Source: Candidatus Lokiarchaeota archaeon (lineage in GTDB: Archaea > Asgardarchaeota > Thorarchaeia > Thorarchaeales > Thorarchaeaceae). From it: a DNA stretch of 41,494 nucleotides. This document shows, piece after piece, positions 1 through 41,494 of the stretch (its first letter is position 1; each line of letters begins with the position of its first letter). Location: positions 1-41,494 of the forward strand of contig WJIL01000001.1 of the NCBI GenBank assembly GCA_014730275.1, written 5' to 3'. The notes beneath the pieces were generated by a model, which made no database searches, was not told the DNA's origin, and was given only the letters and a program-made list of their open reading frames with translations. The position numbers were made by a program, and so were the translations under genes.

Positions 1-1734
1 CGAATACGAAGCGATGGTTCCTGAAGGAGCCCAGATGTTTCGTGTATGATATGATGCAACGGAGATTGCCATGTCAGCAGTAGAAGGCCATGTTATTGTG
101 TATTGATCATTGACTCCGTCAGAACCGTGCCATGCAGCACCACCACTCCATCCAGAAGCATCATCGGAGATGTAGAAGTGAAGCTGCGCATTGTGTGTAT
201 CGAATATGTCAACTGACCAGTAGGAGGTATCCTTGATTGTTCCTGAGATGTCAATCGCAATCATGTGATTGCCAGCTCGCGTCGAATTTGCGATAAATGT
301 GTCAATTGTAATGTTGCTGGTCTGAACCGCCGTTATCCAGCTATTGTATCCCATGCCAAATGTCAGTTGATGTGTTATCGTGCCTGATGAAGTTGGCTCG
401 GTTATGTTGACCTGAGCTGAGTTTACCAGTTTGTCTGACAGTATAGTCAGATAGACCTCGGTAGCACCTATACTACTTGGAACATTGAATCGTGTAGAAA
501 TCTGCGTTCCAGCTATGATAGACCGAAGAGCATGTCTTCCAGCTCCGTAGAGATTCCCTGCCGGAACAATTACTGGAATACCACTCGCCGTCAGTACGTC
601 AATCATCTGCTCAACATTGCTTGATCCATCCAAGAACTCGTAAGTCCAAGAACCAACTTCTACCAAGATAATATCAGCACCATGATCTCGTGCCCAGATT
701 AGTCCCTCCTCAACCGTTAGTCCATCATTGCCAAAAATGTTGATAGCCATGACTTCGGCATCAGGAGCGACACCAACATATTTCCTATAACCCAGTTGTC
801 CACCGTTTAGAATGCCTGCGACAGCAGTCCCGTGGCCATCGGTATCGTAAAATGTGGAAGATGTTAGATTGACACCCTTTTCCCAAACTTGAATATTGCT
901 CTGAGCGTTTTCATGTACGATGTATTTTGTTTTCGGCGTTTTCAGTGCTATCAATTCATCAACACCTGATAACGCATTGTCGCCGTCTGTGTCATTCACA
1001 ACAAAAAAGGTATCACCGTCATCAATAACTCCAAGTGAAGAACCATTGTCCAGCCACACCCAGTCTATGTCAGCTTCAAAACTACCATTCTTATTGATAT
1101 CGCGTGTGTAAAGGGTTTCATTGCTCTCAATCGCGCTATTGTTATTCAAATCAATCCCGTCAGTTCCATTATCGAAAGTCCATGGTGGTGTGAAGGGCTG
1201 CGTCTCAAAGTAACTGAAATTCCCTCCATCGGCGTAGAAGAAATCAGGATGTCTCCATTGAATCCCAGTATCCAAATCTGCAATAAGAAGGCCTTCGCCG
1301 GTCAGATTTCTCCCAAACAAATCTTTCATCTGCCAAGCAACATCAGCGTAGCAATCCTGCATTGAAACGTCTCTTGGCGAAACGTAGTGCTTCTTGTCGC
1401 GCTGTGGTTCAGCCACGACAAATAATGGGTCTTCCTGCAGCAGTTGTAGAGCTTCCTTTGAAACCTCTGCAAGATAGACGCTTCCTATGCGTTGGATTGA
1501 ATCTCCAAAATCGATTCCCTTCAATCTGTAATACGCAATTTCGGCCTCAGAAAGCTCTCTTGAAAACCGAAGCGATACCTTTACTTTTTCTCCGTCGAAA
1601 TCCATGCTGAGAGTGGTATCGAGTTCACTGGTGGCGTTGGTGTTGCTTTTGCCCGTGACCGTTGCGCTAGGAAAAAAGAATACTCCGGTCAGCAGACTAC
1701 AAAGAATCAAGACTGCTATGCGTGCCTTTTTCAT
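1..1734 (-). CDS. Secreted subtilisin-family (S8) serine protease, 3' end outside window
   Basis: A subtilase that would be exported and cleave proteins outside the cell. The reading frame is open from an ATG at 1734 to the window edge (578 codons). GGAGGG sits about 8 nt upstream of that ATG. Residues 1-28 form a lysine-led hydrophobic signal peptide, and about 40-115 resembles an I9-type propeptide. Catalytic motifs are DTG (Asp155), DGHGTAVAG (His301) and PAGN (oxyanion Asn394). The catalytic Ser motif is not reached. Two features are odd. The Asp-to-His spacing is about 146 residues, against roughly 30-40 in ordinary subtilisins, and the insert holds EF-hand or dockerin-like acidic loops (about 195-205, 212-222, 248-260). 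Also, about 180 residues of beta-rich sequence follow the Asn motif. The neighbouring serine hydrolase and peptide importer fit extracellular protein use. The family is certain; the substrate is unknown. Confidence 0.9.
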   Translation of the reverse strand, partial: MKKARIAVLILCSLLTGVFFFPSATVTGKSNTNATSELDTTLSMDFDGEKVKVSLRFSRELSEAEIAYYRLKGIDFGDSIQRIGSVYLAEVSKEALQLLQEDPLFVVAEPQRDKKHYVSPRDVSMQDCYADVAWQMKDLFGRNLTGEGLLIADLDTGIQWRHPDFFYADGGNFSYFETQPFTPPWTFDNGTDGIDLNNNSAIESNETLYTRDINKNGSFEADIDWVWLDNGSSLGVIDDGDTFFVVNDTDGDNALSGVDELIALKTPKTKYIVHENAQSNIQVWEKGVNLTSSTFYDTDGHGTAVAGILNGGQLGYRKYVGVAPDAEVMAINIFGNDGLTVEEGLIWARDHGADIILVEVGSWTYEFLDGSSNVEQMIDVLTASGIPVIVPAGNLYGAGRHALRSIIAGTQISTRFNVPSSIGATEVYLTILSDKLVNSAQVNITEPTSSGTITHQLTFGMGYNSWITAVQTSNITIDTFIANSTRAGNHMIAIDISGTIKDTSYWSVDIFDTHNAQLHFYISDDASGWSGGAAWHGSDGVNDQYTITWPSTADMAISVASYHTRNIWAPSGTIASYS

Positions 1735-1844
1735 GTGATGTCCCTCCGCGGGACGTAATACTTCAAGGGAGAGCTTTCTAATAAGAATATCATATGTCTA
1801 TTTCGATTTCAAGCTCTAAGTAAATTGGAGTTCCTTAGCATCCC

Positions 1845-3053
1845 TCAGTCTTCCCACAACCGTTTTTGATCCCAGATGTGAACAAGGACAATTAGAGCGA
1901 AGGGACCTCCTGCAAGAATTAGTAAAGCAGGAGAGAATCGTAAATGCATTCTCGTTTGAGCTTTATTGATTCCAAGAGAAGGCAAAATCCAGCGACATAA
2001 AATATTTTCAGCATCCGCTGATTCATGAAGTGTAGCCGCTGTAATTACTGTTACAATGCCCGCATCCGGTAATACAATGATGCCCTGCGAGCCCCATCCT
2101 AAGGCAAAATAGGCATTCAACTCGGGTAATGTCCACCAATGCAATGAATAGCCAACCTTCTCATTGACTTTGACTAGGGTTGTTGATGTTTCCTGAATCC
2201 AGTTTTGTGGAATTATTTGGACACCATCCCAGAGACCCCCTCGGAGAAACAGGTAGCCAATTTTGGCCATATCAAGTGGTTTCAACTTGAGCTTAGAACC
2301 GCCTTCGTTGATACCTCGGGGATCTGTCCCCCATTTGTAGTCCTCTATTCCCAAAGGCTCGAATAAGTATCGGTCTGCAAATGCCGCTGTAGTCATATTG
2401 CTGCTAGTCTGAATAATAGCAGACAGAAGATGTGACAGCCCTGAGTTGTATTGGAAAACAGAACCTGGCGGATTTACGACTTCCTTATTTATGACGTACT
2501 GAATCCAATCCTCTGAACGAATCATCCTGTTGTAATCATTTAGTTCAGCTGTGTAGTACTCTTCGCTCCAATCAAGGCCCGCAGTCATTCTGAGAAGGTG
2601 CGCAATAGTGACTGCTTTCTTCTCATCATCCAGACTTTCAATTTCTTTGTCCTGGAAGAAAGCTAGCATACTGGCATTCACTGAATCGATGAAATCTCTG
2701 TCTTCAGCTATTCCAACCAGGGGGGAGAGTATGCTCTTGGTAACTGAGAAGAGATGATGAAGATCATTCCCCGCATAGTGAGAGAAGTATTCCTCAACTA
2801 CAAGATAACCCCTTCTCACTACAATCAAGGAGTCAATTGTGATTTCGTCGGTCGAGAAGTATTCCACCATGTTTTGCAGGATTGTTGAGTTGAGATTCAC
2901 TTCTTTTGGAGAAGCGCGCATCCAAGAATGGGTTGGCCAAGGAGCATAACCTAGCAACGGGCCTGCACTACCAGTTCTAACTGGAGCTATCTGTGGAATC
3001 AAGAGAAACGCGAAAACAATGGCAGATAGGCAGCTCCTACGGTCCATATTCAT
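1845..3053 (-). CDS. Membrane-anchored serine hydrolase, beta-lactamase/PBP-like fold
   Basis: A serine hydrolase of the beta-lactamase-related family (PF00144 type: class C beta-lactamases, D-alanyl peptidases, esterases). The nucleophile motif SVTK is at residues 103-106, a YNS motif with Tyr202 fits the second box, and GWGSQG near 319-324 fits the third (K/H-T/x-G) box. The N-terminus (about residues 8-25) is a signal sequence. A hydrophobic stretch at about 375-393 followed by basic residues could anchor the C-terminus in the membrane. At 402 residues it has normal length. Two ATGs lie six bases apart at the start, with no clear Shine-Dalgarno, so either may be used. The gene lies 54 bp downstream of the ABC ATPase gene on the same strand and may be read through from it. 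In archaea, which lack murein, the likely role is peptidase or esterase; substrate unknown. Confidence 0.85.
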   Translation of the reverse strand: MNMDRRSCLSAIVFAFLLIPQIAPVRTGSAGPLLGYAPWPTHSWMRASPKEVNLNSTILQNMVEYFSTDEITIDSLIVVRRGYLVVEEYFSHYAGNDLHHLFSVTKSILSPLVGIAEDRDFIDSVNASMLAFFQDKEIESLDDEKKAVTIAHLLRMTAGLDWSEEYYTAELNDYNRMIRSEDWIQYVINKEVVNPPGSVFQYNSGLSHLLSAIIQTSSNMTTAAFADRYLFEPLGIEDYKWGTDPRGINEGGSKLKLKPLDMAKIGYLFLRGGLWDGVQIIPQNWIQETSTTLVKVNEKVGYSLHWWTLPELNAYFALGWGSQGIIVLPDAGIVTVITAATLHESADAENILCRWILPSLGINKAQTRMHLRFSPALLILAGGPFALIVLVHIWDQKRLWED

Positions 3054-3107
3054 TTGTATAACAATTTCTTAATGTATCTATGTAGTTCTACGCAAGCTGG
3101 AATCGGC

Positions 3108-4106
3108 CTATTCCTTCCAGCAGGCTACATAATGTCCAGGAGAAACCTCGTGAAGAACGGGTTCTTCATCCTCTCGGCAATCTTCTCCAATCTCTTGGCA
3201 CCTTGGTCTGAATCTGCAACCCGGTGGCAAATCGACAGGCGTGGGAGTCTCACCAGGCAACATGATTCGGTCCCGTTCCTCATCGGGATTGGGAATTGGT
3301 ACATTTGATACCAATGCCTTCGTATAGGGATGCCGGGGGTTATGAATGACATCCTCCATTTCACCCATTTCGGCAATTCGCCCCAAGTACATGACGATTA
3401 TGTGATCACCAATGTAACGTGCCTGTGCAAGATCATGAGTGATGAACAGGTATGTCAAATCATGCTCGTCCTTTAGGTCCTCCATCAGGTTCATGACCTC
3501 GGTTCTTATGCTTGCATCCAGCATGGAGACTGGCTCATCTGCGATGATGACAGATGGATTAAGGATAAGCGACCTAGCAACACACACCCGCTGTAGTTGT
3601 CCTCCGCTCAATTCATGTGTATATCTCCGAGCGAAATCCTCAGCAGGAACTAGGCGTACATCTTCAAGAGCATCATAGACCATATCCAAGAGCTCTTCTT
3701 CGTCTTCAACGATGCCATGTATCTTCAGCCCTTCTCCAATAAGTGTGCTAACTGGAAGTCGTGGATCAAGAACTTCGAAGGGGTTTTGGAAAATCATCTG
3801 CATATGCAGTCGAAGTTCGTTCAGCTCCTGTCGGTTCATCTCGTAGATGTTCTCACCCCTGAAGAATGCCTGTCCTTCAGTCGGTTCGATCAGGCGAAGT
3901 ATTGTCCGAGCCAATGTAGTCTTTCCACAGCCGCTTTCCCCAACGACGCAAAGTGAATCTCCCTCTTTAATTTCAAAGCTGACATCATCCACTGCCCGGA
4001 CGTATTTGGTTGCTCCAAAGAAGGAGAATATACCACTTCTAACTGGAAACCACTTCCTTAGATTTCTAACCTCAAGTATGTCTTCAGATTGTGTCATTGT
4101 AATCAC
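3108..4106 (-). CDS. Oligopeptide/dipeptide ABC importer, ATP-binding subunit (DppF/OppF type)
   Basis: One of two cytoplasmic ATPases powering the importer encoded upstream. Visible motifs are Walker A GESGCGKTT (about residues 56-64), signature LSGGQLQRV, Walker B IIADEP and the switch histidine in FITHD. The C-terminus carries the oligo_HPY extension of peptide-importer ATPases, with Cys residues in CRFRPRC, DC and ACW, a pattern linked to metal or Fe-S binding in this family. At 332 residues it has family length. The first possible start is a GTG directly after the TGA of the preceding ATPase. An ATG at 4097 is the alternative; the GGAG that could serve either lies inside the end of the upstream gene, so the start is uncertain by three codons. 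It is the last gene of the transporter operon. Confidence 0.93.
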   Translation of the reverse strand: MITMTQSEDILEVRNLRKWFPVRSGIFSFFGATKYVRAVDDVSFEIKEGDSLCVVGESGCGKTTLARTILRLIEPTEGQAFFRGENIYEMNRQELNELRLHMQMIFQNPFEVLDPRLPVSTLIGEGLKIHGIVEDEEELLDMVYDALEDVRLVPAEDFARRYTHELSGGQLQRVCVARSLILNPSVIIADEPVSMLDASIRTEVMNLMEDLKDEHDLTYLFITHDLAQARYIGDHIIVMYLGRIAEMGEMEDVIHNPRHPYTKALVSNVPIPNPDEERDRIMLPGETPTPVDLPPGCRFRPRCQEIGEDCREDEEPVLHEVSPGHYVACWKE

Positions 4107-5075
4107 TCACTCCAAATCCAGCTCTCCTGCAAAGTGGCACCGAGCGAAATGCCCCGGGTTAACTTCTCGGTATTCAGGGATTTCTACCTTACAGATATCT
4201 TGGGCATAGGGGCATCGAGGGTGGAATTTGCAGCCTGACGGTGGATTAATCAGATTAGGTGGTGTCCCAGGAATAAACTCAAGTCGTTTCTTTGGTCCAG
4301 ATACACTTGGGAATGCACCAATAAGCTTGTGGCTGTAAGGATGAAGACTCCGGTTGAATACGTTAGAGGTTGTACTTTTTTCTACGATGTTCCCAGCATA
4401 CATTATCGCAGTACTGTCACAGTTTTCTGCAACAACGGAGAGATCGTGCGTGATAAACAGGACTCCTAGATCATACTTTTTCTGCAGACTCCTTAGCAAG
4501 TCCAGAATTTTGTTTTGTACAATTACATCAAGAGCTGTGACTGGTTCATCTGCAATAATCAGTTTTGGATCACATGATAGGGCTTGGGCGATGATTGCAC
4601 GTTGAACCATCCCCCCGCTGAATTCATGCGGATAATCCATCATACGCTCTGGTTCCAAGCCAACCTCGTCAAAAAGGTCCGCTACTTTCTCTTTTGCATC
4701 AGACTCCGTGATATCATATTTCTCACGCATCACCTCGATTATCTGATTACCTATTCTGAGCACCGGATTGAAGGCGTTCATCGCGTATTGAAAGACGATT
4801 GAGGCGGTCTTCCAACGAATCTTTCTCATTTCTTTCATTGGTTTTGATATCAAGTCATCCCCATCTAGAAGCACTTGGCCGCCGACGATTCTCCCGTTTT
4901 CAGGGAGTATACGCATGATACTGTATGCAGTAGTCGTTTTACCACATCCAGATTCGCCTGCCAGTCCAAGGGTTTCCTGCTTGTCTATGGTGAAGGAAGC
5001 ATCCTCAACCGCCTTAACCCGTTTTTTTCCCAGCAGATAGTGAGTCGTCAGGTTCTTGACATCCAGTACAACCAT
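4107..5075 (-). CDS. Oligopeptide/dipeptide ABC importer, ATP-binding subunit (DppD/OppD type)
   Basis: The second ATPase of the importer. It has Walker A GESGCGKTT, signature FSGGMVQRA, Walker B LIIADEPVTALD, switch FITHDLSVVAE, and a C-terminal oligo_HPY segment with Cys in CKFHPRCPYAQDIC and ARCHF. Its length, 322 residues, is typical. The ATG at 5075 directly follows the stop codon of the permease gene. GGGAGGAG lies about 7 nt upstream, inside the permease gene's last codons, so translation is probably coupled. It should pair with the DppF-type subunit at the permease coupling helices. Substrate class (peptides versus oligosaccharides, which share this family in archaea) cannot be fixed from the ATPase. 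Confidence 0.94.
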   Translation of the reverse strand: MVVLDVKNLTTHYLLGKKRVKAVEDASFTIDKQETLGLAGESGCGKTTTAYSIMRILPENGRIVGGQVLLDGDDLISKPMKEMRKIRWKTASIVFQYAMNAFNPVLRIGNQIIEVMREKYDITESDAKEKVADLFDEVGLEPERMMDYPHEFSGGMVQRAIIAQALSCDPKLIIADEPVTALDVIVQNKILDLLRSLQKKYDLGVLFITHDLSVVAENCDSTAIMYAGNIVEKSTTSNVFNRSLHPYSHKLIGAFPSVSGPKKRLEFIPGTPPNLINPPSGCKFHPRCPYAQDICKVEIPEYREVNPGHFARCHFAGELDLE

Positions 5076-6653
5076 CTAAGCTCTCCTCCCTCTTAATCTT
5101 GGATTAACCACTTTATCCGCGGCATGGCTTACAAAGGCAAATGCCGTAGAAGTGAGCATAATCATAAGCCCCGGCGGGAAAATCCACCACCACTGCTCAT
5201 TGGATAGCGCAGCCTTTCTAGAAGCCCAATAGAGGATGATTCCCCAACTTGGCTGACCATGAATCGGCATGAATCCCAAAAATGAGATGCCAGCCTCACT
5301 TAGAATAGCGTTAACTACTCCGAGAATAACGTTAGCCAGTATAAGTGGAAGCGTATTCGGGAGGATATGCCGAAATAGTATATAGCTGTCTGATGCTCCA
5401 ATTGCATGAGCAGCCTCTGTGAGTGGTCTCTCTCTGAGAGAAAGAGTCTCGCTCCGAACCATTCTTGCGGTGCCAGTCCATCCGAGTATGGCAATTACAA
5501 TGATAACATTCTGCAATCCCTGTCCATATAGCATCAGGAAAATGAGCATCAGGGGTAGACTTGGCAAACATAGGAATACATCTGTAATCCGCATCAAGAC
5601 GGTATCAATCATTCCACCGTAATAACCAGCAAAGAGGCCAATCAGAGTTCCGATGATTACGGCAACGAGACTAGCTGTCAAACCAACCAATAGAGAAATC
5701 TGCGTGCCCCAGATAACACGCCCAAACAAATCAGCCCCATCATGATTAGTACCAAAAGGATGCTGGAGACTCGGCGGCAAGAACCAATCCGAACTACTAG
5801 GAGACTTGTATGACCAGTGGTAAATAGAACCTAGTGGAGCTATGATTGGAGCGAATACCGCCAGAAGTGCAATGCCAAGTATAAGTAGGAATCCAACTAG
5901 CCCCAGTCTATCATGAACAAACTCTTTCCAGAACTCCTCAATACCACGTCTCAAATCCCATGCCATCATAATCAATCTAGGTATGAATATGTAAAGCGGA
6001 ATAATGATGAAAGCTCCAATGAGGGCGATCCAGGATAATCCGGCATTAGTCAACAAGCCGCCTACTGATCTTGTTAGAAAGGAGGGTAGTAAATCCGCAC
6101 CAACGATATCTTCAGTCAAGAGAATCTCTAGAAACATCCACGTGCCCAGAAAACCCACCACTGAACCGTGGTATAATTTCATCTTCCGCTTGCTCCAGTT
6201 AACGAGCTGCTCTGGATTCCAGAGAAACATCACAAAAGCAGCAATTGCCGCGATTCCTATGCTAAGAACCATGAAGATGAGGAAAACGACTGAGAATTTC
6301 AATATGAGAAGGACTATCTTCGCGGGTCTCTTCTCATATAGCGGCTTTCCAAGGAACCCAATCCAGAGTGTCATAACGAAAAGAATGATTCCCAGTACCC
6401 GGGCCGCAAGAGTGAGTGTGGTGCTGGTGAAGTAATCCAGCTGGGCTATGTCGTAGGTTATGCTCGTCATGAGTGCGTTGACAGCAGTATCAACTGCGAA
6501 AATAATGAAGAATGAAAGCAGAATGAAACTGCCCAGAGAAATCAAATTCACATGCCATGATTTGCCGCGGATATCAAGTTTCTCCATTATTGTTCTCGTT
6601 GTTTCGTCTTCTGTTTCCCGTTGCGTTTTTGTTTCAGCATCTTGATTTTGCAT
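5076..6653 (-). CDS. ABC importer permease (DppC type) with a long multi-helix N-terminal extension
   Basis: Inner permease of the peptide-type importer. Residues about 240-525 are an ordinary DppC/OppC: an N-terminal helix near 252-275, the BPD_transp_1 helices, and an EAA coupling loop beginning EAAHAIGASDSY. In front sits an extra segment of about 240 residues with a charged first 30 residues and five or six predicted membrane helices (about 40-62, 82-102, 112-145, 163-180, 205-230). DppC proteins are usually about 300 residues, so this is a clear family departure. No stop or frame change separates the parts. GAGGAGGGG precedes the ATG, 14 bp after the dppB-like stop. I do not recognise the extension as a named domain; it may be lineage-specific. 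Confidence 0.9.
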   Translation of the reverse strand: MQNQDAETKTQRETEDETTRTIMEKLDIRGKSWHVNLISLGSFILLSFFIIFAVDTAVNALMTSITYDIAQLDYFTSTTLTLAARVLGIILFVMTLWIGFLGKPLYEKRPAKIVLLILKFSVVFLIFMVLSIGIAAIAAFVMFLWNPEQLVNWSKRKMKLYHGSVVGFLGTWMFLEILLTEDIVGADLLPSFLTRSVGGLLTNAGLSWIALIGAFIIIPLYIFIPRLIMMAWDLRRGIEEFWKEFVHDRLGLVGFLLILGIALLAVFAPIIAPLGSIYHWSYKSPSSSDWFLPPSLQHPFGTNHDGADLFGRVIWGTQISLLVGLTASLVAVIIGTLIGLFAGYYGGMIDTVLMRITDVFLCLPSLPLMLIFLMLYGQGLQNVIIVIAILGWTGTARMVRSETLSLRERPLTEAAHAIGASDSYILFRHILPNTLPLILANVILGVVNAILSEAGISFLGFMPIHGQPSWGIILYWASRKAALSNEQWWWIFPPGLMIMLTSTAFAFVSHAADKVVNPRLRGRRA

Positions 6654-6667
6654 ACTGCACCCCTCCT

Positions 6668-7660
6668 CTAGTATCGTATCCTCGGATCCAGATACAGATA
6701 TAATATGTCAGCCGCCAAATTAGCCAAGACAGTGATTGTCGCTAAGAATAGGAATATGCCTTGAAGAACCGGGTAGTCATTCGCAAGTACAGAGAAATAT
6801 GTAAGAAGACCGAGACCCTGCCAACTGAATACGAATTCAGTCATGATAGCTCCTGAAATCAAATACGGTAGATTCACAGCAATCACGCTCACCATAGGGA
6901 GCATCGCGTTTCGCATCGCATGGGTATAGAGTATGGTTTTTTGCTTGAGCCCCTTGGCTTCGGCTGCCAGCATGTAATCCTGTGTAAATACATCTAGAAC
7001 AGAGTCTCTCATTATCAAGTAGAAGCCGCCAATGAACGATAGTGTAAGAACAATAGTGGGGCCGATCATATGCCATCCATAATCAAGTGCATATTCCAAG
7101 AAGTTCGCGTGGTCATATCCCCTTGTTATTGTTCCAGCAATAGGTATCAGATCGAAGTGGAAGCCAAATACCAGCAATAGGAGCAGACCAATCCAGAAGA
7201 CTGGTATGCTGTAGGCCACTAGGAATGTAATCGTCGAACCCGTATCAACCTTTGAACCGCGTCTAGCCGCAGCAACTACCCCCATTATCATTCCGATAAT
7301 GATAGCAATGACAAGCGAGACACCCATCAGGAGAATCGTGTTCATGAATCTATGATCGAATATTGTATACCACACATCTTCGCCGAAATGGGAGAAAGAC
7401 TCACCCAGATTTCCCTGTAACAAATTAGCCCAGTAGAGCAGATATTGCTCCAGTATAGGTTTGTCAAGACCAAATCGCTCCACGATTCGTTGCCTTACAT
7501 CTGGTGGCATTTGTTCGGATATCAAGGAAGCTCTTGGATCACCGGGCATAATTCTGAATATGAAAAAATTCAGGGTCACGATGAGAAACCAGACAAGTAT
7601 GGATTGGGCTACTCGCCGTGCTATGTATCTCAAGGGTTTTTCTGCGTTCTTTGATGGCAT
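6668..7660 (-). CDS. ABC importer permease (DppB type)
   Basis: First permease of the importer, 330 residues. It begins with the typical DppB N-terminal helix (RRVAQSILVWFLIVTLNFFI, residues 15-34), followed by the MPGDPR motif of this subfamily. The core BPD_transp_1 helices follow, with the coupling-loop sequence EAKGLKQKTILYTHAMRNAM and the C-terminal DPRIRY common in DppB. Only a weak purine-rich GTGAGAGA precedes the ATG. The gene is separated from the binding-protein gene by a terminator-like hairpin and has a possible TATA box of its own, so the permease-ATPase genes may be expressed at a lower level than the binding protein. Confidence 0.94.
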   Translation of the reverse strand: MPSKNAEKPLRYIARRVAQSILVWFLIVTLNFFIFRIMPGDPRASLISEQMPPDVRQRIVERFGLDKPILEQYLLYWANLLQGNLGESFSHFGEDVWYTIFDHRFMNTILLMGVSLVIAIIIGMIMGVVAAARRGSKVDTGSTITFLVAYSIPVFWIGLLLLLVFGFHFDLIPIAGTITRGYDHANFLEYALDYGWHMIGPTIVLTLSFIGGFYLIMRDSVLDVFTQDYMLAAEAKGLKQKTILYTHAMRNAMLPMVSVIAVNLPYLISGAIMTEFVFSWQGLGLLTYFSVLANDYPVLQGIFLFLATITVLANLAADILYLYLDPRIRY

Positions 7661-7717
7661 CTGTCTCTCACTTCTAGGCTGGTTTTGCCTCTATTAGACT
7701 CAACAATTCACAACATG

Positions 7718-7726
7718 AAATTAAAG
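7718..7726 (-). promoter_or_regulatory. Possible TATA box for the permease-ATPase genes
   Basis: On the minus strand CTTTAATTT lies about 60 nt upstream of the dppB-type ATG, giving room for a start about 25 nt downstream and a leader of about 30-35 nt. A 6-bp inverted repeat, TATCGG-ACAAAG-CCGATA (7729-7746), abuts its upstream side and could be an operator. Assignment is by position and AT content only. Confidence 0.4.
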
Positions 7727-7750
7727 CCTATCGGACAAAGCCGATATCTC

Positions 7751-7790
7751 AAAAAAAGAACGGGGGGAAGTAGGGCAACTACTTCCCGTT
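7751..7790 (-). terminator. Hairpin plus T-tract terminator after the binding-protein gene
   Basis: Directly after the binding-protein stop on the minus strand is a perfect 9-bp stem, GGGAAGTAG / CTACTTCCC, with a 5-nt loop. It extends by AAC/GTT across a 3-nt bulge. TTCTTTTTTT follows at 7760-7751. The layout matches an intrinsic terminator and would uncouple the binding-protein transcript from the permease genes. Confidence 0.75.
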
Positions 7791-7798
7791 CATATACA

Positions 7799-9532
7799 CT
7801 ATTTCTTCTTCATATAGAAGTAGACAACAATAGCCGCAACGACAAGTGCTCCAGCGCCGACACCGATGATCAATATCAGGTCAACGTCACCTGCTGGTGG
7901 TGCAACACCTGGGAACTCTCTAACGCCGTCGTTGTCCACGTCAATGTAGCCGGCATCATCAAGTATCTGATTCGCCAAATCTACATCTTCCTCGAATATC
8001 CCACCCTCATCATACAGAGTCGGGAAGAATGATTGAGGAATGACGGTATCCGTCTCGGTTCCGTAACCAAGTCTGCCAACCTCGACCAGATAGGTTCTGT
8101 TCATAGCCAAGCTGATTGCTCGACGTACATCGAGATCATCAAAGCCAGGTATGGTCATGTTGAAACCAAGGACATAGTCCCACTGAGAGGTAACGCCGGT
8201 CACTAGATGGAGCTCTTCAGCTTCCTGTATGGTCTGAACGTACGGGCCAAAGACCTCGTATCTTTCAGAATCAGCTTCATCATTTCGCATAGCGAGGATA
8301 CGTGCATCCTGACCTGCGATGACATCAATGCGAATGACGTCGATATATGGCTCGGGGCCCCACCAGTCAGTGTTTCTATTAAGCTCCGTGTACTCGTCAG
8401 GGTCTCGCTCATAGAATTCGAACGGACCTGAACCGACGTGAGCTGTTGTATTTGTGGCGTCATCCCATCGAGCATCATCAGCTGGTATACCTTCACGGAT
8501 ATGCTTGGGGAGGATGTACAGATCACCCAAGATTTGCAGACCGAATGAATACGAATCATCCAATTCAACAGTTACATCTTGGCCACTGATTGTGACATCC
8601 TCGATGTTCTGCATGAATGAATGCGCTATTGCATCCTCTGGTGCATTCTTGTAGTGATAGAAAGTGAAATTCACATCTTGCGGAGTAAGATCCTCTCCAT
8701 CATGCCACTTCACATTTTCACGGATAGTGAATGTGATTTCGGTTCCATCAGTGCTAACACTGAAATCTTCAGCCAGCCAAGGAATAGGTTCAAGATTGTT
8801 GTTGTAGGTGATCAATGTATCGTAGACGAGCATATCGTACCAGTGAGAGCGCTCACTGCGATAGAACATAGGATTGAGTTCGCCTATGTCTGAACCATAA
8901 GCCATTACAAACTCCATGTCTCCGCTTGTATGGTCCTCATCATACATATAGATAGGAGTCTGTGGGTTGAATGCAGTGAATACACCTCCTGGTTTCTTGG
9001 TGTAGTTGACCCACTCTTTGCGGATGGCGTGGGTGTCGTCTGATAGCATTAATGGAATATATGGCATGTTATCAACTGCGTATTGTTGTACCAAGGCCGC
9101 GTTGTCCTCCAGATTGGCAGGAGTAGAGGTCATGAAATCGTCTAATGCGTCATCTACTGTCGCATTGTCTATGCCATAACAGTTGTCGCCCCAGTCTTTT
9201 ATGTTCTCAGAGTGCATTCTCCAATACACATGATCTGGTACGCTGCTATAGCCGTGACTCATTTCATAGAGTTGGAATTGCCTCGGCTCTTGATAGATTC
9301 CTTCATACATAGGACCGTCGTCTTTGATTACGACTTCGATGTCTATGCCGATTTCCTCAAGCAGTGTCTCTATTGCACCACCCGTGTCTACGCTGATATC
9401 GTCCCAACTGAGCACCCAGAGTGGGTATGAAAGCTCAGGTGTGGCATCAGCCTGTGCGTACACTGGAATAGTAGACCAGGGTATGAGTAGAGCTACCGCT
9501 AGTAAGGATAGCATTGCTTTTCTCTTATTCAT
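7799..9532 (-). CDS. ABC importer substrate-binding protein (SBP family 5), apparently circularly permuted, membrane-anchored
   Basis: Extracytoplasmic binding protein for the Dpp/Opp-type importer. Residues 1-27 are a signal peptide and about 551-573 a membrane helix ending in KKK, an anchor common in archaeal binding proteins. The domain order is unusual. Residues about 195-545 match the normal N-terminal part: LNP near 220, YDTL, PWLAEDF, WHDGEDLTPQDV, SGPFEF, then FNMTIPGFDDLDVRRAI, and ILDDAGY near 523-530. There the normal protein would continue into its C-terminal lobe, but here the anchor follows. The missing part appears at residues about 35-185 instead: IETLLEEIGIDIEV, a stretch ending in YAVDNMPYIPLML, then RKEWVNY. 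This reads as a circular permutation within one uninterrupted frame. AAGGAGAT precedes the ATG. Ligand is probably peptide, not provable here. Confidence 0.88.
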   Translation of the reverse strand: MNKRKAMLSLLAVALLIPWSTIPVYAQADATPELSYPLWVLSWDDISVDTGGAIETLLEEIGIDIEVVIKDDGPMYEGIYQEPRQFQLYEMSHGYSSVPDHVYWRMHSENIKDWGDNCYGIDNATVDDALDDFMTSTPANLEDNAALVQQYAVDNMPYIPLMLSDDTHAIRKEWVNYTKKPGGVFTAFNPQTPIYMYDEDHTSGDMEFVMAYGSDIGELNPMFYRSERSHWYDMLVYDTLITYNNNLEPIPWLAEDFSVSTDGTEITFTIRENVKWHDGEDLTPQDVNFTFYHYKNAPEDAIAHSFMQNIEDVTISGQDVTVELDDSYSFGLQILGDLYILPKHIREGIPADDARWDDATNTTAHVGSGPFEFYERDPDEYTELNRNTDWWGPEPYIDVIRIDVIAGQDARILAMRNDEADSERYEVFGPYVQTIQEAEELHLVTGVTSQWDYVLGFNMTIPGFDDLDVRRAISLAMNRTYLVEVGRLGYGTETDTVIPQSFFPTLYDEGGIFEEDVDLANQILDDAGYIDVDNDGVREFPGVAPPAGDVDLILIIGVGAGALVVAAIVVYFYMKKK

Positions 9533-9564
9533 AGATAGGTCAAATCTCCTTCCTCTCTAACTGA

Positions 9565-9582
9565 TAGGAAAGCTATTTCCTA
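9565..9582. promoter_or_regulatory. Palindrome in the binding-protein leader (candidate operator)
   Basis: TAGGAAAGCTATTTCCTA has perfect 7-bp arms around GCTA. It lies between the TATA box and the start codon of the binding-protein gene, starting just downstream of the predicted transcription start. A repressor bound here could block polymerase, or the RNA could fold. Function is inferred from position. Confidence 0.45.
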
Positions 9583-9607
9583 ACCTGTTCCTATTGCATA
9601 TCCTACT

Positions 9608-9615
9608 CTTTAAAG
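9608..9615 (-). promoter_or_regulatory. TATA box for the binding-protein gene
   Basis: On the minus strand CTTTAAAG, preceded by a purine-containing GCGAAG that could act as a BRE, lies about 75 nt upstream of the ATG. The expected start near 9585 leaves a leader of about 50 nt containing the palindrome at 9565-9582 and the AAGGAGAT ribosome site. Confidence 0.55.
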
Positions 9616-9641
9616 CTTCGCTTGAAAATTTCAGTTAGATA

Positions 9642-10415
9642 TTACAAGAATTTCTGAAAAATGAGACGAAAACATATTTGATTAAGAGAAAGCAATCGGG
9701 ACATAGGACGTCCAGATTTTCTAGAATCATTCAAAGTGCCAGATAGAGGGCTTTCCAGAACCAATGGTCGCTTTTGTTTGGTTTCGATACTCTTGTAGAG
9801 AATCACTACCATCTCAGCAAACAGACGTGATCCGACTTCCACTCGAGTTGGCTTCTCAGATGGGGACAGGTTTAGTACAATGGAAGTCGCCTTCACCCAT
9901 GCATCTACACTCGTTTTCTCTTGAGTCATAGTCTCCTGTTGGCGTATGGTTGTGGGTGATCGAGGCAAAAACAAAGATGCTGCGCTCCGGAAAAGAGAGT
10001 TACTCTCGCGGATTTTCTTATTCACAGTCTCCAATTCTTGTTGTTGCGACGTGCGTGAATCGAGCATCTTTCCCACGAAATCACAAATAGCATCCTCCTC
10101 TGCAATAGGAAGGCTATCAGTAGATACAAGATTCACTTCCTCGACTGCGGCTTCAGTGTATCTAGGTCGCCACAGCAGAAGCCACTCGTTGTTATCAGTC
10201 ACTGATGAAAAAAGATACTCATCCAGCAGGCTCGATGCCAGCAATCTATTGGACTCACCAAAAAAATGGACTTCACGAAATGGATACAAAAATGGTTCCG
10301 AAATTACGTATTCTTCAGTTGGTTGCTTTGTGATAAAACCCTTCTTCTTGCAGTTTTGGTGGGCATATGACTCGATGTCGGCAGTATCGAAATCAAAGCC
10401 AGCAAGTATTTCCAA
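9642..10415 (-). CDS. Unrecognised protein; 5' end uncertain
   Basis: I do not recognise this protein. It is 257 residues when read from a TTG at 10415, soluble, without a signal peptide or membrane helix. The middle (about 120-140) is rich in Gln, Glu and Lys and may form a coiled coil. The frame stays open for 31 codons upstream, to a stop at 10509-10511, and that stretch reads like genuine protein (for example LDKALYASFSKTFFEAG) but has no ATG, GTG or TTG. An adjacent frame offers GTG-ACA-GTG at 10501, overlapping the end of the amidohydrolase gene. One additional A in the five-A run at about 10487-10491 would join that start to this frame. So the gene either starts at the TTG or carries a frameshift or sequencing error. 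It probably forms an operon with the amidohydrolase. Confidence 0.55.
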   Translation of the reverse strand: MEILAGFDFDTADIESYAHQNCKKKGFITKQPTEEYVISEPFLYPFREVHFFGESNRLLASSLLDEYLFSSVTDNNEWLLLWRPRYTEAAVEEVNLVSTDSLPIAEEDAICDFVGKMLDSRTSQQQELETVNKKIRESNSLFRSAASLFLPRSPTTIRQQETMTQEKTSVDAWVKATSIVLNLSPSEKPTRVEVGSRLFAEMVVILYKSIETKQKRPLVLESPLSGTLNDSRKSGRPMSRLLSLNQICFRLIFQKFL

Positions 10416-10497
10416 TTCACTAGCACCCGCTTCGAAGAAAGTTTTCGAAAAGGATGCATAAAGAGCTTTGTCCAGTTCCTGTTGCCATTTTTCACTG

Positions 10498-11706
10498 TCA
10501 CACCGCTCTTAGTAACCTCCCCATAAGCATCACATTGTCTATCAAGTCCGGATTACGGAGCGAGCTTATGTCTTTCAGGGGATCAACACCAGGCTTGAGA
10601 ACTAGCAAATCAGCAGACTTGCCCTCTTCCAAGGTTCCGATACTACCCTGAATTGCTAATGATTTGGCAGCATGTAATGTTCCCGCAACGATTGCATCCA
10701 TCTCCGACATGCCGCCCATTTCTACCAGTATCTCTAATTCCTCCATGGAGGATGTTCCAAAAGGAGTATAGGGCATTCCAGAATCGGAACCTAAGACAAT
10801 AGCCAATTCAGCTGAAACAGCTCTTCGCAACCCCGCTTCCATAAGAGGGTAAAGCTCTTTCTCCTTGCGAATCATATGTTCCGGCAGGAGTCCCTCTTCA
10901 TGATGGAGCTGGGACTCGTGATACGTTACGAACGTAGGCATGTACATCGTTCCATGCTCTTTCATGAGTTGGATGTTCTCTTCACTGAGTGGCTGACCGT
11001 GAACTAGCACATCAACCCCTGCACGTATAGTGTTCGCTATGCCTTGGTCTCCATATGCATGCGCGTGAGTCAGAATACCTACTTTGTGAGCTTCTTCAAC
11101 TGCTGCAGCCATTTCTTCAACTGTGAATTGAACATGCATGCTTTCGGTGCTCTCGGAACTGATAGCTCCTGTGGCTGCTAGCTTGATGAAACTGACTCCC
11201 CGTGCTATTTCCTCTCTTGTCGCTCTGCGAACCTCATCCGGACCATCAGCCTCGTTGTAGTCATAAATTGGATCTCTTCCCCCAGTGATTGTAATCATAC
11301 GTCCGCATGGCAATATTCTGGGACCATTGACTAGACCTTTCTCAATCGAATCTCGAATTGCAAAAGGCACCTCACCTCGTGCTGCTGCATCACCAACCGT
11401 GGTTATCCCTGAACGAAGTAGATGTTCTGCAAGCTTAGCTGCCCGAATAGATAGATATTCATCAGACAGCTTCCGACTCTCAGATGGATCTGGTGTTCCA
11501 CCATCGTGGCATAGGTGTACATGTGGATCGATAATCCCAGGCATAATTACACGGTCAGAAAAGTCAAGTTTCTTTGAAGCGCTTTTGGTAGGCTTCTTAG
11601 TCGTGATCTTTGCTATCTTACTTCCCTCAACAAGCAAAAATGCGTCTTCCAAGAGTTTGCCATTTCCAACAATAACGGTTCCAGCACTGATGAGGTAGCT
11701 AGTCAT
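10498..11706 (-). CDS. Metal-dependent amidohydrolase (imidazolonepropionase/Xaa-Pro dipeptidase-like)
   Basis: A cytoplasmic amidohydrolase-superfamily enzyme (PF01979 type) that hydrolyses C-N bonds in a TIM barrel with one or two metals. Visible ligands are DPHVH (His62, His64), a lysine in FIKLAATG that could be carboxylated, HAHAYG, VLVHGQ and the catalytic Asp in VLGSDSGMP. The C-terminal IGTLEEGKSADLLVL segment is the usual small beta-domain closure. At 402 residues it has normal length for the branch containing archaeal and actinobacterial prolidase or arginine-carboxypeptidase-like enzymes, so a dipeptide or N-acyl amino acid substrate is plausible beside a peptide importer; this is inference. 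AGGTGA sits 6 nt before the ATG. Its TGA at 10498-10500 abuts the 5' region of the next gene. Confidence 0.9.
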   Translation of the reverse strand: MTSYLISAGTVIVGNGKLLEDAFLLVEGSKIAKITTKKPTKSASKKLDFSDRVIMPGIIDPHVHLCHDGGTPDPSESRKLSDEYLSIRAAKLAEHLLRSGITTVGDAAARGEVPFAIRDSIEKGLVNGPRILPCGRMITITGGRDPIYDYNEADGPDEVRRATREEIARGVSFIKLAATGAISSESTESMHVQFTVEEMAAAVEEAHKVGILTHAHAYGDQGIANTIRAGVDVLVHGQPLSEENIQLMKEHGTMYMPTFVTYHESQLHHEEGLLPEHMIRKEKELYPLMEAGLRRAVSAELAIVLGSDSGMPYTPFGTSSMEELEILVEMGGMSEMDAIVAGTLHAAKSLAIQGSIGTLEEGKSADLLVLKPGVDPLKDISSLRNPDLIDNVMLMGRLLRAV

Positions 11707-11861
11707 GTCATTTCACCTTTCAAGATTCAAGGGGCTACTTACATTTAAGCCGCCCTATTTGTCTCATAGAGAATCTATTCTTGGAAAGGTGCTGATAAGC
11801 TGAACTCATAACAGATAAAAAGCCATGACCTAAGTGATATTCGCTAGATGAGGGGGTTCAC

Positions 11862-12509
11862 CTGTCCAGTCTATATCGTTTCAATTGGCCTAAGATATGT
11901 GCAAGATGTGGCTCTACCGAGAATCTTTGTGAAGATGTTGTTAAGATAATCAAGGACAAATATGTGTCCAGACCGGGGCCTGATACAGTAAGGAGCGTAG
12001 CATTTCATGCTCGAATCTATTTATGTACGGATTGCGAAATCATTGCAAAAGAGGAGCGGGAAAAGGAAAAATCTGGAGGAACGCAGAAAAGCAGTCAGCT
12101 CTGTATCTTAGCATTGGCAGTTACCATAGTAGGGCCGATTATAGTTACAATAACAGCTCTTACGATTTCAAATGCCAGCATGGCTTTATTTCTATCACTA
12201 GGCATTCAAACCTTGGTTTGGACTCAATGTATGACTGCAAGTCGTTCGAATCAGCGAATCAGTTTCAGCAATCCAAGAAGACTCTATGTAGATTGGGATA
12301 CCAATCACAGGATTACATTTACGAACCGTAAGCTCATGCAAGCCTTCCAAGAAAAGAATCCGAGAACGCGTGTCAAGTACACAGATTCAGTAGTTGAAGA
12401 CAAGCTTGAGTCTGCCACCTTGGGCGATATTTTTGCAGGATGTTGCGCCAGCTTTTTCGGTCTTGGTATAGTATCATGGATTATTCTGTTTCTTGCAGGT
12501 AAATGGTGA
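11862..12509 (+). CDS. Membrane protein with N-terminal zinc-ribbon-like segment, non-ATG start
   Basis: Function unknown. A GTG at 11964 is the first standard start, but the frame is open upstream to a stop at 11835. The upstream part encodes CARC at about residues 13-16 and Cys23, which pair with a downstream CTDC to make a C-x2-C...C-x2-C zinc-ribbon pattern. That argues for a start further upstream. A CTG at 11862 is preceded by GAGGGGG at a 6-nt gap and is the best candidate seen (215 residues). After the ribbon and a Lys/Glu-rich linker there are two hydrophobic helices, a basic soluble stretch, then a third helix near the C-terminus (GCCASFFGLGIVSWIILFLA). It stands alone between minus-strand genes. 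Confidence 0.6.
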   Translation: MSSLYRFNWPKICARCGSTENLCEDVVKIIKDKYVSRPGPDTVRSVAFHARIYLCTDCEIIAKEEREKEKSGGTQKSSQLCILALAVTIVGPIIVTITALTISNASMALFLSLGIQTLVWTQCMTASRSNQRISFSNPRRLYVDWDTNHRITFTNRKLMQAFQEKNPRTRVKYTDSVVEDKLESATLGDIFAGCCASFFGLGIVSWIILFLAGKW

Positions 12510-12658
12510 ATAAAGATGGCTAAACACAGAAATTCAAATCGGGATATGATTCAAATCAGAATCACCATCACAAAGCATCTTTTCTCATTTGCCTTTAGTT
12601 CTAAACAGTAATTCCATGGAAAGCAATTCATATTCCTACCCGGTAGTCCACTCATCGT

Positions 12659-14668
12659 TTAAACTTCACAAGTAGGACACCCACCAGCATAGAGAACTTG
12701 GTTTTCTAGGCAACCGTCCCTGAAGACAGTGATTCCTTTCAGGTCAAGCTCATGAGCAAGGCGAAAAACCTCCTCTACATCCTCAATTGTGGCGTTGTTT
12801 GACAGATTGACGGTTTTGCTTACCGCGTTGTCAACATGATTTTGGAAGGCAGCCTGCATTTTAACGTGCCATTCTGGTCTTATTTCATGAGCTGTTTTGA
12901 AAACGCGCTTAACGTCGTTCGGTATATCTTCGATATCCTGCACCGATCCGGTCTTTGCTATCTTTTGTTCCAAGTCATCGCTCCAGAACCCCCTTTCTTT
13001 TGCAACTTCCTTGAACTTCTGGTTGACCTCAACTAGCTCAGTTCCTTCCGCTAGAATCCTACGATGTGTTATAGCGAAAAGAGGTTCAATCCCACTGCTC
13101 GTTTGTGAAATCAAACTGATACTTCCAGTTGGTGCAATGGTTATCAATGCGGCATTTCTCTTCCACGTGTTTCTTTCTTTCAAATAGGCGAAGTTCTCGA
13201 AGTTACCCCTGATTTTGGCCAGCTCAGCCGAAGCCCGTTCAGCTTTCTGCCGGATGAATGACATTACCCTGTCAGCTAATTCAAGAGCTTCTTCCGAGTC
13301 ATATGGCACACCCAAATCAATAAGCAATTCAGCCCAACCCATGACTCCCAGGCCTATCTTTCTATTTGCTTTTGTCGTCTCCTCGATTTCTTTGATTGGA
13401 TACTTGTTCAGCTCTACAATGTTGTCTAAGAACCGAACACCAAGCTTCGTAACCTCTTCAAGGCGATCCCAGTTGATTTCTCCATCTTCAACCATATTTG
13501 AGAGATTGATACTACCAAGCACGCAGGACTCATAGGGCAAAAGAGGCTGTTCTCCACATGGGTTTGTAGATTCGATCTCCATGCCTTCCAGCGGATGGTC
13601 TCTGTTGATTTGGTCGATAAAAACAATACCAGGATCTCCAGTATTCCAAGCATTATGGCAAACCGAATCGAAAATAGCCCTAGCGCTCATTGGCTTTACA
13701 ACTTCGCCCGTGTGAGGAGAGACAAGGTCGATATCGCCATCCACCTCTAAGGCTTTCATGAATTCGTCGGTAACAGCCACGGAGATATTGAAATTCTGGA
13801 AGGAATTCCTATCAGACTTGCAAGAAATGAAGTCCATTATGTCCGGATGGTCACATCGAAGAATTCCCATGTTAGCTCCCCGCCTCTTTCCGCCCTGTTT
13901 TATTGTGTCGGTTGCAGCGTTATAGATTCGCATGAAAGATATTGGGCCACTTGCGACACCTCCTGTTGAACCGACTGTCGCCCCCTTCTCTCTTAGGCGT
14001 GAAAAGGAAAAGCCTGTTCCTCCACCGGACTTCTGAACCAAAGCCATGTGCTTCAAGGAATCAAAAATCGATTCCATGCTATCCTCTATTGGAAGAACAA
14101 AACAAGCACTGCATTGTCCAAGGGGAGTACCTGCATTGAAAAGCGTCGGGCTATTTGGCATAAACTCAAGATTCGCCATCATCGAATAGAATAGCTGCTC
14201 GTATTGATCCACGTCCGCATCGCTGTCAAATTTCTTCTCGATACCAGCTACAGCCGAAGCGACCCGTTTGAAGAGTTCCGAGGGGGTTTCGGTGGGTTCC
14301 CCATTTTCATTCTTGATGAGATACCGTTTCAGTACAGTAGCAGCATTGGCACCAAAATCCAAATCATCGATGACGCCCATCTTCTGGAGTAGCAATCTTT
14401 CCTCTCTATGCCTTTCGCGGTACTTGATGTATGCCCGTGCTACATCGGTATAACCTCGCAGCATCAGAGTGTCTTCTACAATGTCTTGAATCTCTTCAAT
14501 GTGAATTGTATCGACATCTCGCTCGCGGATAATTCTAACAACTTCGTTGGTTAAACCCGAAACAGGATCCACTTCCACTCCTTGCGATTCAAAGGCACTG
14601 CGTATAGCTTTTTCAATCTTGGAATTGTCAAAATCTACAATCCTTCCATCTCTCTTTTCAACTTTCAA
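12659..14668 (-). CDS. nrdJ: Class II (adenosylcobalamin-dependent) ribonucleoside-diphosphate reductase
   Basis: Makes deoxyribonucleotides using a cobalamin-generated thiyl radical. An ATP-cone (about residues 1-90) precedes the ten-stranded barrel. The radical-Cys motif NPCGE gives Asn369, Cys371 and Glu373; Cys186 in QCSAC is the expected redox partner; APTGSISL is the conserved phosphate loop. The C-terminal CPTC (664-667) is the thioredoxin-exchanging pair. At 669 residues it is compact for NrdJ. I place the start at TTG 14668 because GGGAGG (14676-14681) lies exactly 7 nt upstream; an in-frame ATG at 14689 would put that site inside the gene. No small-subunit gene or glycyl-radical motif is present, supporting class II. 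The need for B12 fits the corrinoid protein near 38.6 kb. Confidence 0.93.
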   Translation of the reverse strand: MKVEKRDGRIVDFDNSKIEKAIRSAFESQGVEVDPVSGLTNEVVRIIRERDVDTIHIEEIQDIVEDTLMLRGYTDVARAYIKYRERHREERLLLQKMGVIDDLDFGANAATVLKRYLIKNENGEPTETPSELFKRVASAVAGIEKKFDSDADVDQYEQLFYSMMANLEFMPNSPTLFNAGTPLGQCSACFVLPIEDSMESIFDSLKHMALVQKSGGGTGFSFSRLREKGATVGSTGGVASGPISFMRIYNAATDTIKQGGKRRGANMGILRCDHPDIMDFISCKSDRNSFQNFNISVAVTDEFMKALEVDGDIDLVSPHTGEVVKPMSARAIFDSVCHNAWNTGDPGIVFIDQINRDHPLEGMEIESTNPCGEQPLLPYESCVLGSINLSNMVEDGEINWDRLEEVTKLGVRFLDNIVELNKYPIKEIEETTKANRKIGLGVMGWAELLIDLGVPYDSEEALELADRVMSFIRQKAERASAELAKIRGNFENFAYLKERNTWKRNAALITIAPTGSISLISQTSSGIEPLFAITHRRILAEGTELVEVNQKFKEVAKERGFWSDDLEQKIAKTGSVQDIEDIPNDVKRVFKTAHEIRPEWHVKMQAAFQNHVDNAVSKTVNLSNNATIEDVEEVFRLAHELDLKGITVFRDGCLENQVLYAGGCPTCEV

Positions 14669-14755
14669 TTTGTTGCCTCCCGGCAGCATTGTACAGTTTG
14701 TGAGTAATCAAAAAGACGCAGCTGCAAAATGCCGATACCGGTTCCATTACGTCTT

Positions 14756-14782
14756 CCGATTTAGGCCTTTTCCCGAAATCGG
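14756..14782. promoter_or_regulatory. Inverted repeat in the nrdJ leader
   Basis: Perfect 7-bp arms CCGATTT and AAATCGG flank 13 nt, about 90 nt upstream of the reductase TTG start. It could be a regulator site or an RNA hairpin. No T-tract follows, so it is unlikely to be a terminator. Confidence 0.3.
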
Positions 14783-14969
14783 ATGCATGACATACTAATG
14801 ATTCAATTTCAGAAATTAGTTATGCTCAGACCTTATGAAGTCCAATATTGTGTTCAAGGTTGTCAAATTTTAAGTACTTAGAAAACGAGTCCGTGCTAAC
14901 AAGATATCATTTTGGGCAACATCTACGTTTTTCCGTCTATGAGTTCGTCTTTTTCTTCTATTCGAATGC

Positions 14970-15012
14970 AAAGAAAAGTGTGGGCGACATTGCCTAGGAG
15001 TGCAATGCCACC
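14970..15012 (-). terminator. Hairpin plus T-tract terminator after the large surface-protein gene
   Basis: On the minus strand an 11-bp stem GGTGGCATTGC / GCAATGTCGCC (two G-U pairs) with an 8-nt loop begins 8 nt after the stop codon, and TTTTCTTT follows shortly after. It would end the surface-protein transcript before nrdJ. Confidence 0.7.
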
Positions 15013-15020
15013 AGTCTGCA

Positions 15021-18020
15021 CTAGCGTTTCTTCATCAGCACGATGATTAGAATCAGAACCAAGGCACCGATGGCAGCTAGCACGATTAGAGTATCAACAC
15101 CAAAGATAGTCTCTGGGAGCCCGAAGGGACCTGTGTCTGTTGGCGTAGTAGTTGTCTCTGTTGGGGTGGTAGTTTCTGTTGCTGTTGTTGTGGTTGTTGT
15201 AGTTGAAGCAGCTATGAAGACGGTAACATTCTCAAGAGAAGTCCAGTCACTCCAACGTCCCAGAGTATCATTCGAGCGGATTCTATACTCGATTGATGTG
15301 TCGTTTTCGAAAGTACCAAGGCTTACATTGAATTCGTCACCAGAACTAGGCTCCATGGTCACTGTTGTCCAACTAGTACCACCGTCAACGGTGTAATTGC
15401 AAATCACAGAGGATATGCCAGAGATATCAGTGACATTCGCTTCAATCCAAATTGAATCGGCTGGTTCAGGTGAGCTGGGAGAATGCGCGAACTCCAATAT
15501 GGTCGGGCCCATGTTATCAACTGTAAATACTGCGTCCGATTCATCCATCGAATCAAGTTCGTAGTCCCTTGCTATCACTCGCACTTGAAATTCCGCGCCA
15601 TCTCCAACACTTGTTGTGTCCCAAGATACACTAGTGCCACTAAGATTGGTACCGATAGAGTACCAGCTTGATCCAGAATCATCACTGTAGTAGACATCAA
15701 ACAGAATCTGGTCCTTGTTTGGATCCTGGGCTGACCAAGTAATTGCTGAGTTGTCTGAAAGGGTCTCTCCCCCATTAGGAGACACCACAGTTACCTCCGG
15801 CGCACGATTCTCTGCTAGCCACCCAAAAGCGTTGGAAACAAATAGATCGTTATCACTGTCATAAAGATTATTCTCACCATCTCCATCATTGTCTGCATTG
15901 TACATCAAGAATCTATAATCAGCAGCGTAGACTATCCTACCAAGTCCAAAAGTGCTAGCGGCAATCACGGAAAGGTCATTTGCTGTACCACCATCTGACC
16001 ACGTACAGGTTCCATCATCATCAGTATTTAGAAGAGAGACGGCACCCCCTATGCTGTTGAAAGCTGAGCTATAGACTAACTCCATTCTCTTCGTCCCTTC
16101 CATTATCCGATGGTTGCTCAAGTTTGCTTCATCATAGACGATAACACCAGCTGAGGGAGAGTCATCCGAGTCTTGCAGATAGCCGGTGTTGTTTCTATCT
16201 ATCCCGAACGCATTTCCAACCTTGTCGGCCTCAAGACCAAATTGACCCCATCCCCCACATATGAACAAGCCTCCACCTGAATCAGCAAAATTCTTCAAAT
16301 AATCTATTTCGGATACTGTGTAGTTCTCCCACCCATCTTGGATGACAATGACATGCGCCCGGTCAATCATCTCTTCATCAAATTGAGTCATCCAATGCAC
16401 AGTATGACCATTTTCGGTAAGGAAGTTCGCAAAACCGTAGTATGAAGCATTGATCCAGAGATTTGCGCGGTGAGATTCATCGAACAGGACAATACGCTCT
16501 TTTTGTCCAGCTCCAGATAACCAGCGAATGGAGTTCAGCAGAAAAATCTCATTATTGCTGTCATAGAAGTTTTTCGTGCCATCCATATCGGTGTCAGTGT
16601 CACCCTTAAGAAGAGAAGAGTCACAATGAACCAAGACTCTTCCGGTACCCACGGTAGTTACTGCGGTAATCACCATTCCTTCAGCAGACGTACCGTTCGT
16701 CCAAGTCATCTCTTCATCCGCCACGGTAATTTTCGTTGCATCATCTGGTATCTTTGTCAATGCTGTGGCTCCATGATTTTCTATCCTTGCCACACCGACC
16801 GATACAGAATGGTTTCGTATGTGATTTGTATTGTTTAGATAGAAGCCGCCACCCACACCGACACCGTTAGATCCATTTACTAGACTGTATGTTTTCTGTC
16901 TCACGAAACCGAATCTTTCGATAACAGGGTCAATTTCATCTCCATATTGTGAGTATTCAGCTGCAACAAATAGCGCACCGCCTCCCTCAACAAAATCCTC
17001 GATGGTGTCTACTTCGAACTCTTGGTATGTATCAAAACAATATGTTAACACAAGAATATCACACGCCCCAATCCAATCGGCATCGAATGTCTCCATACTC
17101 GATACTGCAAAACCGATAGATGTAAGCTCTTCAGTGTAATTAATGAACCCACTCGAAATGCTTTCAAGTTGGGAATGCGAATTATCAAAAACAACATGCC
17201 TATGAAGTCGAACAGCATTGGCCAGAATTGTATCGAAGTATATTGACCTTGTAAACAAGTCAAAACCAAGCAATGCGATATGGCCTTTTCCTATGATTTT
17301 GTGAGTCACTACTGCCTGGGAACTGCTATTCACTGATGGAATTCCATCATAGACATCAAACGCCACTGTTCCACTGACTGCAGGGAATGTTGAATCGTAT
17401 ATGCCCCTAGGAAGTGGATCACTAGAGTTCTCCAGACTTAATGTTCCAGAACCGAATGAGCTTGGATTGTAGACCTGCAGCAAACCAGTTTGGTTTAAGA
17501 TTCCAGCAGTAATCCCACGCGTACTCATAAACGAACCTACGTAGTCCATAACAATCAGTATTCCTCCCGAAGCTACGAAGTCCTCCAGAATCGATTCCCA
17601 AGCAGATGCAATAGTTGTGATATTGGTCGGATAAGCATTTTCTTGTTCAACAATCAACAAGATGTCATGCTCGTCAATCTTGTTGGCCAATTCTGTATAA
17701 TCTGTGAGATTCTCATACCGAAACACGGGGCCGTAAGTTGATTGAAGCGATTCTATTGTGTTCCTGAATTCATTATTTGAGGTAGAAGTCAAATCGGTAA
17801 ACTCGGTATACACAAGCAATGATACTGGCAGACGGTTTTTTGAGAATGCCGACGGCATCTCGGCCCCAGTAAAGGATCTCGTATTGAGATTTCTTTTTAG
17901 CTCTAAAATCTCGTTTGCATCATCCCCCTCCTGACCTGTATCTATGATACCAGTAGGCGAAAAAAACAGGGTTGAGAAAACGAGCAACGTGGATAGAAAT
18001 ATGAATACACTTTTTCCCAT
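15021..18020 (-). CDS. Large anchored surface protein with tandem GATase-like modules and Ig-like domains
   Basis: An exported protein of 999 residues from ATG 18020. A longer reading from an ATG at 18065 is unlikely, because that ATG lies inside the TATA box. From this start, residues 4-24 form the signal sequence. Three modules resembling type 1 glutamine amidotransferase/ThuA-like or DUF4350-like folds follow. Each has a hydrophobic strand such as ILLIVEQ or VIVIQDG and a glycine-rich GGILIVMDY or GGGLFICGGW turn; no complete catalytic triad was seen. Two modules end in acidic calcium-loop-like stretches (DTDTDMDGTKNFYD, DNDGDGENNLYDSDND). Next come two Ig/FN3-like domains (VVSPNGGETL onward), a Thr/Pro stalk, a membrane helix and a basic KKR end. 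Role unknown; carbohydrate or protein binding at the cell surface is possible. Confidence 0.85.
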   Translation of the reverse strand: MGKSVFIFLSTLLVFSTLFFSPTGIIDTGQEGDDANEILELKRNLNTRSFTGAEMPSAFSKNRLPVSLLVYTEFTDLTSTSNNEFRNTIESLQSTYGPVFRYENLTDYTELANKIDEHDILLIVEQENAYPTNITTIASAWESILEDFVASGGILIVMDYVGSFMSTRGITAGILNQTGLLQVYNPSSFGSGTLSLENSSDPLPRGIYDSTFPAVSGTVAFDVYDGIPSVNSSSQAVVTHKIIGKGHIALLGFDLFTRSIYFDTILANAVRLHRHVVFDNSHSQLESISSGFINYTEELTSIGFAVSSMETFDADWIGACDILVLTYCFDTYQEFEVDTIEDFVEGGGALFVAAEYSQYGDEIDPVIERFGFVRQKTYSLVNGSNGVGVGGGFYLNNTNHIRNHSVSVGVARIENHGATALTKIPDDATKITVADEEMTWTNGTSAEGMVITAVTTVGTGRVLVHCDSSLLKGDTDTDMDGTKNFYDSNNEIFLLNSIRWLSGAGQKERIVLFDESHRANLWINASYYGFANFLTENGHTVHWMTQFDEEMIDRAHVIVIQDGWENYTVSEIDYLKNFADSGGGLFICGGWGQFGLEADKVGNAFGIDRNNTGYLQDSDDSPSAGVIVYDEANLSNHRIMEGTKRMELVYSSAFNSIGGAVSLLNTDDDGTCTWSDGGTANDLSVIAASTFGLGRIVYAADYRFLMYNADNDGDGENNLYDSDNDLFVSNAFGWLAENRAPEVTVVSPNGGETLSDNSAITWSAQDPNKDQILFDVYYSDDSGSSWYSIGTNLSGTSVSWDTTSVGDGAEFQVRVIARDYELDSMDESDAVFTVDNMGPTILEFAHSPSSPEPADSIWIEANVTDISGISSVICNYTVDGGTSWTTVTMEPSSGDEFNVSLGTFENDTSIEYRIRSNDTLGRWSDWTSLENVTVFIAASTTTTTTTATETTTPTETTTTPTDTGPFGLPETIFGVDTLIVLAAIGALVLILIIVLMKKR

Positions 18021-18063
18021 GATATTCACGCAGCGTGCTTTTCGTTTTAAGAAACATTTTGAC

Positions 18064-18072
18064 ATATAAATA
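18064..18072 (-). promoter_or_regulatory. TATA box for the large surface-protein gene
   Basis: TATTTATAT on the minus strand, preceded by CCAAG. A transcript starting about 25 nt downstream (near 18042) would have a short leader of about 20 nt before ATG 18020. This decides the start choice for the gene. Confidence 0.65.
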
Positions 18073-18135
18073 CTTGGAGAAAAAGATATACAGTTGGTAG
18101 CATGGTTCTACATTAGCTCAATTGTCGGAGAGGGG

Positions 18136-18177
18136 ATGGAATTGCTGAACGATAATACCAGAAGGAAAGGTACTTAG
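18136..18177 (+). CDS. Possible 13-residue mini-ORF in front of the radical SAM gene
   Basis: ATG to TAG encodes MELLNDNTRRKGT, with GGAG 5 bases upstream of the ATG. It ends 43 bp before the radical SAM start. It could be a leader peptide, a substrate peptide, or chance; it lacks the Cys/Gly-rich core of well-known modified peptides. Reported only because the downstream enzyme belongs to a peptide-modifying type. Confidence 0.2.
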   Translation: MELLNDNTRRKGT

Positions 18178-18220
18178 GAGAAATCTAACCGAAAAGGTAG
18201 ATAGCAGAAGACTCTGAACA

Positions 18221-19303
18221 ATGAATTATCATATCGTACTTACCCGACGATGTAACCTCAATTGCGTCTATTGCCATGGTGGAGAACAAACTGAGGATAC
18301 AGAGATACAGTATTCCCTTGATGACCTAGGTGATTTCTTGGAAAAAGAGCGAACACACACTACTCTAATGTTCTATGGAGGCGAGCCAACACTCCGCATT
18401 GGAACAATGATAGAGCTGATGGATAGGTACCCTGATGCGCGATTCATGCTGCAGACCAATGCCCTTCTCCTCCACAAAATCCCAGTTGAATATGTTAAGA
18501 GAATCCATTCCATTCTCGTTTCAATTGATGGGAGGAAGCACGTAACCGACGCATACAGATCAAAAGGTGTGTACGACAAGGTCCTTGAAAATGTCAGATG
18601 GCTTCATGATGTCAATTATCCAGGAGATGTGGTAGCCAGGATGGCAGTCTCGCAGCAAAGTGATATCTACAGAGAAGTTAACCACTTGCTTGAGCTTGAA
18701 AATCCGCACTTCGACCATGTTCACTGGCAGTTGAATGTTGTTTGGGACGCTGAAGGAAACTGGCAAAACTTCGACAAATGGGTAGCAGAATCATACAACC
18801 CGGGTATCACGCGTTTGGTAGAGGAATGGTTTCAAACTATGCAACACGGGCAAGTAAAAGGGATAGTGCCCTTCATGCCAATCATGTATACTCTGCTCAC
18901 AGGAGAGCCCTCGAGACTTCGATGCGGTTCCGGGCTAGATACCTTTGCCATCCATGTAGATGGAAGAATAGGTATATGCCCAATATCGCCAGACTGGGAT
19001 TTTTCCATTGTTGGAGATATCTACAATACAAAACCCGAAGAGCTGCAAGAAATTATGACAGTGGATGAGCCTTGTCCATCATGTGAGGTGTATCACATAT
19101 GCGGCGGACGGTGTCTCTTCGCCAACAAACAGCGACTCTGGGGGCAAGAAGGATTCGACAAGATTTGTGCGACTGTTAAGCACCTTATCGAGGAGCTTGA
19201 AAGGTATGTTCCTGAAGTGAAACGACTCATTGATCAGGGTGCAGTGGAAATCGAGGATTTCGATTATCCACAGTATAATAATGGCTGCGAAATCATTCCA
19301 TAA
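18221..19303 (+). CDS. Radical SAM/SPASM-domain enzyme, putative peptide-modifying type
   Basis: A radical S-adenosylmethionine enzyme of 360 residues. The [4Fe-4S] cysteines are Cys11, Cys15 and Cys18 in RRCNLNCVYC, followed by FYGGEPTL, the SAM-binding GGE motif. The C-terminal third is a SPASM/twitch-type domain for auxiliary clusters: RCGSGLDTF, GRIGICP, CPSCEVYHICGGRC and a late Cys in KICATV. The start and the SPASM layout remind me of the archaeal AF1577-like group annotated as putative peptide-modifying enzymes; that link is from memory. A maturase for a sulfatase-like target is the alternative, but no sulfatase is in the window. The gene is divergent from the surface-protein gene. 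Nearby small ORFs at 18136 and 20123 are the only visible peptide candidates. Confidence 0.88.
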   Translation: MNYHIVLTRRCNLNCVYCHGGEQTEDTEIQYSLDDLGDFLEKERTHTTLMFYGGEPTLRIGTMIELMDRYPDARFMLQTNALLLHKIPVEYVKRIHSILVSIDGRKHVTDAYRSKGVYDKVLENVRWLHDVNYPGDVVARMAVSQQSDIYREVNHLLELENPHFDHVHWQLNVVWDAEGNWQNFDKWVAESYNPGITRLVEEWFQTMQHGQVKGIVPFMPIMYTLLTGEPSRLRCGSGLDTFAIHVDGRIGICPISPDWDFSIVGDIYNTKPEELQEIMTVDEPCPSCEVYHICGGRCLFANKQRLWGQEGFDKICATVKHLIEELERYVPEVKRLIDQGAVEIEDFDYPQYNNGCEIIP

Positions 19304-19412
19304 TTGGAAAATTCCTCGGAGAATATGCAGAACTTGAACTCTAGTGAGGATGACACCAACTTCTTGGCATTTTGTGATGTTTCGGAAGCTTATGAAAAAG
19401 CATTCATGCGAT

Positions 19413-19925
19413 TTAGATTCGGAATTCATCCTCTTCGGGGATTTCTTCTTCCTCGCACAAATCCTTCCTCATGACGATAATCTCTTCTCCAGCCCGTTCC
19501 TTCCGCTCGACTTCACTGAAACCCATGCGATCGTAATAATCAGCCTGGTAATCAATGCTCCCGTAGACTTCAATTTCTATACATGTCGCATTCTGGTGAT
19601 CCAGCAAGTTATCTGCGTATTCCACCATGATTGTGCCAATTCTTCGGTTTCTGAATTTCTCTCGTACCGCCATTCGGCTAACAACACCGACTTGGCCGCG
19701 CATGCCGATTCGCATTGTGCCAGCTATTTCGTTTCCAATGAGTGCTACATACTGGTTGCCCATCTGAATGTGTCTTGCGATTTTGTCCATGCCTTCTTTC
19801 AATGCACCGGGCATTCGTGAAAGCTCTTTCTTGATAGGTTTGTATGCTTCTCGGAGAATGTCTTTGATGGCGTCTACTTCCGACAGTTCGGCTCGCCTGA
19901 TTTGGATTTCGGCATAATTATGCAT
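19413..19925 (-). CDS. GNAT-family N-acetyltransferase
   Basis: A small acetyltransferase that would transfer acetyl from acetyl-CoA to an amine. From ATG 19925 it is 170 residues: IQIRRAELSEVDAIKDI is strand 1/helix 1, VVSRMAVREKFRNRRIGTIM contains strand 4 and the R/Q-x-x-R/G-x-G/A pyrophosphate loop, and YYDRMGFSEVERK is the typical C-terminal motif B. An acidic tail follows. A longer reading from ATG 19976 would run through a TATA-like and palindromic sequence, so the shorter form is preferred. Substrate (protein N-terminus, small amine, antibiotic) cannot be told. It converges on the radical SAM gene. Confidence 0.87.
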   Translation of the reverse strand: MHNYAEIQIRRAELSEVDAIKDILREAYKPIKKELSRMPGALKEGMDKIARHIQMGNQYVALIGNEIAGTMRIGMRGQVGVVSRMAVREKFRNRRIGTIMVEYADNLLDHQNATCIEIEVYGSIDYQADYYDRMGFSEVERKERAGEEIIVMRKDLCEEEEIPEEDEFRI

Positions 19926-19957
19926 GGCTTTCACTACCAAGTAGCGGTATTCTATGT

Positions 19958-19970
19958 TCCTATTAGGATA
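19958..19970. promoter_or_regulatory. Palindromic motif at the GNAT promoter, shared with the kinase promoter
   Basis: TCCTATTAGGATA, centred on TCCTA-T-TAGGA. On the minus strand it overlaps GTTTATCC, a possible TATA box for the acetyltransferase gene. The same 13 bases occur at 22225-22237. Confidence 0.45.
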
Positions 19971-20076
19971 AACCATTATTAGGGTTTATTGTGCAACAAT
20001 ACAATTCTGAGCGAGAACAATCTCAAACAAGCTGGTCATGAAGTTTTTCAACAATAATCCAACATGGGAACGACTA

Positions 20077-20086
20077 CCTTTAATAC
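20077..20086 (+). promoter_or_regulatory. TATA box for the small membrane-protein pair
   Basis: CCTTTAATAC lies about 25-30 nt before an expected start near 20106. A GGAG site at 20111-20114 follows, 8 nt before the ATG at 20123. Confidence 0.5.
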
Positions 20087-20122
20087 AATCATTGATATGC
20101 TCAGTTAATAGGAGACTATAGT

Positions 20123-20269
20123 ATGCCTAAAGAGAATGAAGAAGAAGTTGTCGAGTCTGATAAGCTGACAGATAAAGACAAGCAGGAGCTTCAAGAGGGA
20201 GCTTGTGTTAACTGCGCAATCATAGCTTTCCTTCTAGGAATAGCTGCTCTTTCCACAATGTTGCTTTGA
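20123..20269 (+). CDS. 48-residue tail-anchored membrane peptide
   Basis: A small gene with all signals of a real one: a TATA box, AGGAG 8 nt before the ATG, and a sensible protein. Residues 1-26 are highly charged (Glu, Lys, Asp-rich); residues 27-48 are one hydrophobic helix ending at the C-terminus, giving a tail-anchored form. A C-x2-C pair (Cys28, Cys31) sits at the membrane boundary. The next gene starts 16 bp later, so the two probably share a transcript and perhaps a complex. No family recognised. A link to the radical SAM enzyme 0.8 kb away is only a possibility. Confidence 0.6.
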   Translation: MPKENEEEVVESDKLTDKDKQELQEGACVNCAIIAFLLGIAALSTMLL

Positions 20270-20285
20270 ACTGGTCGGCGCCAGC

Positions 20286-20660
20286 ATGACATTCCTGATT
20301 GATCCGCCTTTACTTATAGGCTTAGCAATGCTTTCTCAATACTTGGGTTCTAAGCTCACAGGACACAGCAACCGAAGAGCAGGACAGATTCTTGCGCTTT
20401 TCAGTTTGTGTACCATCATGTTCACTAGTACCTCATTGTATCTTAACATGGGGTATATGGACTGGTTCTGGATCCCATTTCAGCCCGCTGTTACATCAGG
20501 AAGAGACCTCATGATTAATTCAGGAATCTTCTCTTTCGAATCTCAAAACACTACTGGTCTTATCGATGCGCTTGCAGCATTTCAGATATTGCTTTACCCG
20601 TTTTGGATTTATGCGGGTTACAAGCTATACTACATACTCAAGCCTTCTCAGAACTCATAG
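20286..20660 (+). CDS. Small integral membrane protein, unknown function
   Basis: 124 residues with three hydrophobic segments (about 5-20, 36-55 and 92-116) and a short loop rich in aromatic residues (MDWFWIPFQP). No motif recognised. It follows the 48-residue membrane peptide by 16 bp on the same strand and converges with the large membrane-protein gene. No strong ribosome site is seen before ATG 20286, which fits translation coupled to the upstream ORF. Confidence 0.6.
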   Translation: MTFLIDPPLLIGLAMLSQYLGSKLTGHSNRRAGQILALFSLCTIMFTSTSLYLNMGYMDWFWIPFQPAVTSGRDLMINSGIFSFESQNTTGLIDALAAFQILLYPFWIYAGYKLYYILKPSQNS

Positions 20661-20675
20661 TCCCGCCGAAGTGAA

Positions 20676-20704
20676 GAAGAAAAGGAGTTCTACTCCTCTT
20701 CTTC
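20676..20704. terminator. Hairpin between convergent membrane-protein genes
   Basis: GAAGAAAAGGAGT / ACTCCTCTTCTTC forms a 13-bp stem with one mismatch and a 3-nt loop. It spans the stop and the final Glu codons of the minus-strand gene. No long T-tract follows on either strand, so terminator function is uncertain. Confidence 0.35.
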
Positions 20705-22102
20705 CTCTTCTTCTCCCAATCGTTTTCCAGGTTTGAAACGAGCCTTCTTTCTGTCCACTGAAAGTCGACCTGGGTCAGGACTTGAGAGCTCATGTCCCGG
20801 CTTTCCTTCCTCAATACCTCGAGCGTGTTCACTTGGCCAAGCTTCTCCTTCTTCTGGAGCGGCCTCCATTATTTCCTCATCAACTTCGCCCTTTTCGAAG
20901 TATTCACCTTCAGCTCTCGCTTGTGAAATGATACGTTCAAGGCGCTCCTCTTTCAAGTAGTACAGAATTGTGCCCATTGAGACAATTGGGAAGGCCATCA
21001 GCTTTGCAACATCTCTGAAGATGAAGGTAGCATAATTGACAGCTGCATCCCAATCGGCAAAGAACCATTGACTGAGCATAGAGCCAGCGTCGGCAGTAAC
21101 AGCAATGATGCTGTCAACAAAGAAGAAACCACTTGCCAAGAAGAATGTGAAAAGTGGTCCGAAATCACGAAGCCTCGATCGTGATTCTTCAACAGTTTCA
21201 GTTACTGTGCGTCCAATACCGCTCATAGCATAAATCAAGAAGAAGAACGACATCCCAATATCTACTACGGTCATTGTTGGTGCTTCAGTTCTTCGTAGTA
21301 TGTTGAACAGGAAGTATCCACCGTACACCGCAACGAAAAGGGTCAGGAGCGAAATATTGAGCGCTGCACCTCTACCACCATACTTCACAAATGCTGCAAG
21401 AACTGCCAGCGCAAATAATCCAAAGAATGCATATGCCAGCAGCACAAAATTATACTGAATCTGTATGTTCTCCATCGCGTTTGGCATTGGCAGCGGAAGT
21501 GCTGACTCGATGAATGTACCAATTCCTAAGATATTGTTGGGAATCAGATACAGGGCTGCTATTGCTTCAGCTGCAATAAGACCTAGACCAATCAGCAATA
21601 AGATGAAGCTTCCCAAGCCCATAGCCAGTCCCCCTTTCTTTGGTTCACTTATGGTGGCAAGTCGCAGACTCGTCCTAGCTGAGAGATATGCTTGAAAGGC
21701 GATCCAGCCAACCCAGCAGAAAACAGCGAAGAATAGGAGTGCAAGACGTCCCACGAAGATAGAAAGAAACACAGAAATGAAGAAAGAAACAGAAATCCAG
21801 GCTACACCTTTGAGTTCTGTTGCTCTTCCTCTTGCTCTTCGTGTTATCCATAAGCTATCCAAGCCTAAGCCAGTGAACAAAGAACCAAGCATGAAGTAGA
21901 TCGTGCCAGTAGCACCTAGGTAAACAAACACATTCACCAGAATTACTTCTACGCTTGTTCCTGCGAAGTAGCTTAGCAGGAAGGATACAAAAAATGACAG
22001 AAAAATACTTGTGACGAATACGATTAGATATGCCACGTATCGACGTGTTTTGAAGAATGTTTTCAGACCTGTAATTATTCCGGAGAGTATGGGGATTTCC
22101 AA
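20690..22102 (-). CDS. Polytopic membrane protein with acidic cytoplasmic tail
   Basis: 470 residues, unrecognised. About ten hydrophobic segments occupy residues 18-390, then a charged tail of about 80 residues ends in seven consecutive glutamates. The segments are Phe/Leu-rich with few charged residues inside, giving no transporter signature I can name. The start is a TTG at 22102, supported by GGAGGAGA (22108-22115) 5 nt upstream and a TATA-like CTTAAAT around 22144-22150. The gene is divergent from the PAS kinase, with 183 bp between them carrying a palindromic motif. A role as membrane sensor partner or channel is speculation. Confidence 0.7.
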   Translation of the reverse strand: MEIPILSGIITGLKTFFKTRRYVAYLIVFVTSIFLSFFVSFLLSYFAGTSVEVILVNVFVYLGATGTIYFMLGSLFTGLGLDSLWITRRARGRATELKGVAWISVSFFISVFLSIFVGRLALLFFAVFCWVGWIAFQAYLSARTSLRLATISEPKKGGLAMGLGSFILLLIGLGLIAAEAIAALYLIPNNILGIGTFIESALPLPMPNAMENIQIQYNFVLLAYAFFGLFALAVLAAFVKYGGRGAALNISLLTLFVAVYGGYFLFNILRRTEAPTMTVVDIGMSFFFLIYAMSGIGRTVTETVEESRSRLRDFGPLFTFFLASGFFFVDSIIAVTADAGSMLSQWFFADWDAAVNYATFIFRDVAKLMAFPIVSMGTILYYLKEERLERIISQARAEGEYFEKGEVDEEIMEAAPEEGEAWPSEHARGIEEGKPGHELSSPDPGRLSVDRKKARFKPGKRLGEEEEEEE

Positions 22103-22143
22103 AAGGGTCTCCTCCTTGTTTGATATTGAAGAGTCCCGTCAGG

Positions 22144-22150
22144 ATTTAAG
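22144..22150 (-). promoter_or_regulatory. Possible TATA box for the polytopic membrane-protein gene
   Basis: CTTAAAT on the minus strand, about 40 nt before the TTG start. A transcription start near 22122 leaves a leader of about 20 nt containing GGAGGAGA. Confidence 0.4.
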
Positions 22151-22214
22151 CTTTGCATTGATAGACCTATCAGGAACTCCTTTTTAGCGCCATCTGACCT
22201 GCAAACCAAAAGGA

Positions 22215-22224
22215 TTTTAATATA
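22215..22224 (+). promoter_or_regulatory. TATA box for the PAS histidine kinase gene
   Basis: TTTTAATATA lies directly before and partly inside the palindrome at 22222-22238. The expected start near 22247 gives a leader of about 40 nt with AGAGGTT as ribosome site. Confidence 0.55.
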
Positions 22225-22238
22225 TCCTATTAGGATAT
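22222..22238. promoter_or_regulatory. Perfect palindrome overlapping the kinase TATA box (candidate operator)
   Basis: ATATCCTATTAGGATAT has perfect 8-bp arms around a single T. Its 13-nt core TCCTATTAGGATA recurs at the GNAT promoter (19958-19970). Overlap with the TATA box suggests competition with TBP/TFB. Confidence 0.5.
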
Positions 22239-22285
22239 TAGCTATTGGAAAGTATTCAAAGCCCCCCACCTAAAGAGGTTAACAC

Positions 22286-24073
22286 ATGGAGGGTATGCTA
22301 CTGGGCAGGAAAATCTTGTACGTAGGAGAGAGCGACGCTCTCCGTTCTGCAATTGATAATAGACTCAAAGAATCACCACTGAGTTTTGAAATCATGCAGT
22401 CCTCCACGATTGAGAACCTAGGTACGCTCTTAGAAAATAATGATTTTGTGGGCGTTATAACGGACGTCAAAGCATCCAGCACGTCACTTGTGGAAAACAT
22501 CTGCGAATTGTGCAACGAATGTGACATTTGCGCCATTTTGATTGTCGTTATTGAAGAAAATGTTGAGGAGAAAGGGCAAATCCCTGTTACTGAAGGCAAC
22601 AGCATGTTCATCATCACGGATCAAACAAGATTTCCTAAAGCTGCCCTCAAAGCAACGGACATAATCATCAGCGAAGTCATGCGGGAAGAATCCCTGGCAC
22701 TGCGCACAGGATGGCCGAGAGAGCATTTCAGAAGCATTTTTGAGAATGCGCGGGTCGGGATTAATCTGGTAGGGTTAGATGATAGAATCATCGAGGTGAA
22801 TCCTGAATTCCAAGATATGGTTGGCTATTCCGAAGAAGAGCTAAAAAATATGACAATCACAGAGGTGACTCACCCAGAGGATTTAGAGAAGGACTATGAG
22901 CTCCTCAACAGAATGCTAGCCGAAGACGAAGATCGCTATCAGATGGAGAAACGGTACATCACCAAAAGCGGAGATATAGTATGGGCTAACCTAACCGTGA
23001 CAGTAGTTCGAGATGATAATGGCAATCCCCTCTGGACAATTGGGATAGCACAAGATATCACGAAACAGAAGAAGACCCAACAAGAGCTGGAACGAGCTTT
23101 CAAGGCAATGGATAGTTCAATAGACGGTATTGCTATTCTCAACGAGAACCGGGAATATACCTACCTCAATGATGCTCATGCCGATATCTACGGGTATTCG
23201 AGGCCTGCAGACCTCCTGGGACTATCGTGGAAAGTCCTATATGGCCCCGAGGAGCGAGACAGATTCCAACAAGAAATAATGCCCTATCTCGACGAAAACG
23301 GGCATTGGAAGGGCGAAGCAGTCGGCAGAAAGAAAAATGGTAAAGAGTTCCCACAGGAAGTATCGCTTACTCTTCTTGAAGACGATGGGCTCATCTGCGT
23401 TGTAAGGGACATCAGCAAAAGGAAAGAAGTAGAAGAAAGGCTTAGGAAACAGAGAGAAGAGCTAAGTGAGTTTGCCCATGCAATGAGCCATGACCTATCA
23501 AATCGTCTGCACCAAGTTAGTGGATACCTAGATTTGTATCATCAAGATCATGACGAAGAAATGTATCGAAGAGCCCAACGCATAATATCTCATATGGGAG
23601 ATTTGCTCAAGTATAGTGTTGAGCTCGCCGATGCCGGACAAGTTGTTCAAAAGCAATCTGATGTAGACCTTGGCGAGGTTTTGATGGAAGTAGCAAGCAC
23701 TGTACTACCAAGAACCATCGACTATTCGCAGGAGGAACTACCAACCGTCGAGGCGGATAGGACAAAGTTGCTCCAAGTATTTCGAAATATCTTCGATAAT
23801 GCCGTAACGCATGGGAAGCCCGAGAACATCAAAGTCAGTGAAGAGAGGGGAAACGAGGGAATCCATCTGCAAATAATGAACGATGGAAAGCCGATTCCTT
23901 TGGAACATAAGGAGAACCTGTTCAAACGGGGTTTCACCACAAGCCCTTCGAACACCGGATTTGGGCTTACGATAGCAAAGAAAATAGTTGAGGCTCATGG
24001 CTGGAAAATTTCGCTCAAGTCCGTTAATCCACCAATATTCGATATTTTCATACCAAAGGTATTCATTCAGTAG
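22286..24073 (+). CDS. Receiver-like/PAS/PAS histidine kinase
   Basis: A soluble sensor kinase of 595 residues. Residues 8-130 look like a degenerate receiver (ILYVGESD at the first strand, VGVITD with Asp60 at the third). Two PAS domains follow (about 145-262 and 270-380), each ending in a PAC-type strand before DITKQKK and DISKRKE. The phospho-acceptor is His402 in AMSHDLSN, then a HATPase_c domain with N-box FRNIFDNAVTHG and G2 box TGFGLTIAKKIVEAHGW. No membrane helix is seen, so the signal is internal, perhaps through a PAS ligand. AGAGGTT precedes the ATG. A stand-alone receiver-like gene follows about 110 bp later, and a 7-helix sensor-like gene after that, which suggests one pathway. 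Confidence 0.92.
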   Translation: MEGMLLGRKILYVGESDALRSAIDNRLKESPLSFEIMQSSTIENLGTLLENNDFVGVITDVKASSTSLVENICELCNECDICAILIVVIEENVEEKGQIPVTEGNSMFIITDQTRFPKAALKATDIIISEVMREESLALRTGWPREHFRSIFENARVGINLVGLDDRIIEVNPEFQDMVGYSEEELKNMTITEVTHPEDLEKDYELLNRMLAEDEDRYQMEKRYITKSGDIVWANLTVTVVRDDNGNPLWTIGIAQDITKQKKTQQELERAFKAMDSSIDGIAILNENREYTYLNDAHADIYGYSRPADLLGLSWKVLYGPEERDRFQQEIMPYLDENGHWKGEAVGRKKNGKEFPQEVSLTLLEDDGLICVVRDISKRKEVEERLRKQREELSEFAHAMSHDLSNRLHQVSGYLDLYHQDHDEEMYRRAQRIISHMGDLLKYSVELADAGQVVQKQSDVDLGEVLMEVASTVLPRTIDYSQEELPTVEADRTKLLQVFRNIFDNAVTHGKPENIKVSEERGNEGIHLQIMNDGKPIPLEHKENLFKRGFTTSPSNTGFGLTIAKKIVEAHGWKISLKSVNPPIFDIFIPKVFIQ

Positions 24074-24182
24074 CTACGAGTTCAGCTACGATATGCTGGA
24101 TTACCCTAAACATATTTGATTGAACGTAACTAATACATAGAGCGGTTCCTAAGAGTCAAATGAACAATGGAGCTTGGTTTGC

Positions 24183-24563
24183 TTGAGAGTAGTTGTAATC
24201 GGTGAAACAGATAGGGATCTTGTCGGGATTAGCAACCTATTGAGAAGTGAAGAACAAAGTGTAGACACAGCAAGTAAATGGATAGGAGAAATATCAAAAG
24301 CTCGCATACTCGATGAGGAAGATCCCGAGTTCGAACAGAAGCTCATTGATGCGAATCCCAATGTGGCCATCATCGTATTGGATTCCGAGAAAGAATATGT
24401 ACTCCGGTCAAAGAGTCTAATCAGAGATGTTAGAAAAAAGATTCCGGGTCTTATTGTGATAGGACTTGTAAATACAACGGGATCAGAAGAATCGTTACCT
24501 ATTGATAGAATCGAATCAGTGCTGGGCGTTACCTGCTACGAATTCCCGCCTCCTGAAACATAA
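24183..24563 (+). CDS. Small receiver-like protein
   Basis: 126 residues from TTG 24183, chosen because GGAG lies 10 nt upstream; a TTG at 24174 would be only 1 nt from it. The sequence alternates strands and helices as in CheY-type receivers: RVVVIGETD (strand 1 with an acidic pair), VAIIVLD (strand 3 ending in Asp), GLIVIGLV (strand 4). The expected Lys on strand 5 is not evident near VTCYEFPPP, so phosphorylation is doubtful. It resembles the N-terminal segment of the kinase just upstream (ILYVGESD versus VVVIGETD). Likely a partner or decoy for that kinase. Confidence 0.6.
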   Translation: MRVVVIGETDRDLVGISNLLRSEEQSVDTASKWIGEISKARILDEEDPEFEQKLIDANPNVAIIVLDSEKEYVLRSKSLIRDVRKKIPGLIVIGLVNTTGSEESLPIDRIESVLGVTCYEFPPPET

Positions 24564-24627
24564 TGGGTTTCACCAAATTCGGTTTATTAGGAGGAATGCT
24601 CGTAAGGTACAGTAACTGTGATAGACG

Positions 24628-25689
24628 ATGGCATCGCCTACACTCATTGCACTCCTCTTCAGTTCTGCGGCAATCAGCCTTATTGCAATGGCTGTAATAT
24701 TTCGATCTTGGTGGAGGAACAGGCTACTGACTTCTTTTCTCTATATCCTCGCAATAGCTTGCTTCGCAGGTATGGCATGGGATATGCTGCTTGACCAGGT
24801 GTATATGCCATTCAGAAACTGGAGACTGAACATCGGTGGCGAAACGATTTGGGTGTCCAATCTTTTACTTGCCTTCCTTCTTGTAGGAGGCTTCATTTTC
24901 TGGTACTTCGCGGTACTGTATTCACAATACGAGACTCTTCCTCCCCGATCAAACGTTATTGCATTTCTTGCTGGAGCGGCATTATTGGCAGAACTTGAAG
25001 TGGAAAGCTGGTCTGCTCTGTTTCCACTCGTAATTGAAGCCATTGCCTTTGGATTATTCATAGTAGAGCTCATTCGATATGGTAGGCGGGTTAGTCGGCT
25101 AGGGCATCATGACAATGAGAGACAGATTCATCTTCATTTCTCAGGCTTTCTTGTATGGCTCATGGCTGGGCCGTTGGGTGTAGTTCTTGGGAATGTACCC
25201 GGAGTGCCAGGCTGGATTGGTGATCTCTGGCCTATTCCATACGGGCTTGGGTTGTTGATGGTTGCTTACTCTGTGGCGGTGAATCCACGAATGTTGATAC
25301 TCAGTGAAGCGAGACCATTAGATTTGTTGATATTAGACAAGAAAGGGAATCTTGTAATTGCTCAGAGATTTGAAGAATACCCGCAAAGTGTGGATTCTGA
25401 GCTTATGGGCTCGGCCTTGTCTGGAATACTTAGCCTGATGCAGGATATGCTCGCTTCAAAGAAAGAGCTAGAACGAATTGACCATGGTGATGTCAAGATC
25501 ATAATAGAACATGGTGTACTTACCACTTTCATACTTGTAGCAACACTTGAAACACCAAGCCTGAGACAATCCTTACGAAATCTGTGTATGGAATTTGAAG
25601 CCAACTATCGCAATCAGCTGGTTGAAGACACCAGCCTAGTCAGTTCATATGAAGACTTCAAGGAACGAACCGAGCAGGTACTGCGTTGA
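24628..25689 (+). CDS. Seven-helix membrane protein with a longin/roadblock-like cytosolic domain
   Basis: 353 residues. Residues 1-225 contain about seven membrane helices (near 5-25, 34-54, 75-98, 107-124, 126-147, 170-190, 200-220), a layout like 7TM sensor modules. Residues about 230-353 form a soluble domain with the order strand-strand-helix-strand-strand-helix: LDLLILDKKG, NLVIAQRFEE, a helix around LSGILSLMQDML, DVKIIIEHG, TTFILVATL, then a long helix. That order suits longin, roadblock or profilin-like folds, which are abundant in Asgard archaea as GTPase partners. No kinase motif is present. An in-frame stop just before ATG 24628 fixes the earliest start. Domain call is by predicted topology only. 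Confidence 0.65.
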   Translation: MASPTLIALLFSSAAISLIAMAVIFRSWWRNRLLTSFLYILAIACFAGMAWDMLLDQVYMPFRNWRLNIGGETIWVSNLLLAFLLVGGFIFWYFAVLYSQYETLPPRSNVIAFLAGAALLAELEVESWSALFPLVIEAIAFGLFIVELIRYGRRVSRLGHHDNERQIHLHFSGFLVWLMAGPLGVVLGNVPGVPGWIGDLWPIPYGLGLLMVAYSVAVNPRMLILSEARPLDLLILDKKGNLVIAQRFEEYPQSVDSELMGSALSGILSLMQDMLASKKELERIDHGDVKIIIEHGVLTTFILVATLETPSLRQSLRNLCMEFEANYRNQLVEDTSLVSSYEDFKERTEQVLR

Positions 25690-25752
25690 AAAACTGGAGA
25701 AGTACCCATGGTCAGAGTAATAAGACATCTTGAGATGACTGGATGAGAGGTC

Positions 25753-26790
25753 TTGAAAGTGGGAGCATCAGCTACTACTGTACTTTTCATCTGGGATGTG
25801 CGTGAAGATCTTCGGGAATACATAGTAGATGGCCTTGCAGATGTGAAAGGGGCCAACCTGATTTTTCCAGAGAGCTCTGATGAAGAGGATTACATCGAGT
25901 ACGCTCCCGATGCTGATATCATCGTTGGGTGGAGGCCAAGTAAGAACCTGCTAGAAACCGCCCAGAATCTTCGGTTGTACATAAATCCTGGAGCTGGAGT
26001 ACAGCACCTTCTTGATAAATTTCGATCTTTGGATCCTTCACGAAATGTCACATTGGTGAATGGCCATGGGAATTCCTATTTCACCGCCCAGCATGCTGTA
26101 GCTCTCTTACTTGCTTTGACGAATAAAGTAATACCTCATCATAATTGGATGACCCAAGGAAAATGGCGGATGGGAGATGAGCAAGCGCAATCAACACCAA
26201 TGAGAGAAAGGCATGTGGGATTGCTGGGGTATGGAGCAGTAAACAGCAAAGTACACAGATTCCTCAGTGGTTTCAGGCTCGAGTTCTCCGTCCTCAAGAC
26301 CAGCTGGGAAAACGAGCATGATTTACCCACACCTATCACAAGATACACCCCTCCAAATCTTCACGCGTTCTTGGAAGCAATAGACACTCTCATCATAGCA
26401 GTCCCATTGACAGACAAGACAGAAGGATTGATTGGAGAAGAAGAGCTGAAGCTTCTTGGAGAGAAGGCTTTCTTGGTTAACATGTCACGAGGCGATGTTG
26501 TTGACGAGGGTGCCCTCTATCGAGCATTAAAAAATGATGCCATCAAGGGTGCCTCTATTGATGTCTGGTACGAATACAAACCAGAACCAGATGAGAAAGA
26601 CCGTAAGTTCCCTTACGATGAAGAGCAGCATCCATTTCACAATCTGGAAAATGTCGTTCTATCGCCACACCGAGGTGCATCGCCTATGAACGACCTCAGG
26701 CGGTGGAATGAAGTAATCGAGAACATACGACAATTCACAACCAAAAGAGAGAATTTCCTCAATATAGTCGACATACAAAGAGGCTACTAA
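25753..26790 (+). CDS. D-isomer-specific 2-hydroxyacid dehydrogenase family protein
   Basis: An NAD(P)-dependent oxidoreductase of the D-2-hydroxyacid dehydrogenase family, interconverting 2-oxo and 2-hydroxy acids. The Rossmann dinucleotide motif is GLLGYGAVNSKV. Family motifs follow: LIIAVPLTDKTEGLI, VNMSRGDVVDE (catalytic Arg), an acidic residue in the YEYKPEPDE region and SPHRGAS with the catalytic His. The N-terminal part matches the flanking substrate domain (GWRPSKNLLETAQNLRLY). At 345 residues it has normal length. The start is TTG 25753 just after GAGAGG; a GTG two codons later is possible. Specific substrate is unknown. Its position after the signalling genes may be incidental. Confidence 0.88.
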   Translation: MKVGASATTVLFIWDVREDLREYIVDGLADVKGANLIFPESSDEEDYIEYAPDADIIVGWRPSKNLLETAQNLRLYINPGAGVQHLLDKFRSLDPSRNVTLVNGHGNSYFTAQHAVALLLALTNKVIPHHNWMTQGKWRMGDEQAQSTPMRERHVGLLGYGAVNSKVHRFLSGFRLEFSVLKTSWENEHDLPTPITRYTPPNLHAFLEAIDTLIIAVPLTDKTEGLIGEEELKLLGEKAFLVNMSRGDVVDEGALYRALKNDAIKGASIDVWYEYKPEPDEKDRKFPYDEEQHPFHNLENVVLSPHRGASPMNDLRRWNEVIENIRQFTTKRENFLNIVDIQRGY

Positions 26791-27008
26791 GCGCAGCTGA
26801 GATTTATTAGGTACGATGTATTTTAGTTTTCCAACAAAATACACCATTAATGGTCCAATGGCTGAGATTCCACCTGTCGAATCAAGGTTCTACCGCACGT
26901 GCGGAGCTGAATCGACAAAGTAATTCGGATGTAGGAGTTACACTGGAACTCAATCATGAGAGGATGATGAGTGTGGAAAATTGTCGCGTCAACGGAGGAG
27001 GAAAACCC

Positions 27009-30000
27009 TTGAGGAAAATCCTGAGCTTATTCTTCATAACAATCATGCTAATTTTACCTGTTCAAACGCAGTTTGTGCCAACGAATCAACTGAGTGTGGA
27101 ACCTGCACGCACCGTCTTAGCGCAAGAACCTGGAACTCGACTAGAAGGTGAAAATCTTGCACCCCATGTTCCCATCTATATCAATGATACGACGGATTTC
27201 CAAAGCCAAGGATGGCCTGGTACTGGTACTGAAGGAGACCCATTTGTGATATCTGATCTCAATATCACCTACGATATAGACCAAGTGCTGATTAGAATCT
27301 ATAACGTAGATTCGTATTTCGTTATCAGAGACTGCTATCTTGGTCAATTGTCAGTCAGTTGGGGAATTCACATAGAGAATGTAACAAATGCTGCCATTGA
27401 ATTCGTTACAGTATCTTCGAAAGGAAACGGAATCAACTTCGTTAACACAATCAATTCTACCATATCCTACGTTGATGCAAATGTCGAGACCCCAGAGGGT
27501 TTGAACGTTCTCAGCTCTGCGAATGTGGAAATCGAGCATAATCGGATTTCAGGATATGGGCTTTATGTCAGAGAGAGTAGCGGAATCGAGGTGCAGTACA
27601 ACGAGATAACAGATGCAGGAGCGATTGGTGCTCTCATCTATCAATCAAATGGCACTATGATTTCATCCAATCAAATTCTGCGCACAACGAATTTTGGTGT
27701 TCGACTGGAGAATAGCAGTTTCTGCGAAATCAATGGGAATACCATTGAAGAATCGGGAACCAATGGAATCCATCTTGTACTCTCTGAATACACGATTATC
27801 GAAAACAACGAAATTCGCTACGCAGGCAGTCGAGGTATCCAATTTGATAGCGACGAATGGATAGAAATTGTAGGAAACCACATTAGCAACGTTAGCAGTC
27901 ATCCAATTTACACTGGAGATTCAGCCAACGGCATAATATCTGGCAACGAAATAATGGATAATCCATCAAGTGCGGGGGTTGTCTTTCAAACAGCGGTGGA
28001 GAACTTCACAATCAGCAACAACTACATCGAAAACACTTGGGGCGGGATATTCACGATGTCTGGTTCCAATGTAAACATGACAGGGAACATCATAGAAGAC
28101 GTTCATAATTACTTCATTGCGCATCAATCAATACCTGACGGTTTGGTATTCAACAATACCTGTGCAGATTCAGATGAGTTCGGTCTGTACGTGACGATGT
28201 CTCCCAGAACAGTTGTTTCTAATAATGTTGTAAACGGCTCTGGAATTCGCTCAATAATTGTGGATCGCGCAAACATCACAGTAAGTGGAAACCTAGTGTA
28301 CGACTCTCCATTAGGAATCCAGGCAACCTCAAATGCCAACAATGTGAGTGTCTTTGATAATCAACTGTACTCGATAGACGTAGCTATCCAGATATCTGGA
28401 GATGACGCTTTTGTTGATTCGAATCAAATCATGGATTGTGGTACAGGAATCGAAATAAATTCGGGTGCAGAAGAAGCTGATATTTCTAAGAATGACATTG
28501 ACAATGTGGATGATGGGATTTACCTCACAGGGTCCAATATATCTGCCAGCAACAACACCATCGGTAATGCGGATTATGGCATTTACATAGATAGTGCTGT
28601 GAATCCAGAATTGGAAGACAATATCATCGGAGCCTCAACAATTGGAATCTATATTCATTCTTCAACCAATGGACTATTCGAAGGCAACAACATGACGGAG
28701 TGTGGTTTCTATTTCAGTAATGGGCAGTCCATTGCTAACCTCAATCACTCATTTGCCGAGAATCACGTAAATGAGAAACCCGTCTATTATGCCCTTAATG
28801 AACAGGCACTTGGTCTCGATGGAGCGGATTACGGTGAAATCATTTTGGTCAATTGCTCAGACTCTTCCATCAATGGTGGTGTGTTTACGTGGAGCACTTC
28901 TGCTTTCTTGATTTATCATTCAGAGAGAATCGACATATCAAATGTTCACCTGTCAGATTTATGGTATCCAGTGTCGGTTTATCAGACCGCTAATCTTACA
29001 ATCGAGGATTCCATTTTCGGAGGCAGGTTGAATACGGCCGTAATTTACGCCGACTATTCAGATGGTTTGGCGGTGTACAACGGATCGTTTACGCAACTAG
29101 ACGGAGATGCAATCTCCATCAGGAACACAAACCCATACTCAGTTGAGCAAAGTCATTTCTCAGATATCACAGGTTCTGCAATATTCACCTATTCGGTCTC
29201 TGATGGAACTATACAAGGAAATGACTTCATCAACGCTACATACGGGGTCAGGTTCACTTTCACCTACGATACTCTTGTCAATGATTGTGTGTTTATGTGG
29301 AATACTTATGGCATTCATTCGTCTTCGGAATCTGACGATAACAATGTAACGTTCAACACCATTCATGATAACCAGTATGGAATAAGAATGGATGACTCCT
29401 TCACATGGTACATATACAACAACACAGTAAGATGGAATTCCTACGGTGTATATATCACCACTACAAATGACGATCAGTGGATTTACAATAACACATTTGC
29501 CTTGAATGCCATATACAACGGATATGATGATGGTGCGGATTATTGGGATGACCGTACTGATGGGGGCAACTACTGGGGCGACTATGATGGCACAGGTGTT
29601 CACGATATACCCGGCGGAACTTCCGTAGATCGCTGGCCCTACAAATATGTTGAGACAGAACCGATTATCAACAATCCGCAGGACATCTGGTATGCTGAAG
29701 GGTCGGAAGGCAATAAGATAACATGGCTGCCTTTTGATAACAATCTTAGAGATTGGACTGTGGAAATAGATGGCAGTCTCTGGGCATCAGGCGCCTGGAA
29801 TTACAATAATGTATCTGTAAATATTGACGGGCTCCCATACGGAATGCATGAAGCAATAATCATGGTGCGAGATCTTGATGATAATAATGTCACAGACTCA
29901 GTGCTGATTCATGTCTTTGATGACACCGCACCGGAAATCGACCATATTCCCGATAGAATCGCATTCGTTGATGGAACAGATCAAATGCTCTCATGGGAGG

Positions 30001-30587
30001 TTTCCGATCTAAATCCTGCAACCTATCAGGTCTATGTCGATGGTAGCGAGCTAGAAGACGGAACTTGGACATCAGGCACTCTCGAAGTGGATATAGATGG
30101 TTTCGCAGCTGGAATTCATCAATTCCAAATCGTAATTACAGATGTGGATGGGAACGAAGCTACCGATACTGTTGATGTAAGATTCATCGAAGATGATGAG
30201 GGGCCAACCATCGACAGCCCACCGGATCTCATGTATGTCGTGGATACGACTGGAAATTCCATCGTATGGTCACCGTCTGATGAGTATCCAGACTATTACG
30301 TCATTTCAAGCAATGAGACAGAAATCAAGCAAGGGAATTGGGGAGGATCCCGAATAACACTCAATGTGGATGGTCTTGATGTTGGTACTCATTCATTCAC
30401 CTTGACGGTTTATGACGGCAGTGGTCAGAGCGCTTCAGATTCTGTGAATGTGACGGTTCTACCCACGCAGCCAACCACACCAGAACAACCGCTTGACTAT
30501 CTAACAGTCTTGCTCATAGGAGCCGCGATAGGAGGGACTGTTCTTGTGATTGCTGGCGTCCTTTACTACAGGAGGGAAAAACAGTGA
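27009..30587 (+). CDS. Surface-anchored NosD-like beta-helix protein with Ig-like stalk (first paralogue)
   Basis: A very large exported protein of 1192 residues. TTG 27009 is preferred because GGAGGAGG (26994-27001) lies 7 nt before it and the signal peptide then starts at once (LRKILSLFFITIMLILPV). An in-frame ATG at 26850 would add 53 unlikely residues. After an entry motif, QGWPGTGTEGDPFVISDLNI, some 30 or more right-handed beta-helix repeats (NosD/PbH1 type, with recurring N-x-I/V-x-x-N steps) run to about residue 870. A NYWGDYDGTG closing motif, three Ig-like repeats, a membrane helix and a basic end follow. Such proteins bind or cleave polysaccharides, but no catalytic motif is visible. 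The next gene overlaps its stop codon. Confidence 0.88.
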   Translation: MRKILSLFFITIMLILPVQTQFVPTNQLSVEPARTVLAQEPGTRLEGENLAPHVPIYINDTTDFQSQGWPGTGTEGDPFVISDLNITYDIDQVLIRIYNVDSYFVIRDCYLGQLSVSWGIHIENVTNAAIEFVTVSSKGNGINFVNTINSTISYVDANVETPEGLNVLSSANVEIEHNRISGYGLYVRESSGIEVQYNEITDAGAIGALIYQSNGTMISSNQILRTTNFGVRLENSSFCEINGNTIEESGTNGIHLVLSEYTIIENNEIRYAGSRGIQFDSDEWIEIVGNHISNVSSHPIYTGDSANGIISGNEIMDNPSSAGVVFQTAVENFTISNNYIENTWGGIFTMSGSNVNMTGNIIEDVHNYFIAHQSIPDGLVFNNTCADSDEFGLYVTMSPRTVVSNNVVNGSGIRSIIVDRANITVSGNLVYDSPLGIQATSNANNVSVFDNQLYSIDVAIQISGDDAFVDSNQIMDCGTGIEINSGAEEADISKNDIDNVDDGIYLTGSNISASNNTIGNADYGIYIDSAVNPELEDNIIGASTIGIYIHSSTNGLFEGNNMTECGFYFSNGQSIANLNHSFAENHVNEKPVYYALNEQALGLDGADYGEIILVNCSDSSINGGVFTWSTSAFLIYHSERIDISNVHLSDLWYPVSVYQTANLTIEDSIFGGRLNTAVIYADYSDGLAVYNGSFTQLDGDAISIRNTNPYSVEQSHFSDITGSAIFTYSVSDGTIQGNDFINATYGVRFTFTYDTLVNDCVFMWNTYGIHSSSESDDNNVTFNTIHDNQYGIRMDDSFTWYIYNNTVRWNSYGVYITTTNDDQWIYNNTFALNAIYNGYDDGADYWDDRTDGGNYWGDYDGTGVHDIPGGTSVDRWPYKYVETEPIINNPQDIWYAEGSEGNKITWLPFDNNLRDWTVEIDGSLWASGAWNYNNVSVNIDGLPYGMHEAIIMVRDLDDNNVTDSVLIHVFDDTAPEIDHIPDRIAFVDGTDQMLSWEVSDLNPATYQVYVDGSELEDGTWTSGTLEVDIDGFAAGIHQFQIVITDVDGNEATDTVDVRFIEDDEGPTIDSPPDLMYVVDTTGNSIVWSPSDEYPDYYVISSNETEIKQGNWGGSRITLNVDGLDVGTHSFTLTVYDGSGQSASDSVNVTVLPTQPTTPEQPLDYLTVLLIGAAIGGTVLVIAGVLYYRREKQ

Positions 30588-33500
30588 AGAGAAATTCAAT
30601 AGCTATCATTGCGCTGACAATTCTAGTATTGCAACCGATTCTGATAATGGGTATCGGATGGCCCATTTCTGAATCAGTACCACTGGCAAGTAATCCTTTT
30701 ACTACGGCACAGGAACCCGGCTCACGACTAGACCCAGGTGAGTACACACCGCATGTGCCAATCGTAATTGACGAAACTTCGGACTTTGAGACACAAGGTT
30801 GGCCAGGGTCAGGAACACCTGCGGATCCCTATGTGATTTCCGAGTTGAACATCACTTACGATGTGGATGAGCACTTAATCAGTATCATAAACACGAACGC
30901 ATCCTTTGTAATCCAGGATTGCTATCTGGCCCAAGATTCGTTGGAATGGGCAGTCAGATTGGCCAACACAACTGCGGCCGCAATCGAGTATATAACTGTC
31001 GATTCTGCAAGAGGGGGAATCTATCTTGATAATTGCAATAACACGCAAATCATGCATTCGGACATTGCAGCTCATTCCACAACTAGCGGGCTAGCCTACG
31101 CAGTTTATCTAGGCGACTCGGCATATTGCTCAGTAGAAAACAACAGGTTAGAAAGCGAGTATCGTGTGGTATATGGAATAGAAAGCCACAATCTGACCCT
31201 TTCGCAGAACACAGTATATGGAAATGTCGGATACTTCATATTCTGGTTGTCATATTGCAATGACACAAGCATCTTATCGGAAACTCTGTATGGTGGGTAC
31301 GATCTGCTTGTCAGCCACTGTCATCACCTTACGTTCAACAACTTGTTTATCAACGGTGCTGGGGGGCTTCATTTATCACAATCAACTGATATTCTGATAG
31401 AAGACTCAGACATCACCGCTTCCAACTCAGAGGCGCTTGATGCAGAGCAGATGCATCATACCGTACTTCACAATACTGTATTTAGCTCGGGTAGCTCTGT
31501 TGGTATGGAAATAGATGGAAGCAACAATCTGGATATCACAGAATGTACAATAGCCGATGCTGCTGTTCATGGTGCCATCATTGATAATTCGGCCAATTTG
31601 TCAATGTCCGACCTATCGGTATCCAATACAGGCGGTTACGGACTGAATCTCAACGACGTCTACAATTTTACTTTGGAAAACAGTGATATTTCGAATACTG
31701 GAGACGAAGGAGTCTATTTCGATGGCTGTAATAATATCACGTTCGTAAATAATCTCATTTCCTATACGGGAGAAAGTGGGGTATATACCCAATTTTGCGA
31801 GAACCTCACTTCGACAGACAATCATGTCCAATATGCTGACGAATATGGCTTCTACCACAATCTCGGAGATAATTTGGTATTTCATCGGAATACAGTGAGC
31901 TATGCAACCGACGATGGAATTCGTATTGATATTGCCGACGACGCATCGATTATGGATAATCAGGTAAGCTATTCTGAAGAAAATGGATTATCGATAAGCG
32001 ACTGTGATAGAGCAATCATTCATGACAACTCTGTTGACCATTCTGAGGACGGAATACAAATTGATTCGTGTGTGAACACCAGCATAATGCACAACACCGT
32101 TCAGGATGCAGTTGGAACTGCAGTCGATCTCTCTGATATGGAGACCTGTGTAATAGACAGCAATACCATAGATGCAGAAGCTAACTACGGTGTATCGCTT
32201 AGCCTTATGGAAGATTGCAATATAACAAACAACGCGGTAACAGGAAGCGGTTTCTTCTGGAATCCTACGCACCCGATAGGATACTATGAGCATGTCTTCG
32301 AAAACAACACAGTCAACGGTATGGACATTTACTTCGGAATCCACCTTGATGGGGAGGACATTACAGCAGGTGATTGGGCGCAGATATTCCTAGTGAATTG
32401 TACAAATATGAATGTGCACGACGGGGTTTTCAATCAGATTACAATTCCAGTCGAACTCATGCATAGCGACAATTGCGCGGTCTCCAATATTGAATCCACG
32501 AACAATGTTCAAGGTATCCGTCTTTATAGAAGTGAAAACGCTTCACTAGATGCCATTGAATATGTTGGAATAGGGCGGAGTTATGGGGTAATAGCCGAAT
32601 ACTCCCATGGGCTTGAGATGGCCAATTCATCAATCGAAGCTTGTTACGGTAATTTCTACTACGGCCTGCAAATCATAGATTCTAACAGAGTTAGGATAGA
32701 AGACTGCAATTTCAACCACAATTACAGACATCTATACGTCTATGACTCATTTGACGGCGTTATTTTGGACAACGAGTTTCATAATTCGATTTCATATGGC
32801 ATGTACATAACACCACAGACCACAGAGTATATTCGGATTATGGACAACCTTATTTTGAATGCAACCTATGGAATTTACATTGACAGAGCAAACAACGTTA
32901 CTATCCAGAACAATACTGTTAGATACTGCACGGGGCATGGTATTCGTTACGGTGGTTCCTCAATCAATGCTCTTAATGTCACACTGAACACCTTGGAAAA
33001 CAATCAGGACGGCATCTGGATTAGCAATAATGATGTGTCGTTAGTTAGCAATAACACGATTCGCTGGAATTATCGCTACGGAATATATGTTGATACACCA
33101 GCGGTTCCCGATATATACTACAATATCATTGCTCTCAATCACGAAGCCAACGGTGAAGACGAAAATGTGGGAACATTCTGGGATGATGGCGTCGATACAG
33201 GAAATTGGTGGGACGATTATGCTCCACCAGGAGCCTATGATGTAGATGGTGATACCCAGGATAGGTATCCAATGCAGTACTTGCCCACCGAGCCAATCAT
33301 AGACCAGCCCCAAGACATCTACTACGCAGAGGGTTCCACAGGCAATGAAATCATCTGGTATGCCTACGATGATTATCTCAAAGAATGGTCAGTCAGTATT
33401 GATGGTGACACTTGGGATTCTGACGCGTGGAATTACGACAATATAACTGTGGAAGTTGATGGCCTTGAATATGGCACCCATACCGCAGTGCTTACTGTGT

Positions 33501-34222
33501 GGGATATTGAAGACAATTCAGCAAGTGACACGGTGATTATTCACGTCTACGATGGAACCAAGCCGACAATCAGCAACACTCCCAACACGGAGGCTTTTGT
33601 TGATGGTTCAGGGCAGACGCTTTCATGGAAGGTATCAGATCTTCATCCGGACACCTATACCGCATATCTTGATGAGGAGGAATGGGATTCCGGTTCATGG
33701 TCCACTGGTACGCTTCAAATCAACATCGATGGCATGTCAGAAGGAGAGCATACGCTCAAGACTGTAATCAGAGATATTGACGGAAACCAAGCATCAGATA
33801 CTGTCATCATTCTTGTAATTGATGATGATGCATCCCCGACAATAGACAGTCCCGCAGATATGGCCTTTATAGAAGGTACGACGAATAATCAGATTGTGTG
33901 GAACCCAACTGATGCATATCCCGATCGATTTGAGGTAATCAGCAACGATTCAGTCATAGTGGAGGGTTCTTGGGGAGGCTCCAGAATAGTTGTGACTGTA
34001 GACACCTTAGAAGTTGGCACACATACACTCACTCTAACAGTCTATGACAAGAGCGGTAATTCCGTGAGCGACTCTGTGGAAGTTGAGGTAATACCTGTTT
34101 CAACACCCCCTGAACCAGCTCCAGAGATTCCCTGGATTATGATAGCCACAGCAGCAGCTGGTGTCGGTGGTGTTGTGGCGATTGGAGCTCTGCTCTATAT
34201 GAGGAAACGGAGGGCAGGTTGA
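30584..34222 (+). CDS. Surface-anchored NosD-like beta-helix protein with Ig-like stalk (second paralogue)
   Basis: 1212 residues, closely similar in plan to the preceding gene. It has a signal peptide (about 5-25), AQEPGSRL then the entry motif QGWPGSGTPADPYVISELNI, a long run of right-handed beta-helix repeats, a GNWWDDYAPPG closing motif, and three Ig-like modules with EGSTGNEIIW, VDGSGQTLSW and EGTTNNQIVW. It ends in a membrane helix and RKRR. The GTG start overlaps the upstream TGA, and GGAGGG lies 7 nt before it, so translation is coupled. Tandem duplication is evident from the shared motifs in both ends; the middle repeats have diverged, as expected if ligand-binding faces evolve separately. 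Confidence 0.9.
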   Translation: MKRNSIAIIALTILVLQPILIMGIGWPISESVPLASNPFTTAQEPGSRLDPGEYTPHVPIVIDETSDFETQGWPGSGTPADPYVISELNITYDVDEHLISIINTNASFVIQDCYLAQDSLEWAVRLANTTAAAIEYITVDSARGGIYLDNCNNTQIMHSDIAAHSTTSGLAYAVYLGDSAYCSVENNRLESEYRVVYGIESHNLTLSQNTVYGNVGYFIFWLSYCNDTSILSETLYGGYDLLVSHCHHLTFNNLFINGAGGLHLSQSTDILIEDSDITASNSEALDAEQMHHTVLHNTVFSSGSSVGMEIDGSNNLDITECTIADAAVHGAIIDNSANLSMSDLSVSNTGGYGLNLNDVYNFTLENSDISNTGDEGVYFDGCNNITFVNNLISYTGESGVYTQFCENLTSTDNHVQYADEYGFYHNLGDNLVFHRNTVSYATDDGIRIDIADDASIMDNQVSYSEENGLSISDCDRAIIHDNSVDHSEDGIQIDSCVNTSIMHNTVQDAVGTAVDLSDMETCVIDSNTIDAEANYGVSLSLMEDCNITNNAVTGSGFFWNPTHPIGYYEHVFENNTVNGMDIYFGIHLDGEDITAGDWAQIFLVNCTNMNVHDGVFNQITIPVELMHSDNCAVSNIESTNNVQGIRLYRSENASLDAIEYVGIGRSYGVIAEYSHGLEMANSSIEACYGNFYYGLQIIDSNRVRIEDCNFNHNYRHLYVYDSFDGVILDNEFHNSISYGMYITPQTTEYIRIMDNLILNATYGIYIDRANNVTIQNNTVRYCTGHGIRYGGSSINALNVTLNTLENNQDGIWISNNDVSLVSNNTIRWNYRYGIYVDTPAVPDIYYNIIALNHEANGEDENVGTFWDDGVDTGNWWDDYAPPGAYDVDGDTQDRYPMQYLPTEPIIDQPQDIYYAEGSTGNEIIWYAYDDYLKEWSVSIDGDTWDSDAWNYDNITVEVDGLEYGTHTAVLTVWDIEDNSASDTVIIHVYDGTKPTISNTPNTEAFVDGSGQTLSWKVSDLHPDTYTAYLDEEEWDSGSWSTGTLQINIDGMSEGEHTLKTVIRDIDGNQASDTVIILVIDDDASPTIDSPADMAFIEGTTNNQIVWNPTDAYPDRFEVISNDSVIVEGSWGGSRIVVTVDTLEVGTHTLTLTVYDKSGNSVSDSVEVEVIPVSTPPEPAPEIPWIMIATAAAGVGGVVAIGALLYMRKRRAG

Positions 34223-34243
34223 AAACAAGGAGGTTAACACAAG

Positions 34244-36691
34244 ATGGTCAAAACTACTCTAGTAAATGTTAAAACTGATAGATTGTCTATGAAATCAAAA
34301 TCAAAGAGGTGCACGCCCATGCAAAGAAATGGGAGGAGATATGTACTAACTCTAATCTTACTATTTGTAACCCTGCTGGGGCCCGCAATAGCGACTGTTG
34401 ACGCCGCGTATGTCACAGCTATCACCGAGACCCACAGTCAAGACTTCGAAAGGGCAGCAAACGGGCATGCTTACGTATTTTCCGACGAACCGCCGTTATC
34501 GTCTGCGGATACAACATTCCTTACTCATGACGAGGATGTTGTTTACAGTCGGATAGATTATGAGATGGGAAATTGGGATACACCCGGGCCTTATGCAGCG
34601 GATGGTCCAAGGGAACACAAATTCGACTTCGGTTCACGTTATGAAATGGATGCTGGTTGGCTTCATGAAGGAACCTATTTACCCGATTTCTTGGATTTCG
34701 AAAACACTACCAATGACGTAGAAATCGGTATGAAGGTGAAACGTGCGGTATTTCCAATGACGCTCAACGAGGAATTTAGCGTCATGTTGGAATCTGGTCT
34801 GATCAACTGGGGCACGTTCAATCTTACCGATGAGGAGTTTCTCCACATTCAAGTAGCTGGTGGACAGGACAACCTAGAAGCTGAATTTGGAATACTCGAC
34901 CCTAACGGGAGGCCTCTATGCTTCGAATTCGTCGAAGGAGCAAATATCGTTAAGATGCCATGTCTTCCCTCAGGTGAAGGCATGTATACATTCTTGATTT
35001 TTCCGTACAACACAGACTACGGATTGATTTCCATGGATATTCTCATAGAGTCTGTTGTCCCCCAAGAAGTTCTCTTTGGGGAGACCATAGAAGATACTCT
35101 AGAGGGAAGTGAAGATGTTGTAAAAGAAGATGGTTCAGAGGTCTACCAAGAGAAACCGCCCGTTGCCAGGACATACAAGTTCAGTGCCAACAGCACACAC
35201 CCTGGCCGGATTAGATATGCTTTGAACTACCCCGAGGATGGAAATGGTGGACCTGACCCGGCCCAAATCCTGATTACTGGTGGTATTTTTACATATGAAA
35301 TGGGTCATATGAGATGGCAGGATTACTTGGATCCTTACTCCGATGAGTTCCATTATTACTCGTGGGCAAACGAAAGCTATTACCTTACAATCGAGGGTCT
35401 CGATGAGATAGAGTACACCCTCCATCATGATCGACCAAACGTACCGATGCTGCCTCAGAACCAAGAATTCTACATCGAGAATTTACTATCTGGAGGTGTG
35501 AGATACCCCTACAGATTGCCGCTCGCTCAGGACTCCGTACTCCGGGTAAATGGCTCATCAGGTATGGTGGGCTTCAGTTGGAGAATCTGGAAGGTTACTG
35601 AGAATAAAATTAGCTTTAGTCGGTCGATTGGTTTCGGCAGTCAAATCGAATATGCAAACACCTACTACTTGCCGGCTGGAAACTACTTAGTTACTGCCTC
35701 AGGCGGTGAAGGTGCCATTGGTCGTTTCGAGTTCAATCTTGGGCCGATTCTAGATGGTGCCGGTAGTGTTGCTGTTGATGCCGGTGACGTTATTGGACTT
35801 CGGGTCGATACGAGTCCATTAACGTTCTACAGAAGCAATATTACCCTCATGACCCACGATAATGTCAGTGTCAAGTCTGAGATAGATTATCTCAACGGTT
35901 ACGGCGGAAATGAATTGGCGGATGACATGACCCTTGGGAATCAACAGTCTGGAACGAGTTGGGTTGCCTTCGGTGCCAATACAACTTCATTCCAACTTGG
36001 AACTGACACTACGTCCTATTCGATGTTCTGTGAGGGTGATGGGATAATTGTGTTGACACCCTATCAAGTCAATAACAACACGGCAGGCATTGGGGAAGAG
36101 TATCACCAATACACGGTGGATTACGAAATCACCTTCGAAGAGTATGAAGGATTCATCAATGCCACCAACTCAGAAACCGTGACTGGTACTCCCGTGTGGT
36201 CCAACTTCACACTGGGAGACCCGGCCGACGCAACCGAAACATATGTGTTCCGTCTTAGTGCTGTCCGTGGTACTTGGTACAACTTCTCAATCTATACTCA
36301 CGATGTTGACTCATGGGAGGCATATCTTTACCAGAATGTAGATGATTGCAGCCACTACATTGATTGGACTGATGATCTTGAAGATGTGTTCACAGGCTCC
36401 CTCTCTGGAGATGGCTATCTCGAGCTCGGCAGTATCAGCAATGAGATGTTGTTTGTCTTTGAGATTGACCGCAGCGAAGTTGAAGAGGGTTTCTTTAACA
36501 TACTTGTTACGCCGCATACCACGAACACCCTTGAAACTCCTCCACCGCTCGAATACCAAGGTGGTGATGGAGGCGAACCACCAGGCGATGATTGGCTGTC
36601 ACAAAATGGACTTCTCCTTGCCGGTGGTATTGGCGCTGCTGCCGTCGTGGTAGTCGTTGGTGTGTACTTCTGGAGGAAAAGAGCAGCGTAG
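34244..36691 (+). CDS. Large anchored surface protein, third gene of the surface operon
   Basis: 815 residues, unrecognised. A signal peptide lies at about residues 30-52; the start is either ATG 34244 (GGAGG about 10 nt upstream) or ATG 34319, which has AGGTG at a 7-nt gap and would give a more usual signal peptide. The body is beta-rich, with many Asp/Glu, Tyr and Asn-x-Ser/Thr glycosylation-like sites, and several weakly similar units containing a TFLTHDEDVV or ITLMTHDNVSV type phrase. A linker rich in Gly/Pro/Glu, a membrane helix (about 790-809) and a basic end complete it. It follows the second beta-helix gene by 21 bp, so the three are likely co-transcribed and may form one surface complex. 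Confidence 0.75.
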   Translation: MVKTTLVNVKTDRLSMKSKSKRCTPMQRNGRRYVLTLILLFVTLLGPAIATVDAAYVTAITETHSQDFERAANGHAYVFSDEPPLSSADTTFLTHDEDVVYSRIDYEMGNWDTPGPYAADGPREHKFDFGSRYEMDAGWLHEGTYLPDFLDFENTTNDVEIGMKVKRAVFPMTLNEEFSVMLESGLINWGTFNLTDEEFLHIQVAGGQDNLEAEFGILDPNGRPLCFEFVEGANIVKMPCLPSGEGMYTFLIFPYNTDYGLISMDILIESVVPQEVLFGETIEDTLEGSEDVVKEDGSEVYQEKPPVARTYKFSANSTHPGRIRYALNYPEDGNGGPDPAQILITGGIFTYEMGHMRWQDYLDPYSDEFHYYSWANESYYLTIEGLDEIEYTLHHDRPNVPMLPQNQEFYIENLLSGGVRYPYRLPLAQDSVLRVNGSSGMVGFSWRIWKVTENKISFSRSIGFGSQIEYANTYYLPAGNYLVTASGGEGAIGRFEFNLGPILDGAGSVAVDAGDVIGLRVDTSPLTFYRSNITLMTHDNVSVKSEIDYLNGYGGNELADDMTLGNQQSGTSWVAFGANTTSFQLGTDTTSYSMFCEGDGIIVLTPYQVNNNTAGIGEEYHQYTVDYEITFEEYEGFINATNSETVTGTPVWSNFTLGDPADATETYVFRLSAVRGTWYNFSIYTHDVDSWEAYLYQNVDDCSHYIDWTDDLEDVFTGSLSGDGYLELGSISNEMLFVFEIDRSEVEEGFFNILVTPHTTNTLETPPPLEYQGGDGGEPPGDDWLSQNGLLLAGGIGAAAVVVVVGVYFWRKRAA

Positions 36692-36711
36692 CAACCAAAA
36701 ATACAATGGAT

Positions 36712-36760
36712 GGGCAGGTCAGGTTTCTGGCCTTGCCTGTCCTCTATCATCTTTTTCTTT
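36712..36760 (+). terminator. Hairpin plus T-tract ending the surface-protein operon
   Basis: GGGCAGGTCAGG pairs with CCTTGCCTGTCC (12 positions, one mismatch, two G-U pairs) around a 7-nt loop at 36712-36742. CTTTTTCTTT follows at 36751-36760. It sits 20 nt after the stop codon of the third surface gene. Confidence 0.7.
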
Positions 36761-36782
36761 AGAAAATCACGATTGCATTGTT

Positions 36783-37253
36783 TCAACTTGGAAACGAAAT
36801 CTTATCCAGCTCACCTTGTACTATTTCTTTGTCTTCCTTGCTTTCAATTTCTGAAATCGCTTCTCGGGTGTGTTCCATGTATTCGGTGAATTTCTCCCTA
36901 TCCTTAGCAACAGCATAGGCTCGGGTCATGGCTTCATATGCAAATGCTAAATCCCAATCTCCAACGCCCGTATCCTTTGTTATCTCAAGACAGCGCTTTG
37001 CATGGTGCAGAGCAGATTCAGCCCGACCCATCGCAGACGCCACACGTGAAATCATGTAATCAGCGCGCGCCAAGTTGATCGGTTTCCCAATTATCTTCCA
37101 ATGATAGCGCGAAGTATGGGCCATGTCCAGGGCATCCTCAAGTTCCCCTTCCGATGGGTCTTCTTTGTCTAAAATAGGCCAAATGGCATTGTTTGTTTCA
37201 ACAGCTATCTTCTTGTGGAATTCTTCAATCGAGAGTTTCTCATCGTCTGTCAT
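36783..37253 (-). CDS. Small helical TPR-like protein
   Basis: 156 residues from ATG 37253 (a TTG at 37262 adds three codons). The sequence is all helix, and at least two helical pairs fit the TPR pattern: residues about 58-92 (ADYMISRVASAMGRAESALH) and about 98-135 (AFAYEAMTRAYAVAKDREKF). Charged helices flank these. A scaffold or chaperone-adaptor role is usual for such proteins, but no partner is indicated. It is divergent from the NIF3-like gene. Confidence 0.7.
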   Translation of the reverse strand: MTDDEKLSIEEFHKKIAVETNNAIWPILDKEDPSEGELEDALDMAHTSRYHWKIIGKPINLARADYMISRVASAMGRAESALHHAKRCLEITKDTGVGDWDLAFAYEAMTRAYAVAKDREKFTEYMEHTREAISEIESKEDKEIVQGELDKISFPS

Positions 37254-37383
37254 GATCTTCAACCGTGATGTTAGGACAACTTGCGCCTTATTTCATTATG
37301 GACAAGAATCATATTCACAGATTGTAGTTTCAGAGTCTACTGTCACCGAAAGCTTGATGCACAGCACCTTCTCTCAAAGGAAT

Positions 37384-38337
37384 ATGAAACTAGGAGACAT
37401 TTATCACAAAATCGTTGAAATGGGAATCGAAGCAGATCCTCGAAGCAAAGAGAAAATCGACCAAATCCTTGAGAAATCAAAGGAGAAGCTAGACAAACTG
37501 GAAGGCAAGAAGAAAGAACTTGCTGACAAGGATGTGACTTGGAACCCATATACTGATTGCCGTCTGCTCTATGGCGACGAAAATCGGGAAGTGGAGAGCA
37601 TCCTCTGTGGCGTTGATATTTCACCGGGTGAGCTAGTTCTTGCCGACAGGCTAAGCGAGAAAGGGCAACCCGTGGATATGGTTCTCGCCCATCATCCGCA
37701 CGGGATTGGCTCCTCTAAGCTCGACTGGGTGATGCAACTTCAACCAGAGCAGTGGGCGAACCTGGGTGTTCCTATCGCACAAGCTGAATCCGCAATGGCT
37801 AAACGATTGAAAGAGGTTCATTTTAGCCTTAAAGCAAGAAATCATACCAGAACAATCGATGCGGCCAGATTGCTCGATTTGCCCTTCATGTGCGCTCATA
37901 CTCCTGCTGACTCAGTAGGCTATCAATTCATCAAGAAGTTCCTAGAAGAGAAGGATCCACAAACGCTAGGTGAGCTGGCCGACGTTCTGCTGGAGCTTCC
38001 AGAATATCAAGCTGCAGAGAAAGTTGGAGCTGGGCCGGAGATTCTTGTTGGTAGCGAAGACGGCTCCGTAGGAGAGAAGCATGTCTTTTTCACTGGCGGA
38101 ACTTCCCCAGGACCAAAAGCGATTCCAAAACTTGCCCGAGCAGGAGTAAGTACAATCATCAGCATGCATTTGCCCGATAAGTTGAAGGAGAAGTGTGAAG
38201 AGGAAGGCCTCTACGTCGTGATTGCAGGGCATATGAGTTCTGATTCCATTGGCCTCAATTTGATACTGGATGAACTAGAGAAGGAAGGTATGGAAACATA
38301 CGCGTGTTCAGGATTCACCAGACACAGTCGGATTTGA
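37384..38337 (+). CDS. NIF3/DUF34-family metal-binding protein
   Basis: 317 residues. The DUF34/NIF3 family forms toroidal assemblies with a dinuclear metal site and is often mislabelled GTP cyclohydrolase I type 2; its biochemical role is not settled. Motifs: LAHHPHG (His103, His104, His106), CAHTPADSVG near 168, and VVIAGHMSSDSIG near the C-terminus. In that last motif Asp stands where many members have Glu. A charged coiled-coil-like segment (residues 20-50) near the N-terminus is extra. The frame is open upstream as far as 37123, but that part overlaps the divergent gene; ATG 37384 with AAAGGA just upstream is the sensible start. Confidence 0.88.
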   Translation: MKLGDIYHKIVEMGIEADPRSKEKIDQILEKSKEKLDKLEGKKKELADKDVTWNPYTDCRLLYGDENREVESILCGVDISPGELVLADRLSEKGQPVDMVLAHHPHGIGSSKLDWVMQLQPEQWANLGVPIAQAESAMAKRLKEVHFSLKARNHTRTIDAARLLDLPFMCAHTPADSVGYQFIKKFLEEKDPQTLGELADVLLELPEYQAAEKVGAGPEILVGSEDGSVGEKHVFFTGGTSPGPKAIPKLARAGVSTIISMHLPDKLKEKCEEEGLYVVIAGHMSSDSIGLNLILDELEKEGMETYACSGFTRHSRI

Positions 38338-38482
38338 ATTCATACAAGGGAGGAATAGGATCAAGGCTATGAGAGATTCCAATTTGCAGGTTTAGATGGA
38401 TCTACCCGCTTGCCAATTGGAATGCGTCTCCAGCTATATCCTTGTTTCGGAGCGGAGAAACCATAATTTACCATAATATTTC

Positions 38483-38491
38483 ATAAATATA
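38483..38491 (+). promoter_or_regulatory. TATA box for the corrinoid methyltransferase operon
   Basis: ATAAATATA in a strongly AT-rich context. A start about 25 nt downstream (near 38513) would place the GGGAGG of the short ORF at the very 5' end of the transcript. A second TATA-like run at 38496-38506 could instead give a start close to 38527. Confidence 0.55.
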
Positions 38492-38526
38492 CAGAAAATA
38501 TAAAACAGGATCATGGGAGGCCTAAA

Positions 38527-38589
38527 ATGCGAGATAGACGATATCTTGTTCCTGAATCTGATGTAGTAGGCCATGAACAACGCAAATAG
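38527..38589 (+). CDS. Possible 20-residue leader ORF upstream of the corrinoid gene
   Basis: ATG to TAG encoding MRDRRYLVPESDVVGHEQRK, with GGGAGG 6 nt upstream of the ATG, a better ribosome site than that of the gene that follows. It ends 44 bp before the corrinoid-protein start and should be the first ORF of that transcript. It may be a regulatory leader peptide or a small protein. It is very short, so chance remains possible. Confidence 0.35.
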   Translation: MRDRRYLVPESDVVGHEQRK

Positions 38590-38633
38590 TAAGTCAAAGA
38601 ATAGCAAGTTAAAGCGAAAGGACTGCTGGATAA

Positions 38634-39287
38634 ATGACACAGGAAAAACCCGTGCCCAACAATGAAATCCTTAGACTTGTCGATTTGTTCAGGACAGGCC
38701 TAAAAGATTCCGTGTATAAATGGTTTGAAGAAGCTAATCTTTGTACTGAAGAGGAGCTCAAAGTTTTCGAAGTAGTTCTCGATCGAATTGGACATTTATG
38801 GGAGAAAGAAGAGATCCCACTGACATCTGTTTATGTATCTTCCAAAATCGCTGAAGAATTGGCAAACACTCGACTTCGCCCCGAAATAGAAGGGAAGAGC
38901 CCCAAGGGCACCATCGTCATGGGAACTGTAAGTGAGGATACACACTCTCTTGGAAAAAACATTGTCAAGCGGTTCCTTAGTCCCTTCTTTGAAGTCCACG
39001 ACTTAGGCAACGATGTTCGCCTTGAAGACTTCATACACCATGCAAAACGAACCGAAGCAGACATAATAGCTGTATCCGCATTGATGATGAACTCCATACA
39101 ACAACTCCCCCATTTACGAGATTTAGTTGAACAAACAGAATGGACGCAGAAGCCTAAGATTCTCGTGGGAGGAGCTCCATTCTCAATCAATCCTGAGCTT
39201 TGTGAGAAAGTAGGCGCAGATGATTGTTCAGGTTTTGCCTTTGATACAGTTGAAAAAGCAATGATTCTGCTGGGGGATAGTAGATGA
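38634..39287 (+). CDS. Corrinoid (B12-binding) methyl-carrier protein, MtaC/MttC-like
   Basis: A cobalamin-binding protein that would shuttle a methyl group between methyltransferases. Residues 8-85 are the helical B12-binding cap. Residues 90-217 are the Rossmann-like B12 domain with the full DTHSLG motif (Asp102, His104, Gly107), where His104 is the lower cobalt ligand, and with SALMMNSIQQL and GGAPFS as the later cobalamin contacts. Length, 217 residues, is normal. The next gene overlaps its stop by four bases (ATGA), so the two proteins are made together. No substrate-specific methyltransferase (MtaB/MttB type) or reductive activator (RamA type) lies in the window. Weak GGAC is the only visible ribosome site. 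Confidence 0.92.
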   Translation: MTQEKPVPNNEILRLVDLFRTGLKDSVYKWFEEANLCTEEELKVFEVVLDRIGHLWEKEEIPLTSVYVSSKIAEELANTRLRPEIEGKSPKGTIVMGTVSEDTHSLGKNIVKRFLSPFFEVHDLGNDVRLEDFIHHAKRTEADIIAVSALMMNSIQQLPHLRDLVEQTEWTQKPKILVGGAPFSINPELCEKVGADDCSGFAFDTVEKAMILLGDSR

Positions 39288-40303
39288 TGAAACCTATTGA
39301 AAGGGTAGCAACAACACTGAAACACGAAGAACCCGACAAGGTTCCAATATTCATTCTGACAACCGTCCACGGGGCGCATGCAGTTGGCAAGAGCTATGGA
39401 GACTATTTCTCGAATGCAGAATTACTTGCAAAGGGACAACTCAAACTGCAGGAGCAACTTGGACATGATTGCTTGTACCCGTTCTTTTACGCAGCAAAGG
39501 AGGTCGAAGCTTTCGGCGGAGAAGCATGCGTCAAAACTCATGGCCCACCAGAAGCAGGAGAACCAGTGTTTGAATCTGCTGAAGATCTAAGAGCAACAGA
39601 ATTGCCAGAACCAACCTCAGACGTGTTCGATCCAATAATTGAAGCACAACGTATCCTGTATGATGCAAAAGGGGACAGCGTGCCCATAATCAATGCCATT
39701 GTTGCTCCATTTTCGCTTCCAGTTATGTTGCTTGGTTTCGAGAATTGGATAGAATGTATCGTGAGCAGACCAGATTTTGCAAAAGAAATTGTGGAACGCC
39801 TCCTTGAATATTCTGTTCAACTATCAAACTACTTGTTCGAGAATCATGCAACTGCTTTGGCGTATTTCAATCCTGTTGCAACAGGCCAAATCACAAGCCT
39901 TGTTGAATATCGGCATCTTTCGTTGGAGGTAGATAAGAAATACTATAGGAAAGTAGAGGGGCCATGCATATACGCTCTTGCTGGAAGTAAATCTAGGAGC
40001 ATCTTGCCTACTCTGGTGGAGGAAATAGGGATTCCGGGAGTCACAGTATCCAGCAATGATGATTTGAAAGAAATAAAGAGAGAATATGGAAAAAAGACCA
40101 CCCTTGTTGGAAATCTGGACAACCTCGCCATGGCGTCTTGGTCGGCTGAGGAAGCAAAAGCACAGGTTAAGAGGTGCATAGACTCAGCGGCAGAAGGAGG
40201 GGGTTACGTCATATGTGATCATCACGGAGACATCCCAGAGAATGTGCCTAACGAACTTTTGGAAGAATTGGTCAAAGCCAGAAATAGATGGGGTAGATAT
40301 TGA
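39284..40303 (+). CDS. Uroporphyrinogen decarboxylase-family methyltransferase-like protein
   Basis: 339 residues of the UroD/MtaA-CmuA fold. Members with corrinoid partners move methyl groups from the carrier to a thiol such as coenzyme M or to tetrahydrofolate. The opening KPIERVATTLKHEEPDKVP is the typical start and LVGNLDN the late conserved turn. In MtaA/MtbA enzymes a zinc-binding HxCG occurs in the middle and a CG near the end; here the aligned places read ALAG (residues 231-234) and DHHGDIP (312-318), so the HxC ligands are absent while Cys311, His313 and His314 are present. It may use another acceptor or be a corrinoid-sensing relative. Start and stop overlap both neighbours, so it is translated with the carrier and the kinase. 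Confidence 0.85.
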   Translation: MMKPIERVATTLKHEEPDKVPIFILTTVHGAHAVGKSYGDYFSNAELLAKGQLKLQEQLGHDCLYPFFYAAKEVEAFGGEACVKTHGPPEAGEPVFESAEDLRATELPEPTSDVFDPIIEAQRILYDAKGDSVPIINAIVAPFSLPVMLLGFENWIECIVSRPDFAKEIVERLLEYSVQLSNYLFENHATALAYFNPVATGQITSLVEYRHLSLEVDKKYYRKVEGPCIYALAGSKSRSILPTLVEEIGIPGVTVSSNDDLKEIKREYGKKTTLVGNLDNLAMASWSAEEAKAQVKRCIDSAAEGGGYVICDHHGDIPENVPNELLEELVKARNRWGRY

Positions 40304-41494
40304 TGACGAAGCCTAAAGAAAATCCACCAGTGAATTATGTCAATATGACCGAGCTGGAAAGAAATGCTCTGAAGTATTCCCAACTAAGATACATTCTCAG
40401 TGAATTGGTTGAAAGTCATTCCCCTAGTTCGATATTGAATTTGATTATGGATTTGATGGTAGACCTCACAGGGGGGGACGCAATTATAGCAAAAAGGAAG
40501 GGACCAGGGATTTGGGAAATGTTCAGCCCTTTTGAGGATGAGCCCATAACTTGGAAACCAACACGACCCTATCTCGCTGATATCTATGAGACCTCGATAA
40601 GAGAAGGGCCTATGATATTTACCTCTAAGGACAACCAGAATGAGAACCTCTCAGAGAAGCACCAAGAAGCCTTGAAAGCACATGATTACAAGAATGCATT
40701 GGTCATACCCGGCGATACAAAGAATCTCGATTTCGTTATAGAAGTAAATGATATCAATTTGATAGAGCATCTAGAGCGATATCAAAAGGAGCTAGAAGAC
40801 TTCATTCTCCCGCTTGCCTTCACGATTGAGACCGCCTTACATCTTGACGAAATCCAAGAGTCGCAACGCGAAAGCAATCTACTTCTGGATCTACTGATTC
40901 ATGATATCCGGAATCACATAACCAATACAAGAATGGCGCTAGAGCTGCTGAACATCAACCCAGATCATCTAGAATCTATTCAGATTGCGAGAAATCAAAT
41001 GAAAGAAGCAGAGAAACTCGTGGAGCGAGTCAGGAACACGCTTGTGCCCGGAGAAGAAATGCAGCTACAACCAATTCATCTTCGAGAAGTCGTGGAAGAC
41101 AGCATTCAAACCGCCATAGCGGACACCAATGTAGGTGACGTGGATTTGATAGTCGAGGATACAAACGCACCTGAGAATCCAACAGTCTTGGCGAATGAAT
41201 TACTGGCAGATGTATTTGTCAACCTCTTCACAAACGCGATAAAGTATACAAAACAGACACCTAAGATTATCGAGCTGGAATGGAAACCATGGAAAAGCAA
41301 TCCAGTCTTCCTTCACATTCGCATCTCAGATCATGGAGTGGGGATTTCTGATGAGAAGAAAGCCCAAGCAACAGAGAGATTCGGTTTGACGAGTGACAAA
41401 GGCTTTGGTCTTGGGTTAAGTGTTGTTTCAAGATTACTCGATAGCTACAACGGATATTTCTGGCTAAGTAATCGTATTCCAAATGATCCGAAAC
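40303..41494 (+). CDS. GAF-type sensor histidine kinase, 3' end outside window
   Basis: ATG 40303 overlaps the TGA of the methyltransferase gene by one base, and the frame runs to the window end (397 codons seen). Residues about 25-180 fit a GAF-like sensor domain, without membrane helices. His200 in LLIHDIRNHITN is the phospho-acceptor. The HATPase_c part shows the N-box VFVNLFTNAIKYT, the G1 box ISDHGVGI and the G2 box GFGLGLSVV, so little is missing at the C-terminus. Its place as third gene of a coupled corrinoid operon suggests it senses methylated substrate, corrinoid state or redox. Methanosarcina has heme-based kinases beside methyltransferase genes; no CxxCH-type heme site is seen here. 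Confidence 0.88.
   Translation, partial: MTKPKENPPVNYVNMTELERNALKYSQLRYILSELVESHSPSSILNLIMDLMVDLTGGDAIIAKRKGPGIWEMFSPFEDEPITWKPTRPYLADIYETSIREGPMIFTSKDNQNENLSEKHQEALKAHDYKNALVIPGDTKNLDFVIEVNDINLIEHLERYQKELEDFILPLAFTIETALHLDEIQESQRESNLLLDLLIHDIRNHITNTRMALELLNINPDHLESIQIARNQMKEAEKLVERVRNTLVPGEEMQLQPIHLREVVEDSIQTAIADTNVGDVDLIVEDTNAPENPTVLANELLADVFVNLFTNAIKYTKQTPKIIELEWKPWKSNPVFLHIRISDHGVGISDEKKAQATERFGLTSDKGFGLGLSVVSRLLDSYNGYFWLSNRIPNDPK

Follow-up and report, generated by a model that had tools for sequence, protein, structure and literature searches.

A circularly permuted family 5 solute-binding protein encoded in an Asgard archaeal DppBCDF-type importer operon

The 41,494-nucleotide stretch of Asgard archaeal DNA analyzed here (contig WJIL01000001.1; hereafter, the window) encodes a 577-aa solute-binding protein (SBP) at 7799..9532 on the minus strand, which begins with a predicted signal peptide and ends in a predicted transmembrane (TM) segment. 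An initial annotation made from the sequence proposed that this protein is a circular permutant, in which the lobe that closes the chain of other family 5 SBPs follows directly on the signal peptide. The locus raises the question of whether this arrangement is real, and, if so, how rearranged chains are distributed and arose within a family taken as having a single order.

The operon and the order of segments in the window SBP

The SBP gene lies beside two permeases and two oligo_HPY ATPases (3108-7660), all of them likewise on the minus strand: a DppB/OppB-type permease (6668..7660; PF00528 at 2.7e-36, PF19300), a DppC/OppC-type permease (5076..6653; PF00528 at 2.3e-28 over residues 335-521, OppC_N at 240-274), and DppD-type (4107..5075) and DppF-type (3108..4106) ATPases, each with ABC_tran and oligo_HPY matches. 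The gene product is very probably the SBP of a DppBCDF-type importer of the peptide/nickel/oligosaccharide class, a homologue of DppA, AppA, and NikA with permuted topology. At its N-terminus, the window DppC is longer by about 235 residues, a stretch with many membrane segments; this extension is present in close operons of either SBP order and is unmatched in the f20 and f12 operons. The ORF list places an uncharacterized 257-aa ORF directly upstream of the SBP gene (9642..10415, minus strand), and an ORF of about 260 aa occupies the same position in four operon copies (the window, L030 5125-5922, L048 1322-2104, and L049 9680-10474). Pfam and NCBIfam searches with this ORF returned no match.

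Normal-order Asgard homologues were split into three segments, with one profile made for each: S1 (start of the protein to NPxYW), S2 (to the loop past ILDxAGY), and S3 (the C-lobe). The canonical order of N-terminal part, middle, and C-lobe is not found in the window SBP; instead, the order is S3-S1-S2. S3, the C-lobe segment relocated to the N-terminus, matches residues 35-188 (8969..9430, minus strand; 5e-30); S1, the canonical N-terminal segment to the NxDWW motif, matches residues 206-393 (8354..8917, minus strand; 2e-47); and S2, the canonical middle segment ending in ILDDAGY, matches residues 395-534 (7931..8350, minus strand; 2e-35). With two close orthologues removed from the profiles, the matches remained at 3e-28 for S1, 3e-19 for S2, and a modest 2e-5 for S3, and no segment profile matched any of 20 shuffles or the reversed sequence below 0.03. 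The moved lobe had been placed by eye at residues 35-185, within a few residues of the profile boundaries, and the motifs named in support of the permutation are all present: LNP (as ELNP, 218-221) and WHDG (276-279) within S1, FNMTIPGFDDLDVRRA at 457-472, and ILDDAGY at 523-529. The canonical order is the rule among solved family 5 members and is not in the Pfam definition; the window SBP is a family 5 homologue with a distinct topology, not a canonical member.

Searched with Pfam SBP_bac_5 (PF00496), the protein could also be read as a C-terminally truncated family 5 SBP preceded by an unrelated N-terminal domain at residues 35-188. This profile detects only residues 248-538, corresponding to profile positions 1-287 of 368 (211.6 bits against a cut-off of 32.4); the remainder of the profile is absent past residue 538, where there is little but the TM helix. 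Searches of PDB chains with phmmer align residues ~207-541 with the first two thirds of the NikA, AppA, and DppA chains; a second, weak match pairs residues 43-166 with AppA 369-491, out of order in the chain and correctly placed on the C-lobe. A profile of the S3 region (the window SBP and relatives) matches solved structures at the C-terminal lobe (AppA 364-504; DppA 344-495; OppA 359-501; and, at 4e-17, 5u4o 376-510). Among the best 60 chains listed in each PDB search, none aligned end-to-end with a permuted protein.

In sister genomes, the equivalent operon (upstream ORF of ~260 aa, SBP, B, C, D, and F) carries a normal-order SBP. Residues 203-545 and 31-199 of the window SBP match consecutive, abutting stretches of the orthologue in genome G006 (61% and 56% identity, respectively), which bears out the proposal that the breakpoints are reciprocal and that no family 5 segment is missing; it is to the C-terminal segment of the normal-order orthologue L048 that residues 31-199 are 56% identical. 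The SBP of G004 agrees with that of G006 in its normal order, and an SBP in G021, without adjacent permeases, is also in normal order. At the level of sequence, these syntenic orthologues are the decisive evidence of permutation and show the cut directly. Together with the segment profiles, they uphold the central claim of the initial annotation, and they refute the reading of an unrelated domain on a truncated protein, which we consider extremely improbable.

Comparison with L048 also delimits the joints. In that normal-order protein, S3 ends in ...MVFMYDDGSSDEP ahead of the TM, and S1 begins at AQDAAEMPFVMAYG after the signal peptide; in the window SBP, these canonical C- and N-termini are joined at residues 189-205 (...QTPIYMYDEDHTSG/DMEF...; 8918..8968, minus strand). 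The canonical order puts S3 after REFPG, and L048 runs NFPGTAPTDELEFDLL straight into S3; the corresponding stretch of the window SBP consists of the last residues of the S2 loop (REFPG) followed by a short tether of ~10 residues (residues 535-551; 7880..7930, minus strand). While the operon, the segment order, and the homology of all three segments can be read off directly, the terminal elements are predicted: the signal peptide (residues 1-27; 9452..9532, minus strand) from a hydrophobic N-terminal stretch, scored in 56 of 56 homologues, and the C-terminal TM anchor (residues 552-576; 7805..7879, minus strand) from an AF2 helix at 552-576 and a hydrophobicity of 2.97. Both elements stay at the chain ends in either order, indicating that the mature region has been rotated between them.

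The window genome is a draft of 151 contigs, in which an assembly or binning artefact might have exchanged two halves of the gene. However, the SBP of Thorarchaeota SMTZ1-45 (69%) has its segments in the same S3-S1-S2 order, which excludes assembly error, and this order recurs in the independent assemblies of G052, G118, f20, and the non-Asgard archaeon G342. The arrangement occupies a single frame in SMTZ1-45 and G052, it also occurs on fully assembled plasmids from cultured haloarchaea and rhizobia, and frame, signal peptide, and TM are preserved at the breakpoints. Refuted by the same order in other assemblies and on complete plasmids, an artefact has a virtually negligible probability.

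In-frame stop codons were observed in three SBP genes. The normal-order SBP gene of G004 has a TAG at its start (L049, 7822-9378, minus strand), where relatives have Trp (RSERSHW), and the S3-S1-S2 genes of G118 (L143) and G100 (L155) have one TGA each.

Predicted fold, tethering, and ligand

The AF2 model of the window SBP, based on an alignment of 19 sequences, has a mean pLDDT of 79.9 and a pTM of 0.78. The input alignment (A3) was composed of close pieces; in another alignment (A2), MAFFT laid distant S3 pieces over S1-S2. The PDB matches listed by Foldseek for this model are family 5 SBPs, and among the matches listed, mostly ~360-380 of ~500 columns are aligned, with target TM-scores of ~0.4-0.5; such partial coverage is as expected of a sequential aligner if one segment is out of order. 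A model of the S2-S3-S1 form discussed below (pLDDT 84.7, pTM 0.80) gave a similar Foldseek picture. The structural case draws on sequence order, AF2 confidence, and Foldseek summaries; on these, the window SBP would probably fold as one two-lobed flytrap.

In canonical family 5 proteins such as DppA and OppA, both termini lie in the N-lobe, which makes such a rotation possible. Exported via its signal peptide, the S3-S1-S2 chain, as a rotation of S1-S2-S3, would still form the usual flytrap, with the canonical N- and C-termini bridged by a short linker of ~17 residues and the new termini placed in the C-lobe loop past ILDxAGY (about 340-344 in DppA). The tether of ~10 residues would then hold the C-lobe, not the N-lobe, at the membrane, from where the protein would deliver its ligand to DppBC. 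In E. coli DppABCDF, scoop helices of DppB touch both lobes (PMC12136057); a C-lobe tether could therefore alter the docking geometry. The window SBP has the same three segments and DppBCDF partners as family 5, or cluster C, SBPs (PF00496: DppA, OppA, AppA, NikA) and, by prediction, would probably share their fold, but differs from them in its S3-S1-S2 order and in having its termini and anchor on the C-lobe.

Permuted SBPs of family 5 did not appear in the open-access literature searched, although such absence is not proof; the nearest precedent is TpMglB-2 (Tp0684), a circularly permuted, glucose-binding SBP of 'cluster Bc' for which tethering was suggested as the cause (PMC4990184). Both are naturally permuted SBPs of ABC importers, and TpMglB-2 keeps a bilobed fold and is tethered. 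However, TpMglB-2 has a cluster B (type I) fold and belongs to another family, whereas the sequence and Foldseek matches of the window SBP are to cluster C; in TpMglB-2, only N-lobe strands are displaced, and one topology is described rather than several interchanging orders. The window SBP works like TpMglB-2 but is not a member of cluster Bc.

That the permutation adapts the protein to membrane tethering, the cause suggested for TpMglB-2, is compatible with the permuted topology, and a C-terminal TM is scored in 29 of 31 permuted Asgard proteins as compared with 15 of 25 in normal order, although these counts are non-independent and reflect one large clade. The initial annotation had taken the new C-terminus to serve as a membrane anchor. 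A TM is indeed located there, but the permutation did not give rise to it: whichever of the three chain orders an Asgard protein has, its anchor is at the C-terminus, the normal-order orthologues carry the same one, and the rotated chain now hangs from it by the other lobe. Additionally, in alphaproteobacterial S3-S1-S2 SBPs the chain stops after S2 and no TM follows, and the haloarchaeal proteins begin with lipoprotein-like N-termini. Since these forms exist, tethering is unlikely as a general cause, and we regard it as a rather improbable explanation of the permutation. The occurrence of tethered and untethered permutants within one family bears on the hypothesis advanced for TpMglB-2 (PMC4990184).

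The window SBP reaches none of the NCBIfam equivalog cut-offs and stays well below them (Opp4A, 140 of 650 bits; NikA, 122 of 393). Peptides are a plausible ligand of the importer on the basis of nearby hydrolase genes, which in the window encode an amidohydrolase (10498-11706) and a protein of beta-lactamase fold (1845-3053); M20 and S9 peptidases are encoded beside L030 and L049.

Distribution and history of the chain orders

Family 5 has at least three chain orders. The other classifiable SBP_bac_5 ORFs in the window genome are all S2-S3-S1, with profile positions 141-364 ahead of 3-143 and the N-lobe opened at NPxYW^xxPYiD. This form is common in the archaeal family of the window genome: close homologues occur in 37 of the 59 relatives searched, nearly all within that family; Asgard genomes beyond that family have mostly the normal order, with both permuted forms included. 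The S2-S3-S1 permutants (e.g., P0002, G000 contig C95) share the family, signal peptide, C-terminal anchor, and kind of rotation of the window SBP but differ in the site of the cut and in their closest solved relatives, which are chitooligosaccharide- and mannoside- (mannooligosaccharide-) binding SBPs (A4 profile / P0002, L032 3560-5389). Judging from this similarity, the group may import oligosaccharides.

Several S2-S3-S1 genes occur in unusual settings. At least five are clustered on one contig at L031 (G000:C61:46000-65900), and comparable arrays lie in G047:C173 and G006:C234, an arrangement in which unequal recombination could occur. An S2-S3-S1 SBP is fused in frame to an apparent subtilisin-like region in L034 (1-6435, minus strand) and to repeated beta-rich domains in L035 (4910-7633, minus strand), and in L037 (4107-6049, minus strand) a frameshift has broken the gene into two ORFs that overlap.

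A junction search of 393 archaeal genomes, with follow-up, identified both permuted forms in non-Asgard archaea as well. The 68 archaeal proteins classified comprise 29 S1-S2-S3, 23 S2-S3-S1, and 16 S3-S1-S2, counts that are not frequencies, as the set was gathered by similarity; the three non-cyclic orders were found in none of the 68. S3-S1-S2 genes also occur on plasmids, in many haloarchaea and in Alphaproteobacteria; they adjoin permease and ATPase genes and are annotated as SBPs with nothing to mark the permutation. The alphaproteobacterial examples (Nitratireductor, Neorhizobium, Microvirga, Roseomonas, Ketogulonicigenium, and Maritalea) were identified by single-piece tblastn, and the six full-length haloarchaeal and alphaproteobacterial proteins checked by profile are all S3-S1-S2. 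The survey of homologues suggested at the outset thus finds both permuted orders to be widespread in Asgard archaea, and the permutation of the window SBP in other archaea, haloarchaea, and rhizobia as well, so that it is no one-off. Confinement to Thorarchaeota, and then to Asgard archaea, was considered and is refuted by these wider occurrences. Family members misread in this respect number well over a hundred in the window genome's archaeal family, with profile annotation spanning part of the chain.

A tree of 56 rotated sequences implies at least nine order changes (mean of 25 for shuffled labels), and at least seven when restricted to nodes with UFBoot >= 95; deep nodes of the trees are weak. 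For the window's group, AU tests reject a single clade of all S3-S1-S2 proteins (p 0.007) and of all S1-S2-S3 proteins (p 0.006). In the permease/ATPase tree, the permuted window, SMTZ1-45, and G041 operons adjoin a normal-order clade, and the permuted G052/G118 and f20 fall outside.

The initial annotation implied that the protein was normal until recently and was then permuted. The window order would then have arisen recently and independently from a normal-order chain, and its recurrence elsewhere would reflect parallel events at one loop, a convergent hot spot. The normal-order orthologues of the sister genomes, at 60-62% identity, are consistent with this history, as is the prevalence of the normal order in solved structures. 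However, S3-S1-S2 is also found in G052 and in the successive outgroups G342 and f20, which favors a permuted ancestor; parsimony requires two steps, both reversions, from such an ancestor, as compared with three to four gains under the alternative. Furthermore, the sequences at the termini agree among the window, SMTZ1-45, and G052 (DA.PxLSFxLWVLSWDD; RE(F/Y)PGV). A recent permutation therefore appears doubtful, if possible. On parsimony, and with support of only ~80-90 at some key nodes, the window's clade is likely to have had a permuted ancestor from which G021 and the G006/G004 clade each returned to the normal order.

The window SBP is one of many permutants, in S3-S1-S2 or S2-S3-S1 order, that are not described as such in the literature searched and have changed order repeatedly, probably with reversals among the changes. 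Whether family 5 SBPs at large switch repeatedly and reversibly among all three rotations at two fixed cut sites, with the canonical order regained in G006/G004 and G021, is a proposal on which we are evenly divided; if true, chain order in this family is an evolutionarily labile trait and not a family constant. The most likely origin of the S3-S1-S2 form is an in-frame duplication of the mature region, from signal peptide to anchor, with the outer parts then lost. This route, proposed from the start, stays the likely one, although no intermediate with two copies of a segment was found among the proteins classified.

Natural circular permutations are usually encountered as one-time, ancient events that separate distant homologues. 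In this family, orthologues from the same operon with ~60% identity occur in either order, and all three rotations are represented among related clades, which allows fold, stability, ligand affinity, and docking to be compared across orders with little else changed. A return from a permuted order, if confirmed, would be highly exceptional.

The window also encodes large surface proteins. A 1014-aa protein (15021-18065, minus strand) matches the IFT52 GIFT domain (1.4e-9) and DUF4350, and two adjacent, similar proteins of more than 1200 aa (26850-34222, plus strand), the first with beta-helix/NosD repeats, both end in a TM.
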